From a virus: 64,000 nt of DNA. The stretch is from IMG/VR virus record IMGVR_UViG_3300032334_001259, positions 1-64,000 of that record; one strand, given 5' to 3'. Positions 1 through 64,000 of this stretch are shown here, piece by piece; the stretch's first letter is position 1; each line of letters opens with the position of its first letter. The notes beneath the pieces were generated by a model. It had not been told where the DNA came from, made no database searches, and worked only from the letters and a program-made list of their open reading frames with translations. Both the position numbers and the translations under genes were made by a program.

Positions 1-365
1 GGGTCATGCATATAAGCATCATATAAAATATGACTTGCTAAAAGATATAATTCCATATATTTTTCACTTGTAATTTTTTCATATGGATAACATATAAATG
101 TAAACTGACAGTCTTCTTTGCTACGTTGATTTACAACTTTACAAGCAGTTTGTGGAAATTTATGGCTTTCTATACGATTACGTATAACCCAACCAACTGC
201 AACTTGTCCTTCATAACCTTCACCATATGCTTCATAAAACAGCGCCTGCACTACGCACTCTGTTGGTGATTCCTGATAAACTTTTGGTTTTGGGAGTGGA
301 TCTTTAGAAAACGCAGGATAACTCACTACGATGAAGGCTACCAAAGATATAAAAAGCCGTTTCAT
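1..365 (-). CDS. SleB/CwlJ-type cell-wall hydrolase, secreted (3' end outside window)
   Basis: Partial gene of 121 codons, open to the window edge. The start MKRLFISLVAFIVVSYPAFS is a clear signal peptide (two basic residues, hydrophobic core, small residues before a cleavage site). It is followed by ALFYEAYGEGYEGQVAVGWV, IRNRI, a Phe-Pro pair and spaced cysteines, the pattern of Hydrolase_2 (SleB/CwlJ) cell-wall hydrolases; the glutamate in the YEAYGE segment is the likely catalytic acid. It would cut peptidoglycan after export, fitting a role in lysis. The ATG at 365 has a GAGG ribosome site just upstream. It lies immediately downstream of the tmRNA and may share its late promoter. The C-terminus is not visible. 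Confidence 0.75.
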   Translation of the reverse strand, partial: MKRLFISLVAFIVVSYPAFSKDPLPKPKVYQESPTECVVQALFYEAYGEGYEGQVAVGWVIRNRIESHKFPQTACKVVNQRSKEDCQFTFICYPYEKITSEKYMELYLLASHILYDAYMHD

Positions 366-375
366 TACCTCATAA

Positions 376-668
376 AAGTTGCAACTTTTCTGTTTCTAGG
401 TAAGTTGCCAACCCAAGAAATTATGCCGCTAGGCGCATTTCAACAGGTGCATTATCGTTTGCATCTATAACGTTTGTCAAAGTCTCTTCAAAGTCTTTAC
501 TGCACTTGTCGATCCTATTTCAGGCCCATAAAAGATACATCGGAAGGTAGACAGGGAAACTATTACACAAGTTCATCCGTGACTTGAAACCAATGTATCT
601 ATGGTGGACCTGGACGGTACCGCCCCGTCGTCCAACATGCTTATTTTACTCTGCGTCAACAACCGTGA
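376..668 (-). ncRNA. ssrA: Permuted two-piece tmRNA (ssrA) precursor
   Basis: On the minus strand the acceptor piece comes first and the coding piece second, the circularly permuted order of alphaproteobacterial tmRNA. Acceptor piece: T-stem 629-625/617-613 (GACGG/CCGTC), 7-nt loop, 3' strand CAGGTCC (612-606), then A and an encoded CCA ending at 602. Coding piece: 5' end GGGCCTG (527-521), which pairs with CAGGTCC over 7 bp with the third pair G-U, the alanine identity element. It continues into AAATAGGATCGAC, matching the conserved 5' region of tmRNA. The tag frame 462-421 starts with GCA and reads ANDNAPVEMRLAA then TAA, very like alphaproteobacterial tags. About 74 nt (528-601) would be removed between the pieces. 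CAA plus GUGC in the coding piece can pair with GCAU plus UUG before the T-stem, a P2-like helix. A 7-bp hairpin (381-387/402-408) closes the 3' region. The outer ends are approximate. The T-loop (GGCGGTA) is unusual. Confidence 0.88.
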
Positions 669-674
669 CAAGAA

Positions 675-682
675 TATTTATA
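675..682 (-). promoter_or_regulatory. T4-type late promoter box for the tmRNA
   Basis: Reads TATAAATA on the minus strand, identical to the T4 late promoter consensus. It begins 3 nt after the zinc-ribbon gene's stop codon and would start transcription near 668, just upstream of the tmRNA acceptor piece. It probably also serves the cell-wall hydrolase downstream. Confidence 0.7.
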
Positions 683-685
683 GCA

Positions 686-841
686 TCACTTATTGTTATT
701 GTCAAGTTTAATTTCTTGTTGCTTACCACAATGTGGACAATACAGTTTTTTAGGCTCCCAATCGTCCATTACGGCGATACTAAACCACATTTTGCAAAAT
801 TCACAGGTAAAATGCCAAATTTTTTCTACGTTGGTTTGCAT
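686..841 (-). CDS. Small zinc-ribbon protein (51 aa)
   Basis: A 51-codon gene that starts at ATG 841, sharing one base with the stop codon of the upstream SGNH gene (TAATG), so translation is probably coupled. The protein has two cysteine pairs, TCEFC at residues 12-16 and CPHC at 35-38, about 18 residues apart, as in a zinc ribbon, and a tryptophan-rich start. It is acidic and lysine-rich with no membrane segment. The function is unknown; candidates are a DNA- or RNA-binding regulator or a partner of host polymerase. It is the last gene before the late promoter of the tmRNA. Confidence 0.7.
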   Translation of the reverse strand: MQTNVEKIWHFTCEFCKMWFSIAVMDDWEPKKLYCPHCGKQQEIKLDNNNK

Positions 842-1659
842 TATTTTATTTTTTCCCAATAATCAAAATCACTTATCATATCATGGAATTGTGAACCAAG
901 ATGAAAACAATCTCTTGCATAGTAATCATTCTTTCTGCAAATCGCTGCCGCTTTAAGAATTTTATATTGTTTAGGAACGTAAACATTACAATCTAATTTA
1001 GATACAACATAATGAATAGCATCCCAACTTCTTTCATATGATATTTCTATTTCTTTTTGTGATGCTAAAAAATCAAAATAAAATTCACGCTTTTGTTTTT
1101 GTAATTCCATATCATTTGCAAATTCTTTAATTAATATAGAAATATTATTGTCTTCTAAATCCCACGGACCAAAATTATTATCATTATAATTTTCAGAATG
1201 TAAAAATTCACGTCTTGCTTTGTGTAATGAGTAAATGAAGATGAAAATATTTTTTGGTAAAACTTTACTTGTCCAAGACTTTAATAAACGGTATGCTACT
1301 TCTATACCACCACCACTTTGACCAAAATTATAAAATGAACCACCTAACTTTTGGTTAATTTTATATGCCCACGTATCTTCTATATTAAGACCAACACCAT
1401 CTGTTAAACTACAACCAAAAAACATATTAACATCATTATAGTTTTGTGTATAAAAGTCATCATATGTTCTAAAACCATAATTGTTATACAAATACTTTAT
1501 TTCAGTATTGATCCAATTATTCTTTTTTAATAATGCCTGATTGTTTTTTAGATTATATTCAAATAAGTTTTTACTGTCATTACCTATAAAATTATAAACA
1601 GTATGTGGCTTAAATAGCTTGTAACTATTTGAATAATTTTCAAAGAAATTATCTGTCAT
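841..1659 (-). CDS. SGNH/GDSL-like hydrolase family protein
   Basis: 272 residues starting MTDNFF. ATG 1659 shares a base with the stop of the upstream gene (TAATG), so I use it rather than the more upstream in-frame start that would overlap that gene. FFGCSLTDGVGL resembles block I of SGNH hydrolases (normally GDS; here GCS keeps the serine), YNFGQSGGG resembles block II, and RDCFHLGSQFH near the C-terminus supplies a block V Asp-x-x-His. Such proteins remove or transfer acyl groups on glycans. Base composition is more AT-rich (Asn, Lys, Tyr, Ile) than its neighbours, which suggests a separately acquired cargo gene. A second SGNH-like gene lies at 35863-36633. The substrate is unknown. Confidence 0.55.
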   Translation of the reverse strand: MTDNFFENYSNSYKLFKPHTVYNFIGNDSKNLFEYNLKNNQALLKKNNWINTEIKYLYNNYGFRTYDDFYTQNYNDVNMFFGCSLTDGVGLNIEDTWAYKINQKLGGSFYNFGQSGGGIEVAYRLLKSWTSKVLPKNIFIFIYSLHKARREFLHSENYNDNNFGPWDLEDNNISILIKEFANDMELQKQKREFYFDFLASQKEIEISYERSWDAIHYVVSKLDCNVYVPKQYKILKAAAICRKNDYYARDCFHLGSQFHDMISDFDYWEKIK

Positions 1660-4600
1660 TAGGTTCTTATTGTAGTAGTTTGTCCATCGGGACCAGCACC
1701 ACCCCACGGAGCAATTACGTTACGGTCCATGCCAGTATTAGTAACCTGCAACAATTGGTCATAAACATTGCCTAACTTTTTAAGCAGATTGGCTAAAACT
1801 TTATTACCAAGTAATGTATTACGTAAACCTTCTATATTTTGTGGTGTAAGCTGTGCCAACATTTCTAACATGCCATAAGTCATTTGTTCTGTTGCAAATG
1901 GATTGTTATATTTTGTTGTTCCAATATCACCATAAAGAATCTTGTTTACAATGCTTAAAATTGTAGTAACAAACATATCATTATCAGTAAGAATTAAACC
2001 ACGATTTGTAACTTGAGCAAATTGTTTTTGACTACGATCTAAACCAACAATAAACATTTTGTCACCAAGCACAAGTATATTATTATCAACTGCTTGTTGT
2101 AGTGTAGTTAAGCCAATATCTTCCAATACTTTTGAATTAGTAGTTTCCCATTGTAAATCATAGAACATTTCATCAGCTTGTGCTGGCAACATTTTACTTG
2201 GATCAAATCCTTTGTTTACCAACATTTGATTACGCATGTCTGCATAGATTTCTTGACCAGTTTGTGGAATATATGTATCGGTTAAGAAATCAGGAATATC
2301 TGGTAAATTACCGCTATAAGCATCAAGATAGAAGCCAGCAGGATCACGAAGATACTTGCTATGTGGTAATTTAAATCTTTCAACATTAACACCAAGTGTT
2401 TCAAGTGCAGCGGCATTACGACCTTGACGCATTGAGGCTTTAATAGCATCACCATAAATGTTATCTTGTGCTACACGTTCAAGATAGTCACCCATTTGTC
2501 CATAACCATTTTGCTGACCATAGTAAGGTAACCCATCTGCAAATACATAAGCACTTATTGGATTATTTTGAACTGGTGCAAATATATCAACACCCATTGC
2601 TGTGCAATGATGATTTTCTTTAAGTATTTGTGCACAACTTGCAGCATGTGCGGCTTCACTTGCTTGAATGGCTGATTGAATTGTAGGATTACTACTTGCT
2701 TTTATTACGCTTAATTGTGCTTCTATACTAGTAATTTGTGCATCTACGGCGGCATCAAGAGTAGTATAAATTGTTCCATTGATATTAATAGTATCACTTG
2801 AAGCAGGTGCGCCGCCGCCACCGCCATCGCCATTAACGTGATATTGTCCTGATAAAAGTTTGTTGAGAACAGTGATACGAGAATTTAATTCTACACCATC
2901 AGCGGTTCCCATTAAAATATTATTAGCATCTGTAATAACTGGTAAAGTGTCATTATGAATATAACCAGCAGGTGTTCCTATAAAATCTGCCATAGTAATT
3001 TCACCAATACTACCACCGCCATAACCAAATGTTTGGTAAAGTTTTGAAACGGCTTGTGGATATATTGGTGTGCTCATTTGACTCATATGATTAAGGTCAA
3101 GACCAGCATCAGTTTTGCTTAATGCTGTTCCAATATCATCAAATGTTTTTGCTTTAGTTACACCAAGACTTGTAAAATGCTGACCTAAATCACTAAATGA
3201 TTTACTTGGTCCAGTTGAATATAAATCAGGACACATATAACTCATATCTGTTAATTGTCCAAGATGATCAATTTTTTTACCCAAATTAAATTGGCTACTC
3301 ACAGCACCAACCGCTGTTGGATCATTTATACTGTTTAAAATAGATTGCACTTTTGCATCATATTGTGGATTATCGATACCAGCAATAGGAATATTATTTT
3401 TAACTAACTTCTGTGTAAGACCTGTTGTATTTCCTAAACCTGCATTCAGAATTTGTTTTGCAACACGTGCAGGTTGTTGTAATCGCAACATATTTGTTGT
3501 ATCAAAAGTTCCAAGATTTTGTAAATTACTTGCGGCGGCTGGTAGATTACTTGTGAGTGAACTCATACCATAACTTATAACACCATTATTATTAACAAAG
3601 TTTGCACCCATAGCACCTGGTCCGTAAGCACCAAAACGTAGAGCACTTGCTTCTGCAGCTGCACCTACAATATTATTGCTTATTCCACCAAATGCATTTG
3701 CTAAACCCATAGTTTGAACAAAACTGGCACTTGCACCTGCACTGGCACCAGCAACCATATTCATTCCAACACGTTGAATCATACCATTAAGACCACCGTT
3801 GGCTGCAAATTGTTGAACTGCATTTGGTAAACTTAACGGATTACGTAATACACCATTAAGTGGACCTAAAAATCCACCAATTGCACCACCTAACGCACCA
3901 CCTACTCCACCACTTACTATTTGTGTAATTTCTTTTGGTAATACACCAGTTAAACTTGGTAATATTCCACCGCCAATATTTGATAATCTATCAAACATAC
4001 CACCAGATAGTTGATTTAATGGACCAGTAGCTTGTCCAAGAGCTTGTCCTAATCCACCTCCTAAAAGTCCACCTGCTTGACTTAATGCACCGCCCATAAG
4101 TCCTGTTATTCCTGTAGCTCCTAAAGCACCAGTAGCAACAGATAATGCAGTGTTAATTGCCGCACCTAAACCATTTAAAAAACCAGCACCAGCAATTGCA
4201 CCAAAAATACCCATACCTGCACCAGCACATCCTGCTCCAGTGCCAGGTGCGGCACCTTTTGCATTTTTTGCTAATTCTGCGCTTGGTCCACCTTTTGTTA
4301 CTTTACCATCATAGGTTCCATTTGCAAGTGCGGCTTCATCTGCACGACGACCAGGATTTGCACTTAATGAACCTATTTCATTAGACATTGCAGTGCTATC
4401 ACCAGTTCTTGCTGCACCCACTGCATCACTTAAACATGTACTTCCTGGTCCATAATTGTAAGCTAAACTTGTATAAGCGGCTTGTTGTTCCGCTGTCATA
4501 TTGCTCCAATAAGGTTCGCCAATTCTATTGGCAATGCCAGCTGCATATGTGTCAGTTATAGATGTTTGTAATAAACTTTGAGCACCAGCTTGATCTATGG

Positions 4601-4751
4601 TATCACCAGCACGAACTGGTGTTCCATCTGCATAATAATGATTACCATATCCAACAGCCCAACCATTAACATCCCAATATGCTTTTTGAGCATAACCTTC
4701 ATGTGCAGCAATAAAACTGGCGGTAAGTGATGGGTCTTTTAGTGTACTCAT
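1659..4751 (-). CDS. Large virion protein with N-terminal lysozyme domain
   Basis: 1030 residues. Residues about 10-150 form a GH24/T4-lysozyme-like domain: HEGYAQKAYWDVNG, AVGYG and a conserved Thr/Asp stretch, with the glutamate of HEG as probable catalytic acid. A long Gly/Ala-rich hydrophobic segment follows (about 180-400), then a mixed region with Gly repeats near 645 and a structured C-terminal third. The gene sits directly upstream of the beta-repeat protein and PAAR genes in reverse order of transcription, so it is likely a baseplate hub or tail-associated protein that digests peptidoglycan during entry, analogous in role to T4 gp5. The length far exceeds gp5 (575 aa), so orthology is not claimed. 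The stop overlaps the next start. Confidence 0.65.
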   Translation of the reverse strand: MSTLKDPSLTASFIAAHEGYAQKAYWDVNGWAVGYGNHYYADGTPVRAGDTIDQAGAQSLLQTSITDTYAAGIANRIGEPYWSNMTAEQQAAYTSLAYNYGPGSTCLSDAVGAARTGDSTAMSNEIGSLSANPGRRADEAALANGTYDGKVTKGGPSAELAKNAKGAAPGTGAGCAGAGMGIFGAIAGAGFLNGLGAAINTALSVATGALGATGITGLMGGALSQAGGLLGGGLGQALGQATGPLNQLSGGMFDRLSNIGGGILPSLTGVLPKEITQIVSGGVGGALGGAIGGFLGPLNGVLRNPLSLPNAVQQFAANGGLNGMIQRVGMNMVAGASAGASASFVQTMGLANAFGGISNNIVGAAAEASALRFGAYGPGAMGANFVNNNGVISYGMSSLTSNLPAAASNLQNLGTFDTTNMLRLQQPARVAKQILNAGLGNTTGLTQKLVKNNIPIAGIDNPQYDAKVQSILNSINDPTAVGAVSSQFNLGKKIDHLGQLTDMSYMCPDLYSTGPSKSFSDLGQHFTSLGVTKAKTFDDIGTALSKTDAGLDLNHMSQMSTPIYPQAVSKLYQTFGYGGGSIGEITMADFIGTPAGYIHNDTLPVITDANNILMGTADGVELNSRITVLNKLLSGQYHVNGDGGGGGAPASSDTININGTIYTTLDAAVDAQITSIEAQLSVIKASSNPTIQSAIQASEAAHAASCAQILKENHHCTAMGVDIFAPVQNNPISAYVFADGLPYYGQQNGYGQMGDYLERVAQDNIYGDAIKASMRQGRNAAALETLGVNVERFKLPHSKYLRDPAGFYLDAYSGNLPDIPDFLTDTYIPQTGQEIYADMRNQMLVNKGFDPSKMLPAQADEMFYDLQWETTNSKVLEDIGLTTLQQAVDNNILVLGDKMFIVGLDRSQKQFAQVTNRGLILTDNDMFVTTILSIVNKILYGDIGTTKYNNPFATEQMTYGMLEMLAQLTPQNIEGLRNTLLGNKVLANLLKKLGNVYDQLLQVTNTGMDRNVIAPWGGAGPDGQTTTIRT

Positions 4752-5980
4752 TTTACATTTGTCCTACTAAATGTTGGTGGTGTCCAAGAAACGTTATTAG
4801 GAACATAAACATCTGCAACTGCATTTAACAAACCAGGTATAGCAATTGGTGCACCAGTTGGTACAAGTTTACGTAAACCTTTTGCTTCTTTGCGTAAACT
4901 TAAATCTTGATTTGAAGTTAGGTTCTTTGGATATGATTTAATAGAATCCAGTGGTGTATCTTGATTAAAATATTGTTTAGCAAGATCATGATTATCAGTG
5001 ACTCTTGCTACATTTGCTCCAATTAATGAAGCTGCAACATCAACCATTGTATGTGGAATAGCTTGACTAATTGTAGAATTAAAAAATTGTGTATCATCAC
5101 CTTTAGCAGCAGTTTTAAGTACATCAACATTATACAAAGCATTCTTTACATAGCTTACATCTGTTGCAAAAACCTTTTGATTTACATCAAAATCTTTAAC
5201 AACAGAACCATTGCCACTATAAGCCAATGAGCTACCAAGTGTATAAATGTTTGTATTACTGTTACCAGTTTTTTGATATATTGTTGCTGGTAAATTAACT
5301 AAAATACCAGTTACACTATCACGAATTGGTGGATGATAATTGTTAACTACTGCTACATTTGGAATTAAACCGCTTTGTGCCCAACGGTAAAGTTGACTGT
5401 TTACAGTATACAAACCTGCTACTGTATTTGGTTCATCATACGCCGTGCCTGGTCCAATTCCAAAAAAGTTTGTTGTTGTTTGTGTATTAAAATATCGTAA
5501 ATTGCTTACATTTGCTAAACTATTTGCATTAAGATATAAACTTGTGTTGCTTATAATATATTCAACTCTTCCAAGATAGGTATTAGCATAACTTCCATTT
5601 GCAACATATAATATATCACCATATGTTAATTCTGTTGCAAAATTAGTGCTATTACCTGTAACAACTGTGCTGTTAACATTTGCAGTTATATTTCCAGTTG
5701 TTGCATAAACATAATTTGGAATATTAGCTGTCATTGCACGATAATGAAAGTTTGTTGGATTTGTATTACTACTAATAGCAACATTTGCATTAGCAGTTAA
5801 TGTTATACTTGTATTACTATTAATATTACTAACATACCCAACAAATGTGTTGCTAACATTACCAATAACAGCACCAAGTTGTAATTGTGTTAAGAATGTT
5901 GTTCCATAACCAATTACTGTGGTATTAGTTGTATAAGTTCTTATATTTCCAGTGCCGTTTGCATAATTTGATAATGGCAT
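4748..5980 (-). CDS. Virion structural protein with N-terminal beta repeats
   Basis: 410 residues. The first half has repeats rich in Asn, Thr, Ser and Val: segments such as TVIGYGTTFLTQLQLGAVIG and TVVTGNSTNFATELTYGDIL are two copies of one pattern (an N/T-rich strand, then T-x-F and L-x-x-G). This is typical of beta-rich tail or baseplate proteins. The C-terminal third is more helical and charged. It lies between the PAAR tip gene (1 nt away) and the lysozyme-domain gene (4-nt ATGA-type overlap), which places it in the baseplate/spike group. No enzymatic motif was seen. Confidence 0.55.
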   Translation of the reverse strand: MPLSNYANGTGNIRTYTTNTTVIGYGTTFLTQLQLGAVIGNVSNTFVGYVSNINSNTSITLTANANVAISSNTNPTNFHYRAMTANIPNYVYATTGNITANVNSTVVTGNSTNFATELTYGDILYVANGSYANTYLGRVEYIISNTSLYLNANSLANVSNLRYFNTQTTTNFFGIGPGTAYDEPNTVAGLYTVNSQLYRWAQSGLIPNVAVVNNYHPPIRDSVTGILVNLPATIYQKTGNSNTNIYTLGSSLAYSGNGSVVKDFDVNQKVFATDVSYVKNALYNVDVLKTAAKGDDTQFFNSTISQAIPHTMVDVAASLIGANVARVTDNHDLAKQYFNQDTPLDSIKSYPKNLTSNQDLSLRKEAKGLRKLVPTGAPIAIPGLLNAVADVYVPNNVSWTPPTFSRTNVK

Positions 5981-6247
5981 TTACATACCTACCAATACAT
6001 CCGATTCATTTGGTATCATGATGTGACCACACGCATCATAACTTCCTAAAAATCCTTGAGGACGACCTTCAATAATTACACTGCGGCTTGCCAATACAAT
6101 TGGGTTTGCTGGATGCAAATAAGGGTGACCTGTTACATAATCACCCATACGACTAGCTGGTCTACCTTGCATAATAACGCTTTGTGCGCCCATAATAGAA
6201 ACACCACCGCCGTTATTATAAGTTCCCATTTTTGCTGGTATTGGCAT
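5981..6247 (-). CDS. PAAR-motif tail-spike tip protein
   Basis: 88 residues. It begins MPIPAKMGTYN and contains the PAAR-type pattern of Gly, His and Pro turns: GRPASRMGDYVTGH, LHPANPIVLASRSVIIEGRP and a C-terminal CGH. PAAR proteins fold into a small sharpened cone, usually metal-binding, that caps the central spike of contractile tails (T4 gp5.4 plays this part). The histidines and single cysteine visible here could bind the metal. It is transcribed just before the beta-repeat and lysozyme-domain proteins, consistent with a spike or hub assembly group. Confidence 0.8.
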   Translation of the reverse strand: MPIPAKMGTYNNGGGVSIMGAQSVIMQGRPASRMGDYVTGHPYLHPANPIVLASRSVIIEGRPQGFLGSYDACGHIMIPNESDVLVGM

Positions 6248-6257
6248 TTAAGCTCCT

Positions 6258-6554
6258 TTATACAGAAGTCGCCAATGTCAGTCCTGTTGTTTTTGCAAGA
6301 TACTGTGTGGCGATATCGCTTTCTGTTTTGCCAGAAAGTGCAACTGCTCTCTTATTTAACATTACAGGTTCCGTAGGTGAAACACTAAAGATTGCAGGCG
6401 CTAAACCAAATCCATTTTGAGTAGAGATCATTACCAATGGTTTAAGTAATGAGTAGGTAGTAGCACTTTCATCACTTACACGGCTAATGATTTCTTCGCC
6501 AGTGACAGTCTTAAATGTATAGACAGTATTTTTATCCGTTTTGCTGATTAGCAT
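6258..6554 (-). CDS. Conserved small phage protein, possible Sm-like barrel
   Basis: 98 residues of unknown function. The start TVYTFKTVTGEEIISRVSDE looks like the first two strands of an Sm/SH3-like small barrel, but this is only an impression from the pattern of hydrophobic residues and the Gly. It overlaps the glutaredoxin gene by 23 nt (start inside the 3' end of that gene), so it is translationally linked to it. There are no cysteines and no membrane segment. Confidence 0.5.
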   Translation of the reverse strand: MLISKTDKNTVYTFKTVTGEEIISRVSDESATTYSLLKPLVMISTQNGFGLAPAIFSVSPTEPVMLNKRAVALSGKTESDIATQYLAKTTGLTLATSV

Positions 6555-6792
6555 GTTTTCTTTCCTGTAATTGTTCGTAAGATACTTTACTTAATCCTGT
6601 ATAACCACCTTCTACTAAAAGTTTACCGTTGTAGTAAATCTGTGGCATTGTTTTGTGACCTTCACCAATAAGAAAATCACGCACACCTTCTTCCATAATA
6701 TCTACTTCTGTAAAATCTTCACCCCAACTTTTAAGTAGCAGCTTTGCACCATCGCAATATGGGCAATGATCTTTTGTATATAATGTAATCAT
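6532..6792 (-). CDS. nrdC: Glutaredoxin
   Basis: 86 residues with the redox motif CPYC near the N-terminus (residues 10-13), the cis-proline segment TMPQIYYNG and a Gly-Gly (EGGYTGL), the full pattern of a classic glutaredoxin. It would reduce the active-site disulfide of the phage ribonucleotide reductase encoded just upstream (NrdA ends with a CESC pair). T4 carries an equivalent gene, nrdC. The start overlaps the cytidylyltransferase-like gene by 4 nt (ATGA). Confidence 0.88.
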   Translation of the reverse strand: MITLYTKDHCPYCDGAKLLLKSWGEDFTEVDIMEEGVRDFLIGEGHKTMPQIYYNGKLLVEGGYTGLSKVSYEQLQERKHANQQNG

Positions 6793-7232
6793 TTTGTCTC
6801 CTTGATATTATTTCTTTCGCTCACACGATTACGTAAATCAGTCGTGCTAAATCTATGCTCTCTGCGATTAAAGTAAAGTTCTATGCCACGTTTTTTACAA
6901 ATATCACGACCAGTAAAATCCTTGTCACGATATTCTTCACCAAGTATACGCACATTAATTGGATACATTGCAAGAATATCTTCTAAATCTGCTTCTGTTA
7001 CATATGGAATAACTTCATCTACATAACGAACTGCAGCAAGTTGTGCATGACGTTCTACAACAGTTTGCACTGGTTTGTTTTTAGTAGGACGATCTAATGT
7101 TGGATCAACTTGCAATCCACAGATAAGATAATCACAATGATCTTTTGCCTCACGCAACATTGCTACATGCCCTGCGTGAAGTAAATCAAATGAACTGCAA
7201 CTGAAACCTATCTTTTTTATATTGTTAGTCAT
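6789..7232 (-). CDS. Cytidylyltransferase-like nucleotidyltransferase
   Basis: 147 residues. FDLLHAGHVAMLREAK holds the HxGH nucleotide-binding motif (HAGH) and RFSTTDLRNRV matches the ISTT-x-x-R signature of the TagD/RfaE cytidylyltransferase family. These enzymes join CTP (or ATP) to a phosphorylated sugar, glycerol-3-phosphate or similar. GLQVDP is the usual second strand. It could feed the glycan genes found elsewhere in the window or serve cofactor synthesis. It overlaps both neighbours by a few bases. Confidence 0.8.
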   Translation of the reverse strand: MTNNIKKIGFSCSSFDLLHAGHVAMLREAKDHCDYLICGLQVDPTLDRPTKNKPVQTVVERHAQLAAVRYVDEVIPYVTEADLEDILAMYPINVRILGEEYRDKDFTGRDICKKRGIELYFNRREHRFSTTDLRNRVSERNNIKETK

Positions 7233-8343
7233 TTTTAATTACTTCTATCTTCCAGTCTTTTGCTTTACCACGATTTGGTATTCTATTATATAGATATGCG
7301 GCGTGAATGGTTGCAAAACTTAAATTTAATTTTTTACATAGTCCTTTAAGATTTCCAACCTGTTGATATACTTCACCCGTTGGGGATGTAAGTTTCCAAT
7401 GGTTGCTAAAATAATGGTTTTCACCAGTCGGCATTATTCTATTTTCTTTAATTTTTTGTATTGTTTCTGGACTATGATGCTTGCCATACATTGGATTATT
7501 GCTGCCAGCAGTGAGTTCTCTAAACTTTGCACGAGTTTCTTCACTGTGCTTTTTAGGTCCATAACCGCCTCGTTCTTTCTGCAATTGTGAACGTTTGGCT
7601 CTTTGGATTTCTGCACCTTCTTTGCCATATATTTGTTCATAAGTTCTTCCCTTATGATTTGGTGGTCTTGCCTCTAAACATATATTTGTTAAAATACCAT
7701 AAGGTTCATATCCCTTACGACCATATCGCAATATTAAATCTTCTTCCATATTGTAAGCAAGTTCTTCATCAATAATATCTTCTGCAATATATTCAATTTG
7801 TGGTTCTAATCCTGCTTTTCTAATAGCATCAATCTTATTTTCTTTATGAATATTATCGTTTCTTGACATATCCCAAAGATGTGTTTGTGCTCTTTTTCCA
7901 GTTCCCTTGCCAATATAAAAAGGCATATTGTTTCTTGGGTCTATGAGAGCATATATATAATACATATTTTCAATCTCCTGATTATATTTATCAAGAGATA
8001 GAGAATATATATTATTTGTGGTATATTTTTGTATATTATTTTTTAATTTGGCAAATACATTTGTATTTCTTTTATCAGCAAATGGAGTAATATCTATCAA
8101 GTTTCCATCAATATCTTGCCATACACTATGTAATATTGCCTGATATCCCCACGCACTTTCTAAAAAGTAATAGCCAAGTATTTTTTTACCACCGTGTCCA
8201 AGAATATAATTTTTTACATTCGCATGGCATATATTTTCTTCACAACTGGCATCGGGTGTGACTGGAATATTTCCCAACCAATCACAGCCAATATTACGGG
8301 CAAAATCAGCAACTTCAGTTGTTGATGGTATAAACCAAATCAA
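7225..8343 (-). CDS. Fusion: Cys-His-Asp domain plus GIY-YIG homing-type endonuclease
   Basis: 372 residues in two parts. Residues 1-110 carry spaced conserved residues CHANV (C39), LHSVW (H72) and LIDITP (D84), which could be a Cys-His-Asp catalytic set in a small domain I cannot name. Residues 126-225 are a GIY-YIG nuclease: YYIYAL, FYIGKG, then Arg151 and the catalytic Glu near 200-201. After 260 there are NUMOD-type DNA-binding modules (SNNPMYGKHHSPET and a C-terminal NUMOD1-like helix). It sits beside nrdB, a usual homing target in T4-like phages. The simplest reading is that a homing nuclease invaded and fused to a small host gene. The stop of nrdB overlaps its start (ATGA). Confidence 0.8.
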   Translation of the reverse strand: MIWFIPSTTEVADFARNIGCDWLGNIPVTPDASCEENICHANVKNYILGHGGKKILGYYFLESAWGYQAILHSVWQDIDGNLIDITPFADKRNTNVFAKLKNNIQKYTTNNIYSLSLDKYNQEIENMYYIYALIDPRNNMPFYIGKGTGKRAQTHLWDMSRNDNIHKENKIDAIRKAGLEPQIEYIAEDIIDEELAYNMEEDLILRYGRKGYEPYGILTNICLEARPPNHKGRTYEQIYGKEGAEIQRAKRSQLQKERGGYGPKKHSEETRAKFRELTAGSNNPMYGKHHSPETIQKIKENRIMPTGENHYFSNHWKLTSPTGEVYQQVGNLKGLCKKLNLSFATIHAAYLYNRIPNRGKAKDWKIEVIKND

Positions 8344-9437
8344 AGACTAAATCCATTGAAAGTATTCTTGTCAATGTCTTGTTTAACACCACCAATGACA
8401 TACGAACTCACCTGCACTTGTTGGGGAGCCACCTGCACTTCTGCACCAGCAATCCACTTTTGTGTCCAAGGTAGCGGATTATTCTTTGTAACATATGGCT
8501 GACCAAGACCAACTGCTTGCATACGTTTATTAGCAATAAACTCAACATATTCTGCAAGTAGTTGATAGTTAAGACCAATCATACTACCATCTTTGAACAA
8601 GTATTGTGCCCATGCCTTTTCTTGTTGGACTGCATCATCAAACAACTTGATAGCTTGTTCACGACATTCTACTTCAATCTTTTCATAATCTGGATCATCT
8701 TTTGGAAGAATCTTCAACAGTGACTGTGTGCCAGCAAGATGTAGATTTTCATCACGTGCAATGAATTTGATAATCTTGGCATTGCCTTCCATCTTCTTCA
8801 ATTCAGCAAATGCCCAACTACAAGCGAATGACACATAGAAACGAACACCTTCAAGAATGTTCACACTCATAAGTGCAAGCCATAATGCTTTCTTATGTTC
8901 ATATGAATTTGTTTGATGTCCAAGAGCATGATTATTATTCAAATCAATTAGTTTGTCATAAAGTTCTGTAATATCACCAGCACAATCAACAATCTCTTGA
9001 ATATCCATCATCTCATCAAATACTTTTGATGGGTTAGCATACACATTGCGGATGATATGTGTATAAGAACGAGAGTGAATAGTTTCACTAAATGTCCATG
9101 TTGTAATCCAAGTTTCTAATTCTGGAAGTGAACAAATAGGACCAAATGCTACTGCTGGTGCACGACCTTGCACAGAATCAAGCAGAATCTGGCGTTTAAG
9201 ATTACTTGTAAAGATATGTTGCTCACTTGCTGTCAAATCTTTGAAATCTTTAGCATCACGCAAAATATCTACTTCTTGTGGTAACCAAAAGAATGATAAT
9301 TGTTTTTCGGTAAGTTTTTCAAACTGTTTATACTTTAGTGTATCATATCGTTGGATACTTACACCACCATTTGGGTCTAAAAATGCCAAAGCCTTTGTGT
9401 GATCACTCTTATCATTTGCGTCAAATACTGTACTCAT
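8340..9437 (-). CDS. nrdB: Ribonucleotide reductase class Ia, small subunit
   Basis: 365 residues, close to the usual length of about 375-390. The di-iron ligands and radical tyrosine are all present in the E. coli-like order: LLDS (D87), SETIHSRSY (E118, H121, Y125), the Glu of SWAFAE and RDENLH (Glu, His). The C-terminus QVSSYVIGGV through FNGFSL is the tail that docks on NrdA. It supplies the tyrosyl radical for reduction of ribonucleotides to deoxyribonucleotides for phage DNA synthesis. A sigma70-like promoter lies between nrdA and nrdB. Confidence 0.96.
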   Translation of the reverse strand: MSTVFDANDKSDHTKALAFLDPNGGVSIQRYDTLKYKQFEKLTEKQLSFFWLPQEVDILRDAKDFKDLTASEQHIFTSNLKRQILLDSVQGRAPAVAFGPICSLPELETWITTWTFSETIHSRSYTHIIRNVYANPSKVFDEMMDIQEIVDCAGDITELYDKLIDLNNNHALGHQTNSYEHKKALWLALMSVNILEGVRFYVSFACSWAFAELKKMEGNAKIIKFIARDENLHLAGTQSLLKILPKDDPDYEKIEVECREQAIKLFDDAVQQEKAWAQYLFKDGSMIGLNYQLLAEYVEFIANKRMQAVGLGQPYVTKNNPLPWTQKWIAGAEVQVAPQQVQVSSYVIGGVKQDIDKNTFNGFSL

Positions 9438-9455
9438 AACAACCTCTTTAAAATA

Positions 9456-9484
9456 ATTATAACAAAATTATGTCAGTTGCACAA
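9456..9484 (-). promoter_or_regulatory. Sigma70-type promoter for nrdB
   Basis: A perfect TATAAT -10 (9461-9456) is preceded by 17 nt and a weaker TTGTGC -35 (9484-9479). The AAAGAGG ribosome site and ATG of nrdB follow. It overlaps nothing but the 40-odd bases between nrdA and nrdB, so nrdB can be expressed apart from nrdA. Confidence 0.55.
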
Positions 9485-9485
9485 A

Positions 9486-11798
9486 TTAAATCGTGCAACT
9501 TTCACAAGCATCTTGGTCATCAAGTAGTTGTAAGTTTTTAACTTCAAAATCTTGTTTTTGTTCAACAAACTTGCTGACATCAACTTCACCTTGACCATCA
9601 TAGGTATTGAAATAATATAGGGTTTTAATACCATATTTGTAGCAAAGTAGCAGATGACCAATCATAACACTCATTGGAATCTTTTCATCTTCGTAGAATG
9701 TTGGATTATATGATGTATTGGTTGAAATACTTTGGTCAATATACTTTTGTAGGATAGCAACAATCTTCAAATAACCCTCTGGTGACTTTTGGTCCCAAAG
9801 CAATTCATACTTGTTCTTAAGTTTACGAAACTCTGGAACAACTTGCTTTAATACGCCATGCTTACTTTGCTTGACACTTATAAGGCTACGTGGTGGTTCA
9901 ATGCCGTTTGTAGCATTAGCAACCTGTGCGCTTGTTTCTGCTGGCATAAGAGCCATAAGAGTTGAATTACGGATACCATGTTCTTTAAGACTTGCACGAA
10001 GTGATTCCCAATCCATTGTAAACACTGGTCCAACAAGTTCATCAACTTCACGCTTATATGTGTCAATAGGTAGAATACCGTTGCCATATTTTGTTTCATT
10101 ACTCTTTGGACATGCACCTTTTTCAATAGCAAGTTGGTTACTTGCTTTGATGAGATAGTAACTCCATGCTTCTGCATATTCATCAACAAGTGGCAATGCT
10201 AATGGATCGCTGTATGATAAGTCATTCTTGGCGAGGAAATATGCAAAGTTAATAATACCAATACCCAATGGGCGACGATTCATTGTTGAAAGCTGTGCCG
10301 CCAAAACAGGATATTTTTGGTAGTCAAGCAATTCATCAAGACCACGAACAGCAAGGTCACACATCTTTTCAAAGTCTTTTGGTTCTTTTACATTTCCCCA
10401 GTTAATAGCACTTAATGTGCAAAGTGAGATTTCACCTTCTTCATCAAAGATATGCTTAAGTGGTTTTGTTGGTAATGCAATTTCAGCACAAAGATTGCTT
10501 TGCTTAACAGGTGCGACACTTTCAATAAATGCACCATGGCTATTGGCATGGTCAACATTCATAAGATAAATGCGACCTGTATTCTTGCGTTCTTCCATAA
10601 ACATACTAAACAAGTCAATAGCTTTATAAGTTTTCTTACGAATCTTACTGTTTTTTTCAGCAGCCTCATAAAGTTGTTTAAACTTGTCTTGGTCTTGGAA
10701 GAAAGCATCGTATAAGCCTGGAACATCACTTGGACTAAAACAAGTGATGTCCCCACCTTGGAGAAGACGCTCATACATTAACTTGTTAAATTGCACACCA
10801 TAATCCATATGGCGAACACGATTATCTTCTGTTCCCTTATTATTTTTAAGAACTAATAAATCTTCTACTTCATAATGCCATAGTGGATAGTAAAGTGTAG
10901 CCGCACCGTTGCGAACACCACCTTGTGAACAGCTACGAACAGCAGTTTGGAAATGCTTATAAAATGGAATTAAACCTGTGTGGCTGGCGTCACCTTTACG
11001 AATTGGAGAACCAATAGCACGGATAGCCCCAGCACCAATCCCAATGCCTGCCTTTTGACTTACATACTTGACAATGGCACTACTTGTTGCATTGATGCTG
11101 TCTAGACTATCGTCAGTTTCAATTAATACACAGCTACTAAACTGACGTTGTGGTGTGCGGACACCAGCCATCACAGGAGTAGGTAAACTAATATCATGCT
11201 TACTAATAGCATCATAATAGTCCCTAACATAACGTAAACGAGTTTCTTTTGGATACTTTGAGAATAGTGTTGCAGCAATAAGTGCATATGCAACTTGTGG
11301 CGTTTCCATAATTTGACCAGTTACACGGTTCTGCACAAGATACTTGCCACGTAGCTGTTCCATTGCAACATAAGCAAGACTGCAATCACGTTCATGGTCA
11401 ACAAACTTATTAATAGTTGCCCATTCTTCTTCGGTATAATCTGTTAATAGTGCAGGATCATAAAATCCACTTGCTATATTCTTTTTAATAATATCAATCA
11501 ATGCCCACGGATGATAGTCACCATATACTTCTTTGCGTAGGTGATAATTTACAAGACGACCTGCGACATATTGGTAATTAGGCGCATCTTCACTGATAAG
11601 ATCAGCAGCAGCCTTAATCATAGTTTCTTGAATTTCACTGGTTTTAATGTTATTATAAAATTGAATCTGACTTCGTAGTTCTAGTTCACTTGCACTTACG
11701 TTGTTGATATTTTCTGTTGCCCAGAATACTACTTTGTGAAGTTTATCAATATTCAATGGTTCTTTACGACCATCACGTTTAGTAACATTAATCGCCAT
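9486..11798 (-). CDS. nrdA: Ribonucleotide reductase class Ia, large subunit
   Basis: 770 residues, the normal length. The N-terminus VTKRDGRKEPLNIDKLHKVV is an ATP-cone. The active site SNLCAEIALPT has the thiyl-radical cysteine with its Asn and Glu; FSSCVL holds the first redox cysteine and the C-terminus CESCTI the reducing pair. It makes deoxyribonucleotides with NrdB, with electrons probably from the phage glutaredoxin. Gene order nrdA-nrdB-glutaredoxin on one strand supports a joint nucleotide-supply unit. No intron or intein was seen. Confidence 0.96.
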   Translation of the reverse strand: MAINVTKRDGRKEPLNIDKLHKVVFWATENINNVSASELELRSQIQFYNNIKTSEIQETMIKAAADLISEDAPNYQYVAGRLVNYHLRKEVYGDYHPWALIDIIKKNIASGFYDPALLTDYTEEEWATINKFVDHERDCSLAYVAMEQLRGKYLVQNRVTGQIMETPQVAYALIAATLFSKYPKETRLRYVRDYYDAISKHDISLPTPVMAGVRTPQRQFSSCVLIETDDSLDSINATSSAIVKYVSQKAGIGIGAGAIRAIGSPIRKGDASHTGLIPFYKHFQTAVRSCSQGGVRNGAATLYYPLWHYEVEDLLVLKNNKGTEDNRVRHMDYGVQFNKLMYERLLQGGDITCFSPSDVPGLYDAFFQDQDKFKQLYEAAEKNSKIRKKTYKAIDLFSMFMEERKNTGRIYLMNVDHANSHGAFIESVAPVKQSNLCAEIALPTKPLKHIFDEEGEISLCTLSAINWGNVKEPKDFEKMCDLAVRGLDELLDYQKYPVLAAQLSTMNRRPLGIGIINFAYFLAKNDLSYSDPLALPLVDEYAEAWSYYLIKASNQLAIEKGACPKSNETKYGNGILPIDTYKREVDELVGPVFTMDWESLRASLKEHGIRNSTLMALMPAETSAQVANATNGIEPPRSLISVKQSKHGVLKQVVPEFRKLKNKYELLWDQKSPEGYLKIVAILQKYIDQSISTNTSYNPTFYEDEKIPMSVMIGHLLLCYKYGIKTLYYFNTYDGQGEVDVSKFVEQKQDFEVKNLQLLDDQDACESCTI

Positions 11799-11806
11799 TT
11801 GATTTC

Positions 11807-12265
11807 CTATATTTTTAATTGTTTTGCGTTTACAGTATTAATCAGTTCTGCGGTTGGACTGATTGATAGGTTATTTACAACCACTCCATCCTGGTAATTC
11901 AGCGTATATAATCCACCCTCGCACCTGACTAAATTAAGGTATTCATGTTTTTTGCGGTCACGATAAACCTCTATTACCATACTATCCTTTTGTGAATAAG
12001 AAGTAAAGTATAAAGTGTAAAAAATACCCAAAGCACGTGCAGTATCGTCATATAAACCACTGCTTATAAGTGTCCACGGGTCAGGCCAATGACGACAATC
12101 ATCAAATTCAAGATAAGGGTCAGTTAATTTGCAATTCTGCCATGCTGTGGCAACAAGACGCAAGTGATCTTTGTCTATATTGCGCCTAAAATCACGCCAT
12201 TGTAGTATGTTTTCATGGGTTCTTGGCGTAATCCATTTAGAACATATCGAAGTATCTAATAGCAT
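11807..12265 (-). CDS. Conserved phage protein of unknown function (152 aa)
   Basis: 152 residues rich in Trp and Asp: HWPDPWTLISSGLYDDTARA and LGIFYTLYFTSY are the most recognisable blocks. I cannot name the family. The protein appears soluble and alpha/beta. Its start lies 29 nt inside the 3' end of the tail-fibre gene and its stop is 8 nt before nrdA, so it bridges a structural operon and the nucleotide-metabolism operon. Confidence 0.55.
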   Translation of the reverse strand: MLLDTSICSKWITPRTHENILQWRDFRRNIDKDHLRLVATAWQNCKLTDPYLEFDDCRHWPDPWTLISSGLYDDTARALGIFYTLYFTSYSQKDSMVIEVYRDRKKHEYLNLVRCEGGLYTLNYQDGVVVNNLSISPTAELINTVNAKQLKI

Positions 12266-15200
12266 AGTTGATAAGACCCGTACCTGTTGAATCGGTAGTG
12301 TATGTTACATCAGTGCCATTATAACCAAATGTAACACCAACATCACTACTGAATGTCCTATCATCTTCTATACTATATAAACCACCAGAAGTCAATGTAA
12401 ATTTAGCAAGTCCAGTGCAAACATTACTGCCTCTTGTAATTGTATATTGGAACTCAAATCCAAAGTTTTCACCAAATTCATTTAATCCAGTTACAAGAGC
12501 CGCAGTTGTATTATTTGCTAATGCTAAAGTTCTACCACGTTGGTAATTGATTGTTCCCATACGCAGACCGTAAGAATATACCCATTCAACAGCTTGTTCA
12601 ACTTCACTTACATATGGTATACCAGTGCTTGTGCTTGCCTGTGCTTCTGTTCTATCAAAACTATCACCAATACTTGCACAACCACTAATAGTAGTGTCAA
12701 AATATATGATTACATAAAATGGGTTTGCAACACCAGTGCTTTTGTTACCTACATCACGGTAATAATTACTTAAACTTAAGAAATTAGTGCTGTTTGTCAT
12801 ATAACAACCACTATTATAAATTAAGTCCATTGTGCTGTTGCTTATAGTAAAACCAATAGCACTTGTTCCAACAAAATACAAACCATGATAAAGATTACTG
12901 AATGTGCAACTATCTATTAAACCATTACTTGTATATTGACTACTTGGCAAATAAACACCTGTATGGAATCCATTGAATAAACAATCTATAATATTAACAT
13001 CACTTGCATATGCAAGAGCACGACCCAATAATTTTACACCAGCAGTTGTGCTACCATTTACTGGATCAGTTAATACAGTAACTGTGCTTGTGTTTGGTCC
13101 TTGGAAGCGAATATTGTCTAATGTAACACGTGTTGCACTGTCAATAACAATACCATCATTAAGACTTTGCAGTGTCATATCACTAATTGTAATATCTGTA
13201 GGTAATGCTGCACCATTCAAACCAATTAGATTTTGAATTTGTTGTAGGTCATCAGCGGTATACATTACCCAAGTAGTATATGGATATATGTAAGGATTTG
13301 CTGTTTGTGTAATTTGTGTATTATAAGTTCCTTCACCACGTAATCTTGCACGACTTGGAACATTAATACTACCGCTTACTATATAATTACCTGCTGGAAA
13401 CCATAAAACTTTATGTGCAGCAAGACTTGAAGTTCTGCAATATAGTTCATACATTGCACGGTTAATGGCTTCTGTGTCATCAGTAACACCATCACCTTTT
13501 GCACCAAAATCTTTAACACTTACGAAATCATCAAGTTTTTTCTGTAAAGAACGTTGTGTAATTGTTCCACCATAACTTAAACTTTGTGTAGTCCAAGTTT
13601 GTGCGTCAAGACTTGTACTGATATGACCGTCATCACCAATAGCATAATAGGTGCTACCAATATAACCCATACCACGATTGCTATAAGTTACTGATTGTGT
13701 TTCTTTTCTAAAATAATTGTATTGGCTTGTGCTGTAATAAAAGAAACCATATTGTCCACCGATAACATTAGTTGTGTTATTATCAGCAATATCATATAAA
13801 TCTGGTGCTAATGCACTACTACCAAAATAGATACTTGAATAGGTCCAAGTTACTGCATCTTGTGATTTGAGATATGTTAGACTTGTGTCACCACTTACAT
13901 AAAAATATGTTCCAATATAAGTAGAACCTGTAAAATTAGCAGTTGTAGTGGTTGTTTTTGTAAACCAACTGGTTCCATTTGTACTCGTAGCTATAACACC
14001 ATGATCACCAGTAACAATCCAATAATTTGTTGATGTCCCACCTGGTGGTGTAAATGTATAATATCTTACGCTATTCAAATCGCTCAATGAAACAGTAGCA
14101 CCAGTTGGATCAGTTGCACTATTTGCAATAGCACTACTCCAAGTTGTGCCGTCTGCACTGCTTACACCAACACCACTTGCACCAACTGCAATAGCCTTGA
14201 ATGTGCCACCACCTAAATCGGCAACAGCTACGCTACGCAATTCAACGCTTGTGCCACTACTACGTGCAGTCCAAGTTACGGCATTTGGACTTGTTAGTAT
14301 TGTTCCGTTAGCACCTACAGCTATCCATGTTGTAGTGCTTAATTTTGTAATACCAAGTAGATTTTGTGTAGTTCCACTTGTTTGTGCGGTAAATGTAGTT
14401 CCAGTTGTACTTGTTAAAATTACACCACTATCACCTACTACAACCCAAGTGGTTCCATCAAACCAAACTGCATTAAGACTTGTAGATACACCACTTGTTC
14501 TTGCTGTCCACGTAGCACCTGTTCCACTGGTATAGATTCCACCACTACCAGTTAAAACTGTGAATAAGCCAGCACCATTGTGATAGATATATTTGAAATT
14601 TTCAATAGCACTTGCAACAGTTGTGACACTACTTAAAGTTGTTCCAGTTGTGTTTTTATAAACATCGCCCCAACTTGTAAGTGACCAAACATTTGTTCCA
14701 TCATTTGTAACACTTACCAACCCATCAACAAGACTACGAGTCCAAGTTGAACCATCAGTGCTTACATAAACTTTATTATTTTCACATGTTGCAACAAAAG
14801 AATTGCCAGCAGTATTAGTAATATAACGCAAACCTAAAACATCATAAAAACCAACAGTTGTGACAGTCCAAGTGATAGCATCTGGACTTGTTATGATTGT
14901 TCCATTTGCGCCACCAGCAACAAATATACTGTTACCGTATGCTATGCTATAAAGTGCATCAGTTGTGCCTGTTGTTTGACTACTCCAAGTAACACCATTA
15001 TTACTTGTATAAACTTCACCAAGAGCAGTAACGAGAACAAACTTACTACTTGCATAAACAATTGCGTTGATATTTGTATATGAAACTGCACCGCTTGCTT
15101 GCCATACTGTTCCATTTGAACTATAAAGCACTGTTCCATTAGCACCAACTGCTACGAAATATCCACCACCATATGCAACATCAAGAAGATTTTGTGTAGT

Positions 15201-15569
15201 TCCACTTATAGTGCTATTCCATGTAGAACCATCAGTGCTTGTTAAAATATTTCCATTACTACCAACTACAACATATACTGAACCATTAGACGCAATTGCT
15301 TCATAAACTGCACGTGCATTACCAGTTTGTGGATTATAACCAGCATCACTGTTTTTAAAATCATATAAATTTGCTAAATTAAGGATGTCACTGTATTCAG
15401 TGAGAATTTCTGTATTACCAGTTTGTGGCGCACCATCACTTACAAGACCGTTACCAATAAAAAGGCGGCGTTCATCGACAGCATAACCTATTTCTGCCTT
15501 TGCAAGTTGTGGTAAATTTTCAAAAATTCCGCTACGATGTTGTATTCTTGAGATTTGGACAATGCTCAT
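12237..15569 (-). CDS. Tail fibre/spike: BNR-YCF48-like repeats plus pectate-lyase-like beta-helix
   Basis: 1110 residues. The N-terminus (about 1-60: ISRIQHRSGIFENLP, AEIGYAVDERRLFIGNG, GNTEILTEY) matches the N-terminal segment of phage fibre and tropism proteins. Residues about 75-670 are tandem repeats of the form V-A-x-G-x-N-G-x-I-x-x-S-x-D-G-x-x-W, the BNR/YCF48-type propeller pattern. At 680-700 SVKDFGAKGDGVTDDTEAIN starts a Pectate_lyase_3 right-handed beta-helix that runs to about 970, followed by a C-terminal beta domain. It probably binds and perhaps cuts a surface polysaccharide. A late-type promoter box lies just upstream. Confidence 0.82.
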   Translation of the reverse strand: MSIVQISRIQHRSGIFENLPQLAKAEIGYAVDERRLFIGNGLVSDGAPQTGNTEILTEYSDILNLANLYDFKNSDAGYNPQTGNARAVYEAIASNGSVYVVVGSNGNILTSTDGSTWNSTISGTTQNLLDVAYGGGYFVAVGANGTVLYSSNGTVWQASGAVSYTNINAIVYASSKFVLVTALGEVYTSNNGVTWSSQTTGTTDALYSIAYGNSIFVAGGANGTIITSPDAITWTVTTVGFYDVLGLRYITNTAGNSFVATCENNKVYVSTDGSTWTRSLVDGLVSVTNDGTNVWSLTSWGDVYKNTTGTTLSSVTTVASAIENFKYIYHNGAGLFTVLTGSGGIYTSGTGATWTARTSGVSTSLNAVWFDGTTWVVVGDSGVILTSTTGTTFTAQTSGTTQNLLGITKLSTTTWIAVGANGTILTSPNAVTWTARSSGTSVELRSVAVADLGGGTFKAIAVGASGVGVSSADGTTWSSAIANSATDPTGATVSLSDLNSVRYYTFTPPGGTSTNYWIVTGDHGVIATSTNGTSWFTKTTTTTANFTGSTYIGTYFYVSGDTSLTYLKSQDAVTWTYSSIYFGSSALAPDLYDIADNNTTNVIGGQYGFFYYSTSQYNYFRKETQSVTYSNRGMGYIGSTYYAIGDDGHISTSLDAQTWTTQSLSYGGTITQRSLQKKLDDFVSVKDFGAKGDGVTDDTEAINRAMYELYCRTSSLAAHKVLWFPAGNYIVSGSINVPSRARLRGEGTYNTQITQTANPYIYPYTTWVMYTADDLQQIQNLIGLNGAALPTDITISDMTLQSLNDGIVIDSATRVTLDNIRFQGPNTSTVTVLTDPVNGSTTAGVKLLGRALAYASDVNIIDCLFNGFHTGVYLPSSQYTSNGLIDSCTFSNLYHGLYFVGTSAIGFTISNSTMDLIYNSGCYMTNSTNFLSLSNYYRDVGNKSTGVANPFYVIIYFDTTISGCASIGDSFDRTEAQASTSTGIPYVSEVEQAVEWVYSYGLRMGTINYQRGRTLALANNTTAALVTGLNEFGENFGFEFQYTITRGSNVCTGLAKFTLTSGGLYSIEDDRTFSSDVGVTFGYNGTDVTYTTDSTGTGLINYAIRYFDMF
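13590..15330 (-). repeat. Degenerate tandem repeats encoding propeller blades in the tail fibre
   Basis: Roughly ten or more units of about 40-50 codons. Each has a T-T-Q/D-x-L-x-x-V/I start, a V-A-V-G-A-N-G-x-I/V-L-T-S block and a T-W-x-A/S end. DNA similarity between units is visible by eye (recurring versions of a segment such as gttccatttgcgccaccagc). Boundaries are approximate. Such arrays can expand, contract or recombine, giving host-range variation. Confidence 0.6.
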
Positions 15570-15592
15570 TAGTATCTCTCATTTTATAGAGA

Positions 15593-15600
15593 TATTTATG
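15593..15600 (-). promoter_or_regulatory. Late-type promoter box (CATAAATA) before the tail-fibre gene
   Basis: Differs from the T4 late consensus TATAAATA by one base. It ends 23 nt before the ATG at 15569, with GAGAG between as a ribosome site, a normal layout for a late leader. Confidence 0.5.
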
Positions 15601-16297
15601 AGTTCTCCGCATAGAACTGCCAAACTCTATCCCACCAAGTTGCAGTCCACTGATCAAAATCGTCACCAGTAATGATCCAACGTTGTGGTTCACAGTTCTT
15701 ACTACACATTAAGATAACAATTTGTTTGATATCTGTGCCAAATATTTCATTATGAGCAGCAGCATAAGCGGCACCTTGAATAAAATAATCATGAATCCAT
15801 TCAGTTTTTTTAGGTTTATTGGTTTGTTTATAGTCTATAATACTTGGTTTACCATTATAAACACCAACAAGGTCAGTAGTGCCAGCATAAAGCTGTGGAT
15901 AATATAGTGCAGTTTCCATACCCCAAAATTCTTGGAGTTGTCCTTTAAGATATTCATTAATAATAGTATTTGCCATTTTAGCACTTTCTTGATGAACAGC
16001 ATTACTACCTGTTTTTAATTCACCATGTTCCAACCAATTTTCAAGTTGTTTATGCATACTGGTTCCACGTCCAGCAGCTTCTGTGGTAATAGCTTGTGCT
16101 TTTTGGACACCAACACGCTTACGCCATTCATTTAATGCTTGAACTTTTTCTTTTGGCTTTGTTTTGTCAAGAATAGTGGTTACAGAAGGAACAACATCAC
16201 CACTTGGTGTCAGGTATCTACGACCTTGTTCTGTTTCTTTTCGTTTAATTTCAGTGTAATTATATTGTGGATTGTGCTTTACCAGGATATTTGCCAA
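15596..16297 (-). CDS. PD-(D/E)XK exonuclease (RecB/MGME1-like)
   Basis: 233 residues. GRGTSMHKQLENWL is the early helix motif of RecB-type nucleases (His in motif I). YPQLYAGTTDLVGVYNGK gives the metal-binding Asp and SIIDYKQTNKPKK the D-Y-K catalytic triad end, followed by a Gln-rich helix (YFIQGAAYAAAHNE, motif QxxxY). It is therefore a metal-dependent exonuclease, probably processing DNA ends in recombination or degrading host DNA. Its start overlaps the preceding small gene by 19 nt. Confidence 0.82.
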   Translation of the reverse strand: MANILVKHNPQYNYTEIKRKETEQGRRYLTPSGDVVPSVTTILDKTKPKEKVQALNEWRKRVGVQKAQAITTEAAGRGTSMHKQLENWLEHGELKTGSNAVHQESAKMANTIINEYLKGQLQEFWGMETALYYPQLYAGTTDLVGVYNGKPSIIDYKQTNKPKKTEWIHDYFIQGAAYAAAHNEIFGTDIKQIVILMCSKNCEPQRWIITGDDFDQWTATWWDRVWQFYAENS

Positions 16298-16617
16298 GAG
16301 ATATTTGTCCCATCAGTTGATATACGACTGATAGTATACCCCAATTTAGCAAAGTTGTCAATAACTGATTGCATCTGTCCAGTGGCAAGTGCGTTGGCGG
16401 TGCTTGTCTGCCAAGCTGTATAATATTGTGTAGCCAGTGTCATTGGTGTTCCGACCACAGTATTGCCATTTAGAAATGTATTTGATGTTTTGTTTACTGT
16501 AACTGTTACATTGCCAGCAGAAACGGCAGAAAGAATGTTAAGATTTAACAATGCAATTTCTGTTTCGGTTGCTACGCTCGTTATAGTTTGTGTTCTGGCA
16601 TTTGTTGCTGTAAACAT
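16279..16617 (-). CDS. Small Thr/Asn-rich probable virion protein (112 aa)
   Basis: 112 residues, rich in Thr, Ala and Asn, with no catalytic motif: an early Thr-rich stretch, then NVTVTVNKTSNTFLNGNTVV (beta strands) and a final region TISRISTDGTNISWQISW. The style is that of a tail or head decoration protein. It starts at ATG 16617; a CCTAAATA box (16637-16630) lies 12 nt before it. Its function is unknown. Confidence 0.5.
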   Translation of the reverse strand: MFTATNARTQTITSVATETEIALLNLNILSAVSAGNVTVTVNKTSNTFLNGNTVVGTPMTLATQYYTAWQTSTANALATGQMQSVIDNFAKLGYTISRISTDGTNISWQISW

Positions 16618-16636
16618 ATTATTTTTCCACTAATAT

Positions 16637-17569
16637 TTAGGATACACTTTTGCTTTTTGTTTTGCCACCTGCTTGTCTTTTACGTCTGCCAGCACAATGT
16701 GCTTTCTGGCTAAAACCTTTTGGATGACTGCAATTAATACTTTTCTTATATTTTTTAGTCCATGTTTCAATTATTTTCTGCATGGATTTTTTAACTTTAT
16801 ACTTTTTACCATCAACAATGAAGTAATCTAAACCTTTTTCACGTGCAGTTCTCAAAGCACCACTAAAGGCATTACCTTCACTTAAACTTAAATCATTATC
16901 AACTGCTTGTAGATGTGCGTCATTTAGTTTGTCAAGATCACCTTCATTACGAAGCAACTTAAATGTAAGGTTTTCAACACCAAATTCGCCTTCACGTTCT
17001 AATCCACTTTGGCGAAGTTTTTTAATACGTTCTTTTAAACGTTTAATAGTAGCACGGTCACCGCTTTCTACCGCTTGGTCTATTTCAGCATGTAGATGTT
17101 CAAATTTGTCTTGAATGTTTGTTGTATCTGGATTAGCTACAATTGTTTTAGGAAACTTAATCCAGTTATTATTATAAATGCTGTAAATTCCATTAGATAT
17201 ATGCTTTTCATCACTGCGTTGAACATATACTTCTACGGCATGTCCATAAATGCTTATATCATGTTGGTCGTTAAATGCACCTTTTTTAGCCATAAACAAT
17301 TGATCAAGGTCTTCTTCACATGGACCATTTACGTCTGCAACAAGATGTAAATCTATATCACTGTCTGCATTATAATTATAACTTGCATTACTACCACTTA
17401 TTGTAATATCAGTTAATTGTAAATTGGGAATGTTTATAAAATCAACAAATGCTTTGGCAATCTTAAACAATGCAAGACGGACTTCTGGTTTAAGGCGATT
17501 GTTTTCCCATAAATCAAGATTCAACTTGTCATGAAATTTTGTAAGTTGTTCTAAGTCACCAATGCGCAT
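16637..17569 (-). CDS. Pol-beta-type nucleotidyltransferase with C-terminal head-protein modules
   Basis: 310 residues. GSNASYNYNADSDIDLHLVA (about 59-78) is the GS-x(9)-DxD signature of the minimal nucleotidyltransferase fold, with a further acidic strand at AVEVYVQ. So it may transfer a nucleotide to a protein or RNA. Residues 150-200 are a charged coiled coil. At about 232-262 is a module EGNAFSGAL...FIVDGKKYKVKK that recurs in the giant protein at 54120-57362. A Cys/His knot-like motif follows at about 280 (CSHPKGFSQKAHC) with a very basic tail. I infer packaging inside or on the head. A TCTAAATA box ends 4 nt before the ATG. Confidence 0.65.
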   Translation of the reverse strand: MRIGDLEQLTKFHDKLNLDLWENNRLKPEVRLALFKIAKAFVDFINIPNLQLTDITISGSNASYNYNADSDIDLHLVADVNGPCEEDLDQLFMAKKGAFNDQHDISIYGHAVEVYVQRSDEKHISNGIYSIYNNNWIKFPKTIVANPDTTNIQDKFEHLHAEIDQAVESGDRATIKRLKERIKKLRQSGLEREGEFGVENLTFKLLRNEGDLDKLNDAHLQAVDNDLSLSEGNAFSGALRTAREKGLDYFIVDGKKYKVKKSMQKIIETWTKKYKKSINCSHPKGFSQKAHCAGRRKRQAGGKTKSKSVS

Positions 17570-17581
17570 GTGGTATTTAGA

Positions 17582-18004
17582 TTAAAAACGTGAGGCACGT
17601 GCAGCCATTTTATCAACCGTTGCACGTTCTGGACTACGACCATTACCTATTGGAGCACCACCTTGTTCTGGTTCTGGTTCTAGTGGAGGTGGAGGCACAG
17701 CTAAATCAGGTTGTTGTGCTGCCGCATCCATTTCTGGTTCAGGTTCTGGTTCTTCTGTTTTTCCAATGGTGATATAATCTTCATTAGAATCACCAATCAA
17801 TTCATCAAGTGCTGGAAATTGTTTTTTCAAACCTTCTAATGCTTCCCAGTTAAAACTATAACCAGCATTATTCATAAGATTTGTAATGTTGCGCATTGGA
17901 ATTTTTGTGCCAGGTTCTGTCTTATTTTGCAAATACTGCAAAATTGTCATCAAGGTTCCTACTTGACTACGAACAAAATCTGGTGCAACTTCCAAGAGTT
18001 TCAT
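17582..18004 (-). CDS. Small acidic protein with Pro/Glu-rich linker (140 aa)
   Basis: 140 residues. The N-terminal half is helical (FVRSQVGTLMTILQYLQNKT, then NLMNNAGYSFNWEALEGL). The middle is a low-complexity Pro-Glu tract (residues about 83-117) and the tail is basic (SPERATVDKMAARASRF). It is adjacent to the coiled-coil protein gene (2 nt between) and to the nucleotidyltransferase. Probably a head-associated or scaffold-type protein; the function is unknown. Confidence 0.5.
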   Translation of the reverse strand: MKLLEVAPDFVRSQVGTLMTILQYLQNKTEPGTKIPMRNITNLMNNAGYSFNWEALEGLKKQFPALDELIGDSNEDYITIGKTEEPEPEPEMDAAAQQPDLAVPPPPLEPEPEQGGAPIGNGRSPERATVDKMAARASRF

Positions 18005-18006
18005 TA

Positions 18007-18927
18007 TTAAACTCTCTTACCACGACCCAATTCAGCAGTTCCGCCAGCGGCACTATCAGCAGTGTCCAAATCGCCACCATCACGTGGAGGCATTGGTGCT
18101 GCATCAATATCACTTGCTGGTTCAGCAGTAGGAGCAGGTGCTCCACCTAAATCACCAACTGGTGCGGCACCCATTGGTTGTGCGCCATAAACACCACGTG
18201 CTGCATTATCAAGTGTGTCACGTGCGGTGTTTGCACTATCAAGCAATCCTTGTAGAACTTGCTTGGTTGAATCATTAAATGAATTAGCTTGTTCCATGCC
18301 AATTTCATCCTTCATTGCACTTACAAGTGCTGGAAGTTGTTCGTTTTGCATAGTGCTGATCTTTTCAACAATATCTTGGACTGTATCAGCAAGGTCACGT
18401 GCAGCCATAGTAACACGAGCCTGTTCAATTTCACCTTCTGTTAATGCTGGTGGCAGAACAATACTTTCGTTCTTTGCCATCTTTGTAGCAGTGGCATACA
18501 TAACTTCCTTACCACGCTTACCATAACGCTTTTCAAAATCACCACCACGCTTTTTAAGTGACTTAACAAAGTGTTCTTTCTTCTTTGTTTCGCCTGGTGT
18601 CAACTCACGTTCGTTGAGTTGGGTTGTGCAATATTCATTAATTGCGATCATCTTTTCTGCGAGTGCTTTGCGACCTGCTGCCATTTCATTCTTCCATGTT
18701 TCAAGGACTTTAGTTACCATAACAGCTTCCATATATTTTGGATTACGTTCTGCATGATGCACTTGTGAACTTTTACGAATTGTGTTAATTGTGCTTTGAA
18801 CAGTTGAAAGCATTTGGTTAACACTGCCTTCTGTTAAACTGTCAAGATTAAGTTGCCACTTGTAAACTTTCTCTAATTGCTTATTAAGTTCTACGGCAGA
18901 AAAATTATTAAATTCTTTAACAAACAT
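18007..18927 (-). CDS. Head-associated helical protein of marine T4-like type
   Basis: 306 residues, mostly helical. It has a block LTPGETKKKEHFVKSLKKRG through YGKRGKEVMYATATKMAK (about 105-155), a motif I recall from several proteins of marine T4-like phages. The C-terminal 80 residues are Ala/Gly/Pro/Asp-rich and probably disordered. The basic KKR-GGDFEKRYGKRGK stretch may contact DNA. The AAGGAC ribosome site lies 6 nt before ATG 18927, and a late-type box (AATAAATA) lies 20 nt upstream. No enzyme motif is visible. Confidence 0.55.
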   Translation of the reverse strand: MFVKEFNNFSAVELNKQLEKVYKWQLNLDSLTEGSVNQMLSTVQSTINTIRKSSQVHHAERNPKYMEAVMVTKVLETWKNEMAAGRKALAEKMIAINEYCTTQLNERELTPGETKKKEHFVKSLKKRGGDFEKRYGKRGKEVMYATATKMAKNESIVLPPALTEGEIEQARVTMAARDLADTVQDIVEKISTMQNEQLPALVSAMKDEIGMEQANSFNDSTKQVLQGLLDSANTARDTLDNAARGVYGAQPMGAAPVGDLGGAPAPTAEPASDIDAAPMPPRDGGDLDTADSAAGGTAELGRGKRV

Positions 18928-18947
18928 TGTAATGTCCTTGTTTAAGT

Positions 18948-18955
18948 TATTTATT
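18948..18955 (-). promoter_or_regulatory. Late-type promoter box (AATAAATA)
   Basis: One mismatch to the T4 late consensus. It lies 20 nt before the start of the helical head protein gene with a good ribosome site between, and overlaps the stop codon of the upstream gene. Confidence 0.45.
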
Positions 18956-19385
18956 GCAAAGACAGACTTTTTTCTAATTCTCTCAACTGTTGTTCTAACA
19001 AATCAAGGTTAGTTTCTACATTTTCTAATCTATCATCCAAGATTGGATTATATTTTGTTTTTAGTCTACGTTTAAAACGTTCTTTGTCATCCAATAGCAT
19101 GTCCATTTGGTGGTCATACGCTACCATTTTATGTGAATCGGTATATCGTTTTTTGCAAACTAATGCTGCAAATAGTATAGCAATACGGCGTTGTTTGAAA
19201 GTAGAAATTGTAGCTTTGCCCCTTTCAACATTCCAGACACCATTGCTATTCTTGATTTTAATATCATTAACCACAAAAGTATTACCTACCGATTTTACAA
19301 TGATATTTCCACGTTTAGACATATCATTATAAGAATCAGTGATAAACTTTGCTATTTTGTTGAATTGCTGTTTTTCGCTGTTCAT
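18951..19385 (-). CDS. Conserved phage protein with C-terminal coiled coil (144 aa)
   Basis: 144 residues. Residues about 25-65 form a small beta domain (IIVKSVGNTFVVNDIKIK, GVWNVERGKATIS), followed by a basic helix (FKQRRIAILFAALVCKKRYT) and a heptad-patterned C-terminus (LENVETNLDLLEQQLRELEK). The function is unknown. It is preceded by a sigma70 promoter whose -10 ends 6 nt before the ATG, so it is probably translated from a leaderless mRNA. Confidence 0.55.
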   Translation of the reverse strand: MNSEKQQFNKIAKFITDSYNDMSKRGNIIVKSVGNTFVVNDIKIKNSNGVWNVERGKATISTFKQRRIAILFAALVCKKRYTDSHKMVAYDHQMDMLLDDKERFKRRLKTKYNPILDDRLENVETNLDLLEQQLRELEKSLSLQ

Positions 19386-19391
19386 ACAAGT

Positions 19392-19420
19392 ATTTTATCA
19401 AACAGCGATGTAATTGTCAA
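19392..19420 (-). promoter_or_regulatory. Sigma70 promoter, leaderless layout
   Basis: TTGACA (19420-19415), a 17-nt spacer, then TAAAAT (19397-19392). The ATG at 19385 begins after 6 nt, so the predicted transcript starts at or next to the start codon. No Shine-Dalgarno is present. Confidence 0.65.
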
Positions 19421-19696
19421 TTATAAGTGCGGATTTTTCGCAATATAAAGTATCAACCCTAATAGGGCTGTTAGTAGTGAGCCAATAATGCCAATTCCCA
19501 AGCCAACGAGTTTTTTATAAGCCATAGTTTCTTTCTCGATCAACATATTTTTGATCTCGCTGACTATGGATTCAACTTTAAGAAGTCTTGTTTCCATAGT
19601 ATTCATTTTTTCATCCATTCTTTCATAACGCTCTGCACAAAGATCAACGTGTGCTTCTAAACTTTCACGCTCATTTTCATAAACTTTAGTAACCAC
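19421..19696 (-). CDS. XhlA/holin-like protein: coiled coil plus C-terminal membrane helix
   Basis: About 91 residues from GTG 19696, chosen because TTTGGAG sits 6 nt upstream; an in-frame TTG at 19708 would lie on the ribosome site itself. Residues 5-58 form a charged amphipathic coiled coil. About residues 64-85 (LVGLGIGIIGSLLTALLGLI) are a strong membrane segment, followed by a short tail. This is the architecture of XhlA-type phage lysis proteins and of many small holin-like proteins. A perfect late promoter is just upstream, as expected for lysis functions. A virion membrane-contact role cannot be excluded. Confidence 0.6.
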   Translation of the reverse strand: MVTKVYENERESLEAHVDLCAERYERMDEKMNTMETRLLKVESIVSEIKNMLIEKETMAYKKLVGLGIGIIGSLLTALLGLILYIAKNPHL

Positions 19697-19721
19697 TTTT
19701 AGCTCCAAATGCAGTGCAAAG

Positions 19722-19729
19722 TATTTATA
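19722..19729 (-). promoter_or_regulatory. T4-type late promoter box (TATAAATA)
   Basis: Exact match to the late consensus, 25 nt before the GTG start of the holin-like gene. Confidence 0.65.
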
Positions 19730-19735
19730 ATATGG

Positions 19736-20083
19736 TTAAATCATTAAAAAGTGGGTGTTTTTATGTTCACTGTCTATCAAGGCACACTTTATGTCAAAAT
19801 TAATTGTTTCATTAAGTCCAGATATAATCGGTAAATGTTGCACTATTTTTTCAAGTTCAGCGATGTTTATATTTTCAGTTGCATTAAAATCAAATATCCA
19901 TACATTATGGAATCCGTTATAGGTTTTTCCAAAGTCCAACCCATTTAAATCTCTATGAATTTTTTTAGGAAAATTTTGTATTTCAAAATTGCAATACAGA
20001 CTTATAGATTGCATAAGTGAAATCCAATTTTTATTTGGATTTGTTTCAGTTCCTAAATCTATAAGTGTTAAACAACGTATCAT
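19736..20083 (-). CDS. Unknown protein (115 aa)
   Basis: 115 residues, alpha/beta, with no motif I recognise. Visible blocks are MIRCLTLIDLGTETNPNKNW at the start, an internal NVWIFDFNATENI and a C-terminal KCALIDSEHKNTHFLMI. It lies between the terminator of the 20152-20586 gene and the holin-like gene, so it needs its own promoter; TATATA sits 5 nt before the ATG. It may be a cargo gene. Confidence 0.45.
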   Translation of the reverse strand: MIRCLTLIDLGTETNPNKNWISLMQSISLYCNFEIQNFPKKIHRDLNGLDFGKTYNGFHNVWIFDFNATENINIAELEKIVQHLPIISGLNETINFDIKCALIDSEHKNTHFLMI

Positions 20084-20098
20084 AAGAGTATATAGACA

Positions 20099-20129
20099 AT
20101 AAAAAAGGGCGGTAAAAATACCGCCCTTG
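20099..20129 (-). terminator. Intrinsic terminator after the 144-aa structural gene
   Basis: On the minus strand GGGCGGTA-TTTT-TACCGCCC forms an 8-bp GC-rich hairpin followed by TTTTTT, a textbook rho-independent terminator. It ends the transcript of the gene at 20152-20586. Confidence 0.88.
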
Positions 20130-20151
20130 ATTCTACTATATTCACATACTA

Positions 20152-20586
20152 TTATATATATGAAAGTTTGAAACCCTTGTTCACGAAAAGTGAAGTAGTT
20201 GCGTTAGTGCTGTTGTTACCATAGTAACCACTACCGTTACCACCGTTACGAACAATTGCCTGAACTGCTGATGCAATACCAGCGTCAGTTGATGCAATAC
20301 CTGCTGCACCTTCAAGAAGAAGACTGATGTTACCACCACTACCTGTTTCAATTTGGTATGCAAGAACTGTAATGTTTGCTGAAAGTGTCTTCAAGATACC
20401 TTCAACACCAAGGTTTACACCAAGTTCGCTTGTAAGATCGGTTGCTGCACCACCAGAACCTGCAATATAACCTGCAAGAGCTACTGGTTGCTTACCAATG
20501 AAACTTGCACCTGCTGCTGTGCTGATAAAGCCCTTGCCGTCACCGACAAGACCAACGTTACCATTTACACGATAAAAATCTGCCAT
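20152..20586 (-). CDS. Small Gly/Ala-rich probable virion protein with own promoter and terminator
   Basis: 144 residues rich in Gly, Ala, Asn and Thr (VNGNVGLVGDGKGFISTAAG, then GAAGIASTDAGIASAVQAIV). It has no cysteine or charged clusters, typical of an abundant capsid, tail or decoration protein. Codons appear biased towards a restricted set, and the gene is insulated: a perfect late promoter 40 nt upstream, a GGAGT ribosome site, and a strong terminator 23 nt downstream. I infer high late expression. The exact virion role is unknown. Confidence 0.6.
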   Translation of the reverse strand: MADFYRVNGNVGLVGDGKGFISTAAGASFIGKQPVALAGYIAGSGGAATDLTSELGVNLGVEGILKTLSANITVLAYQIETGSGGNISLLLEGAAGIASTDAGIASAVQAIVRNGGNGSGYYGNNSTNATTSLFVNKGFKLSYI

Positions 20587-20626
20587 TTTAATACTCCAAA
20601 ATATGCGTTTATTAATACGCTACATG

Positions 20627-20634
20627 TATTTATA
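20627..20634 (-). promoter_or_regulatory. T4-type late promoter box (TATAAATA)
   Basis: Exact match to the T4 late consensus, 40 nt upstream of the 144-aa gene. Confidence 0.75.
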
Positions 20635-20659
20635 ATTGTTGGAAAAAGTTGCTTGTTTA

Positions 20660-21484
20660 TTAGTAATAATCTTTAAGAATACGAATAATAATTTCTGGTC
20701 TACTATTTAATTTTTTAGTAAATTCAAACCAAAAAGCTGTATCATCAACCGCTGTTAATCCTAATTCACGTGCAAGTAAGTTTGCTGCCCTTGCATCTAT
20801 AGGTGCTACCTTTGTTGGAAATTCTGGAATATAATCATCTGTTTTGTAAACTTGATTAAGAACAGTATAAATTTGATTTTTTGTATCATTTGAACTTATT
20901 TTATTAAGTAAATTTTTCCAGAAAGATTCATCTGTAACAGTAGTTTTTATTATAGTTTCAATATCTCTTGAAACTGCAGGATCAATTGGTGCAACACGTC
21001 TTCCAACTGAACCGCTTGATGGTCCTTGATATCTTGCCCATAATGTTGGGTTTGTGAATCTTGCATTACGATTAGCATACCAGCTTGTAGTAGCTTGGTT
21101 TGATAATGCTATAATTGGCAATGGATTTTTAAATATTACTTCCCCTGTAGTATCATTAAATTCTGCTTCACTCGCCCTTAATGTAAATTTTGAAATAAAA
21201 TTTGACTTATCTTTTGGAACAAAGTTACCAGCACCCTTTGATAAAAGATAATCTACTACTGAATTGGTTAGATCGTTTCGCAGTTTATCTTCATCTGTTG
21301 TTTTTCTATCATATTCAGCTACATTATTTTTTTGTAGAAATTTAAGTTCATCATTAAAATCTTTTATAGCAGTTTTAATTACTTTCTCAAAAAATTCTCT
21401 ACTTTTTTCAAATTCTGGGTCACCAGATTTTGGTGGTGGATCACTTGGATTTGTAAGTTCAAAGATAAATTCACTTGCTCTCAT
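20660..21484 (-). CDS. Protein with T4-like capsid-targeting leader (274 aa)
   Basis: 274 residues starting MRASEFIFELTNPSDPPP. The leader resembles the T4 internal-head-protein leader (MKTYQEFI-x-E) and has an I-x-E site (IFE) that fits the cleavage rule of the T4 prohead protease. The body is soluble, alpha/beta and charged, with a conserved-looking central part RYQGPSSGSVGRRVAPIDP and no identified enzyme motif. I infer an internal head protein that may be injected with the DNA. It overlaps the 82-aa gene upstream by 14 nt. Confidence 0.5.
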   Translation of the reverse strand: MRASEFIFELTNPSDPPPKSGDPEFEKSREFFEKVIKTAIKDFNDELKFLQKNNVAEYDRKTTDEDKLRNDLTNSVVDYLLSKGAGNFVPKDKSNFISKFTLRASEAEFNDTTGEVIFKNPLPIIALSNQATTSWYANRNARFTNPTLWARYQGPSSGSVGRRVAPIDPAVSRDIETIIKTTVTDESFWKNLLNKISSNDTKNQIYTVLNQVYKTDDYIPEFPTKVAPIDARAANLLARELGLTAVDDTAFWFEFTKKLNSRPEIIIRILKDYY

Positions 21485-21719
21485 TTATTCTTCTCAATCC
21501 ACGTAAAAATTTGGCTGGTTCTTGGGTGCGTATGCTATTCAACAATCTACGTTCAAGTTCTTCTGCCTCTGGAGTATCATATGTTTCACGTAGTTGATTA
21601 ATTAAATTAATAGCACTATTAATGATATGATTGGCACGACTTTCAAGGACGTGTCCACTATCTTTGCCTATTGACATATGGCTTAATTCATCAAGAATAC
21701 TGCGAGATTGTTTACGCAA
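21471..21719 (-). CDS. Small helical phage protein, TTG start (82 aa)
   Basis: 82 residues, almost all helix: ILDELSHMSIGKDSGHVLES, NLINQLRETYDTPEAEELER and a basic tail. The start is TTG at 21719; GGAG lies 8 nt upstream and no ATG is better placed. A CCTAAATA box (late-like) is about 20 nt upstream. The function is unknown; possibly head-associated like its neighbour. Confidence 0.5.
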   Translation of the reverse strand: MRKQSRSILDELSHMSIGKDSGHVLESRANHIINSAINLINQLRETYDTPEAEELERRLLNSIRTQEPAKFLRGLRRINESK

Positions 21720-21749
21720 ATTACTTACTCCAAAATTATTTAGGGTATT

Positions 21750-22763
21750 TTAAACAGTTTCTAATTTACCACAGACTTGATCACATTGGATTAATCTACC
21801 GTTTTCATAGCTATCTTTTGTCCATGCACTTTCAACGGTATTAAACCATTTTATGCACGTTTCTAAGTCATATTCATGTAAACTATTATTTTTTACTAAT
21901 GGTTTAATTTGACGATTAATAAATCCATTAAATCCTTGCTTATAAGTTAAAGGATTAAACCCCATATAACAACATGGATAAACTAATCCATTTGCAGCAA
22001 TATAAATTGAATTATGGTTTTTTGTGAAACAATCATGGTATAGACCTACAATATATGGTTTATAAGAGTAAGTTTTGTTTGGATCTTGCTGAAAGCGAAT
22101 TATATCTTCAATATTTGTAAATCCATCATGTTTACCCATAACATGAACTAATTTACCACTGCGATCAAATACTGGACCAGTATTGCGACCATGATCTATT
22201 AAACAAAATTCTTTAAATCCTAATTTTTTAGAAAGTTTTTCTGCTTCTTCAATTTGGTGTAAATTATGCTCAAAACGTATCATCTTCCAAATAGCAACAC
22301 CGCCAGCATCTATGTATGTCTTTGCATTTTGAAGTATTTTATTAAAATTTGTATCTTGACGATACAGTGCGTGAGTATCTTCTAATCCATCTAAACAAAA
22401 TTGAATTTCAGTATTTGAAAATTTACCAAGATCGTGCCAAAAATCTGCATTTCTTGCGCTGCCATTTGTACTTATATCTATTATTAATTTTGAATAACAC
22501 GATTTAAAATAATCTAATATTTGTATAGATTCTAAATTAGCAGTAAAATCACCAAAGTTTCCATTAACTAGTATGCCCCGTTGAAGTTGGTTAATAAATT
22601 GTGACGAGAATGATTTTTTAATTAAATCAAGTGATAAATTTGTTTCTTCATAACCACTATTATATGGATAACCAAATAAGTTTCTTGGACAAAGAGGACA
22701 TCTTGCATTACATAGTGAACTAAATTCCATATGTAAATGTTTAATATTTTGATAAGTTATCAT
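21750..22763 (-). CDS. Radical SAM protein with SPASM-like C-terminus
   Basis: 337 residues from ATG 22763, 4 nt after the upstream stop; the in-frame TTG at 22802 would lie within the upstream gene. CNARCPLC (about 19-26) is the [4Fe-4S] CxxxCxxC motif that cleaves S-adenosylmethionine. NGNFGD and STNGS are the following strand motifs. Cysteines at VYPCCYMG and a C-terminal CDQVCG could hold an extra cluster, as in SPASM-type enzymes that modify peptides or sugars. It is paired with a beta-hydroxylase-like gene upstream. The substrate is unknown. Confidence 0.8.
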   Translation of the reverse strand: MITYQNIKHLHMEFSSLCNARCPLCPRNLFGYPYNSGYEETNLSLDLIKKSFSSQFINQLQRGILVNGNFGDFTANLESIQILDYFKSCYSKLIIDISTNGSARNADFWHDLGKFSNTEIQFCLDGLEDTHALYRQDTNFNKILQNAKTYIDAGGVAIWKMIRFEHNLHQIEEAEKLSKKLGFKEFCLIDHGRNTGPVFDRSGKLVHVMGKHDGFTNIEDIIRFQQDPNKTYSYKPYIVGLYHDCFTKNHNSIYIAANGLVYPCCYMGFNPLTYKQGFNGFINRQIKPLVKNNSLHEYDLETCIKWFNTVESAWTKDSYENGRLIQCDQVCGKLETV

Positions 22764-22767
22764 GTTT

Positions 22768-23565
22768 TTAACAATTTTTAAGTTTTTTAATAGCATTTCC
22801 AACTGTGGTATAAAAATCTTTATTATACAAAAATTCAGTTTTAGATATTTGGCTTAATTTATTATTTGCTTTTTCAATAATTTCATCTCTATACAATAAA
22901 AAATTTTCATTAGATATTGATTTGGGATTTATAATTTCTAAATTTTTAGGAGCAAAAAGCAAGTGTAATCTTTTTTTTCTTGATGCATTAAATGCACTAT
23001 GCAACACACCCGTATTTAATTTATATAATTTTTTAGTATCATTCATCACATAAGCAGCATTACCTTCTATAAAAAAACAATCTGGAATAGTGGTAATAAT
23101 TGGTAAATGATAGGCTACAAAACTTGAATCAATATGAAAATCATACATTGTATGAGGAAACATAGTAGCACATTTGATCATACGAAAATCTATTTTAGTA
23201 ATTGCTTGAATTTCTTCTAATGTTTCTTTTATATATTGAAATTTAGTATCATCTAATATGGAAATAAAACTATCAGTATTTTTTTCATAATCAATATATT
23301 GGGTTTCATTAAAATTTTCTAAACGCTGAACTAATTCTACGACTGTCATCAATTCATCATGAATTACATCATCCAAGTCTCTTACTGGACCTTCTAATTG
23401 TTTTTTTAAAGATAAAGCAGTATCGTGTGTTTTTAAATTTATTTTTTTAGTAGATGTATATTTTTTAACTTCTTCAAGTAGTACAACAATTTGATTATGG
23501 AATTTTGTCCAATTTATATCAGAGTCTTTTAAATCAATAAAATTAGGTAATTCTGGAATGGTCAT
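22768..23565 (-). CDS. Aspartyl/asparaginyl beta-hydroxylase-like 2OG-Fe oxygenase
   Basis: 265 residues. The N-terminal 110 are charged helices. The C-terminal half carries YDFHIDS (His and Asp as iron ligands), YHLPI, a Gly-Asn turn, TGVLHSAFNASRKKRLHLLF (second iron His and the Arg that binds 2-oxoglutarate). This is the Asp_Arg_Hydrox pattern: oxidation of a residue or small molecule with 2-oxoglutarate and O2. It is co-transcribed with the radical SAM gene (4 nt apart). Codons are AT-rich (Lys, Asn, Ile), suggesting cargo DNA. The substrate cannot be inferred. Confidence 0.65.
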   Translation of the reverse strand: MTIPELPNFIDLKDSDINWTKFHNQIVVLLEEVKKYTSTKKINLKTHDTALSLKKQLEGPVRDLDDVIHDELMTVVELVQRLENFNETQYIDYEKNTDSFISILDDTKFQYIKETLEEIQAITKIDFRMIKCATMFPHTMYDFHIDSSFVAYHLPIITTIPDCFFIEGNAAYVMNDTKKLYKLNTGVLHSAFNASRKKRLHLLFAPKNLEIINPKSISNENFLLYRDEIIEKANNKLSQISKTEFLYNKDFYTTVGNAIKKLKNC

Positions 23566-23639
23566 TGTTTTTTATTTAAGATATTTTTTAAATGATAAAT
23601 TATTATATTATTGGCACATTTAGGCATAAAGGGCAATCA

Positions 23640-25340
23640 ATGAAACTACCAGAAAACGCACAGGCACAATGCGAACAATTACTAAAACAATTTAGACGAC
23701 AAATACCAGATGATGCGGCGTATAGTGACCGACTTGTTGAAGAAATAGAAATCATACTGGGTCTACGCTTTACAGAATACTTCTTACAAATCCGTGAAAT
23801 ATTAGATATGACTAATGACTTACCACACATGACACGTGGTAGTGCAGGCAGTAGTCTTGTTTGTTGGGCATTAGGTATTACAGATGTTGATCCTATAAAA
23901 TGGGATATACCACTTTCACGATTTTTAAATCCGCACCGTGATGATTTACCAGACATTGATATAGACTATCCACATTGGGCACAAACTACAGTTATGGAAC
24001 GTATATTCAAACGTTGGCCTGGTAAAAGTGCAAGAATTAGTAACTATGTTACATTTAAAGAAAAAAGTGCCAAGCGTGAAGCAGCAAGACGACTTGGTGC
24101 AAAAGGAAAATTACCTCGTAACTTCAAATACGATGATCTTGACATTGACATAGGGGAAGCTATTCGTATTGAAAAGAAGTTGCTTGGTAAGAAACGAGCC
24201 ATCAGCAAACACTGTGGTGGCATACTTGTGTTCAAGCATAATCTACCTAAAAGTCTTATAAATGCTGATAATCAAATACTATTAGACAAACATGAAGTAG
24301 AAGACCTTGAACACTTAAAAGTTGATATACTTGCTAATCGTGGATTAAGTCAACTTTATGAAATAGAACCAAATATGGGTTTAGAAGATTATCCTGATTA
24401 TGATGAAGCAACTGTAAAACTTCTTTGTAATGGTGATGTGCTAGGCGTAACACAAGGTGAATCACCAGCAATGCGGCGATTGTTTCGTGCAATACAGCCA
24501 AAGTCACGTAGTGATTGCGTATTTGCTACTGCGCTTATACGTCCTGTTGCAACTACTGGTCGCCAAAAAGCCAGTTTCTTTCACGATTGGACAGAACAGC
24601 GTTTAGAAGAAAGTATTGTTTATGAAGATGATGCTATCAAAAAGATAAGCAAACTTATTGGTTGTGATATCTATGAAGCAGATATGTATCGCCGTGCATT
24701 TGCAAAAAAGAATGAAGAAAAAGTGTATGAGTTTATGCACCGTATGGGAACACACCCAAACAAGACAGAAATTGTAGATGAACTTTATCAACTTGGAAAC
24801 TTTGGACTATGCCGTGCACATGCTGTAAATCTTGGGCGATTGATTTGGGCATTAGCATATCAAAAAGCACATAACCCAAAACCATTTTGGGCAGCATATC
24901 TTAAACACTGTGAAGGCAGTTATCGTCGTTGGGTCTATAAATGTGAAGCCAAACGTGCTGGTTGGGATTTACGTGATCTAGGTTATAATTATAGTTTGTT
25001 AAATGACCCTATATATGAATATAGAAAATATGGATGGTGGGGTGATGCCGATTTTTTACAAGGTTTTTATTGTGCTAATCAATATCTTGACCGTTTTGAA
25101 TTTGCTGGTCTTGTTGCCAATGGTCGTGTATTTAAGGGAGAAGGCGGGAAATACATTACCTTTCTTACACTCGGAATTGACAACGGAAAATATATTGACT
25201 TATTGGTCAAGGGACCAGTAGCATATCATGATTATGATGTTGTATGCGGCGTAGGTAAAGTTAAAACAAGTAATGGCAGTCAGTATATTGAATGTCAAAA
25301 TGTGCGGACATTTAAGCTAGAAAAATTTATTTCTGCTTAA
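23640..25340 (+). CDS. C-family (DnaE-like) DNA polymerase core without PHP domain
   Basis: 566 residues from ATG 23640, with GGGC upstream; an in-frame ATG at 23592 adds 16 unlikely residues. It aligns with the PolIII-alpha core: RLVEEIEIILGLRFTEYFL, TRGSAGSSLVCWALGITDVD, RFLNPHRDDLPDIDIDYP (catalytic D105 and D107), LKVDIL (third Asp, D229), a finger segment LGVTQGESPAMRRLFRAIQP, and GLCRAHAVNLGRLIWALAYQ as the Ser/His-rich finger helix. Residues 487-560 look like the OB fold. The PHP domain (first ~280 residues of bacterial DnaE) and a clamp-binding tail are missing. It is a lone plus-strand gene between minus-strand replication genes. It may be a polymerase, or a repurposed one. Confidence 0.82.
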   Translation: MKLPENAQAQCEQLLKQFRRQIPDDAAYSDRLVEEIEIILGLRFTEYFLQIREILDMTNDLPHMTRGSAGSSLVCWALGITDVDPIKWDIPLSRFLNPHRDDLPDIDIDYPHWAQTTVMERIFKRWPGKSARISNYVTFKEKSAKREAARRLGAKGKLPRNFKYDDLDIDIGEAIRIEKKLLGKKRAISKHCGGILVFKHNLPKSLINADNQILLDKHEVEDLEHLKVDILANRGLSQLYEIEPNMGLEDYPDYDEATVKLLCNGDVLGVTQGESPAMRRLFRAIQPKSRSDCVFATALIRPVATTGRQKASFFHDWTEQRLEESIVYEDDAIKKISKLIGCDIYEADMYRRAFAKKNEEKVYEFMHRMGTHPNKTEIVDELYQLGNFGLCRAHAVNLGRLIWALAYQKAHNPKPFWAAYLKHCEGSYRRWVYKCEAKRAGWDLRDLGYNYSLLNDPIYEYRKYGWWGDADFLQGFYCANQYLDRFEFAGLVANGRVFKGEGGKYITFLTLGIDNGKYIDLLVKGPVAYHDYDVVCGVGKVKTSNGSQYIECQNVRTFKLEKFISA

Positions 25341-26730
25341 GATTGTTTAACATTTGTCGTAGCGCACTGCTGTTTACATCAGCCTGTATTTTACCAGGTT
25401 GATCTTCTACCACTGCTTCTGTTGATGGCTTAACATTACTGCCACCCTTGATGCTTGCAAAGATACTACTGCTTTGTTTCTTAAATTGTTGATAATCTGG
25501 ATCTTCTGCCAAATCACGAATACGCAAACTATCAATATCAAATTCAAGTTCAATCTTCTGTCCAACACCACTACTACTACGAGTCTTCATAAGTTGTAGT
25601 TGATACTTGCCATGTTCACGCATACTACGACTTGTAAAGATACCAAACAAATTATCCGCAGTGTTAATCTTACTGATACCACCACTGATATGACTGTGGT
25701 CAAATTCAACTTCTTCTACCGATGCACGGTTTAACTGTGAAGCAGTTACAAGAAGTATGTCTAATTCTTTTGCAAAGTTACGAATTTCTTCACTGACATA
25801 CTTGTCTTTAACGAACAGATCGCTTGGACTTACTTTTGCACTTACTGGCATAAGAAGATCAAGGTAATCAATCATAACAAAGTCTACACGACGACCTGTG
25901 CGGATTTGAAGTTCTTTAATATAAGCACGAACGTCATTGATATTGCTTTGTGCTGGCATATATTTGATTTGTAATCTGCCACTTTTCTTACCAAGCATCT
26001 TAACTTTAACTTCAATATCTTCAATACTCTTAAAGATATCTCGTGACGGTGTATTGGTAAGCATACCATCAATACGCATGGCAGTAAGTTCTTCACTTAA
26101 TTCAAGTGTAATGTATACGCCATTAAGACCAGCCAATATCCAATTACATGCAATATTCTGCATGAACAATGATTTACCACTACCAGAACCACCAGCAAAG
26201 ATATTCAACTCACCACGGTTAAATCCACCAAATAACTTCTTATCAAGTGTAGTCCAACCACTACTTGTTTGACCATTATTGTCTTTAATTTTATTCAATC
26301 GTGCAATAGGATCAAGGAAATAATCAGTTCCAAGGTCTTTGGTTAAACTTATTTGTACTGCATCTTTAATAATTTTTTCAACAGGATCAAAGTCACCCTT
26401 CTCAAGCATATCTGCGGCTTTAAGAATTGCACGTTCAAGTTCTTTTTGTTTAGTAAAACCTTCAAATTCTTCCAAGAACCAACTTGTATGGTCGTCGGTC
26501 ATACCAGGTATTGGTTGGAAAGTATTGCTGGTGGCAGCATTAATTTGTTCTACTAATGGCATAATAGTATGCTTGTCACAATGTTCTTTAATGAACCTTG
26601 CAGCACTTTGTAAACTACGGTCAAAGTTGTTTGGATTGAAAATGTTTTGGACACGCACATAGCTTTGTGGATCACTTAACATCATTTCAATGAATAGTTT
26701 TTGAACTTGGGTATCATAAGATTTAGACAT
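25327..26730 (-). CDS. gp41: Replicative DNA helicase, DnaB-type
   Basis: 467 residues, matching T4 gp41 length. GGSGSGKSLFM (about 180-190) is the Walker A of the RecA-like core, VDFVMIDYLDLL is Walker B, and TASQLNRA and the Gly-rich SGGISKINTADNLFGI region fit DnaB motifs H3/H4. It unwinds the fork as a hexamer with the phage primase (27984-28982) of the same strand. The -10 box TACAAT lies 6 nt before the ATG with a weak -35, so the mRNA may be leaderless. The 3' end overlaps the DnaE-like gene on the opposite strand by 14 nt. Confidence 0.9.
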   Translation of the reverse strand: MSKSYDTQVQKLFIEMMLSDPQSYVRVQNIFNPNNFDRSLQSAARFIKEHCDKHTIMPLVEQINAATSNTFQPIPGMTDDHTSWFLEEFEGFTKQKELERAILKAADMLEKGDFDPVEKIIKDAVQISLTKDLGTDYFLDPIARLNKIKDNNGQTSSGWTTLDKKLFGGFNRGELNIFAGGSGSGKSLFMQNIACNWILAGLNGVYITLELSEELTAMRIDGMLTNTPSRDIFKSIEDIEVKVKMLGKKSGRLQIKYMPAQSNINDVRAYIKELQIRTGRRVDFVMIDYLDLLMPVSAKVSPSDLFVKDKYVSEEIRNFAKELDILLVTASQLNRASVEEVEFDHSHISGGISKINTADNLFGIFTSRSMREHGKYQLQLMKTRSSSGVGQKIELEFDIDSLRIRDLAEDPDYQQFKKQSSSIFASIKGGSNVKPSTEAVVEDQPGKIQADVNSSALRQMLNNLKQK

Positions 26731-26736
26731 AACACT

Positions 26737-26765
26737 ATTGTATCATAAAAACTTTAAATTTTCTA
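26737..26765 (-). promoter_or_regulatory. Possible sigma70 promoter for the helicase gene, leaderless layout
   Basis: TACAAT (26742-26737) with TAGAAA 17 nt upstream. The -10 box ends exactly 6 nt before the ATG, the same distance as in three stronger examples in this window. The weak -35 lowers confidence. Confidence 0.4.
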
Positions 26766-26811
26766 TTAGTTTTTTATTTAAACCGCACAATAGTAGTAGG
26801 TAAATATTACG

Positions 26812-27987
26812 ATGATTACATCTGTTGAAGGCGCAGTTTCGTATAATAATAAATTATCTTTTTTGATTGATTGGGAAATTACCTTAAAATGTAATTTGGA
26901 CTGTGGATATTGTGACAAAGGTATTTACGGTGGACATGAAAACAGTATTCCTCATCCAAATTTAGAAAAATGTTTAAAAACTTTAGATTTTTTATATGAA
27001 TATGTTGACATTTATATGCAAGCAAAGAAAAATTTACAAAGTGCCGTTTTGAATGTATATGGTGGAGAAAGTTTATATCATCCTGACATTGTTACAATTT
27101 TAAAACAAAGCAAAGAAAAACATCAAAAATATAATTGGAATTTGACAATTACTACAACTACAAATTTAATTTTAAGTCAAAAAATATTAAATCAGATATT
27201 AAATTATATAGATGAATTTACGTGTAGCTTTCATTCTGAAAACACAGACAAACAATTAGAAATTTTTAAAGAAAATTTGTTATTTTTAAAAAGCAATAAT
27301 AAAAATTTTAAAGTTGTAATTCTAATGAATCCTAAAAAATGGGAATATTGTTTAGATATGATTTCTTTTTGTCAAGAAAACAATATGAGATTTTTAATAA
27401 GACAGCTTGATCAACCATTAGCCAAAGCTCCCGATAATTATAATTCAGAACTTAAAAAAAAAGAAACTTGGTATTATAATGTTTATCTTGATCGTCCAGA
27501 AAATCATGAACCCAAATACACATATTCTCAAGAACAAATATCTTGGTTTGAAGAGGAATATAATGGTAGAAATAAAAACACTGTAACTTCTATTGACAAA
27601 AATAATAATTTAAATGAACAAGGTAGATGCTGCTGTGGTGGTCGTTTATTATCTACAAATCAAAATTATAAAAATAAAGTAAGTTTTGTTAATAACAATT
27701 TTTTTGATTGGTATTGCTCAGTAAATTATTTTTTTGTTTTTGTGAAACAAGTTACAGAAGAAATATTTGTTAATAAAGATTGTATGATGAATTTTTCTGG
27801 AAATATCGGTCCTATTGGTAATTTAAAAAATTATAATGAACTTTTAAATTTTACAAAAACAAATTTAGAAAATAAAACATTACCTGTAATAAAATGTGCC
27901 AAACAACTTTGCAGATGTGGTTTATGTGCACCAAAAGCAAAAGATAAAGAAATATACTTAAAAATTATGAACAAATATATAAATTAA
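26812..27987 (+). CDS. Radical SAM protein, lone plus-strand cargo gene
   Basis: 391 residues. CNLDCGYC (about 28-35) is the CxxxCxxC cluster motif, LNVYGGESL the conserved Gly-Gly-Glu SAM-binding strand, and TITTTTNL a further barrel strand. The C-terminus has many cysteines: QGRCCCGGRLL, DWYCSV, CAKQLCRCGLCAPKA, enough for one or two auxiliary clusters as in SPASM/twitch proteins. It is extremely AT-rich (Asn, Lys, Ile). It stands alone on the plus strand between helicase and primase and overlaps the primase stop, so it looks like an inserted moron. The substrate is unknown. Confidence 0.78.
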   Translation: MITSVEGAVSYNNKLSFLIDWEITLKCNLDCGYCDKGIYGGHENSIPHPNLEKCLKTLDFLYEYVDIYMQAKKNLQSAVLNVYGGESLYHPDIVTILKQSKEKHQKYNWNLTITTTTNLILSQKILNQILNYIDEFTCSFHSENTDKQLEIFKENLLFLKSNNKNFKVVILMNPKKWEYCLDMISFCQENNMRFLIRQLDQPLAKAPDNYNSELKKKETWYYNVYLDRPENHEPKYTYSQEQISWFEEEYNGRNKNTVTSIDKNNNLNEQGRCCCGGRLLSTNQNYKNKVSFVNNNFFDWYCSVNYFFVFVKQVTEEIFVNKDCMMNFSGNIGPIGNLKNYNELLNFTKTNLENKTLPVIKCAKQLCRCGLCAPKAKDKEIYLKIMNKYIN

Positions 27988-28982
27988 AACCATCTTTTTG
28001 TTTGTAATTTTATTTTTAAGCTAGATTGTTCAACACTACTTAAAATGCTTTTCATAGTAAATGTATGTCCATACTTGGCTACCGCATCTGCAGTATCTTT
28101 AATACCACTTTCCCAATCAGGAAATGCCACACTCCAACCATATCTTAGGGCAGCATCAACCATTGCGTGACCAGCTTTATCACGATCAGGGACAACAATA
28201 ATATCACGGTCAAGCGTTTCAATAACATCAGCTTGTATATCATTAATTTCATTACTACAAATTGCAAGTGCACCAATGGCAACTGCATCAAGTAATCCTT
28301 CAACTACAATACAGAACTTTGCGTTCTTGTGTTGTTTATCATATCCCCATATCATGTTGCTTGGATAGTTTGAAAAGTATTTGATCTTTTTCTTACCATC
28401 TTCAAATAACCGTCCACTGAAACCCATGGGCTTATTGTTCCAAGTAAATGGAACTAACACACGGTTACGCAATGCCGCATCATTAGTCCAATAAAACTCA
28501 TGCAACTTATCGCCAAAACCACGAGTATCAAGATAATTGATAGCATTTTCAAGACTGTTATAATCTGCTTCATTGATATATCCATCATTTAACCAATTTG
28601 TAATTGGACGACCAGGACAAGGATCACGTGGTTCATAGGTAGGTAACTCACGTGGTTCAACTACAACTGGCTTGGTGGTCTCTTGGCTGATAGCAAATAA
28701 TGCAAGACGACCTATAAGGTCTTCACCCATACCAAGCCAGTTCATCCAACGCCGCATTTTATAACTTAAACGACGACCAGGTTGCCAACTACAAGTGTAA
28801 TGACAATTAAAACAATGATAATTGATACCGCCTTCTGGTGTTTGATGAACGCCACCACGACCACGAGTATCGGCTTCATGTCCTAAATGCTGACAGCATG
28901 GTGCGTTAAAGCTAATCCATCCACTTGGAGTAGCTTTCTTTTTCCATGGCAAGTGTGCCAGTAGTTGGTTGGTAATTTCCAT
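27984..28982 (-). CDS. gp61: DNA primase, DnaG-type
   Basis: 332 residues, close to T4 gp61. The N-terminal zinc-binding domain has CCQHLGHEADTRGRGG and HCFNCHYTC (Cys and His ligands). The catalytic TOPRIM part shows FCIVVEGLLDAVAIGA (Glu motif) and IIVVPDRDKAGHAMVD (DxD motif). It makes RNA primers for lagging-strand synthesis with the gp41-type helicase. A consensus sigma70 promoter ends 6 nt before the ATG, so this gene is probably read from a leaderless early transcript. Confidence 0.9.
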   Translation of the reverse strand: MEITNQLLAHLPWKKKATPSGWISFNAPCCQHLGHEADTRGRGGVHQTPEGGINYHCFNCHYTCSWQPGRRLSYKMRRWMNWLGMGEDLIGRLALFAISQETTKPVVVEPRELPTYEPRDPCPGRPITNWLNDGYINEADYNSLENAINYLDTRGFGDKLHEFYWTNDAALRNRVLVPFTWNNKPMGFSGRLFEDGKKKIKYFSNYPSNMIWGYDKQHKNAKFCIVVEGLLDAVAIGALAICSNEINDIQADVIETLDRDIIVVPDRDKAGHAMVDAALRYGWSVAFPDWESGIKDTADAVAKYGHTFTMKSILSSVEQSSLKIKLQTKRWF

Positions 28983-28988
28983 TACATT

Positions 28989-29017
28989 AATATAACAGAT
29001 TTATGGTAATCTGTCAA
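28989..29017 (-). promoter_or_regulatory. Sigma70 promoter for the primase gene, leaderless layout
   Basis: TTGACA (29017-29012), 17-nt spacer, TATATT (28994-28989), then 6 nt to the ATG. One mismatch in the whole -35/-10 pair. It overlaps the stop codon end of the upstream gene. Confidence 0.78.
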
Positions 29018-29802
29018 GGACGATAATAAATGTAATTCATCTGACCGCTAATTTGGCTTACTTTAAATCTTACAGCACGATATTTGCCTTGGAAATTAAA
29101 GTAATTTGTGCCACTGACATTAGCACAGTTAGCATAACTTATTGTAGTAAAGCTGTTAGCATCAACCACACTCTTTGCGTCCAAACTTGCTTGTAACTGG
29201 ATATTGCCAGTAAAAGCATTTGCATTATATTGTACGGTCTGATAAACAGCACTACCACGAACATAATTTGCTGTCAAGAAGCTACTGCTATAAGCAACAT
29301 TTACATAGTTTGTATCGCCGTCATTACTATAGGTAAAATTGTTAGCAAGATAGCTTGAAGTAAACTGTGGATAAACACCATCGTTTATTCTAGCTTGACC
29401 CTGTGCCTGATAGTTGTCATCGCTGTAAACAATTTCTTGTTCACCACTACCATTTGTAGCAACAATGCTGTAATTATATAAACCAGCGTTTATATTATCA
29501 AGTAAACTGCCTTCAATAAGACAAGTTGCTACACCATCACGTGTATAAACAAGGTCAAGATTGCGTGAAAATACTAATTCTTTTGTAGTGCTATCAATTA
29601 AATTAAATAAAACTGTGCTTTGTAAAAGGCTCGCAGGTTTTTGGTCATTATTTTTAATAACGAACTTAAATCTATTATCTACACCTTTATAGATTTGTAA
29701 TGGTTTGGCGTAAAACAACTGATTCTCCCTGTGTAATGCAAGGTCGCTGTTCTTTACAACAGTTATAATTTGTGGATATAAATAACCTGAAATTTGCTGC
29801 AA
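29014..29802 (-). CDS. Probable virion (tail/baseplate) protein, TTG start
   Basis: 262 residues, beta-rich with many Asn, Ser, Tyr and Thr. The first half looks like an Ig-like or BppU-like domain (LQIYKGVDNRFKFVIKN, VLFNLIDSTTKELVFSR, GVATCLIEGSLLDNINAGLY). The second half has repeated Y-A-N/S-S patterns and a C-terminal strand region KYRAVRFKVSQISGQMNYIY. I place the start at TTG 29802 with AAGGG 9 nt upstream; no ATG fits. A late-type box AATAAATA is 19 nt upstream. It is separated from other structural genes by replication genes. Confidence 0.55.
   Translation of the reverse strand: MQQISGYLYPQIITVVKNSDLALHRENQLFYAKPLQIYKGVDNRFKFVIKNNDQKPASLLQSTVLFNLIDSTTKELVFSRNLDLVYTRDGVATCLIEGSLLDNINAGLYNYSIVATNGSGEQEIVYSDDNYQAQGQARINDGVYPQFTSSYLANNFTYSNDGDTNYVNVAYSSSFLTANYVRGSAVYQTVQYNANAFTGNIQLQASLDAKSVVDANSFTTISYANCANVSGTNYFNFQGKYRAVRFKVSQISGQMNYIYYRP
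29777..29784 (+). promoter_or_regulatory. Plus-strand late promoter box (TATAAATA)
   Basis: Exact late consensus on the plus strand, 44 nt before the ATG of the gene at 29829. It lies inside the 5' end of the divergent minus-strand gene. Confidence 0.5.
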
Positions 29803-29820
29803 CTAATGGACCCTTTTTAA

Positions 29821-29828
29821 TATTTATT
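29821..29828 (-). promoter_or_regulatory. Late-type promoter box (AATAAATA) for the 262-aa virion gene
   Basis: One mismatch to consensus on the minus strand, 18 nt before the TTG start. It abuts the ATG of the divergent plus-strand gene, so the two late promoters face across each other's genes. Confidence 0.45.
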
Positions 29829-30203
29829 ATGAGTTTTTCACTGGAACAAATGCTTGAACAATATCCCTTCTTAAGTTACATAAAATATCCCACTGCGGAC
29901 TTTATTGGAATTATACAAAATTTTGATGGCGACATTGTTTCCATGTATGCCTTTAATAAATTAAAAACCGAAGAAGATAAACGTGGTTTTTTAGAAGCAG
30001 CAGAAATATGGTGGTGGGAAAGTAATCGGTTGATACCAATCAATATTTTTTTAAAGCATGGTTGGGACAAATATCGTTATAGTACAGTAACACTTACAAC
30101 AAAAGATATAAGAGAGCAGTGTGGTCACATAGTAAGCATTGCAAAACTTGCAGAACGTAGAACAAAACGCAGAGTTGTTCAGTTAGTTAAACGACTCGGT
30201 TAA
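29829..30203 (+). CDS. Unknown lone plus-strand protein (124 aa)
   Basis: 124 residues from ATG 29829. An earlier in-frame ATG at 29772 would overlap the divergent gene and the late box. The protein starts MSFSLEQMLEQYPFLSYIKY, has a beta region (FIGIIQNFDGDIVSMYAFNK), a Trp-rich segment AAEIWWWESNRLIPINIF and a basic tail (LAERRTKRRVVQLVKRLG). No family was recognised. Its 3' end overlaps the end of the small DnaE-like gene by 21 nt. Confidence 0.5.
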   Translation: MSFSLEQMLEQYPFLSYIKYPTADFIGIIQNFDGDIVSMYAFNKLKTEEDKRGFLEAAEIWWWESNRLIPINIFLKHGWDKYRYSTVTLTTKDIREQCGHIVSIAKLAERRTKRRVVQLVKRLG

Positions 30204-30743
30204 CAAATTCATATGAACCATAACTAATTGTGCATAGCCATAAGCATGCGCTTTCTTAAAATAATAACCTTCATTTGGTTTAATCCAAATCTCATCAGCT
30301 ATTTCTCGCCATCGTTTTCCGATAAGGTGTCGTTTGGATGGACGAATGATTGCCAATACCATAGCCAACATATCCATTGAAGTAGGATGATGTTGTTGTA
30401 AGACATCAAAATGATTTGATAAATGAATAAGTTTGGCAACAAAATCCCTTTCTTTTAATAGTTCCCACTGTGGTTCACGTTTACAGAGTTCGTCAAGATG
30501 CTCGTTACTGCAAACTGAATTATAAACGTGAACATTTAGTAGGTCTAACTTCATATAACCTAATTCTTCTGCCGCATCATAATCAACATTGCTTAAACCA
30601 GTAAGTGGGTTTTGGGGTATGGGATTGACATAGACTCCAGTGTTGTGCTTGACAACGTTACCGTCACGGCGTATAGACGCAGGCACGTGCTTGATAAGTT
30701 TCAAGATATCCTCACGGCTTCCGAAATCTATGTCAATATCCAT
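30183..30743 (-). CDS. Mini DnaE-like protein: C-family polymerase palm motifs only
   Basis: 186 residues. It opens directly with the catalytic motif MDIDIDFGSREDILKLI (D2 and D4), then NVVKHNTGVYVNPIPQNPLT (the region of the conserved His/Gly segment), EELGYMKLDLLNVHVYNSV (third catalytic Asp, D67), MVLAIIRPSKRHLIGKRW (finger RPG-like block) and YYFKKAHAYGYAQLVMVHM (the K-SH-A-Y finger helix). All three catalytic aspartates are kept in a protein about a sixth of DnaE length, lacking PHP, thumb, HhH and OB parts. It could act as a subunit with another protein, a regulatory decoy, or a decayed gene kept by selection. It abuts the 83-aa gene. Confidence 0.68.
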   Translation of the reverse strand: MDIDIDFGSREDILKLIKHVPASIRRDGNVVKHNTGVYVNPIPQNPLTGLSNVDYDAAEELGYMKLDLLNVHVYNSVCSNEHLDELCKREPQWELLKERDFVAKLIHLSNHFDVLQQHHPTSMDMLAMVLAIIRPSKRHLIGKRWREIADEIWIKPNEGYYFKKAHAYGYAQLVMVHMNLLTESFN

Positions 30744-30995
30744 TTATGCCCATCTCATTAAAAATAAACTACGTTCTTCATCATTAATAAACCCTAACAT
30801 CGTACCGTATTGTGACCACTTTGTCAAGGAAAAATTGCACCATGCCTTAATATCTTCTTCATTCTTTACCCAGAATGATGGATCAGCGATAATAAGAAAA
30901 CTTTTGTTTATTATCAAATCAAGCGCATAGACATTATCAGATAAGTCACGAATATCTTTCAATGATGCGGTACCAACTACAAATCGTGCCGCCAT
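30744..30995 (-). CDS. Conserved small phage protein (83 aa)
   Basis: 83 residues with GTASLKDIRDLSDNVYALD, LIINKSFLIIADPSFWVKNE and WSQYGTMLGFINDEERSLF. It appears soluble and alpha/beta. It lies between the zinc-finger protein (1-nt overlap) and the mini-DnaE gene (adjacent), so a functional link with either is possible. The function is unknown. Confidence 0.5.
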   Translation of the reverse strand: MAARFVVGTASLKDIRDLSDNVYALDLIINKSFLIIADPSFWVKNEEDIKAWCNFSLTKWSQYGTMLGFINDEERSLFLMRWA

Positions 30996-31729
30996 TAGCA
31001 GCCTGCTTTTTCTAATATCTGCCTTGCAAGTTCTGCTTCTGCAGCGTGTATTTTTAATTTACGTTCCCAAAATGGTGGGTCAATCCATGGCAAAGCAAGA
31101 GTAACTTGTTCTTCGTTTAATTCACCAAGTTTTTCCATGCCAGCATCACAGCAATAAATTACCCAAGGACTAATGCGACCATGCACGATATGATTTATTA
31201 AACGACTGGTACTAATCTTCTTAAAATAATCACTAAACTCTATGGTGCCATCTTTGGTTTCTTCTGCCCAACGTTGCATTGTTTCAATACTACGTTCCAT
31301 TGCTTCATCATATTTTTCTGTTCTGACATATTCCCAAAGATATGATTCATAAATTTTATCACGTGTCCAACTATCAAGTTTGTATTTGCTTGTAAGCACG
31401 TAATCTATAAATTTATTAACATTAATTGCATCAATGGCATGGCAATGACGACCAAACTTTACAAAACCTTGATACAATGAACTGCTACAAAAATCCTCAT
31501 ATGTTTTAAGTTTAGCACTGCCTTGGGTTAATTCATAAAACCGCATCCAAGCAATATAACCAATACGCACACCCTTTTCATTCTTTTGGTTTTCACGTCT
31601 TTTTGGTTCACATTGGTGAACAACAAGACTGCTCTCACGAGTGAAAGCAAGTCCACAATGCTTGCAGACATGCTCACCAGGTTTTACCTCTTTAGCGGCT
31701 TCACGGGCAATCTTACGTAATTCGTTCAT
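30995..31729 (-). CDS. Zinc-finger phage protein (244 aa)
   Basis: 244 residues. The N-terminus has a C2H2/C2HC-type finger: HVCKHCGLAFTRESSLVVHQ followed by Cys (about 21-40), and a basic linker. The rest is helical (YIAWMRFYELTQGSAKLKTY, GFVKFGRHCHAIDAINVNKF, DSWTRDKIYESYLWEYV). Conserved-looking hydrophobic helices and the finger suggest a DNA- or RNA-binding role in replication or transcription control. It overlaps the PIG-L gene by 17 nt. Confidence 0.6.
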   Translation of the reverse strand: MNELRKIAREAAKEVKPGEHVCKHCGLAFTRESSLVVHQCEPKRRENQKNEKGVRIGYIAWMRFYELTQGSAKLKTYEDFCSSSLYQGFVKFGRHCHAIDAINVNKFIDYVLTSKYKLDSWTRDKIYESYLWEYVRTEKYDEAMERSIETMQRWAEETKDGTIEFSDYFKKISTSRLINHIVHGRISPWVIYCCDAGMEKLGELNEEQVTLALPWIDPPFWERKLKIHAAEAELARQILEKAGC

Positions 31730-32252
31730 TTAATAATGATTTAGCTTCTTCTGTAATATAATACTTAAATCTGCTGTTGTCAAATCCTAATATCACATCT
31801 TTATGTAGTGGCAATTCATGAACATTGTATGGTTCTGTGTGAATAATTTCATTATAATATTGTGGAAAATTACCAAAATACACTTTTGGTTTTGCAATAT
31901 GTGTTATAGATTCATTAATAAATTTATGATGCAAGTGACCATACTCGCCAAGGTGATTGTGTGTTAATACAAAATCATGTTGACTGCAATGATACTGTAA
32001 AAATTTTTGCGCATCTTCACCATCAAAACCTAATTCATTATTTTTTACAAATTTCCAATCATCAGTAAAACCACCAAATTGTGTTTCAATTCCATATTTG
32101 TTCCAGAAATTTTTCATTTCAATAGCACGTGGATCATTAGAATTGTATGTAAGATAAACAATCTTCCAATTAAAATGCTGATACTTTCTTATAAATCCCC
32201 AAGCAAATATTACACAATCATCAGGGTGAGCAACTAAACAAACTGCTTTCAT
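31713..32252 (-). CDS. PIG-L/LmbE-family deacetylase
   Basis: 179 residues. VAHPDDCVIFAWGF holds the AHPDD zinc-binding motif and THNHLGEYGHLHHKFINE the distal His-rich motif (H-x-x-H) of the N-acetylglucosaminyl deacetylase family. Such enzymes remove acetyl from GlcNAc-type groups in glycans or thiols. It overlaps the DUF6492-like glycosyltransferase gene by 4 nt, so the two likely act on the same sugar structure. The family core is slightly short compared with the usual 220-250 residues. Confidence 0.75.
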   Translation of the reverse strand: MKAVCLVAHPDDCVIFAWGFIRKYQHFNWKIVYLTYNSNDPRAIEMKNFWNKYGIETQFGGFTDDWKFVKNNELGFDGEDAQKFLQYHCSQHDFVLTHNHLGEYGHLHHKFINESITHIAKPKVYFGNFPQYYNEIIHTEPYNVHELPLHKDVILGFDNSRFKYYITEEAKSLLNERIT

Positions 32253-33088
32253 ATACGGTCCTTTACAAACTCATCCCATGCATTACGTTGGGCAGTATCA
32301 AGAAGTTTATAAGCACGAGGATGCACACTTGCAGTGAGTGCTTTGTAATCATTTTGCAATTTAACAAACCAGTTATAAAATGTATCTACTTCCCAATCCG
32401 CAAGATTGTAAATACCAATTTTTTGTTTGCCACTATAAAGATCATCAAATAAGTTATTCTTGCTTATCCAAGCACTGTAACATAAAAATTCAGTTATACC
32501 ATGTGTGTCAGGATTTGCTTTGCTTGGAAACTGACAATTACTTTCAAACCATTCTATAAAGTTTGGTTCACTCATAACCATATCACGCATGGCGTGTGTA
32601 TAAGCAAGAAAAGGAACACCAGCAGGACTGATCCACTTAAAATCTGTAATGCTATATTTTTGTTTTAGAAACTCTAAACCAGACTGCCAATGTGGACTAT
32701 TGCAGTCCCAACTTTCACAATGTGCACGATTGTATTGGTCAAATATTTCTTCTATATCAAGTGGACGAATAAACCATGTCTTGGCATCAAGTATCATGCA
32801 CCAATTACTTTCGGCATGTGCAGTGCCAAGTATCTTGCATACTTGTTGTGTATACCAACCTGACAGATGAGGTGATGGATAATAACCAAACTCGTTGCGG
32901 TGAAATATACGGACTTTATAGCCAAGTTCACCATACCAACTGATATCTATATCATCATGAGTTAGCGTTTCATCATTTAATATAACATATATATTTTGTA
33001 TTTCATCATCAAAGTAATAAGACATACTGTATGCTTGATGTTCAAGCAAATGCAATTCATCACGATAAACGACAGTTAGCAAGTCCAT
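32249..33088 (-). CDS. GT-A-type glycosyltransferase, DUF6492-like
   Basis: 279 residues. LSGWYTQQVCKILGTAHAES followed by NWCMILDAKTWFIRP reproduces the G-W-Y-x-Q-Q ... L-D-x-D-x-x-F-x-R-P pattern of DUF6492 glycosyltransferases, though the usual D-x-D reads DAK here. The remainder (YPSPHLSG, ISPAGVPFLAYTHAMRDMV, THGITEFLCYSAW) fits the acceptor-binding half. It is transcribed just before the PIG-L deacetylase. The changed D-x-D makes activity uncertain. Confidence 0.55.
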   Translation of the reverse strand: MDLLTVVYRDELHLLEHQAYSMSYYFDDEIQNIYVILNDETLTHDDIDISWYGELGYKVRIFHRNEFGYYPSPHLSGWYTQQVCKILGTAHAESNWCMILDAKTWFIRPLDIEEIFDQYNRAHCESWDCNSPHWQSGLEFLKQKYSITDFKWISPAGVPFLAYTHAMRDMVMSEPNFIEWFESNCQFPSKANPDTHGITEFLCYSAWISKNNLFDDLYSGKQKIGIYNLADWEVDTFYNWFVKLQNDYKALTASVHPRAYKLLDTAQRNAWDEFVKDRI

Positions 33089-33090
33089 TG

Positions 33091-33306
33091 TTACTTTGTT
33101 ATCTCATGTAGCGTTCGTGCTTGCTTTAATAAATCAATAACAGTTGGGTCTTTGCTTTGAAATACTGGTCTCCATTCTTGCCACCAATTAAATAATTCAA
33201 CCATTTCAAGTGTAAAATTACAATGTAATTGCTGACCACCAAAAGTATCACTGGTTGTTAACGATGCTATCCTGTATTCATTAGTTGTAGCACTTTTAAT
33301 AGTCAT
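33091..33306 (-). CDS. Conserved small phage protein (71 aa)
   Basis: 71 residues: a beta segment (YRIASLTTSDTFGGQQLHCN) and a helical half (FTLEMVELFNWWQEWRPVF, VIDLLKQARTLHEITK). It overlaps the gp62-like gene by 4 nt. No function is visible. Confidence 0.5.
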   Translation of the reverse strand: MTIKSATTNEYRIASLTTSDTFGGQQLHCNFTLEMVELFNWWQEWRPVFQSKDPTVIDLLKQARTLHEITK

Positions 33307-33764
33307 TTCAACGCCTCTTTAATTTCTTTGTCGCTGTATCCACGTTCAACTAACATTGCTTTATATTGCTCATCAGTAATTTTATCAGCAAGAAGTTCTG
33401 CTTCATAACTTTTAATATGCGGATATAATTCTAACATCTTTTTTGCACGTTTGTTCTTGGCAGTCTTACCGCTATATGCCATCCACTCATGACGATGCTT
33501 GCCCATGTTGGGGCTTACTGTGGTCAGTAAAAGCCATTGTAGTTTAGGATGCTTGTTGATATCAAAGAAACGTTTGTTTACACGCTCGTTCATTGCTTGC
33601 AAATAATATTGCTGCAATTCTGGAATACCGTTGACTACACTGCCCCAACGCAACATAAGATATGTAGAGAACTTCTTGCGTTCTTCATCGTTAAGTTCAT
33701 CGTAGAACTCACGATTACGCAAATCAAGTTGAGCCATCTCATAGCCAATGTCAAGTTTGTTCAT
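33303..33764 (-). CDS. gp62: Probable clamp-loader small subunit, gp62-like
   Basis: 153 residues from ATG 33764, overlapping the stop of the upstream nuclease gene (an in-frame TTG sits just before). NREFYDELNDEERKKFSTYL, MLRWGSVVNGIPELQQYYL, NERVNKRFFDINKHPKLQWL and TTVSPNMGKHRHEWMA match my memory of gp62 of marine T4-like phages. gp62 joins gp44 to load the gp45 sliding clamp. The partners gp44 and gp45 are not in this window, so the call is by similarity of blocks only. Confidence 0.55.
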   Translation of the reverse strand: MNKLDIGYEMAQLDLRNREFYDELNDEERKKFSTYLMLRWGSVVNGIPELQQYYLQAMNERVNKRFFDINKHPKLQWLLLTTVSPNMGKHRHEWMAYSGKTAKNKRAKKMLELYPHIKSYEAELLADKITDEQYKAMLVERGYSDKEIKEALK

Positions 33765-34389
33765 CAAATACTTCTTTTTCTGCTTCCAATGCTATTGCAG
33801 CTATCTTTCTTATCACAATACCATTATCTTTTGCAATTAATAAATGTGTTAAATCCTTATATGAATTAATATCTTTGCTATTAATTAAAACGATATCAAT
33901 TCCTTTTTGAATAATTTTTTTGTATATTTTTTCGTCGTACTCTTGTGTAATTGCCTTACCATTTGAAAATATGTTATATTCAAGATCACGTGGTTTCATA
34001 TACATAAAAAGTTGATGTAATGAATGTCCATCATACACAATATACCACGTTCTGGCATTGGAATCCCATTTTGCACCTAACTTTTTTACCCTATCTTTAT
34101 GTTCAAATGGCACATCAAGAATTATTTTATAGTTTTCTTTCATATAGCTATAACTTAAAGTTAATTCATGATATACACATTCAATATAAATGTCATATTT
34201 TTTAATATAAAAATCACATATAATATTTTGATTAGGATATTTTACTTCATATTCATATGGAAGACCACTTGGTAGCAAAAATTTATTAACAAAATCAGCC
34301 TCAAATTTACTGCGATATTTTTTACCGTCATTTGCATACGTAGGAATACCAAAGATAGGTTTTCTTATTTTTGTTTCAAGATTAACCAA
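33751..34389 (-). CDS. Nuclease-like protein with inserted DUF5710-type module
   Basis: 212 residues. YRSKFEADFVNKFLLPSGLP, EYEVKYPNQNIICDFYIKKY and DIYIECVYHE look like a PD-(D/E)XK nuclease core (Glu, Asp, Glu; the usual Lys is not obvious). Residues about 90-115 (LDVPFEHKDRVKKLGAKWD, ARTWYI) are a DUF5710-type module, a short element often joined to DNA-processing proteins. The C-terminal region (YKKIIQKGIDIVLINSKDI) resembles the last strand-helix of such a nuclease. Endonuclease function is inferred, not certain. Confidence 0.5.
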   Translation of the reverse strand: MVNLETKIRKPIFGIPTYANDGKKYRSKFEADFVNKFLLPSGLPYEYEVKYPNQNIICDFYIKKYDIYIECVYHELTLSYSYMKENYKIILDVPFEHKDRVKKLGAKWDSNARTWYIVYDGHSLHQLFMYMKPRDLEYNIFSNGKAITQEYDEKIYKKIIQKGIDIVLINSKDINSYKDLTHLLIAKDNGIVIRKIAAIALEAEKEVFDEQT

Positions 34390-34615
34390 GGATTATTCCT
34401 CTCCATTCACCTTTTTCAGTTGGCTGAAATATTGCAGAAATACTGTCATCATGCTTGAATTCTTTTATTTCTACACTTGCATAATACAGTGAGCGCAACT
34501 GATCTGCCACATCTTTCAACGTTGGATTAGTCTCGGTGGCTTTAAGAATATCCATCCACTCAATATATTCTTCTGTATAATACCGTTTTGGGGGTGGTGC
34601 GTTTCCAATGCTCAT
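34382..34615 (-). CDS. Conserved small phage protein (77 aa)
   Basis: 77 residues: MSIGNAPPPKRYYTEEYIEW, then a helix ATETNPTLKDVADQLRSLYY and a beta end KGEWRGIILG. A sigma70-like promoter lies directly upstream with its -10 ending 6 nt before the ATG and no ribosome site, so the message may be leaderless. The function is unknown. It overlaps the nuclease-like gene by 8 nt. Confidence 0.5.
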   Translation of the reverse strand: MSIGNAPPPKRYYTEEYIEWMDILKATETNPTLKDVADQLRSLYYASVEIKEFKHDDSISAIFQPTEKGEWRGIILG

Positions 34616-34621
34616 AATATT

Positions 34622-34650
34622 ATCTTATCATACATTATTGGTTTTGTCAA
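34622..34650 (-). promoter_or_regulatory. Sigma70-like promoter, leaderless layout
   Basis: TTGACA (34650-34645), 17-nt spacer, TAAGAT (34627-34622), then 6 nt to ATG 34615. The -35 overlaps the stop codon of the upstream gene. Confidence 0.5.
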
Positions 34651-35369
34651 TAGTCACGATATCCATATTTTGTAAGGTCAATATCATATCCAAAACAATT
34701 TACAATGTCTGGTAGCCAAGTTTTTTCCAATGCTTCTTCATACAAAACAGAATTGAAATTTGGTTGTATTTTATATAATTCATCATATTTTTTGTTTATA
34801 AAAATGTCTTCATAACTTAAATTTTTAAAAACTGTAGAATAATCTTTGTTTACATCATCATAAACGTGAAAATCTAATTTTTCACAATTTTCTAAATCAT
34901 AAATCAAAGATTGATAGCGATTGTAATCATTTATTTCTAAATTTTTCTCTAAACAATAAAAATCTGCATGGTATTCAATTTTAGATGATAAAAAATTATC
35001 TTTTGTTTTAGACATAAGATAACTTCCTAATTTTTTTTTGAAAAAAAGTGGTCTACTCGTATAGGCTTTTACAAATCCTTCAATGGAAGCAGTACGATAG
35101 TATTTTTTTTCTATTGATATTTTTATAATTTTGCAATTATATTTTTCTAGTAATTCTTTTTCAATTCCGTATAATCTATGACCTGGTATAATAAAAAATT
35201 CTTTTTCAAGTTTTTTTTCTACATTATATCCTTCCCAATTTTTTAAATTTATTTTATGTTTTTTAGATCTAGCATGACCACCATCTGTAATTAATTTTTT
35301 AAAATTTAAAAAATTACATAAAAAATCACCCTTGCATCCACCTCTGTAATCTAAAAGATATTTTGTCAT
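34647..35369 (-). CDS. Unknown AT-rich protein, possible P-loop (sulfotransferase-like)
   Basis: 240 residues, Lys/Asn/Tyr/Ile-rich. The start YLLDYRGGCKGDFLCNFLNF has a Gly-rich turn followed by a helix, reminiscent of the 5' phosphosulfate-binding loop of sulfotransferase-like proteins, but no further motif supports this. The base composition is clearly more AT-rich than its neighbours (runs of A and T), so it is a candidate cargo gene. It overlaps the next upstream gene by 4 nt, so it is expressed with it. Confidence 0.45.
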   Translation of the reverse strand: MTKYLLDYRGGCKGDFLCNFLNFKKLITDGGHARSKKHKINLKNWEGYNVEKKLEKEFFIIPGHRLYGIEKELLEKYNCKIIKISIEKKYYRTASIEGFVKAYTSRPLFFKKKLGSYLMSKTKDNFLSSKIEYHADFYCLEKNLEINDYNRYQSLIYDLENCEKLDFHVYDDVNKDYSTVFKNLSYEDIFINKKYDELYKIQPNFNSVLYEEALEKTWLPDIVNCFGYDIDLTKYGYRDY

Positions 35370-35866
35370 ACGATATTTTGGATATCAATGGTTTCACTTG
35401 CACGGCTAATTTCTTTAACAAAGTATGCACAGATTGGCTTTGGACCATCACTAATTGGAATACAAAGTAGCTGACCATTTTTTAGTTTAGGAAAATACCA
35501 ACGCACATCTTGATATACATCTTCAATTTCTATTGGTAAAAAGTCAGCACGGAATGAACTTAGCGGATTAAATGTAAATGCTTCAAATCCACGGTCATTT
35601 AATTTTGTAAGTGGTAGTGCTTCTAAATCACCTATCTCTGCTTCACCAATAAGTATACGCCAATTATATGGCATCATTATACGATGTTGTCCTATTTTAA
35701 GAACCAATGCTGGATCATTAAAACTTTCTAAAAATACCAGTGGTAAGAAATAATAATCTGCTTCTGGTGGGTTACTGTTATCTAAAACGCAAAATCGTAA
35801 ATCATCAACTTGTTCTGGTAAATTATTCATTTCAAATACGGTATTGTCAACTGTTAATATTCTCAC
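35366..35866 (-). CDS. Conserved protein of T4-like phages (166 aa)
   Basis: 166 residues. FEAFTFNPLSSFRADFLPIE, DVYQDVRWYFPKLKNGQLL and PICAYFVKEISRASE form a compact conserved-looking core. I recall similar blocks in marine T4-like phages near uvsW but cannot assign a function. It overlaps both neighbours by 4 nt (ATGA), inside the uvsW transcription unit. Confidence 0.55.
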   Translation of the reverse strand: MRILTVDNTVFEMNNLPEQVDDLRFCVLDNSNPPEADYYFLPLVFLESFNDPALVLKIGQHRIMMPYNWRILIGEAEIGDLEALPLTKLNDRGFEAFTFNPLSSFRADFLPIEIEDVYQDVRWYFPKLKNGQLLCIPISDGPKPICAYFVKEISRASETIDIQNIV

Positions 35867-36633
35867 TGTCTTTCCTTAACAAAATTATAATATAGTTCAG
35901 CAATGGCAACCTGACCATCAGGATGCGTATGATAACCAGGGTCTACCCCTGTAAGTGGATGGCTATTACAAAAAGCACCCAATGCAAATGTAGTAGGTGC
36001 AAAATACTTTTGTAAAAATGGTTGTGGGAAATCTGCCGCCCAACCTTTACCATGAATATATGTATTCCAACCATTAAACAAAAAGGGTATGTTTAAGTAA
36101 TCTAATTTCCATAAACCACTATATAATACCCAATTATCTACTTGACGTTTCCAATGTGCATCATAAAGAAATGCAGCATAACCTTCCATTGCCATGCGTG
36201 TATGCTTGTCTACTTTTGTAATACGATAATTGTGGTCATAGTTTTCTATAACACTAAACATTGTTTCAGCAATCATGCGATAAGGATGTGCGTCACCATA
36301 ATTAAAATTCTTTAATCCATCTTCCCAAAGATAACCATTACGATTATCATGGTGTGCACTGTGGTTTGGACTACCATCTTCTATCTTGATAAATTTCTCA
36401 ACTGGAAACTCTAAACGGTCTTCTGTTGTGCTTGCGACGAATACCCAATCTGCTTTTTCTTTTATTGCTTCATCTATTTGTAATCGTATTACATTATTAC
36501 CAATACCTTGTCGTGCATATGTTATTAATTCTGCACCAAGTTTGTTAGCAAGTATTTCACTCCAATGTGTTCCTTTGTATTCAGGCAAATTACTAACAGC
36601 ACTGAAACTACAACCACACACTGCTATCTTCAT
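35863..36633 (-). CDS. SGNH-like hydrolase/acyltransferase
   Basis: 256 residues. IAVCGCSFSAVSNL is a block I-like G-x-S, ITYARQGIGNNVIRLQIDEA gives the block II Gly, WVFVASTTEDRLEF a block III-like strand, and HTHPDGQVAIAELYY the C-terminal Asp-x-x (here HPDG with nearby His) of block V. It is related in pattern to the gene at 841-1659. It could remove or add acyl groups on a glycan. It sits in the uvsW unit (4-nt overlaps), far from the glycan island. Confidence 0.55.
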   Translation of the reverse strand: MKIAVCGCSFSAVSNLPEYKGTHWSEILANKLGAELITYARQGIGNNVIRLQIDEAIKEKADWVFVASTTEDRLEFPVEKFIKIEDGSPNHSAHHDNRNGYLWEDGLKNFNYGDAHPYRMIAETMFSVIENYDHNYRITKVDKHTRMAMEGYAAFLYDAHWKRQVDNWVLYSGLWKLDYLNIPFLFNGWNTYIHGKGWAADFPQPFLQKYFAPTTFALGAFCNSHPLTGVDPGYHTHPDGQVAIAELYYNFVKERQ

Positions 36634-38072
36634 TTGTAAACACTCTTTTCTTGAGTGAATGGATATTTTGCATCTTTATAAAATTGTTTACGTTTTGTAA
36701 GATGACGTTTTGCAAAATTACAATCTGCGGTTACATCCCAGATTTGAACAAAGTCTTTGTCTTCTGCTTTACGGATTCCACGTCCGATACTTTGGATGAC
36801 ACGAACAAAACTTTTACCAGGTTCAATAAGCACAAGATTGAAAATGCGAGGGATATTAATACCAACGGCTGCAACGCCGTAAGTAGCCACGATAATCTTG
36901 TCACTAACATCCGCAACTTCATCATAGTGTTCCTTTCTGTCCGTGACTTTCATATCGCCATGAACAAATACACTATTAGGTAATCGTGTTACTAATTCAT
37001 CACCACATTCACGACGATCAACCAACACAAGTGTATTACCAGTTTTGATAATTTCATTTATCATACTTGCAAGATGGTCCAATCTTTCGCTATTAGTAGT
37101 AAGATATTTAAGTTCAGCTTGATAGTTTTTGAACTGTGCATGTTCAACTGTTTGCACAATATTAACATGACAAGCACTTAATACACCACGTTCTTGTAAT
37201 TCAGCCGCACTTAATTGATTAAGCACTTGACCAAATGATACAAGCAGTGCAGCACGTTCAAACTGTTCTTTGGGAACTGTTCCTGTTAGACCCCAACGGA
37301 TAGGAACATCAGCAAAGTGATCTGTCAATAATGCTTTAAGAACTTCTGCTTTTGCTTGATGCACTTCATCAACGATGATAGCAACAACGTTTAGCATCGC
37401 TGTCCACTCATCACCGTCTTTATTTTTCTTTAATAAATTGTTTAGGCTTTGCCATGTGCAGATAGTATGTGTGCGACCAAGTTCTTTGCGGTCACCAAAA
37501 TATACACCAACATCTAATCCAAGATTTATATAATCTGCTTCTGTTTGTGTAACAAGACTTTTGTTAGGAACAATAATGATTGTGCGACCATACTTTTCAA
37601 CACTATACGATAGTGCTGCGGTCATGATTGTCTTACCAGCACCAGTGGCTACTTCTTGTATGCCTTGTGGATTTTGTAAAAACTCGTTGACAATTTCAAC
37701 TTGATAATCACGTAGAACTATTGGCTTACCTTCTTGTGGATGTCCTTTTGGCCAGTTCTTGTTGCTAAATGTATTTTCATTTATAGCATCAAACTCAAGT
37801 TGCTCACGTGATGCACGATGATCTTCAATTTCAAAATCCCAATTTCTATCTTGCAACCATTCTATAATTTCTGGTAGAAGATTAATATAAGTTGAACCAC
37901 CAAGTTGAAAGTAAGCAACCTTTCCATCCCATCTACCAAGTTTAACGCTTGGTAAATGACGAGCATAAGGAACTTCATACTTAAACTTTGCCACAAGTCT
38001 GCGACGAGTATCAACGTCAAGACCTTCTAATTTGCAGTTGACTTCATCACGAATGATAATTTTACATAACAT
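36630..38072 (-). CDS. uvsW: Recombination DNA/RNA helicase UvsW
   Basis: 480 residues, the length of T4 UvsW (503) within 5 percent. VATGAGKTIMTAAL (about 141-154) is motif I, IIVDEVHQAKA motif II (DEVH), WGLTGTVPK motif III, and IIVATYGVAAVGINI plus VIQSIGRGIRKAED motifs V and VI of SF2 helicases. The first 80 residues are the small substrate-specificity domain. It unwinds R-loops and branched DNA, switching T4-like phages from origin- to recombination-dependent replication. Confidence 0.92.
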   Translation of the reverse strand: MLCKIIIRDEVNCKLEGLDVDTRRRLVAKFKYEVPYARHLPSVKLGRWDGKVAYFQLGGSTYINLLPEIIEWLQDRNWDFEIEDHRASREQLEFDAINENTFSNKNWPKGHPQEGKPIVLRDYQVEIVNEFLQNPQGIQEVATGAGKTIMTAALSYSVEKYGRTIIIVPNKSLVTQTEADYINLGLDVGVYFGDRKELGRTHTICTWQSLNNLLKKNKDGDEWTAMLNVVAIIVDEVHQAKAEVLKALLTDHFADVPIRWGLTGTVPKEQFERAALLVSFGQVLNQLSAAELQERGVLSACHVNIVQTVEHAQFKNYQAELKYLTTNSERLDHLASMINEIIKTGNTLVLVDRRECGDELVTRLPNSVFVHGDMKVTDRKEHYDEVADVSDKIIVATYGVAAVGINIPRIFNLVLIEPGKSFVRVIQSIGRGIRKAEDKDFVQIWDVTADCNFAKRHLTKRKQFYKDAKYPFTQEKSVYK

Positions 38073-38111
38073 TAATGTTAATATAGTATATTAGAAAATA
38101 TATTTCAATAA

Positions 38112-38142
38112 AAAAGCAGCGATAAACGCTGCTTTATTTTTT
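38112..38142. terminator. Bidirectional intrinsic terminator
   Basis: GCAGCG-(TTTAT)-CGCTGC hairpin with runs of T on both sides (AAAAAAGCAGCG ... CGCTGCTTTATTTTTT). In the minus direction it follows the 59-aa gene, overlapping its stop codon; uvsW is downstream and needs its own promoter. Confidence 0.8.
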
Positions 38143-38313
38143 AGATTTTACTTCTACAATTTTTTGGATAGTTACTTTAGCACCACCAAATCCATATTGC
38201 AAATCGATCAGGCGTTTTGCACTCGCCTGATCGTTTGCATTTACTGTTAGTGAGAATTGCAGTGTGGGTGTTTGTGGTCTTGTGACAACACCCTTTATAT
38301 CATACTGCTTCAC
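38134..38313 (-). CDS. Conserved small phage protein, GTG start (59 aa)
   Basis: 59 residues. GTG 38313 overlaps the stop of the AAA+ gene (GTGA), giving coupled translation. The protein reads KQYDIKGVVTRPQTPTLQFS, then VNANDQASAKRLIDLQYG and a basic end (KVTIQKIVEVKSKK): a small alpha/beta fold with one helix between strands, ferredoxin-like in outline. It looks like a partner of the AAA+ ATPase. A 9-bp inverted repeat (38207-38215/38225-38233) lies inside it. Confidence 0.6.
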   Translation of the reverse strand: MKQYDIKGVVTRPQTPTLQFSLTVNANDQASAKRLIDLQYGFGGAKVTIQKIVEVKSKK

Positions 38314-39329
38314 TTACCACCACTCCTCATTACGGTAATCTCTGCAACACGCTGCCAACGAGAACCAACACTCTTACGAAGGTCTGCCAACTTGAGTGCG
38401 GTGCGTAGTGACATTTCACGGAACCGCTTGGCATTATCCTTCATAAACTGCAGGATTTCGTCCTGTTGCTCATCGGTAAAATCATAATCACGGAACAATT
38501 CACCGCTGTTTGCAATTTGCCGAATACGAAGATATTTATCGTGTTCAGTGTCAAGCGTCAAGTCAATGTAATGGCAACGTGATTGCAATGCTTCAAGATG
38601 ATCTTGCAATTTTTTAGAACGGATGTTCTCAAACTTCAAGTTAGTAATGAAGATAACACCACCCTTGAAGTCAAACTTGTTTGGAATACCTTGCTTGTTC
38701 AAAAGTGAACTGTCAGCGTTCCAGTGAATTGTGCGGCGTTTACCGCTATCAAGTGCAGCCTTAAGAATGTTAAGTGCCAATTCATCCATCAACACGCTAT
38801 CGCAATCGTCAAATACAAGAACACTACCACTTTCACTGAACTCATACAGTTTGGCATACAGACCAAGTGCAGTCATTGCACCCTTGACAACTTGATACTT
38901 GACACGGCCAGCAACTTCATCAAGAACACTAACTTGGTCAAGACGCTTGTGAACGCCATACGACTTGCCAACGCCAGGCGGTCCAACAACGATCATTGCA
39001 CGAACGTCACCTTCCTTGACAGCAGTAGTCATGTCTTCAAGGATGCTGAAACGTTCAGCAATACGTTCAATAATCTGCTCGTCAGTTTCTTTGACTTTAG
39101 GTTGAACTGCAGTTTCTGTCATCTTTGGTGCTTCCTGATCTGTATATTCAATCATATGTTCGCCATCAAGCTGAATACGGCAACGCTTGCGGTTAAATGG
39201 AATTGAGCCATCCACTGAAATATAACCACTACGACCAACCTTGGTAAATGGGGTCAGGAGCGGAAATACGGTGTTTTCAACAGGCATACCGTTAAAAGTG
39301 CCAGACTTAACGAGGACTGAATTAGACAT
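38310..39329 (-). CDS. AAA+ ATPase of marine T4-like type
   Basis: 339 residues. The first 75 form a beta-rich domain. VVGPPGVGKSYGVHKRL (about 114-130) is Walker A, GSVLVFDDCDSVLMDE Walker B, and GGVIFITNLKFENIRSKK sensor 1, all as in MoxR/ClpX-like AAA+ proteins. The ending (LRTALKLADLRKSVGSRW) fits the lid domain. Possible roles are remodelling of replication or late transcription complexes. A consensus sigma70 promoter drives it, so it is early. Confidence 0.75.
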   Translation of the reverse strand: MSNSVLVKSGTFNGMPVENTVFPLLTPFTKVGRSGYISVDGSIPFNRKRCRIQLDGEHMIEYTDQEAPKMTETAVQPKVKETDEQIIERIAERFSILEDMTTAVKEGDVRAMIVVGPPGVGKSYGVHKRLDQVSVLDEVAGRVKYQVVKGAMTALGLYAKLYEFSESGSVLVFDDCDSVLMDELALNILKAALDSGKRRTIHWNADSSLLNKQGIPNKFDFKGGVIFITNLKFENIRSKKLQDHLEALQSRCHYIDLTLDTEHDKYLRIRQIANSGELFRDYDFTDEQQDEILQFMKDNAKRFREMSLRTALKLADLRKSVGSRWQRVAEITVMRSGGK

Positions 39330-39359
39330 CTGTTTTCTCCATCAACAGGTTATATTGTG

Positions 39360-39387
39360 ATAATATCATAAAATTAAGGGTTGTCAA
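39360..39387 (-). promoter_or_regulatory. Sigma70 promoter for the AAA+ gene
   Basis: TTGACA (39387-39382), 16-nt spacer, TATTAT (39365-39360). A leader of about 25 nt with TGGAGAAA precedes the ATG. Confidence 0.75.
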
Positions 39388-39395
39388 GCACTTTT

Positions 39396-39722
39396 TTACT
39401 GTGCACCCGTCCAACGGATACGGTCAAAAGTGCCGTCAATTACGTTACCACGGGCAAAATTCTTGGCTGGTGCTCTCCAAGATGCGGCTTTAAGGATATC
39501 ACCCATACGAAACTTGCCAACATTACCCTTGGCAATAAAGCAGTGGACGCTGTTACGTGATACAATCTTGATAAATTTGCTACCTTCTTCAATGCGGAAA
39601 CTATCATTATATTCTTGGATCATAGCCGCTACATGCGGTAAATTGGCTTGGTGACCGCACCACGACAGATAATCAGCCTTGGCTTTTTCAATCAATTTGG
39701 TGATGCCAGTTTCAAAGTCCAT
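39396..39722 (-). CDS. Conserved small phage protein (108 aa)
   Basis: 108 residues from ATG 39722, which has GGAG 9 nt upstream; the ATG at 39740 would put that site inside the gene. MDFETGITKLIEKAKADYLS is a helical start, then KFIKIVSRNSVHCFIAKG (beta), FRMGDILKAASWRAPAKNFA and GTFDRIRWTGAQ. I recall a similar protein in marine T4-like phages, function unknown. It has its own sigma70 promoter. Confidence 0.6.
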   Translation of the reverse strand: MDFETGITKLIEKAKADYLSWCGHQANLPHVAAMIQEYNDSFRIEEGSKFIKIVSRNSVHCFIAKGNVGKFRMGDILKAASWRAPAKNFARGNVIDGTFDRIRWTGAQ

Positions 39723-39753
39723 TGCAGTTCTCCGTTGCAATCTCTATATTACC

Positions 39754-39781
39754 AATATAACACAGATTTAGAGGCTGTCAA
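39754..39781 (-). promoter_or_regulatory. Sigma70 promoter
   Basis: TTGACA (39781-39776), 16-nt spacer, TATATT (39759-39754), driving the gene at 39396-39722 with a leader of roughly 25 nt. Confidence 0.75.
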
Positions 39782-39969
39782 GCATTATTTTGACAAAAAA
39801 GTGCGTCATCCATCTGCTCATAAGCCATTGAAATTTCATCATAATTTGGCTCTGGCTGTGGGTCATTTTGATGGATACGGGTCCATTCTTCCCACAAAAA
39901 TTGTTGAATTTCAGTGGAATTGGTGTCAATTTCGGTGTCAAAATTTTGACATTTTTCAAAGCGAATCAT
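39778..39969 (-). CDS. Small acidic protein (63 aa)
   Basis: 63 residues, acidic and Gln/Asn-rich (EIQQFLWEEWTRIHQNDPQP, EISMAYEQMDDALF). ATG 39969 has GGGAG 5 nt upstream and a sigma70 promoter before it; the overlapping frame at 39768-39959 lacks these. Its small size, acidity and early promoter fit a host-takeover protein, but this is a guess. Confidence 0.5.
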   Translation of the reverse strand: MIRFEKCQNFDTEIDTNSTEIQQFLWEEWTRIHQNDPQPEPNYDEISMAYEQMDDALFCQNNA

Positions 39970-39994
39970 AGGTAACTCCCTTGTTTACATTTTC

Positions 39995-40022
39995 ATAATA
40001 TCATACAATTTAAGTATGTCAA
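39995..40022 (-). promoter_or_regulatory. Sigma70 promoter
   Basis: TTGACA (40022-40017), 16-nt spacer, TATTAT (40000-39995), upstream of the 63-aa gene. It is the same layout as the two promoters to its left. Confidence 0.75.
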
Positions 40023-40032
40023 GATATTTTTT

Positions 40033-40040
40033 TATAAATA
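40033..40040 (+). promoter_or_regulatory. Plus-strand late promoter box (TATAAATA)
   Basis: Exact late consensus on the plus strand, 19 nt before ATG 40060, with CTGGAG as ribosome site. It lies back to back with the minus-strand early promoter at 39995-40022. Confidence 0.65.
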
Positions 40041-40059
40041 TTAACGTCTGGAGAAATTC

Positions 40060-40371
40060 ATGAAAATTATAAAAAAAAGAATTTTGGTTTTAAGTGATCC
40101 TAATACTGATATAGATGGTGATCACCCATCTATGAGATTTGATGAACAAAGATATATAGATGATGGTATAATAGAATCAATTATTGAAACCAAAAGTGAT
40201 GATAATTTAACATTTACAAAAGAAATACACTTCAATAGTTTTGAAAATTTTGCAAGATATAATGCAGACAGGTTATCATCAGTTGACTATGAATTAGAAT
40301 TAGCTAAAGCTAAGTATTTGGCTCAACATAATATGTCTTTAACTGAAATTTATATGATTTTAGTTGATTAA
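40060..40371 (+). CDS. Unknown lone plus-strand protein (103 aa)
   Basis: 103 residues, starting MKIIKKRILVLSDPNTDIDG, with an acidic middle (SIIETKSDDNLTFTKEIHF) and a C-terminal helix (LELAKAKYLAQHNMSLTEIY). It is AT-rich, with a late promoter and a good ribosome site. No family was recognised. The 3' end overlaps the glycosyltransferase-like gene on the other strand by 4 nt. Confidence 0.5.
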   Translation: MKIIKKRILVLSDPNTDIDGDHPSMRFDEQRYIDDGIIESIIETKSDDNLTFTKEIHFNSFENFARYNADRLSSVDYELELAKAKYLAQHNMSLTEIYMILVD

Positions 40372-41081
40372 TTTTCGTAATTACTTCTAGGATAACGTTC
40401 ACGATAGTGACGTTCACCTGGTTGCAAACTACGAGCCAACTCTACATAATCTGGTCCCTTACTATGCAACCAAGCCTCATGGTCAAAACGCCAATGAGGA
40501 TTGGTTGGGTGGCGTGTAAACTGTGTGAAGTTATGATTTAATCTATCTTCTGGATGTGCAATAGGTTCTAACTTGGCAATATAATCGCTTTTTGCCCACC
40601 AGAAATTGCCAGCAAAATGTGGCCACGGAACTGTATTATAATTTGTTCCTACTACTTCTGCACCTTCACGAAGTGCTTCAACATTATCACGCCATTTTTC
40701 AATCGTTGCCCAATTCATAAAATCACGCCAATCACCAACGTTTGGATCACCATAACGTAACAAACCTTTAAGATGAATATAACAAATGTAAAATGGTTCT
40801 GTTGCTTCACGTGCTTGTTGTAACATATACATCAGCGTTGGCCATTCATGATAAGCAGCATCTTTGTTGACACTTGCAAGTTTAAGTTTTCCTGCCGTAT
40901 CATTAATATTTTTTGTTGACAGCCAATTAGTAAAGGTCCAAGGTTGACCATTCATACAAATATGGATTTCATTGGCTGCATCCCATAGTCCTGACTTTTC
41001 AATTAAGTCCCACTGTTGGTCCATTACTTGGTTCCAACCGCCTAGTTCATTTACGTGCCAGAAAATCTTGATCGGTGTCAT
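40368..41081 (-). CDS. Glycosyltransferase-like protein (237 aa)
   Basis: 237 residues. IKIFWHVNELGGWNQVMDQQ, ICYIHLKGLLRYGDPNVGDW and WPHFAGNFWWAKSDYIAKL form a pattern I associate with a family of bacterial and phage surface-glycan proteins: the N-F-W-W-A-K block lies where GT-A acceptor loops occur. There is no clear D-x-D. It is downstream of the tRNA-Ala gene and its strong sigma70 promoter, so it may be expressed early with the tRNA. Confidence 0.45.
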   Translation of the reverse strand: MTPIKIFWHVNELGGWNQVMDQQWDLIEKSGLWDAANEIHICMNGQPWTFTNWLSTKNINDTAGKLKLASVNKDAAYHEWPTLMYMLQQAREATEPFYICYIHLKGLLRYGDPNVGDWRDFMNWATIEKWRDNVEALREGAEVVGTNYNTVPWPHFAGNFWWAKSDYIAKLEPIAHPEDRLNHNFTQFTRHPTNPHWRFDHEAWLHSKGPDYVELARSLQPGERHYRERYPRSNYEN

Positions 41082-41100
41082 GTTATTACCTTGTTGATGT

Positions 41101-41174
41101 TGGTGGAGAATATCAGAGTCGAACTGATGAATCCGCCTTGCAAAGGCGGCGGTTTTCCACTAGCCTAATTCCCC
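41101..41174 (-). tRNA. tRNA-Ala(UGC) with encoded CCA
   Basis: 74 nt. Acceptor stem GGGGAAT/ATTCTCC, 7 bp with the third pair G-U (the alanine identity element), discriminator A, encoded CCA. Anticodon stem CCGCC/GGCGG, loop TTTGCAA, anticodon TGC. T-arm ATCAG-TTCGACT-CTGAT with a standard TTC loop. The D-arm is short with one mismatch. It has its own sigma70 promoter. Confidence 0.93.
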
Positions 41175-41184
41175 ACAGGATAAT

Positions 41185-41213
41185 AATATATATTCATATA
41201 TTATACTTGTCAA
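41185..41213 (-). promoter_or_regulatory. Sigma70 promoter for tRNA-Ala
   Basis: TTGACA (41213-41208), 17-nt spacer, TATATT (41190-41185), 10 nt before the tRNA 5' end. It is placed directly behind a strong terminator, so the tRNA unit is independent. Confidence 0.82.
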
Positions 41214-41214
41214 T

Positions 41215-41265
41215 AAAAAACCTCTGCGTGGCCCATGTTAGTTACACCAGAGGCAGAGGTTTTTA
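41215..41265. terminator. Strong hairpin terminator, effective on both strands by sequence
   Basis: ACCTCTGC (41220-41227) pairs with GCAGAGGT (41253-41260), the stem being flanked by A and T runs. In the minus direction it is followed by TTTTTTATTG. It separates the upstream unit (41411 and above) from the tRNA promoter. Confidence 0.75.
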
Positions 41266-41390
41266 AAGTAGCCATCATCGGATGATGAGACCAACCCAAC
41301 GAGTTGAATTGGGGGGTTAAGCTAGTTAAAAGATCAATAAAAAACGTATTCCGTTAGTTGGACACACTCTCACAGGAGTGGTTATAGAAT
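41216..41390 (-). ncRNA. Possible structured small RNA ending at the terminator
   Basis: About 145 nt between the 63-aa gene and the terminator hold no convincing ORF but several hairpins: CACTC/GAGTG (41365-41380), CAA-rich/TTG stems with GGGGGG (41293-41318) and CATCA/TGATG (41273-41287), then the terminator stem. A late-like box TATAAATT (41398-41391) sits at the start. The content could instead be untranslated 3' sequence of the 41411-41602 gene. A 22-codon frame (MMATLKTSASGVTNMGHAEV...) lies across the terminator but is probably chance. Confidence 0.4.
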
Positions 41391-41410
41391 AAATTTATAA
41401 ACTGATAATA

Positions 41411-41602
41411 TTATTTAACACTTTTTATTACGTCAATCAATAAACTTTTAAATTCTTCTTTTGCAGGTAAGAAAACCTCTTCACGAATTTGATTGCGATG
41501 TCTATAATTACTATACTTTTCTTCTTCCCACATATCATCCTGTGCATCAATCATCTTTTCCATAGCAATTAACATTTTTTCTAATAATTCGTCTGTTGTC
41601 AT
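41411..41602 (-). CDS. Small charged helical protein (63 aa)
   Basis: 63 residues, helical and charged (LLEKMLIAMEKMIDAQDDMW, IREEVFLPAKEEFKSLLID). ATG 41602 has GAGGATAA in front and lies 8 nt after the methyltransferase stop. No function is recognised. Confidence 0.5.
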   Translation of the reverse strand: MTTDELLEKMLIAMEKMIDAQDDMWEEEKYSNYRHRNQIREEVFLPAKEEFKSLLIDVIKSVK

Positions 41603-41609
41603 TTTATCC

Positions 41610-42341
41610 TCATAATGATAAGAAACTTTGTGAACGGTCTATCCATTCTAATACTAAATCTTTTTCGTCAAAATTATCAATACCATTTAGTTTAGCATCT
41701 AAACAATAGGGAAGTCTATTTGTTTCTTTTAATTCATATAAACTATTATACATACGTGGTTCATCATCTGTTTTATATACAGCAGCACGTAACCAACCAT
41801 TTTGTTTATCCAATTGAAAATGTGCATCACGACAATCAAAACCAGCACTTGCTAATTGAACAATAAGACTGCTCATAGTGTAAACATGATACATACCGCT
41901 TGTCATATTAACATTAATTGTATTGTGTTGAATATGTTCACTTATGGAAAGTGAATATGGAATTTCAACTATTAATAATCCATCTTTTCGTAACAATTTA
42001 TGCCAATGAAATAGTGTTCCAACTGGGTCCATTGCATGATGTAATACATTGTGACACCATATAAGGTCTTGTGGTGATAGTTCAACTGTTGCAAAATCTT
42101 CAAATATCCATTTCATACCTTGTACTGTTTGTAAGTTGTATGGTGGTGCTATTTCCACAGCAGTTACATTAAAATTATACTTGCGTCCTTCTGGACTTGT
42201 TAGTGATGCCCACCATACAGCATCATAACCCATACCAGCACCCATTACACAAATATTATCTAATCCCATAAGATAATCTTCTAAAATAGACAAATAATTT
42301 AATGTTACAAGACTATGGGCATGGCTTTCTTGAGGTGTCAT
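41610..42341 (-). CDS. SAM-dependent methyltransferase-like protein
   Basis: 243 residues. ICVMGAGMGYDAVWW is the motif I Gly-rich loop, VTAVEIAPPYN the acidic strand, DLIWCHNVLHHAMDPVGTL motif post-I/II and KDGLLIVEIPYS motif III of class I SAM methyltransferases. It probably methylates a sugar or lipid intermediate of the adjacent glycan island. It is the last gene of that island on this strand and is divergent from the epimerase gene at 42394. Confidence 0.7.
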   Translation of the reverse strand: MTPQESHAHSLVTLNYLSILEDYLMGLDNICVMGAGMGYDAVWWASLTSPEGRKYNFNVTAVEIAPPYNLQTVQGMKWIFEDFATVELSPQDLIWCHNVLHHAMDPVGTLFHWHKLLRKDGLLIVEIPYSLSISEHIQHNTINVNMTSGMYHVYTMSSLIVQLASAGFDCRDAHFQLDKQNGWLRAAVYKTDDEPRMYNSLYELKETNRLPYCLDAKLNGIDNFDEKDLVLEWIDRSQSFLSL

Positions 42342-42393
42342 AAGGTGTCCGTTAAATATTGCTATAGATTATATAGTAGGATATTATTCGGTT

Positions 42394-43191
42394 ATGAAAA
42401 TTTTAATCACAGGAAGCAACGGGTTTATTGGCAGTTATTTGTGCAAATATTATACCGAATATGGTCATCAAGTTATACAATTACATCGTGGTGTTTGTGA
42501 TTTAGAAGATGCTGAAAGTGTTAAAAATTTCTTTACTGCAAATCCATGTAACGCAGTAATTCATACTGCATTATGGGGTCGTGAATTAGTTCGCAGTGAT
42601 AATCCAGAAGTATATGAACGAAACTGGAAAATTTGGCAAAATCTATTAAGTAATCGTGATAAGTTTCAACAATTTATTAATCTTGGAACTGGCTTGGAGT
42701 ATGATAGTGGACGAGACATCAAATATGCTGATGAAGATGATGCCTTATATGTGGAGCCTACTGCTCCTTATGATCGTGTTAAAAACGATATATCTCGTGC
42801 TATTCATAATCTACCATCTTTTTATACACTTCTTTTATTCGGAGTAGCACATTATACAGAAGGTAATCGTTTCTTTAATCGTTTGCTGAATGAACCAACA
42901 TTTACAATCAATGAAGATCGTGAATATGATTATTTTAATTTAGAAGATTTACCAACCGTAATAGATTTAATTTTAGATAATAAAATGCAACATAAAGCAA
43001 TAAACTGTGTTTATGAGCAGAAATATAAATTAAGTCAACTTGCAAAATTATTCTGTGATATTAAAATGCTTGATTATAAAAAAGTGCAAGTATTAGACAC
43101 TAGTAATAAAAATTATACTGGAAGCAATGACAGATTAAAAAGTTATAATCTGCCACTACTTGGTTTAGAATTAGCCATGCTTCGGTTTTAA
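42394..43191 (+). CDS. NAD-dependent sugar epimerase/dehydratase (RmlD-like)
   Basis: 265 residues. ILITGSNGFIGSYLCKYY is the Gly-rich NAD-binding loop, NLGTGLEYDSG the serine/threonine strand region, and YDRVKNDISR carries the Y-x-x-x-K catalytic pair. It is short for the family (usually 300-340). It acts on a nucleotide-sugar in the glycan island. It is a lone plus-strand gene, convergent with the 43171 gene (21-nt overlap). Confidence 0.72.
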   Translation: MKILITGSNGFIGSYLCKYYTEYGHQVIQLHRGVCDLEDAESVKNFFTANPCNAVIHTALWGRELVRSDNPEVYERNWKIWQNLLSNRDKFQQFINLGTGLEYDSGRDIKYADEDDALYVEPTAPYDRVKNDISRAIHNLPSFYTLLLFGVAHYTEGNRFFNRLLNEPTFTINEDREYDYFNLEDLPTVIDLILDNKMQHKAINCVYEQKYKLSQLAKLFCDIKMLDYKKVQVLDTSNKNYTGSNDRLKSYNLPLLGLELAMLRF

Positions 43192-44178
43192 TTTACCGTT
43201 TTCATCAAACAAGATTTCAGCAAAACGTTTCTTGCATGATTCACCATTCCATGCTTGTTGCATTTTAGCAACCTGTTCAACACCAATTTCAATTGCTTGC
43301 TTAAAACTTGTTTGTGGATATTGTGGAATATACTGTTGAATGTGACGGAAAGCATGGTCACCACTGCATAACATTGGTCTACCAACCATAAGTGCTTGGT
43401 CAGTTGCACTACTGATACCAGTTGTATTACGAGCATAGAAAAATACGTTAAGTGTATTCTGTGACAACCATTCTAATAATTCTTGATCACTAAAATAATT
43501 TTCAGTAAGTTGTATTTCAATGCCAGGTTTTGCAATAGGTAAACACTGTGTAGCAACTTCCATACGAGCATAACCGCCAACATCACCATAGTAACTACCA
43601 GGTGCATAGTTCATACGAATGATTGCACGATCAAATTCTTCATTAACTGCACGAACAAGATTACCCAGATTTCTACCGTGACCAGCTAAACCATAAGTTC
43701 CAATAACTGGTATTTCTTTTTCTACATATGGCTGAACTTTTGCTGTGCCAAGTGGACGTGGGAAAGCATAGAAACGCTTGTCATGAAAATCAGCGGTTGG
43801 GTCTACCCAAAAATAAGCATCAAAATCATCAATGTTTACACCTTCTAAACCAGCATATGGATTGTTTGGAAATCCTTCAAAATGAAAGCAGAACTTCATA
43901 CCTGGCAAGTTCTTACAAATCATTTCACTACGCACACCGCTTTGGTCACGCATAGTGGAAATATGATAGTTAAAGAAATATGCATCATATGGTTCTTTCT
44001 CTTTACCACGATGAATAACTTTGCCATTATTAAGTGCGGATATATCTAAATCATTTGTTTCAAAATAATCCATAGTATAATTTGCACCGTCTTTAAGAAC
44101 ATTATGCAACATTCTACCAATAGTGCTCATACTACAAGCACCACGATCTTTGTTTATAAGTGCAAATTTATAGGTCAT
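43171..44178 (-). CDS. GT-B-type glycosyltransferase 1
   Basis: 335 residues, one of three related proteins (43171, 44175, 46118). Shared order: an N-terminal half ending in a P-V-I-G turn (EIPVIGTYGLAGHGRNLGNL), then a basic ExxRAIIRMNYAP strand, NYFSDQELLEWLSQNTLNV and FYARNTTGISSATDQALMVG. This last matches the donor-binding E-x(7)-E region of GT4-like folds with a D-Q-A motif in place of the usual E. I infer a retaining glycosyltransferase. It is coupled to the next gene by a 4-nt overlap. Confidence 0.6.
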   Translation of the reverse strand: MTYKFALINKDRGACSMSTIGRMLHNVLKDGANYTMDYFETNDLDISALNNGKVIHRGKEKEPYDAYFFNYHISTMRDQSGVRSEMICKNLPGMKFCFHFEGFPNNPYAGLEGVNIDDFDAYFWVDPTADFHDKRFYAFPRPLGTAKVQPYVEKEIPVIGTYGLAGHGRNLGNLVRAVNEEFDRAIIRMNYAPGSYYGDVGGYARMEVATQCLPIAKPGIEIQLTENYFSDQELLEWLSQNTLNVFFYARNTTGISSATDQALMVGRPMLCSGDHAFRHIQQYIPQYPQTSFKQAIEIGVEQVAKMQQAWNGESCKKRFAEILFDENGKLKPKHG

Positions 44179-45155
44179 AACCCAATCCTTTTGAATATTT
44201 TAGTAAAGTCTTCATGTATCTGTTCTGGTGTAAATCTTTTGTAAACTGGTTCCCATGATTTAGTTCCGTTTGCTATAATTTGTTTCAATGATGAATTTTC
44301 AACAATAATAGTTGGTTCTAAATTCCAATAACTCTTAAACTGATGGCTTTTAGTAATTGCAATAGGGCGACGAGCAGCAATGGCATAATCAATACTACCA
44401 CTCATGCCAGCACCATCAAGATAATCATAGAAGTAACAATTGACTGTATTTTGTGCAAGCCAATTTACAATACCTTGCTCATCTAACCAATCATTGCTTA
44501 CTTCTACTTTAATACCAGGTTTGGTGATAATAGAATTTACTTGTGCAAGAATTTGTGGACCATATGTATTTTTTGGTTGTGTAAAGAAACCATCTGGCAT
44601 GTGCAGTCGTATAATAGCTTCATCGAATTCATGTTGAACTTGTGCTGCTATTCTATGAACGCCCTTCCATGGTGCTGGAAATCCTTGCCACCCAATTACA
44701 GGAATACCTTGTTCAACATATTCTACTGTTGGTGTTTTTGCAGGTAAATGATTTACAACAAATACACCTTCATTATGTGGAACGCTTTCATCGTATGTCA
44801 TCATATATTGCCATATAGGATGCGTATATGGATTCCATTGTTCAGCAAATTGTTTGGCTTGATCATAAACAATACAAATACACTTAATATCTGGATATAA
44901 TCCACGTAGACTCATTTTTTCAATCCACGGATTTACACCTTTATGAAAATTAAAAATAACTAAATTTGGTTTGTAATCTAATATCTTTTTGCTACACTCA
45001 TCAATACTGTCAGTATAAATTGTCTCAATTTTATAAAGTGGATGTGTATCTAAAATATTTGCTAATAGCGAACCAGTTAAACTAACACCACATCTACCAC
45101 GATCATTTTCATCAGTAATTGGTGTAGTAACATATAATATCTTTGCGTTATTCAT
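44175..45155 (-). CDS. GT-B-type glycosyltransferase 2
   Basis: 326 residues, paralogous to the genes at 43171 and 46118: EQGIPVIGWQGFPAPWKGVH, FDEAIIRLHMPDGFF, SNDWLDEQGIVNWLAQNTVN and DGAGMSGSIDYAIAARRPIA. The N-terminal half (ILYVTTPITDENDRGRCGVS) has the GT-B Rossmann outline. Probably adds a sugar to the same surface structure as its paralogs. It overlaps the GDP-mannose epimerase-like gene by 8 nt. Confidence 0.6.
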   Translation of the reverse strand: MNNAKILYVTTPITDENDRGRCGVSLTGSLLANILDTHPLYKIETIYTDSIDECSKKILDYKPNLVIFNFHKGVNPWIEKMSLRGLYPDIKCICIVYDQAKQFAEQWNPYTHPIWQYMMTYDESVPHNEGVFVVNHLPAKTPTVEYVEQGIPVIGWQGFPAPWKGVHRIAAQVQHEFDEAIIRLHMPDGFFTQPKNTYGPQILAQVNSIITKPGIKVEVSNDWLDEQGIVNWLAQNTVNCYFYDYLDGAGMSGSIDYAIAARRPIAITKSHQFKSYWNLEPTIIVENSSLKQIIANGTKSWEPVYKRFTPEQIHEDFTKIFKRIGL

Positions 45156-46116
45156 TTGCTTTTTTTACCTGTTCTGCAATCCAGTGATATGTTTTGCTTA
45201 AGCCACCGTATAAATCTTGGGTAGGAACCCAACCAAGTTTTTCACGAATTAAATCATTATTGCTATTACGACCACGAACACCCTGTGGTCCTTCAATATG
45301 TTTAATTGTTATTGTTTTATCAGCAATACCACTTACGGTTAATACAAGATCGTTGATACTAATAAGATAATCACTACCAATGTTGATTGGACCTTCAAAG
45401 TCACTATCCATTAAACGCATAATGCCTTCTACACAATCATCAATATGTAGAAAACTACGAGTTTGTTTACCATCACCCCATACTTCAATCTCGCCGCCTT
45501 CTTCTGCCTCTGCAATTTTGCGGCAAATAGCAGCTGGTGCTTTCTCTTTGCCACCTTGCCAAGTGCCGTATTCACCAAATATATTATGAAAACGTGCTAT
45601 ACGATTACGCATACCATGTTGACGATTGTAGGCAAGATAAAGACGTTCACTAAACAATTTTTCCCAACCATATTCGCTATCTGGATGAGCAGGATAAGCA
45701 GTATGTTCACGGCAATCTGGATTTTCTGGGTCTAATTGGTTAAATTCGTTGTAAATACAAGCACTACTACTAAAAAATACTTGTTCTACGCCATGACGAT
45801 GTGCGGCTTCAACAACATTTAGATTAATTTTAGCACTGTTAGTCATAACTTCTGCATCATTAATACCAGCATTGATATAACCAGCACCACCCATGTCAGC
45901 AGCAAGCTGAAATACACGGTCAACTTTACGACCAATGATAAAATTAACGACGTTTGGATTGCGACAATCACTGATGTAGAACTCATCACATGCACTTGAT
46001 GCAAATTCTGGTTGTTTTAAATCAACACCACGAACCCAATATCCATCAGTCTTTAAACGTTTGGCAACATGACTACCAATAAATCCACCTGCACCTACTA
46101 CAACTGCCGTTTTCAT
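45148..46116 (-). CDS. GDP-mannose 3,5-epimerase-like enzyme
   Basis: 322 residues from ATG 46116, which has GAGG upstream and follows the previous stop; an in-frame ATG at 46134 would overlap that gene. VVVGAGGFIGSHVAKRL is the NAD loop. SSSACIYNE, YGWEKLFSERL (Y-x-x-x-K), NIFGEYGTWQGGKEKAPAAI and IEGPQGVRGRNSNNDLIREK are very close to GDP-mannose 3,5-epimerases. It would convert GDP-mannose to GDP-L-galactose or GDP-gulose, or act on a related GDP-sugar made by the dehydratase at 49666. Confidence 0.82.
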   Translation of the reverse strand: MKTAVVVGAGGFIGSHVAKRLKTDGYWVRGVDLKQPEFASSACDEFYISDCRNPNVVNFIIGRKVDRVFQLAADMGGAGYINAGINDAEVMTNSAKINLNVVEAAHRHGVEQVFFSSSACIYNEFNQLDPENPDCREHTAYPAHPDSEYGWEKLFSERLYLAYNRQHGMRNRIARFHNIFGEYGTWQGGKEKAPAAICRKIAEAEEGGEIEVWGDGKQTRSFLHIDDCVEGIMRLMDSDFEGPINIGSDYLISINDLVLTVSGIADKTITIKHIEGPQGVRGRNSNNDLIREKLGWVPTQDLYGGLSKTYHWIAEQVKKANE

Positions 46117-46117
46117 T

Positions 46118-47095
46118 TTATTCCTCACCGTCAAATATAATTTCTGTTAATCTTTGGATACAACGTTCTTTGCTCCAATCTTCTTGTAATTTTCTCACAT
46201 AATCAACACCATTCTCAATTGTTTCACGTAAACTCATTTCTGGATATGGTTTTTGGTATTGTAAAACATGACGGAATGTAGGGTTGTTACTTACAGCAAT
46301 AGGACGACCACTTGCAATTGCTTGGTCAGGTGCAGCCGCAATGCCTAAAATATGACGTTGATAGAAGAAAGCATTTACGGTATTACGACTGCACCAATCT
46401 ATAAGTTCATCGTTGCTGTAGAAATTATGTGTTATTTGTAATTCAACATTGTCACGTGCTGCGGCACGACATTGTTGAAGAACTTGATTTAATAGTGATT
46501 TGTTTTGGTCACTATATGCTGCTTGTGGAAGATTAATACGCACTATAGATTTTTCAAATTCTTCACTTGCTGCCTTGACAATAAGGTCAAATCCTTTATC
46601 TACTGTTACATAACCATAACAACCAATGACGGGAACTTCTGGGACATATTTGTAACCTGGTAGAATTTTAGGTAATACACGTGGATAATGATGAAACCGT
46701 GGATTTCCAAAATTTTTAGTTGGATCTAATACAATATAACCATTAAAACTATCTGGAACATTGTCTACAACTGGATTAGCATCATCACGTATTTCTTCAA
46801 CAACCATGCAATAATGTAAACTTGGAATTTTGTAAAACTGTGTACAGTCAATACGTTCCATTTCACGCATTGTATAAGGATGGTAATTCCATATAATTAT
46901 ATCGTATTGTGGTGGTTGTTGACCATCAATAAGTTTGATTATTCCATTATTCAAGGCATTGCGATCAAGAAAGTTTGCTTCTACATAATCCATATGCCAT
47001 TGGTCAGAGTCTTCATTGATTTCGTAAAAAGTTAAACCTTTTTCATAAATGGAACAATTTGCTTCACGTGTGTTAACGAATAAAAATCTATACAT
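46118..47095 (-). CDS. GT-B-type glycosyltransferase 3
   Basis: 325 residues, third paralog of the set: VPEVPVIGCYGYVTVDKGFD, FEKSIVRINLPQAAYS, HNFYSNDELIDWCSRNTVNA and GIAAAPDQAIASGRPIAVSN. The N-terminal half binds the acceptor side, the C-terminal half the nucleotide sugar. Three related transferases in a row suggest that each adds one residue of an oligosaccharide. Confidence 0.6.
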   Translation of the reverse strand: MYRFLFVNTREANCSIYEKGLTFYEINEDSDQWHMDYVEANFLDRNALNNGIIKLIDGQQPPQYDIIIWNYHPYTMREMERIDCTQFYKIPSLHYCMVVEEIRDDANPVVDNVPDSFNGYIVLDPTKNFGNPRFHHYPRVLPKILPGYKYVPEVPVIGCYGYVTVDKGFDLIVKAASEEFEKSIVRINLPQAAYSDQNKSLLNQVLQQCRAAARDNVELQITHNFYSNDELIDWCSRNTVNAFFYQRHILGIAAAPDQAIASGRPIAVSNNPTFRHVLQYQKPYPEMSLRETIENGVDYVRKLQEDWSKERCIQRLTEIIFDGEE

Positions 47096-47098
47096 ATT

Positions 47099-48016
47099 TT
47101 ATTTTTCTATATGGTAACCGCTTGTTTGTTTATTGTTCTTGATATCATCAATTGCACGTTCAATAATACGAACAGCAGGACTTGCAAATGTTGTATTACT
47201 AAAGCGGAAATCTGCGGCAATGTCAAGACCATATGGCAACAAATCTTCTGGCTTATGACTAAAGTTTACAAATACTTTATTCTTATCAAGCAAGTTTTGT
47301 TTAGTATTGGCATAAGTGAATGGTCCACTATTCTTACCAACTATAAGATTTACTTTTGTTGAAAGAAGAGAAATATCACAAAGATCACATGAAGTTGTAA
47401 ACAAATCACTTGTGAAAATGACATTTTGACATTTTGTTTCAAATCTTTCAGTAGCAACAATTGTATCATCTTTGTGATTGTCAGCAACATATTCAATAAT
47501 ACTTTTCATATTATCCATGCTGCTTTGCTTACTTGCTACTTCACTGTTACAGAAAAGATAAACATTTCCTACCAATTCTTTTTGCATTTGTGCAGTAGGT
47601 TCATGATAATGACTATAATTAATTTCTGGAACATAATCCCAAACATCTTCACTTAATTGCAAATCAATGCCAAAGTTTTGACGAATATTGCCATACATTT
47701 CACGGTAAATGCGATGGTGACTAATATAACTTGGGTGAGTGTTTGGCCAAAGACCCATGTAACTACCTACCCAAGTGTTGATTAGTATAGTATCATCATC
47801 ATTTGCAAATCGTTTCCACTGGTCAACACTTGTTAGCACACTTTCGCAATCTTCACTATCAAGTGTTTCTACAAGATCAATAATTGCACGTGGGTTTTTG
47901 CGGTGTGCATAATGAAATGTATAATCTGGTAGTTGGCGTTTAATGTCAGCGACCACTCCTCGTGTAGAGAAGAGGTCGCCATAATGCCAGTGATTATAGA
48001 ATATAATATTACCCAT
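47099..48016 (-). CDS. Glycosyltransferase family 9-like protein
   Basis: 305 residues from ATG 48016 with GGATAAT upstream; an in-frame TTG at 48028 lies within the previous gene. IIFYNHWHYGDLFSTRGVVA, NVYLFCNSEVASKQSSMDN and LIVGKNSGPFTYANTKQNLL resemble the heptosyltransferase (GT9) pattern of an N-terminal G-D strand and a C-terminal S-G-P/T. It probably transfers a sugar onto the glycan. It is part of the minus-strand island. Confidence 0.5.
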   Translation of the reverse strand: MGNIIFYNHWHYGDLFSTRGVVADIKRQLPDYTFHYAHRKNPRAIIDLVETLDSEDCESVLTSVDQWKRFANDDDTILINTWVGSYMGLWPNTHPSYISHHRIYREMYGNIRQNFGIDLQLSEDVWDYVPEINYSHYHEPTAQMQKELVGNVYLFCNSEVASKQSSMDNMKSIIEYVADNHKDDTIVATERFETKCQNVIFTSDLFTTSCDLCDISLLSTKVNLIVGKNSGPFTYANTKQNLLDKNKVFVNFSHKPEDLLPYGLDIAADFRFSNTTFASPAVRIIERAIDDIKNNKQTSGYHIEK

Positions 48017-48020
48017 GTTA

Positions 48021-49244
48021 TTATCCAATAACTTGGAATGTTGGGCAAGGAACTACTAACTTACCGCCCTTGGCGATAAAGTCCTGTTCACGCTTGACGA
48101 ACTCATCAATAAAGTGCCAAGGAAGAACAAGCAAGTAATCTGGATTTGCTGCTCTCATTTCTTCTTCACTGCAAATTGGAATATTAGTTCCAACTGTTAA
48201 CAAACCAAACTTATATGGACTACGTTCAGCAATAGCAGTTACAAGGTCAGGGGTGATACCAAACAATTGCAACAGTGTGTTACCCTTTGTTGATGCACCA
48301 TAACCATAAACCTTCTTACCTTCTGCCTTTGCTTGATGTAAGAAATCAAGAACTTGCTTTTTAAGTGACCAGATATTTTCACCAAATTCTTTCCAAAGGT
48401 CTTCATCAGTGATATTCCACCAAGCATTTTCATATTGTATGGTAGCGGCAATACGCATTTCACAAACGTCACGAATCTGGCGTGTAGCAAATGTCTTTTC
48501 ATCAGCAGTATCTTTTTGGAATGTTACACGGAATGAACCACCGTTAGCGTCATTAAGTGTGCAATCACGAAGAACGAATCCTTCACTTTCAAACAACTTC
48601 TTGATGCTGTTCAAATCGTAATAATACACGTGTTCATGGCAAATGTTATCAAATGCCAACTGCTTCAACATAAGTGGTGTATAACTCATTTGTAGAACAA
48701 ATACACCATCATCTGTGAGAATATCATGTGCATCACGAATAAATGGACGTGGGTTATCAAGGTCATAGAACATTGCAATGCAAGTAATAACCTTTGCCTT
48801 TGCATCTGGTCCAAGACCAAGGCGGTTCCAAGCATCCTTTGTAAAGAAGTCTTGAATTACTTTTGCATGTTTGGTGCTTTCTGCCAAGAAACTATCATCA
48901 GCAGGATCAATACCAACCTTTGTCATGTAATCAGGAACTTGACGAAGCAATGTGCCATCATTACATGCAATATCAAGCCAGATATCACCACTTTGTGTCT
49001 TGGTGCGGCTTGTAATTTCTGCAACAACATCACCAAGAAGTTTAGTCATGGTTGCATTGGTTCCACTGCGATACCAATATTGTCCATACATCTTGTCCAA
49101 TGGTGCAACACCATCAAGACGGACTGCACCAATAGTTTGGTCAAGATAAAGATCAAGCGACCAAGGTTTTGTTTCACGCATTTCTGCGCCTGGCTTCATA
49201 AAATCACTTACGTAGTGATCACCTAATTCTAAAATCTTTTTCAT
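48021..49244 (-). CDS. Sugar C-methyltransferase (NovU/TylC3-like)
   Basis: 407 residues, the typical size. IWLDIACNDGTLLRQVPDYM is the SAM loop, CHEHVYYYDLNSIKKLFESE the conserved H-E-H-x-x-Y-Y catalytic segment, DANGGSFRVTFQ and GYGASTKGNTLLQLFGITP the C-terminal Methyltransf_14 region. The N-terminus is short and lacks a clear zinc-binding cysteine cluster. It adds a C-methyl to a keto-deoxy sugar nucleotide; with the GDP-mannose dehydratase next door this would make a branched deoxy sugar. Confidence 0.75.
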   Translation of the reverse strand: MKKILELGDHYVSDFMKPGAEMRETKPWSLDLYLDQTIGAVRLDGVAPLDKMYGQYWYRSGTNATMTKLLGDVVAEITSRTKTQSGDIWLDIACNDGTLLRQVPDYMTKVGIDPADDSFLAESTKHAKVIQDFFTKDAWNRLGLGPDAKAKVITCIAMFYDLDNPRPFIRDAHDILTDDGVFVLQMSYTPLMLKQLAFDNICHEHVYYYDLNSIKKLFESEGFVLRDCTLNDANGGSFRVTFQKDTADEKTFATRQIRDVCEMRIAATIQYENAWWNITDEDLWKEFGENIWSLKKQVLDFLHQAKAEGKKVYGYGASTKGNTLLQLFGITPDLVTAIAERSPYKFGLLTVGTNIPICSEEEMRAANPDYLLVLPWHFIDEFVKREQDFIAKGGKLVVPCPTFQVIG

Positions 49245-49663
49245 TTTAATCCCTCGTTGATATATGATTTTGTTTCTACAATATCGCTATTGTATAGTTT
49301 GTTGATATCTAATTTGTATTGGCAACGGTCTTTGTTACCTTGGTGGACATCAGTGACTAACTTGATAAATTCACTGTCATATGGTTTCAAATCGGAACCA
49401 TATGTTCTTACAACGTCTTCATGTCGCCAAATCATATGATTTACTGCTTTAAGATTCTTGACAATATCATCAACTGGCTCACTTGGCTGTTCAAGATCAT
49501 TAATAATCTTCATAAGTTCTGCCAATTCTTTGTTGACATATTCAATCTTAATGCGATTAGTTTCGTTATCTACCTTACCATATTCTTCTAACTTAATGTT
49601 AAGAATAGTAATCTTATCCCACAAATCGCCAATGCTAATTGGTGCAAATACTAACTGTCCCAT
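49241..49663 (-). CDS. DUF6165-family protein
   Basis: 140 residues. FAPISIGDLWDKITILNIKL is the family's N-terminal block; the remainder is helical (VNKELAELMKIINDLE, WRHEDVVRTYG). The family is often found with surface-polysaccharide genes, as here. The biochemical role is unknown. It overlaps the methyltransferase by 4 nt. Confidence 0.6.
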   Translation of the reverse strand: MGQLVFAPISIGDLWDKITILNIKLEEYGKVDNETNRIKIEYVNKELAELMKIINDLEQPSEPVDDIVKNLKAVNHMIWRHEDVVRTYGSDLKPYDSEFIKLVTDVHQGNKDRCQYKLDINKLYNSDIVETKSYINEGLK

Positions 49664-49665
49664 GA

Positions 49666-50685
49666 TTAACCCCTCGAAGCCAATTTGTGATCTGTTTCAC
49701 ACATATCGTTTACAAGGTCTTGTAGGGTAAATTCTGGTTGCCAACCAAGAACTTCACGAACCTTTGTTGCATCACCTTGGATGTTTACAACATCAACTGG
49801 ACGATAGAACTCTGGGTTAACCTTAATCATAACTTGTCCAGTTGCCTTGTTACGTGCAACTTCGTCAACGCCTTCACCTTCCCATACAAGTTCAATGTTG
49901 AAATAATTTGCTGTAAGATTACAAAAATCACGGATGCTGCTTTGAATACCAGTAGCAACTACATAATCATCTGGCTTGTCGTGTTGCAACATCATCCACA
50001 TACCACGAACATAATCCTTGGCATGACCCCAATCACGAAGACTGTTCATATTACCAAGTTCAAGAACCTTCTGCTTACCTAATACCATGTTAGCAAATGC
50101 TTTTGTAATCTTACGAGTTACAAAGAGTTCACCACGGCGTGGACTTTCATGGTTGAATAGAAGACCATTACAACCAAAAATCTTATAACTTTCACGATAG
50201 TTTACAGTAATCCAATAAGCATATAGTTTAGCAGCACTATATGGTGAGCCAGGATAGAATGGTGTATCTTCTTTTTGTGGATTATACTTTTGAATACCAA
50301 ACATTTCACTGGTTGATGCTTGATAGAACTTAACATCATCAATCATCTTGAGACTACGGATACTATCAAGGATACGCAATGGTCCAAGAGCATTTGTATC
50401 ACCAGTAAGTTCTGGCATTTCAAAACTTACCTTAACATGGCTTTGTGCCGCAAGGTTATAAATTTCTGTTGGACGAACATTGTCAATAAGGTTACGGATG
50501 CTATTTGCATCACTTAAGTCACCATTATGAAACTTGACTCGATCCTTTACATCTTGAATATTTGGGTGGTCAAAGTTTGCGCTACGGCGAATAAGACCAT
50601 GGACTTCGTAGCCCTTGTCAAGTAGCAATTCTGCCAAATAGCTACCATCTTGACCTGCGATGCCCGTAATAAGTGCTCTTTTCAT
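49666..50685 (-). CDS. gmd: GDP-mannose 4,6-dehydratase
   Basis: 339 residues, the usual length. ALITGIAGQDGSYLAELLLD is the NAD loop, YNLAAQSHVKVSFEMPELTG the conserved substrate strand, ASTSEMFG the Ser/Thr-Glu catalytic part, YSAAKLYAYWI the Y-x-x-x-K, and FNHESPRRGELFVTRKITKA the RR-G-x-FVT substrate motif. It converts GDP-mannose to GDP-4-keto-6-deoxymannose, the entry point for fucose, rhamnose and branched sugars. It is the first gene of the island in transcription order. Confidence 0.95.
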   Translation of the reverse strand: MKRALITGIAGQDGSYLAELLLDKGYEVHGLIRRSANFDHPNIQDVKDRVKFHNGDLSDANSIRNLIDNVRPTEIYNLAAQSHVKVSFEMPELTGDTNALGPLRILDSIRSLKMIDDVKFYQASTSEMFGIQKYNPQKEDTPFYPGSPYSAAKLYAYWITVNYRESYKIFGCNGLLFNHESPRRGELFVTRKITKAFANMVLGKQKVLELGNMNSLRDWGHAKDYVRGMWMMLQHDKPDDYVVATGIQSSIRDFCNLTANYFNIELVWEGEGVDEVARNKATGQVMIKVNPEFYRPVDVVNIQGDATKVREVLGWQPEFTLQDLVNDMCETDHKLASRG

Positions 50686-50736
50686 TGATAATTCCTTTGA
50701 TATTGTATATATTGTTGATAATATACGGACATAAAT

Positions 50737-51198
50737 TTATGCTACCGTAAAATCTTCCATTCCTGCTGTCTTAAGTCGGACCATGTGACCCAACATAAAA
50801 TTCTTACTTTCCAGTGCTTTCATTACACCTAACCAACGGTTACGTAACAGTGCAACCTCGTTAATAATGGTTTCATAATCAATAACTTCTTCTTCGCCAT
50901 CTACATATTTTTCAGCATCACGACTTGTTAATGCACGAGCATAATGTTCCAGATATTTTTGGAAATGCTTTCTACGAATTTTACGTAATTGGATATTAAG
51001 AAAGTTAAGCACTGCTTCTATTTCTTGTAGTTGATTAAAACGATATGCTGTTATACCAGGTAGTGCACTCATATTTTTTTCTACAATACCATTAATATTA
51101 ATATCACGTTGTGCTAAATTAAATTCAGCTTCGTAATATGCAATAAAGTCTGGTATTAATCCTATGTTTTGACTTACCTTGGTATACCAATTGCTCAT
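50737..51198 (-). CDS. uvsY: Recombination mediator UvsY
   Basis: 153 residues. FLNIQLRKIRRKHFQKYLEH, YARALTSRDAEKYVDGEEEV, INEVALLRNRWLGVMKALES and LGHMVRLKTAGMEDFTV are the core of UvsY in marine T4-like phages. UvsY loads UvsX onto gp32-coated single-stranded DNA. It is transcribed after uvsX, with the 73-aa gene between, and all overlap by a few bases. Confidence 0.85.
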   Translation of the reverse strand: MSNWYTKVSQNIGLIPDFIAYYEAEFNLAQRDININGIVEKNMSALPGITAYRFNQLQEIEAVLNFLNIQLRKIRRKHFQKYLEHYARALTSRDAEKYVDGEEEVIDYETIINEVALLRNRWLGVMKALESKNFMLGHMVRLKTAGMEDFTVA

Positions 51199-51416
51199 TC
51201 ATCAAAATCTTCGTCAGATTCCTCTATTTCAATATGTTCTGAAATTGCATTTTCCATAATTCTATCAACAGAAAGTGCATTTAGATCACTATCGCTTATA
51301 CCTAAATCAACCAATTCATTAATAACGTGGTCTGCTGCCATTTGGCGATCTTTTGCTGGAATATATTCCTTGATAGTTTGCCAAAATTGGACAAGTAAAT
51401 CACTTGTATCACTCAT
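51195..51416 (-). CDS. Small acidic protein between uvsX and uvsY (73 aa)
   Basis: 73 residues from ATG 51416, which overlaps the last codons of uvsX by 8 nt; an earlier in-frame start would extend into uvsX. Helical start (LLVQFWQTIKEYIPAKDRQM, VINELVDLGISDSDLNALS) and a very acidic tail (EHIEIEESDEDFDE). Its place in the recombination unit suggests a partner of UvsX or UvsY. The acidic tail is a common gp32-like protein-contact feature. Confidence 0.6.
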   Translation of the reverse strand: MSDTSDLLVQFWQTIKEYIPAKDRQMAADHVINELVDLGISDSDLNALSVDRIMENAISEHIEIEESDEDFDE

Positions 51417-52455
51417 CAGTAGTTTCCTCTTTATTTTTTGGAGTATGCTTACTATACTCACTCATAATTATATCAAGTTGTTCATTAGTAAAGTTCTTCC
51501 TAAACTCCTTGATAATTTCTCCTGTCACAGGACTTGTATAAGCAAGGCGATTGCCATCTTTAACTAAAATTCCTTCATCTTCAAACATTTCAATAAGACC
51601 ACTATATGGACTCATACCAGTTTCGTATGGAATTTTAACCTGTACAGATTCAAATGGTTTGGCATAACGTGTTTTCATAATTTTACATGCGGCACGAATA
51701 CCATTAACTTCACTTGTCTTATTGCCATCTTCATCTTCTTTTAGTTTCAATTTACGCATTGCCACAACAATAGATGATGCATAGATAAAACCTTGACCAC
51801 CACTGATCTTATCATCTGGGTCAAACATATCTTGCGAAGCATATGTATGGTTAGTTGCGACCATACCAATATTATAACTACCAAACATGTTTACACAATT
51901 ACGAACAAGTGCGGTCAACGCCTTTGGTTTACGACCCATATCACCCTTTAAATCACCTGCTTCAAACTGATTAATATCAGTTGGAGTAAGCAACATACCA
52001 AGTGAGTCAAGAACAAATAGAACTTTTGGACGAGATTCTTCTGGCATTGCCTTGTAATGGTCCATAAAATTTGTAATAGTTTTGGCAACATCATCAATCA
52101 TTGCCATATTAAGTTTAAGAAGATGATCTTCGTCTGTCCTAACACCAAGTGCCTTGAGCCAATCCTCATCGAGTGCATTTTCTGTATCAATAAGAATTAC
52201 ATAAATTCCTTGATCTTGTGCATTTTTAACAACGTTTCCGCTGCAAATATAACTTTTACCTGCACCACTTTCACCAGCAAATACAGTTACTTTACCAAGT
52301 GGAATACCTTTATTAAAATCACCACTAATACGATAATTTAATGTGTAATTGCCTGTTGAAACCCAATCAGTTGGATCATTGTAACCAACACTCATGCCTG
52401 GAATTGCTTTAGTCAGGTCTTTTCTAAATTTTGAAATGTCAAATGGTTTAGCCAT
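51409..52455 (-). CDS. uvsX: RecA-like recombinase UvsX
   Basis: 348 residues from ATG 52455 (MAKPFDISKF); a more upstream in-frame ATG lies before the promoter and is rejected. VFAGESGAGKSYICSGNV is Walker A, KVLFVLDSLGMLLTP Walker B, ATNHTYASQDMFDPDDKISG and GGQGFIYASSIVVAM the later RecA strands. It catalyses strand exchange and drives recombination-dependent replication. A sigma70 promoter lies 21 nt upstream, so uvsX can be read apart from gene 32. Confidence 0.93.
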   Translation of the reverse strand: MAKPFDISKFRKDLTKAIPGMSVGYNDPTDWVSTGNYTLNYRISGDFNKGIPLGKVTVFAGESGAGKSYICSGNVVKNAQDQGIYVILIDTENALDEDWLKALGVRTDEDHLLKLNMAMIDDVAKTITNFMDHYKAMPEESRPKVLFVLDSLGMLLTPTDINQFEAGDLKGDMGRKPKALTALVRNCVNMFGSYNIGMVATNHTYASQDMFDPDDKISGGQGFIYASSIVVAMRKLKLKEDEDGNKTSEVNGIRAACKIMKTRYAKPFESVQVKIPYETGMSPYSGLIEMFEDEGILVKDGNRLAYTSPVTGEIIKEFRKNFTNEQLDIIMSEYSKHTPKNKEETTDE

Positions 52456-52476
52456 AATTATGCCTTTGTTGAAAAA

Positions 52477-52505
52477 ATAATATAATATGTGGGCAGACTT
52501 GTCAA
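52477..52505 (-). promoter_or_regulatory. Sigma70 promoter for uvsX, embedded in a hairpin
   Basis: TTGACA (52505-52500), 17-nt spacer, TATTAT (52482-52477). The -35 region lies in the loop of an 8-bp inverted repeat (ATGTGGGC and GCCCACAT) that could end gene 32 messages. Confidence 0.65.
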
Positions 52506-52520
52506 TAAATCCGCCCACAT
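52487..52520 (-). terminator. Hairpin after gene 32, possible terminator
   Basis: ATGTGGGC pairs with GCCCACAT, followed within a few bases by an AT-rich run with TTTTTT. In T4 the gene 32 message also ends near this point. The loop contains the uvsX -35 box. Confidence 0.5.
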
Positions 52521-52529
52521 TTATTGTAA

Positions 52530-53531
52530 TTATTCTGCTGTTTTACGATTGCGAATCATGCTCAAGATTTCAGCTGCACGAGCATTGCTATCACCTTTTG
52601 GTGCAGTGCTTACAGGAGTAGATGCTACTTGAGATTCTTCATCCCAAGGTGCTGTATCTTCCTTAACACTTGCTACCTGTGGACGAGCAGTTGGTGCATT
52701 ACGAGTTACTGTAGTGGAATCTTCTGCATCAGCAGCATCACCACGCAAGCCAGCAGGCTTGTAATACTGTCCCCAACGTGCTTCATCATAAGTGGCACCA
52801 TCAACGCTTGCCTCAAACATTTCTTTAATAATCTTGAGTTCTGCGTCACCAGGTTTCTTTGGAAGGAAACTCTTCAAATCATAAAGACCAAATGCATCAA
52901 TTGCTGCATTTTCTGCTTGAGTCAAAGCACTTTCCTTACGTGCCCACTTGCTGGTAGCATAATCTGCATACTGACCCTTGCTCGTTTTAGTGATACTGAA
53001 ATCCAAACCACGTTCAAAATCTGTTGGGATTTCTTCAATATCAGGGTCTTTCAATGCAGCAATGATCAACGGATATATGCTGGGGCTAATAACGAACCGA
53101 CGAATTGGATTTTCGGGTACGCTGTCTTCTGCAAGTGGATTGTCACGGACAAATCCTTGGAAGATATAAGAACGCTTCTTCCAATACTTACGACCCATTT
53201 CTTCAAGACTCTTGTCCTTGAACCAAGTACGAACTTCTGTAAGAATTGGGCATGTTTCATTATACATTTCCACACAAGGAACCTGAACAATAACTGGTTT
53301 ACTGTTCATCTGACCCTTAACTCCGCTAAATGGGAGACGAATCATTGCACGTTCAACCCAGAAAAAATCATTCTTTGTGTCGCCATCAGGCAAGAACCTG
53401 ACACGTGCCGTTGCATTTTCTGGAATGTCCCAATGTGGATAGATTGCGTTATCACGACCGCCGCCGCTATTACCGCTACTGCGGTTTTCTTGTTGTGCAA
53501 GTTTTGCACGGATTTCTGCCAATGAAGCCAT
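52530..53531 (-). CDS. gp32: Single-stranded DNA-binding protein gp32
   Basis: 333 residues (T4 gp32 is 301). The N-terminal basic B-domain (MASLAEIRAKLAQQENRSSG), the OB core (YPHWDIPENATARVRFLPDG, FFWVERAMIRLPF), and FQGFVRDNPLAEDSVPENPI and RFVISPSIYPLIIAALKD match gp32. The zinc-finger cysteines are only partly visible (PCVEMYNETCP). The C-terminal acidic tail with Ser/Thr/Pro repeats contacts other replication proteins. It covers single-stranded DNA in replication and recombination. A perfect late promoter and a 5' hairpin precede it. Confidence 0.92.
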   Translation of the reverse strand: MASLAEIRAKLAQQENRSSGNSGGGRDNAIYPHWDIPENATARVRFLPDGDTKNDFFWVERAMIRLPFSGVKGQMNSKPVIVQVPCVEMYNETCPILTEVRTWFKDKSLEEMGRKYWKKRSYIFQGFVRDNPLAEDSVPENPIRRFVISPSIYPLIIAALKDPDIEEIPTDFERGLDFSITKTSKGQYADYATSKWARKESALTQAENAAIDAFGLYDLKSFLPKKPGDAELKIIKEMFEASVDGATYDEARWGQYYKPAGLRGDAADAEDSTTVTRNAPTARPQVASVKEDTAPWDEESQVASTPVSTAPKGDSNARAAEILSMIRNRKTAE

Positions 53532-53569
53532 AGTTTTTCCCTTTCTGTTTGCCTAAATTGTGCCTTATA

Positions 53570-53585
53570 CACTTGTTACCAAGTG
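53570..53585 (-). promoter_or_regulatory. 5' hairpin in the gene 32 leader, candidate autoregulation site
   Basis: CACTTG-GTAA-CAAGTG: a 6-bp stem closed by a GNRA-type tetraloop, starting at about +1 of the late transcript and 38 nt before the ATG. T4 gene 32 is autoregulated through a 5' leader structure, so this is a candidate for the same purpose. Confidence 0.5.
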
Positions 53586-53592
53586 CATAATG

Positions 53593-53600
53593 TATTTATA
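53593..53600 (-). promoter_or_regulatory. T4-type late promoter box (TATAAATA) for gene 32
   Basis: Exact late consensus, 61 nt before the gene 32 ATG. The intervening leader holds the hairpin above. Further upstream an 11-bp inverted repeat (53622-53632/53645-53655) lies after the 73-aa gene, perhaps a weak terminator. Confidence 0.65.
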
Positions 53601-53678
53601 CACTGTAGCAAGAGTAATAGCAATATATTTTCGGCTCATAATAAGAAAATATATTAAATTTTATTTGGAGTCAATAAA

Positions 53679-53900
53679 TTATTTTACAGCGGCATAAACA
53701 ATTACTTGTGTGCCATTTATAATTGGACCAGTTAATGTAATTTGATAATTGCCTTCTGGCGTAGGTCCAATGTCAACAGCATGATTAGGAAAGTTTGGAA
53801 TTACTTCACTTATAACTTTCCAACTCATGCTGCCGCTATCTACATATCGCTGTTGATCTGCCCAATTTTGTAACCAAGCAAGATCATACGTATCAGCCAT
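53679..53900 (-). CDS. Small unknown protein (73 aa)
   Basis: 73 residues: a Trp-containing start (DLAWLQNWADQQRYVDSGSM) and a beta end (YQITLTGPIINGTQVIVYAA). It overlaps the 77-aa gene by 8 nt. Probably soluble; the function is unknown. Confidence 0.5.
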   Translation of the reverse strand: MADTYDLAWLQNWADQQRYVDSGSMSWKVISEVIPNFPNHAVDIGPTPEGNYQITLTGPIINGTQVIVYAAVK

Positions 53901-54123
53901 TATGGACTGTAGCCTTTATTTTTTCTAATGTTAGTATAGCATCATAAAGATGTTCTATGATATTGCCCGCAAATCCGCCAGTGTTTACACCCTGTTGCAT
54001 AAGATTTTTTGCCTCTGCACGAAGTTCACCAAGGAGATTAATCACATCATCTATGCTTGCATTACTTGTCAATCTTGTTGTTTCTTGTAATCCAGCAAGT
54101 CTTTTAATATCTTCTACACTCAT
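53893..54123 (-). CDS. Small helical protein linked to the giant head-associated protein (76 aa)
   Basis: 76 residues from ATG 54123, overlapping the stop of the 1080-aa gene (ATGA). MSVEDIKRLAGLQE is similar to a segment near the end of the giant protein (VMEMRKLAGLPLMEN), so a shared binding or processing element is possible. The rest is helical (VINLLGELRAEAKNLMQQG, IIEHLYDAILTLEKIKA). Confidence 0.5.
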   Translation of the reverse strand: MSVEDIKRLAGLQETTRLTSNASIDDVINLLGELRAEAKNLMQQGVNTGGFAGNIIEHLYDAILTLEKIKATVHNG

Positions 54124-57100
54124 TTTATAACAATTCCTGCTACTGCTTGCATCCAACGAAGATCAGCTTTTACGCTTTCTTCTGTCTTTTCTTTCTTGTC
54201 CTTTACTGCCTTCTTGAATGGTTCTTTTTTGTCACCATCTTTGTCAACATCAAGGAAATCTGGCTTTGCTTTTGCTTCGTCAACCTTTGCTTCGTCAGTA
54301 TATTCAACATCATTATGCTTCATATAATCACGTGCTGTGTCAAGATAGTCAAGTGCCTTTGTAATCTTTGCTTGAACCCATTCAGGAAGATTTTCATCAT
54401 CTTGTAGGATTGCTTCAAGTTCTTTTGCCGCATCTGCCGCACCAGCAAGGTCATTCTTTGCCATACGGCCTTCTTGATCATATTCTGCCTTATCATCATC
54501 ACTTGGCTCACCATCTTGTGGAATGTTGTCATCTTCTTCTTGTGCGTAGATATAGTTTTCCATCAAAGGCAAACCCGCCAATTTACGCATTTCCATTACT
54601 TCTTTACTCATTTTGGTTTCCTTTGTTTCTTTCATATCACGTTCTGGATAATAATGTCCACCAGCATCATATGCACCGTGTGGATTGGTTGAACCGTCAG
54701 CATCATACCAGTCTTCTTTATCATCATAGCGTTTGTCATCGGCGTCTGAATCTTCATGTTCTGGTTTGTCTGCTGAACCACCTTCTTTTACTTGATAAGT
54801 TTTGCCATCTACTTCAAACTCTTTCTTACCAGCAGCTTTAGCAGCAGCTAATGCACCACTGAACTCATTGCCTTCATTTGGTTCTTCATTTACGTGTTCA
54901 CTGCTTTCCATAGCTTTTTTAATCCAAGCACGTGCTTCATCTTCTGTTTTAGCATGAAAGACATCACGACTTGGATTACGCTTTAGAACAATTTCGTAAC
55001 CACCTTTAGCATCTGGTTTAATCATATATGGAACTGGCTTTGAATCAGTCATACTTGCGGCACCAGCACCAAGACCAGCGGCAAGTGCACCAGCTGCTAT
55101 TGTTTTACCAATGCCTTCATCAGTTTCTTCTTCTTTCATGTACTTGTCTTTAATCTTGCCAAGTTCTTCTTGACTTGCACCTTCACGACCTGCTTTTGCA
55201 AGCGCAGCCATACCATCTTTGCCATATTTCTTTTTACCAGTGTAATATTGAAGTCCACTTTCTTCAACTTCATCTTCTTCAATACTTTCTGGATTGTATG
55301 CTGGTCCCTTAATGTTAGGCATTAATTCTTTATCAGAACTATGTTGTGCGCCTTTGACAAAACGATCCACTTGATTTGCGATTGCATCTTTTTTATGATC
55401 TAAATCCCAGTACATTCTATATAAATTAGCCATTCGTTGAGCATCATGCGGATTCTTTTCTTTAAGCCGTGCATAAATTTGATTAGCATCAGCATCTTCT
55501 TTGCCAGTCCACCAATAATCCAAACTTCCATCTTTTTGTTGATCATATTGATAACCAAAATTTTTCTGAACTATATCTAATATTTTTTTATGTATTGCAT
55601 CACGACTTGTTTGTATATTGGCAATTTTTTCACGAGCAACTTTTGCTGATTTATACAAAAGTTGTGGTGAAAGTTCATCAATTTGTTCTTCACTGACAGC
55701 ATCTTCACGCATACCAAGTGTTTGCATAACTTGGTTTACCATAGCACTTACATCACTGGTGCCAATTTCTTGTGCACCAACATGATCTTGCGCTACACTA
55801 TGAATAGCATCTAATACTTTATCAAGACCATGCGCACGAAGCATCTTGTTTGCGGCACCACTGCTCATAAGACGATGACTGATTGCATCAGTGATATCTT
55901 CTACACTGGCTTCTTCACCAATACTCATGATTTCTTCTGCAAATGCTTCACTTTCAGTCTTCTTACCCTTAATCTTTTCTGGCTTACGTGTTGTATCTTG
56001 ACGATATTCACGTTCCAACTTTGGATTTTGCTTAATAAGATTAAGTTCTTTAAGATACTTTTGTGCAAGAAGAATAGCTAATTTCTTGTCACTTGTATAT
56101 TCTTTGTCATCAGCTTTCTGTCCAAATGCTTCACCTTCACTGCTCATAAGGTCACCCATAAGTGCTGCAAAGTTTGCAACATCATCGCTATCAGGTGCTA
56201 CAAGACGGTTAGCAATATCACCAAGAATAGCAACCGCCATTGCCTTGCTATCTGTATAGTTACGGCTTGTCATCAACTTGTCAAGACCAGCATCTGCTTT
56301 CAAAAGTAATTTAAATTTTGGATTAAGAATCTTGTTCTTAACACTATCACTGACTTCATCAAGTTTGTTAAGTGTATTTTCACGAAGTTTTTTATAAGCA
56401 CCAGCAGCACTTGCAAGATAATTGTCAAGGTTTTCATTGTAAGTTTGTTGTGTGAACCATGCCTTTACTTCTGTAACATCATCAACTTGTTCACCCAAAA
56501 ACTCTGCAAGTGATTGTAAACTCTCATCAAATCTACGGCTATTATTGCTCAAACGATTAAGATGACGCTTAAGATTTTCTTTTACAGTTTGTGCGGCACG
56601 AATAACATTGCTTGCTTCTGCTGCTTCAAATGTGCGGCTACGTGTAGCACTTGCAAAGCGTCCCAGATTACGCATTTCATTTACTGCACGACTAATAATT
56701 TGTCCATTAGAATCATAAGGATTGCCACCACGTGATACGTGATTTGCCATTGCCTTTGCACCACTTACACTTTTAAATGGAAGTAGAAATTTCTCACCAC
56801 TTTCATTTACAAGGAAGATACGATCAACTTTTAACAAACGATTGTTTGGATTTTCCAACATGCGTTCATTATGAACAACATGAATACGAACATTGTTAAG
56901 GCTACCTTCACTCACCTTGCCTTTGCGTTGCCATAATACACGGCTTTCTTCTAATGATTCTTTCATTTTCTTTTTCTCTGGGTTGGTTTTAGCTAAAAAT
57001 TCATAATCTCTGCGACTTAATACATCTTTGCTTATGTCACGAACGTCAAAATTTAACATATGTGACTTTGCATAACGACGAAGTTCACGTAAGAAACGAT

Positions 57101-57362
57101 ACCAATAATCTTTGTCTTCTGGTAACATACGTTCAGTGATAGCATTATCAAAGAACACTTTCATGCTGTTACCATCAATAAGACTGCATGTAACTTCACC
57201 ATAATCACGTTCGCTTTGCTTATCAACATAACGGAAATTAAAAAAGCGTGAGGCTTCTGGATCAATGGTTGTTACACCATTTTCATCACCAAGTCTGATT
57301 TTTGGGAATCTATTTCTTAATTTAAAAAATAGATCGTTACTTGCATTACTTAAATCGGCCAT
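54120..57362 (-). CDS. Giant head-associated protein with repeated short modules (1080 aa)
   Basis: 1080 residues, mostly helical and charged, no enzyme motif seen. Residues about 1-200 look ordered (MADLSNASNDLFFKLRNRFP ... YWYRFLRELRRYAKS); 200-600 are helices with many repeats of charged pairs. From about 700 on there are short modules: LQYYTGKKKYGKDGMAALAK, the GNEFSGALAAAK...FEVDGKTYQVKE unit (also in the 16637-17569 protein), and near the end KPDFLDVDKDGDKKEPFKKA, whose D-x-D-x-D-G part looks like a calcium-binding loop. It lies between terminase and gp32 and its start is 17 nt from terminase. A GATAAATA box ends 5 nt before the ATG. I infer an abundant capsid-internal or portal-associated protein. 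Confidence 0.6.
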   Translation of the reverse strand: MADLSNASNDLFFKLRNRFPKIRLGDENGVTTIDPEASRFFNFRYVDKQSERDYGEVTCSLIDGNSMKVFFDNAITERMLPEDKDYWYRFLRELRRYAKSHMLNFDVRDISKDVLSRRDYEFLAKTNPEKKKMKESLEESRVLWQRKGKVSEGSLNNVRIHVVHNERMLENPNNRLLKVDRIFLVNESGEKFLLPFKSVSGAKAMANHVSRGGNPYDSNGQIISRAVNEMRNLGRFASATRSRTFEAAEASNVIRAAQTVKENLKRHLNRLSNNSRRFDESLQSLAEFLGEQVDDVTEVKAWFTQQTYNENLDNYLASAAGAYKKLRENTLNKLDEVSDSVKNKILNPKFKLLLKADAGLDKLMTSRNYTDSKAMAVAILGDIANRLVAPDSDDVANFAALMGDLMSSEGEAFGQKADDKEYTSDKKLAILLAQKYLKELNLIKQNPKLEREYRQDTTRKPEKIKGKKTESEAFAEEIMSIGEEASVEDITDAISHRLMSSGAANKMLRAHGLDKVLDAIHSVAQDHVGAQEIGTSDVSAMVNQVMQTLGMREDAVSEEQIDELSPQLLYKSAKVAREKIANIQTSRDAIHKKILDIVQKNFGYQYDQQKDGSLDYWWTGKEDADANQIYARLKEKNPHDAQRMANLYRMYWDLDHKKDAIANQVDRFVKGAQHSSDKELMPNIKGPAYNPESIEEDEVEESGLQYYTGKKKYGKDGMAALAKAGREGASQEELGKIKDKYMKEEETDEGIGKTIAAGALAAGLGAGAASMTDSKPVPYMIKPDAKGGYEIVLKRNPSRDVFHAKTEDEARAWIKKAMESSEHVNEEPNEGNEFSGALAAAKAAGKKEFEVDGKTYQVKEGGSADKPEHEDSDADDKRYDDKEDWYDADGSTNPHGAYDAGGHYYPERDMKETKETKMSKEVMEMRKLAGLPLMENYIYAQEEDDNIPQDGEPSDDDKAEYDQEGRMAKNDLAGAADAAKELEAILQDDENLPEWVQAKITKALDYLDTARDYMKHNDVEYTDEAKVDEAKAKPDFLDVDKDGDKKEPFKKAVKDKKEKTEESVKADLRWMQAVAGIVIK

Positions 57363-57378
57363 GTAATTATTTATCGCA

Positions 57379-58941
57379 CTATAACATAATAAAAGGCATT
57401 GGTGGAATGATATCTGCTGAATCCATGCTCAATCCATCACTGATTCTGGCATCATACATACGTAGATGTAATATCATTCTAACCGCTAATAATGTAGCCA
57501 TAACAAGGTCATCTGTTTCACCAATCTTTGCTTGATAGCTTACACCATGCGCAACGAATGTTTTTAATTCACTGACCAAAATCTTACTACAAATTTTAAT
57601 TTTATTTGTTTCTACCCACAACTTAAACTTACTACATGCGGCAATTTTGCTCTTTGGTGTAGTATTAAATCCTTTACGGTATCTACGTCCACCGCCACCA
57701 GCAGGTTCACTTAAGAAACTACCTGGTATATTTTCTTCACCAAAGTCAGCAACTGCATTAAGTGCAGCTTCGCCAATAGTATTATTTTCTATACTATAAT
57801 AGATGTTGCCAGGATCATTTGTAATTTCTTTAATATATTTGCAGATTTCTGCCATAATAGCAACTTGCTTTTGTATAATAGTTAAGTTATGTTGCCATTC
57901 AGCTACTTGACGCATGCTTGTTGCATCAAAAACTTGAATAGCGGCAGGATCACCACCTGTACCAAGACTTGGATCAAGTGCTATAATATAAACATGGTCA
58001 CGTTGTGGCTTTTCATACCAACGAACTTGACCTTGTTTTTCTATCGGTTCTACACCTTTTAAATCTGTCAAAATACTAGGAGCAATAAGAGTTTCGTCAT
58101 AAATGACAAATTCGCAATTATGTTCACGGCGGAAGCGATCTACACCAACACTTGCCATTTCACGTTCTGCCCAATCTTTACCACGTTCTGGATGACGATC
58201 CCAAGTAGCAAGATATGGACTAAATCCGTTACGACCAATAGGTGTTTCATTGCCAAAGCTATCAAATTTCTTATTTGCTTCTTTCCAAATATCAGCAAAT
58301 TGATCTTCATCACTGTTCGGTGTTGATGTAATAATTGCTTTACCACCAGTTGATAGGGTAGGACTAATAGATGTCCAAAATTCATGAGCAATAGTAGGAC
58401 GAACGAACGCCAACTCGTCACAGTATAGAAGTGAGATAGACATACCACGACCAGTAGTTTCTGTGGTGGTAGCACTTACAATGCGGCTACCATTGTCAAA
58501 TCCAAGACTACCTTTGTTATAATCAATAACGCCAGCACGTATATGGTCTGGGCAGTTTTCATAAGCATAACGAATACGCTGCATAATTTCTTGTGCGCCA
58601 ACATATTTGTTACTTGCAACCAGAATCGTGCTATCTGGAATAAACATTGCATACCAAAGTAAATAACCTGCCGCAATGGTAGTTTTACCCATCTGGCGAC
58701 CTAACATATTGATACTAAAGCGATTTTCGTGATAGTTTTTAAGTAATTCTTCCTGATAATCAAAAGGAACAAACTTTAATCTACCATGTGTAGGATGCTG
58801 AATGTAAAAGAAATTCTTAATAAAATATTCAGGTCCAGTTACGGGATCTGCACACAAACTAAACTCTATAAGTTCTTTCTGTGTTAGTTGCATACGTATA
58901 TGCGGTTTACGTATAAGGTTATTTTCTGGTTGTTTTGCCAT
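57379..58941 (-). CDS. gp17: Terminase large subunit gp17
   Basis: 520 residues (T4: 610). LGRQMGKTTIAAGYLLWYAM is Walker A, ISLLYCDELAFVRP Walker B, GKAIITSTPNSDEDQF the coupling motif (TSTP). VYIIALDPSLGTGGDPAAIQ and YYSIENNTIGEAALNAVADF carry the RNase H-like nuclease acids. It cuts concatemers and pumps DNA into the head. An HNH nuclease gene sits just beyond on the opposite strand. An AATAAATA box ends 6 nt before the ATG. Confidence 0.95.
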   Translation of the reverse strand: MAKQPENNLIRKPHIRMQLTQKELIEFSLCADPVTGPEYFIKNFFYIQHPTHGRLKFVPFDYQEELLKNYHENRFSINMLGRQMGKTTIAAGYLLWYAMFIPDSTILVASNKYVGAQEIMQRIRYAYENCPDHIRAGVIDYNKGSLGFDNGSRIVSATTTETTGRGMSISLLYCDELAFVRPTIAHEFWTSISPTLSTGGKAIITSTPNSDEDQFADIWKEANKKFDSFGNETPIGRNGFSPYLATWDRHPERGKDWAEREMASVGVDRFRREHNCEFVIYDETLIAPSILTDLKGVEPIEKQGQVRWYEKPQRDHVYIIALDPSLGTGGDPAAIQVFDATSMRQVAEWQHNLTIIQKQVAIMAEICKYIKEITNDPGNIYYSIENNTIGEAALNAVADFGEENIPGSFLSEPAGGGGRRYRKGFNTTPKSKIAACSKFKLWVETNKIKICSKILVSELKTFVAHGVSYQAKIGETDDLVMATLLAVRMILHLRMYDARISDGLSMDSADIIPPMPFIML

Positions 58942-59015
58942 GACAAATATTTATTGACTGATAATCAATGTATGATAATATGCAATTGTCATATTTTACG
59001 GGTTAAATAAGTTAT

Positions 59016-59522
59016 ATGGATACTCTAATATTAAATGCAAATTATCAACCACTATCTTGGCTTCCGTTAAGTGTAATTCCATGGCAACAAAGTGTGAAAT
59101 TACACTTTATGGAAAGAATTAAGATTTTGGAATATTATGATGACTGGGAAGTTCATAGTCCAAGTGTGACTATGAAGGTACCTGCTTTGGCTATTACAAA
59201 AGATTATCATAGTTTTAACAAAGGTATCCGTTTTAGCCGTCAAAATCTTTATATTCGTGATCTATTCCAATGTCAATATTGTGCTGAAACATTTGATTAT
59301 CATGAATTAAACATTGACCATGTAGTTCCATTAAGCAAAGGTGGTAAAACTAATTGGGAAAACTGTGTGACGAGTTGTATTCCATGCAATAGTCGGAAGG
59401 CTAATCGTATGCGTAAACCAATTCGTGAACCATTTAAACCTGATTATTGGACGTTGAGTGCTAGACGTAAACAATACACGTATGATTTAAAACACCCAAG
59501 TTGGCGTGATTATATTAATTAA
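59016..59522 (+). CDS. HNH endonuclease next to terminase
   Basis: 168 residues. The C-terminal half has CQYCAETFDYHELNIDHVVP, a Gly-rich turn, WENCVTSCIPCNSRKANRM: HNH with two zinc-binding Cys pairs, and the central His-Asp-His (DHVVPLSKGG). The first 90 residues (LILNANYQPLSWLPLSVIPW, RQNLYIRDLFQ) are the usual phage HNH N-terminal part. HNH proteins beside terminase can help DNA cleavage in packaging; a homing function is also possible. TTGACT-N16-TAATAT (58965-58992) is a possible plus-strand promoter. Confidence 0.85.
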   Translation: MDTLILNANYQPLSWLPLSVIPWQQSVKLHFMERIKILEYYDDWEVHSPSVTMKVPALAITKDYHSFNKGIRFSRQNLYIRDLFQCQYCAETFDYHELNIDHVVPLSKGGKTNWENCVTSCIPCNSRKANRMRKPIREPFKPDYWTLSARRKQYTYDLKHPSWRDYIN

Positions 59523-60019
59523 GCAAAAGCAGTTTTTAATTTTTGTAAGAAACTTTGCTTTCTTGGTTGTGTAACTTGCTTTGGTTCTGGTTTAGGTTCA
59601 GGTGTTGGTTCTTGTTTTACAACATCAGGTTTTCCAAGTCCTGCACCTGCTGCCCAAAATGCTTTTGCATCTTTGCTTTGTGCTGGACTTGGTGCTACAT
59701 CATTACCTAATTCACGAACAAAATTATACATAGCACTGGCAATACCCCGTCTTTGGTGACTAGTTCTTACATTTACAAATGAAACTTCTAAATTTTCACC
59801 TTTTGGAATAAATCTTCCAAAACCTACAGCATCTATACTATTTGCTAATTCAGGATCGTCTTTATCAGTAACATATACTATAATACCAGGAGACTTGGCA
59901 TCATCTTTTGTTTGTGCAAATAAAAAATATTTTCCACCCATAATTGGTTTATGCCATTTTTTATTTGGTTCTAAACTATTAGGGTTTAACTTTTCTGGTA
60001 AAAATTCACTTGCTCGCAT
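59519..60019 (-). CDS. GNAT acetyltransferase with capsid-targeting leader
   Basis: 166 residues from ATG 60019; an in-frame GTG at 60034 overlaps the upstream gene. The leader MRASEFLPEKLNPNSLEPNK resembles the T4 capsid-targeting leader with an L-x-E cleavage site. Then NLEVSFVNVRTSHQRRGIAS is motif A of GNAT enzymes (R-x-x-G-I-A), FVRELGNDVAP and a final KAFWAAGAG fit the rest of the acetyl-CoA fold. The tail is Pro/Lys-rich. I infer an enzyme carried inside the head and injected to acetylate a host target, but this needs proof. Confidence 0.65.
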   Translation of the reverse strand: MRASEFLPEKLNPNSLEPNKKWHKPIMGGKYFLFAQTKDDAKSPGIIVYVTDKDDPELANSIDAVGFGRFIPKGENLEVSFVNVRTSHQRRGIASAMYNFVRELGNDVAPSPAQSKDAKAFWAAGAGLGKPDVVKQEPTPEPKPEPKQVTQPRKQSFLQKLKTAFA

Positions 60020-60398
60020 TTTTTCTTTTACCACTATTTGCGTTTACAGGACTTTTTTGATTTACATCTGGATGTTCATGTGTATTGTCATATCTGTGTG
60101 ATTTTACTGCAGCATGACCAGTTGCTTTACTTGCACCTTGCATTGCTAACATATCACCATCACTATAAGGTGCAATAATTAATTTATCACCAAGTGCAGT
60201 TTGGTCATCATAAGCATCTGGTTGTGGTTCGGGACTACGAGCCATAAGAATACCATAACGATACATTCTGTAAAAATTTTGGCTGGCATCTGGAATTATG
60301 AAAGCACCAGGAACTTCACGTGCTTCATAATCTTTGTGGTCAGCTGCAAAGTCTTTTTCATAATCTTCTTGTTCAGTTATAAATTCTTTTGCTCTCAT
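60006..60398 (-). CDS. Leader-family paralog 1 (130 aa)
   Basis: 130 residues starting MRAKEFITEQEDYEKDFAAD (I-x-E site after EFIT). It is one of three related proteins (60006, 61658, 62014). They share a central YRMY/YRML/YRFM helix, a K-x(3-5)-G-H/Y segment, and a C-terminal S-P-V-x-x-N-S-G-x-R-K unit, here NQKSPVNANSGKRKNASK. The body is acidic in the middle and basic at the end. Probable internal head protein. Confidence 0.55.
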   Translation of the reverse strand: MRAKEFITEQEDYEKDFAADHKDYEAREVPGAFIIPDASQNFYRMYRYGILMARSPEPQPDAYDDQTALGDKLIIAPYSDGDMLAMQGASKATGHAAVKSHRYDNTHEHPDVNQKSPVNANSGKRKNASK

Positions 60399-61488
60399 TA
60401 TATCTATTTACCAAAAGTTCAGTGCATTGTTGTTTAACAAAATCGTCAAAAGGAAAATTCATAAGGTGGTTGAAATTATGTTCTACTATTGGTTTTACTT
60501 TTTCTAAAACAAATTCTTGTGGTAAATTTAATAACTGTTCTACGCATTTCCATGCTTTTTCATATCTTTGTTCATTATTCTCAATTAAATCATATGATTC
60601 ATCTATAATGTCGCAAAATGTTTTAAATCCTACCTCTTGTAATGAACGTAAAAAGTATTGCCCACTGAATATAATAAAAAGTCGCTTTCCCAAAATTGGT
60701 TTAGCAGTTTTCTCTGTTGGAAAACTTACACCATTTTTGTAACCAGTTTCTGTTACTATTGTATAAGCAGATTTATTGTATACTCCAAAAGGAATTACAT
60801 GAGCAATCCATACAGGTTTATCATAATAAGTTATAGGATTACTACTCATTAGCTTTGAATAACTATTTTTATTTTCAATATACTGACTATAATCTACGTC
60901 ATCATCTCTATACCAGGATTCACTTGTAATATCGTTTAGGTAGCTTGTTATAATTCTATCTTGTAAATTATTCTCGGTAATTTTTTTATAAACAAAATCT
61001 CTATGAAATCGCTGTGATCCTAGCAGTGCATCAAATGTAAAAGGTTTAGGGGATAATGGATTTAGTTCATCTAACTTAAATTTTAAATCTTTATAGATTC
61101 TAACACATTGTTCTAACCAACTTAAATTAGTAAAAGACTTAAGTTTAAATACTTCATGATTTATTATTCCACCCGTTACAGCAAATATTTTTGGATTTCT
61201 TAAAACTTCGGAATATATATTTTTATCACCACAAGTATTAAAATTGTAATCGTGTAATTCTTCATTCCAAATCAGTAATAAATCACAATTATTTGACAAA
61301 TCAGTGTATTCAATGATTCTTTCTTTTATATTACGATCTATATTACTATAAAAAATACTTTCACGTTTTATTAGTATTCTAAATGATTTTGAATTTACAA
61401 ATCTATCCCAATCATAACATTGTTCATAATCAAAGGTAAAAATTTTTTGAAAAAAATCTAAACCATAAACAATAACATCCAAAGTCAT
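60373..61488 (-). CDS. AT-rich protein, glycosyltransferase-like C-terminus (371 aa)
   Basis: 371 residues, Asn/Lys/Tyr/Ile-rich. The C-terminal region VTETGYKNGVSFPTEKTAKP, LFIIFSGQYFLRSLQEVGFK and TFCDIIDESYDLIENNEQRY resembles a family seen with glycan genes, where T-E-K-x-x-K-P recalls the donor site of GT10-like fucosyltransferases. The N-terminal part has no visible motif. It splits the array of leader-family genes and is more AT-rich than they are, so it is probably an inserted cargo gene. Its start overlaps the 58-aa gene (ATGA). Confidence 0.4.
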   Translation of the reverse strand: MTLDVIVYGLDFFQKIFTFDYEQCYDWDRFVNSKSFRILIKRESIFYSNIDRNIKERIIEYTDLSNNCDLLLIWNEELHDYNFNTCGDKNIYSEVLRNPKIFAVTGGIINHEVFKLKSFTNLSWLEQCVRIYKDLKFKLDELNPLSPKPFTFDALLGSQRFHRDFVYKKITENNLQDRIITSYLNDITSESWYRDDDVDYSQYIENKNSYSKLMSSNPITYYDKPVWIAHVIPFGVYNKSAYTIVTETGYKNGVSFPTEKTAKPILGKRLFIIFSGQYFLRSLQEVGFKTFCDIIDESYDLIENNEQRYEKAWKCVEQLLNLPQEFVLEKVKPIVEHNFNHLMNFPFDDFVKQQCTELLVNRYNESKRIYN

Positions 61489-61661
61489 TTTTTCTTTGGG
61501 GGTTTTTCATGAGTTAAAAATGGTCTTGCAAACCATAATTTAAACCAATCTTCTGTACCTGGTTTTATTTTTTCACGTTTTTCACGATTATGCAAGTGAG
61601 TTCCATGCTTACTTGTAGCATATCCAAGACTTTTATCATCACCAAATTCTTGATATCTCAT
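61485..61661 (-). CDS. Small basic leader-type protein (58 aa)
   Basis: 58 residues, too short for many gene callers. It starts MRYQEFGDDKSLGYATSKHG, so it has the M-R-x-x-E-F leader start but lacks an L/I-x-E site, and is His/Lys-rich afterwards (THLHNREKREKIKPG). It overlaps neighbours by 4 nt at both ends (ATGA). Likely part of the same head-protein group. Confidence 0.6.
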   Translation of the reverse strand: MRYQEFGDDKSLGYATSKHGTHLHNREKREKIKPGTEDWFKLWFARPFLTHEKPPKKK

Positions 61662-62017
61662 TTTCTTTTAGATTTGCCACTATTAAAAGGCACTGGACTT
61701 GTTTTATTAATTTGAGGCATTTCGCTGCTATCTTTTGTCGTGAGTTCTTTACTTGTATATCCCATATTTTTACCAGCCTTAATAGCAATCTCTTCATCTG
61801 CTGGTGTATAACTTATTGTAACCATATTTGGTCCTGTTGGACCATCTTTAGGCATATCATTATCGGGACAACCTGCCATTGCTACTAACATTCTATACAT
61901 ATCGTATGGATTACCGTTACTTAATTGAGGCCAAACACGTGCACCTGGTATACCAAATATTGCATTTTTAGGTAATTTACTATGACCAAGAGATTCTATT
62001 ATTTCTTTAAATCTCAT
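61658..62017 (-). CDS. Leader-family paralog 2 (119 aa)
   Basis: 119 residues starting MRFKEIIESLGHSKLPKNAI (I-x-E site). Central PYDMYRMLVAMAG, then a region with K-N-M-G-Y, and C-terminal INKTSPVPFNSGKSKRK. It is clearly related to the 60006 and 62014 proteins in these three blocks. Overlaps both neighbours by 4 nt. Probable internal head protein. Confidence 0.55.
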   Translation of the reverse strand: MRFKEIIESLGHSKLPKNAIFGIPGARVWPQLSNGNPYDMYRMLVAMAGCPDNDMPKDGPTGPNMVTISYTPADEEIAIKAGKNMGYTSKELTTKDSSEMPQINKTSPVPFNSGKSKRK

Positions 62018-62367
62018 TTCTTTCTCCTTGCTCCACTATTATGTGGAACAGGACTTACTTTATTATTAGAGTCAGGTTCACGACCTTTTTCTTTTGTAAT
62101 CCACTTTGATTTATGTCCAAGACCTTTTATAGCATTATTAAGCATATCCATTTCTTCTGGACAATAAGCAGCAGCAAGTGGCTGATCACGGAAATGTTCA
62201 TGCTCGTGTGGTGCTTTGTGATGTGGATGTGCGGCAACTACTGTCATAAAACGATAATAATCATAACCTGAATCCATATCAGGATATACTAAACTTGGTG
62301 GCATTGTGCTTATATGCTCACCATTGGTTTTTGATTTTGCTTCTATAACAAATTCTGCGGCTCTCAT
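62014..62367 (-). CDS. Leader-family paralog 3 (117 aa)
   Basis: 117 residues starting MRAAEFVIEAKSKTNGEH. The leader is E-F-V-I-E-A, close to the T4 E-F-I-A-E-A but with V in the P3 position. Central YDYYRFMTVVAA, a His-rich segment (AHPHHKAPHEHEHF) that could bind metal, and C-terminal NNKVSPVPHNSGARRKK. A CATAAATA box ends 5 nt before the ATG. Confidence 0.55.
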   Translation of the reverse strand: MRAAEFVIEAKSKTNGEHISTMPPSLVYPDMDSGYDYYRFMTVVAAHPHHKAPHEHEHFRDQPLAAAYCPEEMDMLNNAIKGLGHKSKWITKEKGREPDSNNKVSPVPHNSGARRKK

Positions 62368-62386
62368 AAAGATATTTATGAGAAAA

Positions 62387-62977
62387 TTACTTCTTTACAG
62401 GAAGTATCCAATATTTTGCAGTTTCGCTATCTCTGCTGCAATCTACACCTTCAAGAAACAATTTGCTACGCTTTGAATCTGTTCTCTTAAATGAGCATTC
62501 AAATGTTACACGTGCTTCTGTTGCACTTGGATTAATTGCAGTAACTGTAACTTCACTTTCTGGAAGTTGGTCTGTTTCTACAAGACTTGCAACTGCATGA
62601 CGTAGTTTGTAACCTTGTTCAACCATTGTTTCATTAATTTTATTTGCTTTAGCAATATTACGAACAAAATCTTGTGTAATACCAGCAGCTTCCATTGGTG
62701 GTTGATGTAGGAATGATTTTTGAACTTTCTCTCCATCACGTTCAAATGTAAGAACAAACTCTGCCATTTGTTGTGAAACACCTTCACTTAACAAATGATT
62801 ACGGTCAAGCATGTTCCATGCTGCATTATCAAGGTATAATTTAATACTATTATCAGTATGTTCAACAACACTTGCTTGGACACTACGTAAACTATCAATT
62901 TCAATGTTTACAATATCACCAGTTACTGGTGCATTATTTGCTCTTTCTACTGATTTTAAGTAATCACGAAAATTCAT
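62387..62977 (-). CDS. Unknown phage protein, possibly structural (196 aa)
   Basis: 196 residues. The N-terminus MNFRDYLKSVERANNA resembles a short leader but lacks the E-F-x-x-E. The middle is beta-rich (DIVNIEIDSLRSVQASVVEH, SIKLYLDNAAWNMLD), then FVLTFERDGEKVQKSFLHQP and a C-terminal strand region RVTFECSFKRTDS. The pattern suggests a head decoration or structural role; no family was named. Confidence 0.5.
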   Translation of the reverse strand: MNFRDYLKSVERANNAPVTGDIVNIEIDSLRSVQASVVEHTDNSIKLYLDNAAWNMLDRNHLLSEGVSQQMAEFVLTFERDGEKVQKSFLHQPPMEAAGITQDFVRNIAKANKINETMVEQGYKLRHAVASLVETDQLPESEVTVTAINPSATEARVTFECSFKRTDSKRSKLFLEGVDCSRDSETAKYWILPVKK

Positions 62978-62986
62978 AATAATTCC

Positions 62987-63613
62987 TTAATCAAAATCTA
63001 CTGCAACGTGTGTTGGATTATCACCACCTGCAACCTTTGGATAAGTTCCTTTAGGTCTTGCTAAATCTGTTCCACTTGGAACTGCTGCACGTGTTGGCTT
63101 TACAATTTCATGTGGACTATTTGTATAAGGACGATTTGTAGAATCATCCATAGTAATACTTGTTTCATCACCCATTGGTGGTTCAGCACTAACTGTTGCA
63201 ACGGGAGCGGCAATAGGTGCGGCAATTGTAGCTATTGCTGGTGTATTATCAGCAACCATAGACATGCTTGTTTCTGCATTAATCATACCAGCAAGTTTAA
63301 GAATTTGACCAAGAACAGCATCTTCGCCACTTAAGTCAATCTTAACAGCTTCGGAAACTGGAATACCGTTTAGCTTTGAAACACTACTTATAGCACGACT
63401 TACTTCTTCTGGACTACGATTACTGATTTCACCCAACTTTGCTAAAACATCAAACATTTGTGCGCTATTTGCTGCACGTGATGCGGCAAGACCTTCTCTT
63501 ACTGCACCAGTGTGTGGTGTTAGTTTATTTGCATTATCAATAGCACGACCAATATCTTCGGGGCTACGGTGTGAGATTTGTTCAAGTCTCTTTAATACGT
63601 CAATCATTTCCAT
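62987..63613 (-). CDS. Protein with two tandem helical repeats and disordered tail (208 aa)
   Basis: 208 residues. DVLKRLEQISHRSPEDIGRA (about 5-24) and DVLAKLGEISNRSPEEVSRA (about 54-73) are two copies of one helical unit; the pattern D-V-L-x-x-L-x-x-I-S-x-R-S-P-E-x-x-x-R-A recurs. The C-terminal 100 residues are Ala/Pro/Thr-rich. It may bind another protein through the repeated unit. It lies 2 nt from the next gene upstream in transcription. Confidence 0.55.
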   Translation of the reverse strand: MEMIDVLKRLEQISHRSPEDIGRAIDNANKLTPHTGAVREGLAASRAANSAQMFDVLAKLGEISNRSPEEVSRAISSVSKLNGIPVSEAVKIDLSGEDAVLGQILKLAGMINAETSMSMVADNTPAIATIAAPIAAPVATVSAEPPMGDETSITMDDSTNRPYTNSPHEIVKPTRAAVPSGTDLARPKGTYPKVAGGDNPTHVAVDFD

Positions 63614-63615
63614 AA

Positions 63616-64000
63616 TTATGCTCTCCCCGTTCTTGGGCGTTCTGGTAATTTATTTTTTGTTGTTCCAACTGGACTCTTGTCACCCATTGGAAGGTCATTT
63701 GTTGTTTTGCCTACTTCTGGCTTTACTGCGAACTGATGTTCAATAGTCTTAACTTTTAGTGCATTTGCAAGGTCAGCAAGCAATTGTGGTGCTTTTTGTG
63801 TAGGAAGTGGTGTATCAAGAATTGCACGACCTTCTGCTTCTGGAGCAATAGGTGCGGCAAGAACTTCTTGATTTGGTGTTACAACCATAATACGGCTTAA
63901 TGAAATACCAGTTGCCTCATGAATTGCTGCTTGCATTTCTAATGGACTTATTGGATAATTTACAACCATATCAATGATATAAAGATCGGTTGCCTTTAAG
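63616..64000 (-). CDS. Unknown Pro/Ala-rich protein, probably truncated by the window
   Basis: The frame is open to the right edge. An internal ATG at 63969 gives 117 residues, but it lacks a ribosome site and the upstream codons read KATDLYIIDMVVNYPISP, plausible coding, so the true start is likely outside. Visible blocks: ISPLEMQAAIHEATGISLSR, IMVVTPNQEVLAAPIAPEAE and a Lys/Pro/Thr-rich end. No family was recognised. Confidence 0.5.
   Translation of the reverse strand, partial: LKATDLYIIDMVVNYPISPLEMQAAIHEATGISLSRIMVVTPNQEVLAAPIAPEAEGRAILDTPLPTQKAPQLLADLANALKVKTIEHQFAVKPEVGKTTNDLPMGDKSPVGTTKNKLPERPRTGRA

Follow-up and report, generated by a model that had tools for sequence, protein, structure and literature searches.

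What kind of tmRNA does a large phage encode, when in infection would it be made, and what would it do for the phage? These questions are raised by one end of the window, which is the whole stretch of 64,000 nucleotides analysed here (positions 1 to 64,000 of IMG/VR virus record IMGVR_UViG_3300032334_001259). Minus-strand positions 705-381 hold a circularly permuted alpha-type tmRNA gene with its promoter. The Rfam covariance model alpha_tmRNA (RF01849) matched at 709-377(-) with 108.2 bits (E 1.4e-28), far above the gathering threshold of 50, and tmRNA_permuted (RF04321) matched at 664-421(-) with 100.5 bits (E 2.2e-18; gathering threshold 47). ARAGORN also called a permuted tmRNA, with the tag ANDNAPVEMRLAA. 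The permuted order is present: an acceptor piece with CCA, a spacer and a coding piece. The acceptor stem GGGCCUG/CAGGUCC forms 7/7 pairs including G3-U70, and the tag frame begins with the alanine resume codon GCA (462-460), has a hydrophobic LAA-type end and stops at UAA (423-421). The original prediction had described a permuted two-piece alpha-type tmRNA in a phage genome, with a CCA-ended acceptor piece, a 7-bp pairing whose third pair is G-U and a GCA-started frame closed by TAA, and had proposed the RF01849 search as a check; all of this was borne out. Co-folding of the two pieces (-59.1 kcal/mol) recovered the acceptor stem, the T arm and helix 2, including its segments P2c and P2d. 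The features of the locus are as follows.

700..705 (-): TTGACA, resembling a -35 box and separated by 17 nt from the -10/late box; conserved in viral tmRNA promoters
675..682 (-): TATAAATA, T4-type late box doubling as sigma-70 -10 (TATAAA); from sequence and conservation
602..669 (-): acceptor piece, 68 nt, with the 5' strands of P2d, P2c, P2b and P2a, the T arm, the acceptor 3' strand and ACCA; from covariance model, sequence and co-fold
666..669 (-): P2d 5' strand GUCA, pairing with 479-476 and lying where the transcript is predicted to begin; from co-fold and covariation in relatives
661..664 (-): P2c 5' strand GGUU, pairing with 484-481; from covariation in relatives and co-fold
613..629 (-): T arm with alpha-type loop GGCGGUA; from covariance model and sequence
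602..612 (-): acceptor 3' strand CAGGUCC plus ACCA (ACCA at 605-602); from sequence and co-fold
528..601 (-): intervening segment, 74 nt, predicted to be excised, with a long hairpin (-21.8 kcal/mol); from folding
381..527 (-): coding piece, 147 nt when counted through the 3' pseudoknot; from covariance model and sequence
521..527 (-): acceptor 5' strand GGGCCUG (G3-U70); from sequence and co-fold
463..508 (-): helix 2 3' strands and linker to the resume codon, pseudoknot 1 absent; from model alignment and linker length
421..462 (-): tag reading frame ANDNAPVEMRLAA plus UAA; from ARAGORN and sequence
417..441 (-): helix-5-like hairpin GAAAUGC..GCAUAAUUUC around the stop codon; from reading of the sequence only
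381..414 (-): 3' H-type pseudoknot, GGGU/ACCU plus GCAACU/AGUUGC; from reading of the sequence and alignment to the RF01849 consensus
3..365 (-): downstream cell-wall hydrolase ORF (Hydrolase_2, E 3.7e-13)

The hydrolase gene starts about 16 nt past the 3' pseudoknot and probably shares the tmRNA transcript.

The window gene shares with the two-piece tmRNA of Alphaproteobacteria (RF01849; Caulobacter ssrA) the permutation, the TLD, G3-U70, the GGCGGUA T loop, the resume codon and tag type, and the 3' pseudoknot. It differs in that it lacks pseudoknot 1 (PK1) and has a shorter region after the tag, that its helix 2 stops at the 5' end of the acceptor piece, where the RF01849 model has a 5' hairpin, and that a T4-late box overlaps the -10. 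The missing PK1 is the unusual part of the gene and was overlooked in the original prediction. The PK1 columns are deleted in the alignment of the gene to the Rfam model, only 45 nt lie between GGATCGAC and the resume codon GCA, and no PK1 is found between helix 2 and that codon. PK1 is usual in bacterial tmRNA but is not needed to pass the Rfam cut-off and was not taken as defining; the gene was classed as a variant because of the deleted columns and the 45-nt linker. Previous work that compared bacterial tmRNAs showed few of them to lack PK1 (PMC1168896).

How widespread is this form? In 64 parsed alphaproteobacterial tmRNAs from cells, the distance from GGATCGAC to the resume codon was 62-75 nt, and two divergent cellular tmRNAs, read by eye, had a slightly shorter gap and retained a reduced PK1-like fold. 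A pattern scan of viral contigs found at least 119 stretches with a gap of 30-57 nt (short form), nearly all of the listed ones at 37-47 nt, and at least 120 stretches with a gap of 60-90 nt (long form). The exact pattern gave no true case of the short form among 84,980 prokaryote genomes, at a sensitivity of about 2% of alphaproteobacterial tmRNAs (9/385 alphaproteobacteria were caught). Because the exact pattern is insensitive in cells, we adopted a pair of relaxed patterns, and among 172 alphaproteobacterial genomes the long-gap pattern matched 108 (a few by chance) and the short-gap pattern one. These scans suggest that the PK1-less form is common in viruses and, at this sensitivity, not found in cells. 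The sole exact short-gap match in a genome, a Rickettsiales MAG (L260), was a normal tmRNA whose true resume codon lies further on. The lone relaxed short-gap match was due to chance; the real tmRNA of that genome is long. The short form is known from metagenomic contigs only, and the phage isolates examined have long linkers with PK1-like sequence. As to one loss of PK1 versus several, a quick tree of tmRNAs gave 5 changes, and a single clade is compatible with the data (p-AU 0.63).

In the short form, helix 2 is also extended. Across 38 non-redundant relatives of the short form, GACC..AGCA on the coding strand is base-paired to UGCU..GGUC at the very start of the acceptor piece; 148/152 cells are paired in P2c and 130/140 in P2d, and both-side changes number 10 and 6, respectively. 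This level of pairing was matched in 0/2000 shuffles, which leave kinship among the sequences in place. The equivalent in the window is GACU-UGAC against GUCA-GGUU. Since the late box in relatives lies mostly 3-5 nt from P2d, the first bases of the transcript probably form the end of helix 2, which would thus reach the 5' end of the acceptor piece. It might be asked whether PK1 has been replaced rather than lost, with the same linker in an unusual fold, as P2d lengthens helix 2 where PK1 is expected to start and a tetraloop hairpin stands at the place of PK1 in four viral sequences (L162, L231, L242 and L250). However, a mean of 14.7 nt is left of the tested linker segment in the short form, and a 4-bp Watson-Crick stem is found in 0/67 short-form segments versus 88/103 long-form ones, the long-form stems being barely above shuffled (4.35 vs 3.95). 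We consider replacement unlikely and prefer the loss of PK1.

PK1 has been proposed to aid the passage of tmRNA between the ribosomal subunits (PMC8363625). E. coli tmRNA with single-stranded RNA in place of PK1 tags efficiently, according to work cited in PMC4236655, and PK1 loss is therefore compatible with function. Could the phage RNA instead be a decoy, competing with host tmRNA for SmpB or ribosomes and so weakening trans-translation in the host? Such a role has been proposed for the RNA of mycobacteriophage DS6A, which consists of a TLD only. tmRNA is inhibited by a molecule of the DS6A type (PMC4131195, PMC11915505), and given the contacts of PK1 (PMC8363625) its loss might hinder ribosome passage. 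The PK1-replaced E. coli tmRNA speaks against a decoy, and a decoy would make the reading frame superfluous, yet tags end in AA in 108/109 short-form genes among the matches listed, the exception being a contig end, and the tags vary mostly at third positions. The last two alanine codons of 46 distinct short-form tags showed zero entropy at their first two positions, whereas their third positions had 1.52 and 1.93 bits. This codon pattern indicates that the tag is under protein-level selection, which argues against a decoy, an improbable reading in our judgement, and also against a functionless leftover. Moreover, G3-U70 is present in the window gene and in 109/109 short-form viral genes, with a 7-bp acceptor stem in 108 (among the matches listed). 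A leftover of host ssrA, for example from an integration site, would fit with ssrA being a common prophage integration site (PMC11915505, PMC4383910). It is nevertheless very improbable: the carrier is a probably complete 338-kb T4-type jumbo phage, the pairing, tag and phage late promoter are intact across about 100 contigs, and viral and cellular tmRNAs cluster apart on the tree (4 changes vs 46.9 shuffled). The preferred reading is a working phage tmRNA.

When would this tmRNA be made? TTGACA at 705-700 lies exactly 17 nt upstream of TATAAATA and was overlooked in the original prediction. TTGACA-N17-TATAAA agrees with a sigma-70 promoter (TTGACA and a TATAAT-like hexamer, 16-18 nt apart), and the box at 682-675 stands at the right distance for a T4-type late gene in a phage that has a homologue of the late sigma gp55. 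The predicted +1, at about 669, is the first base of the acceptor piece. Among the matches listed, TATAAATA is found upstream of 91/109 short-form and 80/118 long-form viral genes, and in the short form its distance to the CCA end is 72-83 nt; it was upstream of 0/59 cellular tmRNAs. TTGACA (at least 5/6 bases, at 16-18 nt) accompanies 98/141 distinct viral tmRNA boxes versus 24/271 other TATAAATA sites in the same loci (p about 2e-37, with sequences treated as unrelated). By form, these are 62/69 long-form and 36/72 short-form promoters; half of the short-form promoters have no good -35 at 16-18 nt, which counts against a composite promoter there. In the carrier phage, TATAAATA occurs at 18 sites versus about 60 predicted by a Markov model, and 14/18 sites lie 9-69 nt ahead of a same-strand ORF; because of this rarity and position, the placement is as expected of a real promoter element. 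In the isolate phage vB_EliS-L02, the late box is missing and the promoter reads TTGACA-N17-TATGAT. The simplest reading of these sequences is one overlapping promoter that serves host sigma-70 and gp55, and it seems suited to the early as well as the late stage of infection. A late promoter just upstream had been predicted; the perfect T4-late box and the gp55 homologue support it, but the overlap with a consensus sigma-70 promoter means that it is not a late promoter only. A permuted two-piece form under a late promoter had also been called unusual, which it is not, as such tmRNAs have been published for phages (PMC9004378) and most of the viral genes examined are preceded by the late box.

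The carrier record is 338,435 bases long, and its first 123 bp (window 1-123) recur at its end as a direct terminal repeat; it therefore probably represents a whole genome, either circular or circularly permuted. Its ends are bridged by a second record (L232, 90 kb), which is identical to it over the 5.8 kb compared. By its genes the carrier is a T4-superfamily jumbo phage: its terminase shows 54% identity to that of PA5oct and about 50% to that of Sinorhizobium phage Phosso, and it has homologues of gp43, gp44, gp41, UvsX and gp46/47. The gp55 homologue lies at L127:877-1725 (phrog_12791, E 1.3e-78), and gp55 was found in 9/50 related records, mostly large ones. SmpB gave no match in the carrier phage or in 20 other phage records, so host SmpB is presumably used and would have to be compatible with the phage RNA. 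The alpha type of the tmRNA makes an alphaproteobacterial host plausible. Such a host does not follow from the type, as had been thought, because Methylophilales phage Melnitz has an alpha-type tmRNA and infects a gammaproteobacterium (PMC9004378). No permuted tmRNA was found in the jumbo relatives PA5oct, GAP32 and Atu_ph07.

The tmRNAs of mycobacteriophages Bxz1 and Wildcat and of Bacillus phage G are not permuted and belong to other structural types. These one-piece tmRNAs share with the window gene that they are phage-borne (PMC4131195). Phage-borne tmRNAs were thus already known, as the original prediction had said (PMC9004378; phage entries are included in PMC11915505), and so are two-piece ones: that of Melnitz is published (PMC9004378), and a 2021 database holds 53. 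Melnitz and related marine phages share with the window gene an alpha-type two-piece tmRNA in a T4-like phage (PMC9004378), and Melnitz has the same promoter, TTGACA-N17-TATAAATA, although its tmRNA was ascribed to an early promoter (PMC9004378). The Melnitz gene differs from that of the window in its linker, which is PK1-sized and shows PK1-like pairing, and in being followed directly by a glutamine riboswitch. The alphaproteobacterial phage isolates Phosso, Cp1R7A-A1, DSS3P8, RcXuper and vB_EliS-L02 share the alpha-type permuted gene, but with a long linker and PK1-like sequence; in vB_RpoS-V10 the gene was seen by BLAST only. Phosso, a jumbo relative by terminase, has a strongly folded intervening segment of 410 nt. 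When the window gene was compared with phages by BLAST, the matches were short or due to chance, except for 25 nt in Phosso, and one short-form query (L160), possibly without its acceptor piece, gave no matches.

Taken together, it is likely that this two-piece phage tmRNA, having lost PK1, carries out trans-translation with host proteins. As sequence conservation suggests, host sigma-70 polymerase would be the first to begin transcription near 669, and the gp55 machinery of the phage would use the same promoter later on. By analogy with known two-piece tmRNAs, host RNases would excise the 74-nt segment, and the two products would be the acceptor piece (68 nt) and the coding piece (about 147 nt); according to co-fold and covariation these would join by the 7-bp acceptor stem and the long helix 2, with no PK1 before the tag frame. 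The RNA would be charged with alanine via G3-U70, bind host SmpB and enter stalled ribosomes, where ANDNAPVEMRLAA would be added as an LAA-ended degradation tag for host proteases. The phage may benefit by keeping ribosomes available at a time when mRNAs of both host and phage are cleaved and transcription in the host has been turned off. Most likely, then, the phage supplies its own tmRNA through infection to recycle stalled ribosomes. That it would mainly tag host or damaged proteins for degradation and amino acid recycling, rather than free ribosomes, was proposed for Melnitz (PMC9004378) and agrees with an LAA-ended tag conserved at protein level; but trans-translation acts on stalled ribosomes and not on chosen proteins, no targeting element was seen, and under a late promoter phage proteins are equally exposed. 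We regard this main role as unlikely and keep ribosome recycling as the preferred function. Some tagging of host proteins, also suggested in the original prediction, may occur, but nothing observed here points to it.

More broadly, we somewhat favour the view that T4-like phages carry a virus-specific PK1-less tmRNA class, in which helix 2 is coupled to the tag frame and one promoter for sigma-70 and late polymerase acts throughout infection. We found no description of a PK1-less viral class or of the composite promoter in the open-access literature, and both appear to be new. With a large natural PK1-less class in viruses and apparently not in cells, the role of PK1 becomes directly testable, and with the composite promoter, the timing of the phage's need for ribosome rescue is reduced to one time-course experiment.

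Several further observations were made. In the viral sequences L162, L242, L250 and L231, an AGUC-tetraloop-GACU hairpin apparently replaces PK1, the linker is 56-57 nt and the tag is ANENNFALAA. The permuted tmRNA is not among the annotated features of Phosso (L136), Cp1R7A-A1 (L331), vB_EliS-L02 (L365), DSS3P8 (L366) and RcXuper (L367), and in the Roseobacter phage DSS3P8 a GOLLD RNA (L366:45-478) lies just upstream of the tmRNA. ORFs nested inside tmRNA genes are frequent in the spacer between the two pieces. They include a related membrane-like protein of 77-79 aa (L177, L201, L217, L238, L239, L246, L252, L038) and a 73-aa protein (L178, L015), each found with the short form as well as the long form. 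A spacer of 514 nt encodes an HNH endonuclease (Pfam PF01844; L180, L212). Elsewhere in the window, 23592-25340 (+) encodes a protein of 582 aa that has domains of bacterial DNA polymerase III alpha, beside the T4-type gp43 homologue in the same phage, and 41610-49244 holds a cluster of methyltransferase, NAD-epimerase and C-methyltransferase genes, which suggests sugar or surface modification.

Follow-up and report, generated by a model that had tools for sequence, protein, structure and literature searches.

Background

A split, minimal PolIII-alpha has already been published for the group 2.2 jumbo phages (Iyer et al. 2021, Viruses 13:63, PMC7824862). As set out in the accessible sections of that paper, its two chains come from distant genes, an N chain that binds the nucleotide and a C chain that binds metal and template, in genomes with a family B polymerase, gp41, gp61 and a clamp loader. 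According to the same sections, phages with the split version have no other PolIII domains; that two chains make one active enzyme was inferred by those authors as well. The genome analysed here resembles group 2.2 in all these genes and in its two-chain enzyme and differs in adding a second, one-piece family C polymerase. According to the available part of a 2026 survey (PMC12926913), every family C polymerase has a PHP domain.

The stretch of DNA under study (the window, 64,000 nucleotides) covers positions 1-64,000 of a 338-kb genome, record IMGVR_UViG_3300032334_001259. T4 gene names (gp41, gp43, gp61 and so on) are used for its replication genes. The relevant features of the window are:

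23640..25340, + strand: one-piece DnaE-like polymerase, 566 aa (Pfam, conserved columns, AlphaFold2 model, fold match, dN/dS)
25327..26730, - strand: gp41-type (DnaB-like) replicative helicase (PF03796, phrog_19), tail to tail with the one-piece DnaE
27984..28982, - strand: gp61-type DNA primase (phrog_47); its position between C-half and gp41 is conserved
29772..30203, + strand: phrog_11637 protein, on the strand opposite to the C-half gene, whose 3' end it overlaps; conserved neighbour
30183..30743, - strand: predicted C-terminal half (C-half) of a split minimal PolIII-alpha, 186 aa (phrog_11778, model, fold match, conserved columns)
30744..30995, - strand: 83-aa ORF, its TAA directly before the C-half ATG and in the same frame
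30995..31729, - strand: phrog_11058 protein, in which a C2H2-like zinc motif is seen (the PF00096 match stays under its cut-off); conserved upstream of the C-half

Two further genes lie outside the window:

222,419-225,082: family B polymerase, 887-aa ORF (PF00136, E 9.1e-38; exonuclease PF03104, E 2.7e-17)
257,441-257,956, - strand: predicted N-terminal half (N-half), 171-aa ORF with a Gly-Ser motif (PF07733, E 2.7e-8; phrog_11127, E 3.4e-38)

Replicative context

The original prediction described two PHP-less DnaE-like proteins in a T4-like window devoid of gp43, and implied that family C had replaced the family B enzyme. The absence of gp43 from the window is real; the implied replacement is wrong, as a check of the rest of the genome revealed an intact family B polymerase, complete with a proofreading domain. 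A family B polymerase accompanies both split halves in all 11 records of at least 280 kb that hold the two halves. It was not seen in the 12 other contigs bearing the one-piece gene, but these are fragments, none longer than 183 kb, so that the set of three polymerases is evidenced by one genome only.

The DnaQ-like exonuclease profile (PF00929) has no match in the 338-kb genome; in relatives, an exonuclease gene lies near the C-half. The T4 clamp profile (gp45, PF02916) likewise matched nothing in the genome, but as the control was equally blank no conclusion is drawn from this. PADLOC reported no defence system, with the sole exception of a weak and irrelevant match.

The probable split enzyme

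The 186-aa protein matches phrog_11778, annotated as "DNA polymerase" (E 1e-60). Profile searches were expected to find DnaE in both proteins of the window; this holds for the 566-aa protein and fails for the 186-aa protein, which has no match in Pfam, in NCBIfam or, as a single sequence, in the PDB. Used as a profile against solved PolIII-alpha structures, the C-half gave a best E of 0.02, which is not significant. Its AlphaFold2 model (pLDDT 93) has the PolIII-alpha fold: VIA-align superposes 183 of the 186 residues on residues 401-780 of E. coli PolIII-alpha (Z 9.2, rmsd 4.0), and each of the best 16 rows is either a PolIII-alpha or a PolC. The full-length match is from VIA-align only, Foldseek giving TM values of 0.38-0.47 by query. 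The catalytic aspartates D2, D4 and D67 align with E. coli D401, D403 and D555, and K65 with K553, in an alignment whose sequence score is weak. The Gly-Ser positions were taken from the same alignments, and all these residues are given the roles that they have in PolIII-alpha. The C-half has no thumb and reduced fingers, in which the K-x-H-A-Y element is found and the K-x-H and R-P residues are kept. Its three aspartates and finger element had been recognised from the letters of the gene, and both recur in the alignments and conserved columns; the missing thumb, the loss of part of the fingers and the N-half elsewhere had gone unremarked there.

The N-half gene is located in the same genome about 227 kb from the C-half gene. 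The one adjoins the clamp loader, the other the primase and helicase. The N-half C-terminus reads GVGRGSS...EFMR, and it ends exactly where the C-half starts; in E. coli numbering, the cut corresponds to a point after residue 393 and before residue 400. A cut at this position suggests that a working active site needs both chains.

Conservation is consistent with such a pairing. Residues D2, D4, D6, K65 and D67 are kept in 113/113 unique C-halves and GRGS in 99/99 unique N-halves, although these counts are partly circular, since the D2/D4/D6 and GRGS motifs were among the search patterns. All these positions are also invariant in two alignments, A1 with 18 rows and A2 with 20; here only the rows found by tblastn are free of that circularity. 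The C-half gene is under purifying selection. Among the matches listed, a strong N-half is present in 58 of the 60 phage records with a C-half, and a C-half in all 58 records with a strong N-half; CM1, whose N-half was found by profile, is the 59th C-half record with an N-half. A fused ORF was encountered in none of 148 C-half ORFs, 114 N-half ORFs and 289 loci, and every one of the 114 N-halves ends 0-2 residues past the domain. Such counts for the lack of a fused form and for the fixed cut site do not appear in the accessible sections of Iyer et al. (PMC7824862).

Homology, joint occurrence, residue conservation, selection and the exact fit of one half to the other support the pairing. On these grounds, the 186-aa and 171-aa proteins are best read as together making up a minimal PolIII-alpha. 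The pair is a new member of the published group 2.2 enzyme. The statement that carriers have no other PolIII domains is a correlate of the group and not a part of the enzyme, so that membership stands despite the one-piece gene. Cultured phages RaK2, GAP32, 121Q, PA5oct and Paride carry the split enzyme, which makes its role accessible to experiment now.

Two other arrangements were considered and rejected. The 83-aa ORF could have been joined to the C-half by readthrough; this does not hold, as in relatives the spacing between ORF and C-half varies or the ORF is undetected, and the real N-half, ending in GRGSS...F, is elsewhere. It is a separate gene, outside the polymerase. Phage MIJ3 has a split family B polymerase with an intein, in the portion of the report available (PMC6892783). 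An intein-split origin does not apply to the family C halves: none was seen in either half from lengths and ends, and the MIJ3 case concerns a different gene.

In the proposed mechanism, the triphosphate of the dNTP would be held by a G-x-GRGS loop from the N chain, and the metal by three aspartates from the C chain, which would also contribute the finger helices; the active site would form only once both chains meet. Assembly would take place without covalent joining, and nucleotidyl transfer is likewise inferred. Having neither thumb, PHP, clamp-binding nor OB parts, the enzyme is expected to be weakly processive and to act with partners. The absence of a thumb to hold primer-template, the reduced fingers and the total of about 357 residues would also suit another nucleotidyltransferase, for example one that tails ends or tags primers, or a structural component of the replication machinery. 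This seems less likely, though not negligible; the dNTP-site, metal-site, K-x-H and R-P residues are all kept, and would be needless in a purely structural role. The two-chain polymerase would be, to our knowledge, about the smallest in family C, and would show in nature what PolIII-alpha requires in order to work when thumb, PHP and clamp-binding parts are missing.

The one-piece DnaE

The 566-aa protein starts at an internal ATG (23640) of a 582-aa ORF (23592-25340, + strand); conservation among relatives begins there and not at 23592. The palm and fingers of DnaE, first noticed in the sequence, are borne out by PF07733 (E 1.2e-40) and PF17657 (E 8.8e-15). The layout is a palm with the Gly-Ser loop, a small thumb, fingers and a C-terminal OB domain; the latter, foreseen as an OB-like end, is confirmed by the fold match. 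The AlphaFold2 model (pLDDT 82) matches Taq PolIII-alpha with Z 31.6 across 510 residues. The protein is PHP-less, as predicted: Pfam finds no PHP family, and the fold match begins no earlier than E. coli residue 284. The catalytic residues are D105, D107 and D229, and RGS, D105, D107, D109, K227 and D229 are invariant in a 34-row alignment. A dN/dS of 0.034-0.060 indicates strong purifying selection. Model and fold match leave only about 15 residues between the end of the fingers and the OB domain, and the helix-hairpin-helix/clamp-binding and the tau-binding regions appear to be missing. The 566-aa protein is a complete, compact, PHP-less DnaE with its own OB domain.

Compared with bacterial DnaE1, DnaE2 and DnaE3 (PolIII-alpha), palm, thumb, fingers and OB align over 436-531 residues with solved structures in the best five rows. 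Unlike these enzymes, the protein has no PHP domain, and among the 80 bacterial loci retained none exceeds 34% identity to it.

As family C proteins, the two products of the window share their origin with the host replicase, and a decoy or inhibitor of host PolIII had been suggested. This found no support and is very improbable: the catalytic residues are kept in all rows, the genes are under purifying selection and lie within the phage replication block, and the parts that bind tau, beta or epsilon, on which a decoy would depend, are absent or were not detected.

Relation between the two family C enzymes

The two genes of the window had been proposed to encode a split polymerase. They do lie within 7 kb of each other in one locus with helicase and primase, as was pointed out, and the C-half is present on 11 of the 12 contigs bearing the one-piece gene. 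However, the 566-aa protein already has every part of the 186-aa protein plus a thumb. In the tree, moreover, split and one-piece enzymes form two separate clades (support 100/100 each), and of the 22 C-half loci that leave room for the one-piece gene, 12 lack it and 1 keeps a remnant. Lastly, named phages have the N-half with the C-half and without the 566-aa protein (0/9 of those with the split enzyme carry a one-piece DnaE), which refutes the simple form of this pairing. It is therefore hardly credible that the 566-aa and 186-aa proteins belong together as subunits of a single enzyme; "split" was right for the 186-aa protein and wrong about its partner, which is a third gene, the distant N-half.

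The patchy presence of the one-piece gene between close relatives is accompanied by a constant neighbour: in 76 of the 78 loci retrieved, gp41 is at most 2.8 kb away, with a median distance of 784 bases, in two orientations. The absence of the one-piece gene from many C-half loci implies that it is dispensable. The probable arrangement is that family B replicates the genome, that the two-chain mini-enzyme is a conserved accessory and that the 566-aa DnaE is an optional, helicase-linked accessory, the two family C enzymes being independent. At the fork, the one-piece DnaE would extend primers or pass lesions before family B takes over. This role is the most likely one for the 566-aa protein, from gene position and anatomy, its activity being presumed.

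The earlier idea of a specialised repair polymerase is kept for the one-piece enzyme: a DnaE2/ImuC-type lesion-bypass polymerase, copying damaged phage DNA or DNA attacked by the host, is a less favoured though not negligible possibility for it. Dispensability would fit such a role, as would the lack of both PHP and a separate DnaQ-like exonuclease in the genome, which implies no proofreading of its own. The one-piece enzyme also falls among non-canonical DnaEs of bacteria, one of them a DnaE2 that exceeds its NCBIfam cut-off (wider group 99/95). However, direct adjacency to the DnaE2 row has a support of only 90/50, and the tree's 24 bacterial rows were picked among the 80 best matches to the one-piece enzyme itself. 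The error-prone model NF004225 scores 159.6 bits, no better than the general PolIII-alpha model (168 bits); both are far below cut-off, and that of NF004225 (939 bits) belongs to a full-length model that spans PHP and other absent parts and is harsh on a short protein. The Y-family (ImuB-like) profile PF00817 has no match across the 338-kb genome, and the constant link to gp41 is equally compatible with work at the fork.

A wider generalisation is tentative: a widespread group of environmental giant phages may have a replisome of three unlike polymerases. Beside a proofreading family B enzyme and a two-subunit minimal PolIII-alpha, it would include, as an option, a PHP-less one-piece DnaE that is linked to gp41 and extends primers or bypasses lesions at the fork. 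We know of no division of labour of this kind between families B and C in cells. A one-piece DnaE beside gp41 and a family B replicase bears on how unrelated polymerases share work in one replisome. The open-licence part of PMC, outside which most subscription papers lie, yielded no paper on a one-piece DnaE beside a split enzyme.

Related phage enzymes

The one-piece enzyme is placed with planctomycete DnaEs, with which it has an RGSAG-SLVC-LGITDVDP stretch in common. A bacterial origin is not claimed, since the bootstrap is not settled, the split enzyme sits on a very long branch (3.87) and the bacterial rows came from the one-piece enzyme's own best matches. The phage rows Caliburn, Targaryen and SA 1306 Kay group neither with the one-piece nor with the split enzyme.

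The uncultured phage LR756508 (484 kb) also encodes a PHP-less one-piece DnaE, of 574 aa, alongside a family B polymerase; full-length identity to the 566-aa protein is 37-38%. Unlike the source genome, it lacks both split halves, and its DnaE lies by an EF-G-like gene, the neighbourhood being judged by eye. Phages from different groups encode family C polymerases too, with identities no higher than about 30%: Streptomyces phages Caliburn and Targaryen, Pseudomonas phage PA5 and Corynebacterium phage P1201. Some of these polymerases consist of two encoded proteins, PA5 and P1201 having two entries each.

A third polymerase gene and the split point

Both frames of the original prediction, which placed two C-family polymerase proteins between 23640 and 30743, were found as given. 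The window covers bases 1-64,000 of a virus record of 338,435 bases; a PF07733 search of the whole record located a third place, at 257,429-257,599 on the minus strand, inside a further ORF:

23592-25340, plus strand: one-piece DnaE frame, 582 aa; 566 aa if translation starts at the 23640 ATG
30183-30743, minus strand: C-half frame, 186 aa
257,441-257,956, minus strand: N-half ORF, 171 aa, GTG start

The length of 566 aa is the better one because homologue alignments begin at the 23640 start. For this protein Pfam returned PF07733 (E 1.2e-40) and PF17657 (E 8.8e-15) and nothing from the PHP families, which agrees with its description as DnaE-like and PHP-less. The profile check proposed for the 186-aa protein gave no such backing: no family matched in Pfam or NCBIfam, and as a single-sequence query it had no PDB sequence match. 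It is matched over almost its full length by phrog_11778 ('DNA polymerase', E 1e-60), and the N-half by phrog_11127 (E 3.4e-38).

The N-half ends in ...GVGRGSSVASFVLYLIGVHRIHSLRNNLEFAEFMR, followed by TAA. Its profile aligned to E. coli PolIII-alpha as far as residue 393 and the C-half begins at the equivalent of 400, so that the halves abut at one point between the Gly-Ser and aspartate halves of the active site. Along the record their genes are about 227 kb apart; on a circular genome the opposite path would measure about 111 kb.

Fold and conservation of the split halves

The AlphaFold2 model of the C-half has a pLDDT of 93.2 (41 rows in the input alignment). Its top 16 Foldseek matches in the PDB are PolIII-alpha and PolC (best E 3.6e-4; TM by query 0.38-0.47). 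VIA-align superposed 183 residues on E. coli PolIII-alpha 401-780 (Z 9.2, rmsd 4.0), a region that the C-half thus covers with about half the residues; PolC gave Z 9.1-9.2 and the first unrelated row Z 3.3. Compared with the one-piece enzyme of LR756508, the C-half is shorter by about 64 residues between the DIDID and K-x-D motifs (thumb region) and by about 64 in the fingers, as read from profile positions, both half-profiles being collinear on that enzyme. A weak match of the C-half profile to a PDB PolIII-alpha sequence (E 0.02) sets K65/D67 against K553/D555 and the K-x-H-x-x-x-Y stretch against E. coli 758-764.

C-half residues D2, D4, D6, H33, K65 and D67 are present in 113/113 unique sequences, R134/P135/K137 in 112/112 and the finger His in 111/111; the N-half GRGS is found in 99/99. 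Since DIDID and GRGS served as search patterns in retrieving many of these halves, fairer evidence for both motifs comes from the C-half alignment A1 (18 rows) and the N-half alignment A2 (20 rows), which contain named phages that tblastn had found and in which the same conserved residues are invariant. Six pairs of C-halves gave a dN/dS of 0.09-0.25 and three pairs of N-halves one of 0.08-0.19.

Joint occurrence of the halves

The C-half was found by tblastn in 63 phage records, each covering at least 80% of the query. Among the best 60 of 444 N-half records (E up to 10, ranked by coverage x identity), 58 have a strong match (E of 7e-13 or lower) and two a weak one. These same 58 account for 58 of the best 60 of the 63 C-half records, and none of the 58 listed lacks a C-half. 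The two remaining listed C-half records are CM1, whose N-half was found by profile, and a 109-kb fragment. Three others lie beyond the best 60, among them Alishewanella phage Slickus01 (OQ508957, 68379-68840; record only 141.6 kb), the lowest-ranked C-half of the phage collection at 33.5% identity.

Profile search found both halves in 12/16 records. All 11 of these with at least 280 kb (this genome, a 322-kb contig, RaK2, Phosso, Atu_ph07, Paride, SCTP-2, CM1, Vibrio 2.275.O, GAP32 and XacN1) encode a family B polymerase; none was found in the twelfth, a 130-kb fragment. Across 289 loci, many of them redundant, no ORF among 148 C-half and 114 N-half ORFs fuses the two, and the 114 N-halves end 0 (106), 1 (7) or 2 (1) residues past the domain. 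Sequence and fold together establish a split pair with complementary halves, a conserved active site, joint occurrence and selection. The N- and C-halves would meet without covalent joining and, once assembled, would add nucleotides, probably with low processivity and assisted by the clamp loader and primosome.

The gene order around the C-half is constant: phrog_11058, a small ORF, the C-half, phrog_11637 (other strand), a structural-protein-like gene, gp61 primase and gp41 helicase; the block is far less complete in XacN1 and CM1. The N-half is followed by phrog_14844, a GroES-like protein and the gp44 clamp loader, the last present at 19/19 N-half loci (L054-L072). The GroES-like/head morphogenesis protein between N-half and gp44 (L050:6622-7011, minus strand, at one such locus) is kept in most split-enzyme phages viewed. 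Inspection by eye picked out a PIG-L/LmbE deacetylase-like protein of 179 aa (31713-32252, minus strand; AHPDD start, later HxxH; no strong PHROG match) and two radical-SAM-like proteins with CxxxCxxC motifs near the replication genes. One of these (21750-22802, minus strand) is a frequent neighbour in relatives, on the far side of one-piece DnaE/gp41; the other (26812-27987, plus strand), between gp41 and gp61, was seen only in one near-identical contig, with weak counterparts elsewhere in two more.

The main replicase and published work

Among the proteins of the record is a family B polymerase (887 aa) that combines exonuclease and polymerase domains and shows the DIET, SLYPS, NSLYG and YGDTDS motifs; the phage is therefore T4-like in its replicase. 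Neither a DnaQ-like exonuclease nor a Y-family polymerase was found in the record.

The split pair is a new member of the kind already published by Iyer et al. 2021 (PMC7824862), whose passage on split-enzyme phages has them carrying no other PolIII domains. The authors of CBB took the N-half for a truncated PolIII-alpha (PMC5259590) and those of Atu_ph07 for a PolIII-alpha subunit (PMC6102473); according to a marine survey, 51.9% of one jumbo-phage cluster has PF07733 (PMC9123017). A one-piece enzyme beside the split one, the tie of the one-piece gene to gp41 and its patchy presence were not found in the open-licence PMC literature.

Anatomy and distribution of the one-piece DnaE

The Gly-Ser loop RGSAGSS, PDIDID, K227-x-D229 and the finger motifs are invariant or nearly so (34 rows). 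The model (pLDDT 82.4, weak at 307-323) aligns over 436-531 residues with solved PolIII-alpha structures (Z 28-34, best five), for example residues 6-558 on Taq PolIII-alpha 300-1121; residues 482-559, taken by themselves, are similar to single-strand-binding OB folds (Z about 8). Between the end of the fingers and the OB domain there are only some 15 residues, and the clamp-binding region therefore seems to be missing. Six close relatives gave dN/dS values of 0.034-0.060; the three pairs further apart were saturated. This anatomy makes polymerase activity very likely. As to its task, primer extension at the fork or lesion bypass would be a guess.

At least 592 IMG/VR stretches match the one-piece enzyme; the best 80 were kept, and 78 of these are new loci. 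In 76/78, gp41 lies within 2.8 kb (median 784 bases), either downstream on the opposite strand (39) or upstream on the same strand (37), so that the position by the helicase is kept in two orientations; in the other two the contig ends less than 300 bases from the gene. The C-half is also present on 11/12 contigs with the one-piece gene. Conversely, 22 C-half loci (out of 125 loci) include gp41 and extend 2.5 kb or more past it; in 9 of these the one-piece gene is present, in 1 it is reduced to a 3' remnant and from 12 it is missing. It was found in 0/9 named split-enzyme phages. The one-piece DnaE is an accessory gene. A remnant of about 95 codons of its 3' end stands beside gp41 at L024:14906-15196 (same contig as L102), a sign of loss. 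In this genome the 265-aa protein upstream of the one-piece DnaE (22768-23565, minus strand) shows by eye a His/Asp pattern recalling aspartyl/asparaginyl hydroxylases.

LR756508, a 484-kb uncultured phage, holds the only one-piece relative above 35% identity in the phage collection (best 60 of 1185 records). Unlike the present genome it lacks the split halves; it has a family B polymerase. An EF-G-like translation factor gene (L118:10235-12280), recognised by eye, lies near its one-piece DnaE.

In a 44-row tree, nine split and eight one-piece enzymes form two distinct clades (100/100 each). The one-piece clade joins two planctomycete DnaEs (100/99) and nests with them among Bacteroidota DnaEs and a DnaE2 (99/95; DnaE2 placement itself 90/50), but because the bacterial rows are 24 taken from the 80 loci that matched the one-piece enzyme itself best and the bootstrap had not settled, this apparent tie to bacterial DnaEs is a lead only. 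NCBIfam identifies locus L442 as a true DnaE2 (1356.6 bits against a cut-off of 939). In the planctomycete PolIII-alpha homologues L368, L370, L371 and L372, LRGSAG replaces GRGSA in the Gly-Ser loop; L371, the one tested, has a PHP match, and two scanned in NCBIfam fall under the equivalog cut-offs and perhaps represent an unnamed DnaE group.

What the first reader, a model, noticed from the sequence alone, without database searches (positions are those of the whole stretch)
30183..30743. Minimal 186-residue polymerase palm that starts at its catalytic motif
A protein beginning M-D-I-D-I-D-F, with the catalytic pair as residues 2 and 4, is far below the size of any known active C-family polymerase, yet the third Asp and the finger helix are kept. 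Selection on the catalytic residues argues against simple decay.
Basis: inference. Interest (0 to 1): 0.7.

Follow-up and report, generated by a model that had tools for sequence, protein, structure and literature searches.

The report
Half of a split phage polymerase
This small phage gene makes one half of a stripped-down bacterial-type DNA polymerase whose other half is encoded 227,000 bases away; the two-piece enzyme was predicted from sequence in 2021, and I found no experiment showing that it works.

Summary
Window 30743..30183 (-) encodes 186 aa starting MDIDIDF, with an in-frame stop directly upstream. It is an old, conserved gene (phrog_11778), found in 64 phage records and about 600 IMG/VR contigs. 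In 143 loci with a C-part frame, the four acidic residues and K65, R134, K137 and H166 never vary. No frame is broken, and dN/dS against close relatives is 0.09-0.25.

The reading "minimal polymerase" needs correcting. It is not stand-alone but the C-terminal half of a split Pol III alpha. The N-terminal half (171 aa, phrog_11127, with the GRGS nucleotide-binding motif) lies at 257441-257956 (-) of the same 338-kb genome. N ends at E. coli DnaE residue 393; C starts at 400. 59 of the 60 C-part phage records I could compare also hold N. Iyer et al. 2021 (PMC7824862) already described this split enzyme, beside a family-B polymerase, in group 2.2 jumbo phages.

New here: the thumb and R709/R710 regions are missing; R390 is acidic and K543 Tyr/His throughout. 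The pair also occurs in a 141-kb non-jumbo phage. This phage and near relatives add an unsplit, PHP-less C-family polymerase (582 aa, 23592-25340). Activity is untested.

The parts
30183..30743 (-). C-terminal half of the split Pol III alpha-like polymerase, 186 aa, phrog_11778
   Evidence: ORF; phrog_11778 E = 1e-60; predicted fold matches only Pol III alpha / PolC chains, Z up to 8.9, next unrelated row 2.5
30726..30740 (-). DIDID, residues 2-6: metal-binding D2 and D4 (E. coli D401, D403) and D6 (D405)
   Evidence: invariant in 143 loci; E. coli numbering
30543..30551 (-). K65-x-D67: third catalytic Asp (E. coli D555) and K553 equivalent
   Evidence: invariant in 143 loci; E. coli numbering
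30234..30257 (-). finger-helix motif K163-K-A-H166-A-Y-G-Y170 (E. coli KSH760 region)
   Evidence: HMMER alignment to 2hnh; conservation
30744..30995 (-). context: 83-aa gene directly upstream; its TAA touches the ATG of the polymerase half
   Evidence: only a weak match to phrog_17618, E = 0.058
29830..30203 (+). context: small convergent gene, phrog_11637, overlapping the 3' end of the polymerase half; same arrangement in nearly all relatives read
   Evidence: ORF 29772-30203 with ATG at 29830; relatives
27984..28982 (-). context: DNA primase subunit (gp61-like), same block in relatives
   Evidence: phrog_47 E = 8e-25; synteny
25327..26730 (-). context: DnaB-like replicative helicase (gp41-like), same block in relatives
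   Evidence: phrog_19 E = 9e-67; synteny
23592..25340 (+). context, separate gene: unsplit PHP-less C-family polymerase core, 582 aa, with the active-site residues checked (R362, G363, S364, R390, D401, D403, K543, K553, D555, R709, R710, H760 equivalents)
   Evidence: PF07733 and PF17657; residues mapped to E. coli DnaE; distribution

Best explanation
The gene encodes the C-terminal half of a two-subunit, minimal Pol III alpha-type (C-family) DNA polymerase. It supplies the DxDxD strand, the third Asp and a short finger domain. A separately encoded 171-aa subunit supplies the start of the palm and the GRGS pocket that holds the incoming nucleotide. The two chains most likely pair to complete one palm sheet, with the seam between E. 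coli residues 393 and 400, and catalyse two-metal nucleotidyl transfer. Shown: homology and colinearity of both halves, co-occurrence, invariance of the metal ligands, purifying selection. Inferred: that the halves bind each other and are active. Speculative: the role. Because the C-half sits beside primase and helicase, the N-half near the clamp loader, and a family-B polymerase is in every genome searched, I favour short primer extension or gap filling that hands over to the B-family replicase, comparable to B. subtilis DnaE handing over to PolC (own knowledge).
For: C-half: phrog_11778 1e-60; predicted fold matches only Pol III alpha / PolC, Z 8.9, 3.2 A over 115 residues for 2hnh. N-half in the same genome: phrog_11127 E = 5e-39, PF07733 over cut-off, weak fold match to E. 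coli alpha 281-393, Z 5.6. Colinear without overlap: N ends at 393, C starts at 400. Co-occurrence: 59 of 60 listed C-part records are in the N-part list; the exception is a 109-kb record; also OP752703 and one Alishewanella phage by profile. N and C divergence correlate, Mantel r = 0.79, 0 of 5000 permutations (also expected from shared descent). No fused or broken copy in 143 loci. Each half alone is modelled badly just where it would meet the other: C residues 1-37, N residues 137-171. Synteny with primase/helicase and, for N, clamp loader/GroES. Family-B polymerase in own genome and 13 of 13 records.
Against: Several dNTP and primer contacts of canonical Pol III alpha are absent: R390 is Glu or Asp in all N-halves, K543 is Tyr, His or Phe, and the stretch with R709/R710 is about 89 residues shorter, as is the thumb region by about 79. 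So activity as a normal polymerase is not assured. No data show contact between the halves; low model confidence may come from shallow alignments (19 and 14 sequences). The N-half fold match is below the range where Z alone is convincing.
Confidence: 0.75

Rival explanations
1. The pair is no longer a DNA polymerase but a nucleotidyltransferase or two-metal enzyme with another substrate (terminal transferase-like, RNA- or nucleotide-modifying), having kept the metal site and lost the triphosphate clamp and the thumb.
For: Metal ligands, K65, H33, G36, R134, K137 and H166 invariant, while R390, K543 and the R709/R710 region are changed or gone.
Against: The finger fold and the template-side helix are retained; genes lie in replisome blocks. 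Invariant K137 and mostly Arg/Lys 138 could replace the lost arginines (untested).
Confidence: 0.2
2. The C-half is a non-catalytic binding module, for example a decoy or regulator of host Pol III, or a partner of the phage's own 582-aa polymerase.
For: It lacks most of the enzyme; a 582-aa C-family polymerase lies 5 kb away in this phage.
Against: Metal-binding Asp residues never vary in 143 loci, which a scaffold would not need. 582-aa relatives are absent from all ten named phages that carry the C-half and from the 322-kb contig G012.
Confidence: 0.08
3. The gene is a decaying fragment of a longer C-family polymerase.
For: Small size and start at the catalytic motif.
Against: About 600 relatives of the same length class, no broken frames in 143 loci, dN/dS 0.09-0.25, and a matching N-half conserved in the same phages.
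Confidence: 0.01

Closest known systems
Split minimal DNA polymerase III alpha of group 2.2 jumbo phages (Iyer et al. 2021, PMC7824862); phrog_11778 + phrog_11127
   Same: Same two-piece layout, separate distant genes, family-B polymerase alongside; relatives include Atu_ph07, which Iyer et al. place in group 2.2.
   Different: A new freshwater/environmental lineage, 47% identical to Atu_ph07 over the C-half; here the protein starts directly at the motif with no 4-19 residue extension; the genome also holds an unsplit C-family polymerase; a 141-kb phage carries the pair too.
Bacterial Pol III alpha (DnaE, PolC)
   Same: Metal site D401/D403/D555, K553, H760, and R362-G363-S364 on the N-half.
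   Different: No PHP, OB or C-terminal domains; thumb and R709/R710 regions missing; R390 acidic, K543 Tyr/His; two chains.
Split-intein DnaE of cyanobacteria
   Same: Pol III alpha encoded in two genes.
   Different: No intein sequence fits in these short ORFs, so no trans-splicing is expected; these would be two stable subunits.
PHP-less DnaE-like polymerases of actinophages and of phage LR756508.1
   Same: PHP-less C-family core in phages; closest relatives of the 582-aa neighbour (37% and 27%).
   Different: Single chain; LR756508.1 has the unsplit form and no split pair.

Membership tests
Split minimal Pol III alpha of group 2.2 phages (C-half, phrog_11778) | Sequence family match over full length | tested here: met
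   E = 1e-60, protein 1-183 to profile 7-193 of 197
Split minimal Pol III alpha of group 2.2 phages (C-half, phrog_11778) | Separate, distant gene for the N-terminal NTP-binding half in the same genome | tested here: met
   phrog_11127 at G000:257444-257866 (-), 227 kb away
Split minimal Pol III alpha of group 2.2 phages (C-half, phrog_11778) | Family-B DNA polymerase in the same genome | tested here: met
   PF00136 at G000:222854-224053 (-), 887-aa frame
Split minimal Pol III alpha of group 2.2 phages (C-half, phrog_11778) | Mg-binding Asp residues kept | tested here: met
   no substitution in 143 loci
Split minimal Pol III alpha of group 2.2 phages (C-half, phrog_11778) | The two halves form one active enzyme | not testable with these tools
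   predicted by Iyer et al. 2021; no experiment found
Canonical C-family DNA polymerase (Pol III alpha) | Palm and finger fold | tested here: met
   for the fingers and the strand before them only: Z 6-9 to Pol III alpha / PolC, model residues mainly 68-186
Canonical C-family DNA polymerase (Pol III alpha) | Whole catalytic core (GRGS + DxD + third Asp) on one chain | tested here: not met
   GRGS motif is on a second gene
Canonical C-family DNA polymerase (Pol III alpha) | dNTP-contacting Arg residues R390, R709, R710 | tested here: not met
   R390 position is E/D in 21 N-halves; interval between R639-P640 and H760 is 31 instead of 120 residues. Role of these residues: PMC4374717
Canonical C-family DNA polymerase (Pol III alpha) | PHP domain | tested here: not met
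   no Pfam match in the C-half, only PF07733 in the N-half; chains of 186 and 171 aa leave no room for one
Canonical C-family DNA polymerase (Pol III alpha) | Polymerase activity | not testable with these tools
   needs purified proteins

The most novel reading that the evidence does not exclude
A thumb-less, two-chain C-family polymerase with a rebuilt nucleotide pocket (R390 to acidic, R709/R710 gone, new invariant K137) is an active, widespread replication enzyme of large T4-related phages, perhaps the smallest C-family catalytic core, working at primers beside a B-family replicase.
Probability: 0.4. Interest if true: 0.75.

Novelty: new member of a known kind. Interest (0 to 1): 0.42.

Why it matters
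If the pair works, a C-family polymerase core needs only about 360 residues on two chains, without thumb, PHP or OB domains. That would make the minimal requirements and the origin of bacterial replicases testable. It would also answer why phages with a B-family replicase keep a second polymerase, and it corrects annotations, since the C-half is called 'hypothetical' or 'putative membrane protein' in many records. The split itself was published in 2021, so what remains new here is the residue-level analysis, the wider host range of the pair, and the coexisting unsplit polymerase.

Tried and rejected
Pfam scan of the C-half at E <= 1: no match. PDB profile search of the C-half: only weak Pol III alpha matches, best E = 0.031, used for residue mapping, not as proof. 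Foldseek with the N-half model: no useful match; only the second look gave E. coli alpha. hhalign of the C-half to full-length polymerases aligned only residues 36-137 (probability 70%), so the mapping of D2-D6, H33 and H166 rests on HMMER matches and motifs. Decay and chance were rejected. A split intein was considered and rejected on length. A DnaQ-type exonuclease (PF00929) was not found in the own genome, although related phages are reported to have one. No paper with experiments on the split enzyme was found in the held library.

Full report
What is there. The ORF at 30743..30183 (-) is 186 aa and starts MDIDIDF; an in-frame TAA touches the ATG, so the start is forced. It matches phrog_11778, 'DNA polymerase', over its length at E = 1e-60. 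Tblastn finds it in 63 phage records at 32-49% identity in the rows shown (RaK2-like phages, Atu_ph07, PA5oct, Phosso, SCTP-2, Vibrio 2.275.O and others) and a divergent query finds 64.

Selection. In 143 loci with a C-part ORF there is no substitution at D2, D4, D6, H33, G36, K65, D67, R134, P135, K137, H166 or Y170; gaps occur only in frames cut by contig ends or, for single columns, in the alignment. No frame is broken and none is fused to an N-half. Among 43 coding sequences the codons of D2, D4, D6 and D67 are both GAT and GAC, and pairwise dN/dS against 23 close relatives is 0.09-0.25. The scan selects on motifs, so its part of the sample is biased toward conservation; the phage records were found without motifs and those aligned agree.

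What it is. The AlphaFold2 model of the C-half (mean pLDDT 71.6) is confident for residues 75-186 and poor for 1-37. Its only good structural neighbours are Pol III alpha and PolC chains (Z 5.6-8.9; next unrelated row 2.5), in the finger region, E. coli residues 559-780. By HMMER and by motif, D2/D4 = D401/D403, K65/D67 = K553/D555 and H166 = H760. The region before the DxD, with the GRGS nucleotide-binding motif, is missing from this chain.

The other half. The same 338-kb virus record encodes a phrog_11127 protein at 257441-257956 (-), 171 aa, ending ...GVGRGSSVASFVLYLIGVHRIHSLRNNLEFAEFMR (coordinates of the full ORF derived from the locus). It passes the Pfam cut-off for PF07733. Its profile aligns to E. 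coli DnaE and stops at residue 393; the C-half starts at 400. The weak fold match of its model is to E. coli alpha 281-393. Of the 60 C-half records listed, 59 are also in the N-half list; the exception, PP728206.1, is a 109-kb record. Halves also co-occur in G009 and G012. N and C distances over 12 genomes correlate, r = 0.79, as shared descent alone could also give. G014, G015 and G016 show only the N-half but are partial contigs.

Known already. Iyer et al. [quoted passage not shown] The CBB genome paper had noted a truncated 172-aa alpha-like protein (PMC5259590), which from position and size is the N-half. That the published pair is this pair is my inference from group, layout and family; the paper's figure was not available.

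What is added. (1) Residues: R362-G363-S364 are kept on the N-half, but the R390 position is Glu (Asp once) in 21 N-halves, K543 is Tyr/His/Phe, the interval D405-H511 shrinks from 106 to 27 residues if H33 is H511 (motif-based), and the interval P640-H760 from 120 to 31, removing the R709/R710 stretch. PMC4374717 lists R362, R390, R709 and R710 as contacts of the incoming nucleotide. The active site is therefore intact for metals and altered for nucleotide binding; invariant K137 is a candidate replacement (inference). (2) Synteny: in most annotated relatives the C-half is followed by a convergent small gene, a structural protein, primase and helicase; the N-half sits with a GroES-like gene and often the clamp loader. 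(3) Range: Alishewanella phage Slicko01, 141 kb, has both halves; its sister Slickus01 has at least the C-half. (4) A family-B polymerase is present in the own genome and in 13 of 13 records searched. (5) An unsplit 582-aa PHP-less C-family polymerase at 23592-25340 (+) keeps the active-site residues checked. It occurs in close relatives, not in the ten named phages tested, and in LR756508.1, which has the unsplit form only. In one relative (L128) it is reduced to a 67-codon remnant beside an intact C-half contig, so it is dispensable where the split pair is kept.

Mechanism. Best supported: two chains complete one palm and catalyse two-metal nucleotidyl transfer. That each half is modelled poorly exactly at the seam fits this but could reflect shallow alignments. 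Whether it is a true DNA polymerase is open (about 0.55 in my judgement); the role at primers is a guess from gene neighbours (about 0.25).

Noticed in passing
window 23592-25340 (+): Unsplit PHP-less C-family polymerase (582 aa) in a phage that also has a family-B polymerase and the split pair; patchy in relatives and decayed to a 67-codon remnant in L128.
   Followed up: partly
L090 (LR756508.1, 484-kb uncultured phage): Carries a 574-aa relative of the 582-aa polymerase; both halves' profiles match only this protein there, so it may resemble an unsplit form. The R710 position is Asn.
   Followed up: partly
L130 and OQ508957.1 (Alishewanella phages, 141 kb): Non-jumbo phages with the C-half; Slicko01 also has the N-half about 11 kb away. 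The published description covers jumbo phages only.
   Followed up: partly
window 29772-30203 (+): Convergent small gene (phrog_11637) overlaps the 3' end of the polymerase half by 21 bases; an opposite-strand gene at this place recurs in nearly all relatives.
   Followed up: no
window 26812-27987 (+) and 21750-22802 (-); L092, L094: Radical-SAM-like genes (CxxxCxxC) beside the helicase and the 582-aa polymerase differ between close relatives, suggesting a cargo region.
   Followed up: no
L071 (NC_042013.1) 2567-3061: RefSeq start of the Atu_ph07 C-half is placed after the DIDID motif, so the annotated protein lacks two catalytic Asp residues; an in-frame ATG exists upstream at 2486.
   Followed up: partly
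window 40368-50685: Long run of glycosyltransferase-, methyltransferase- and sugar-epimerase-like ORFs.
   Followed up: no
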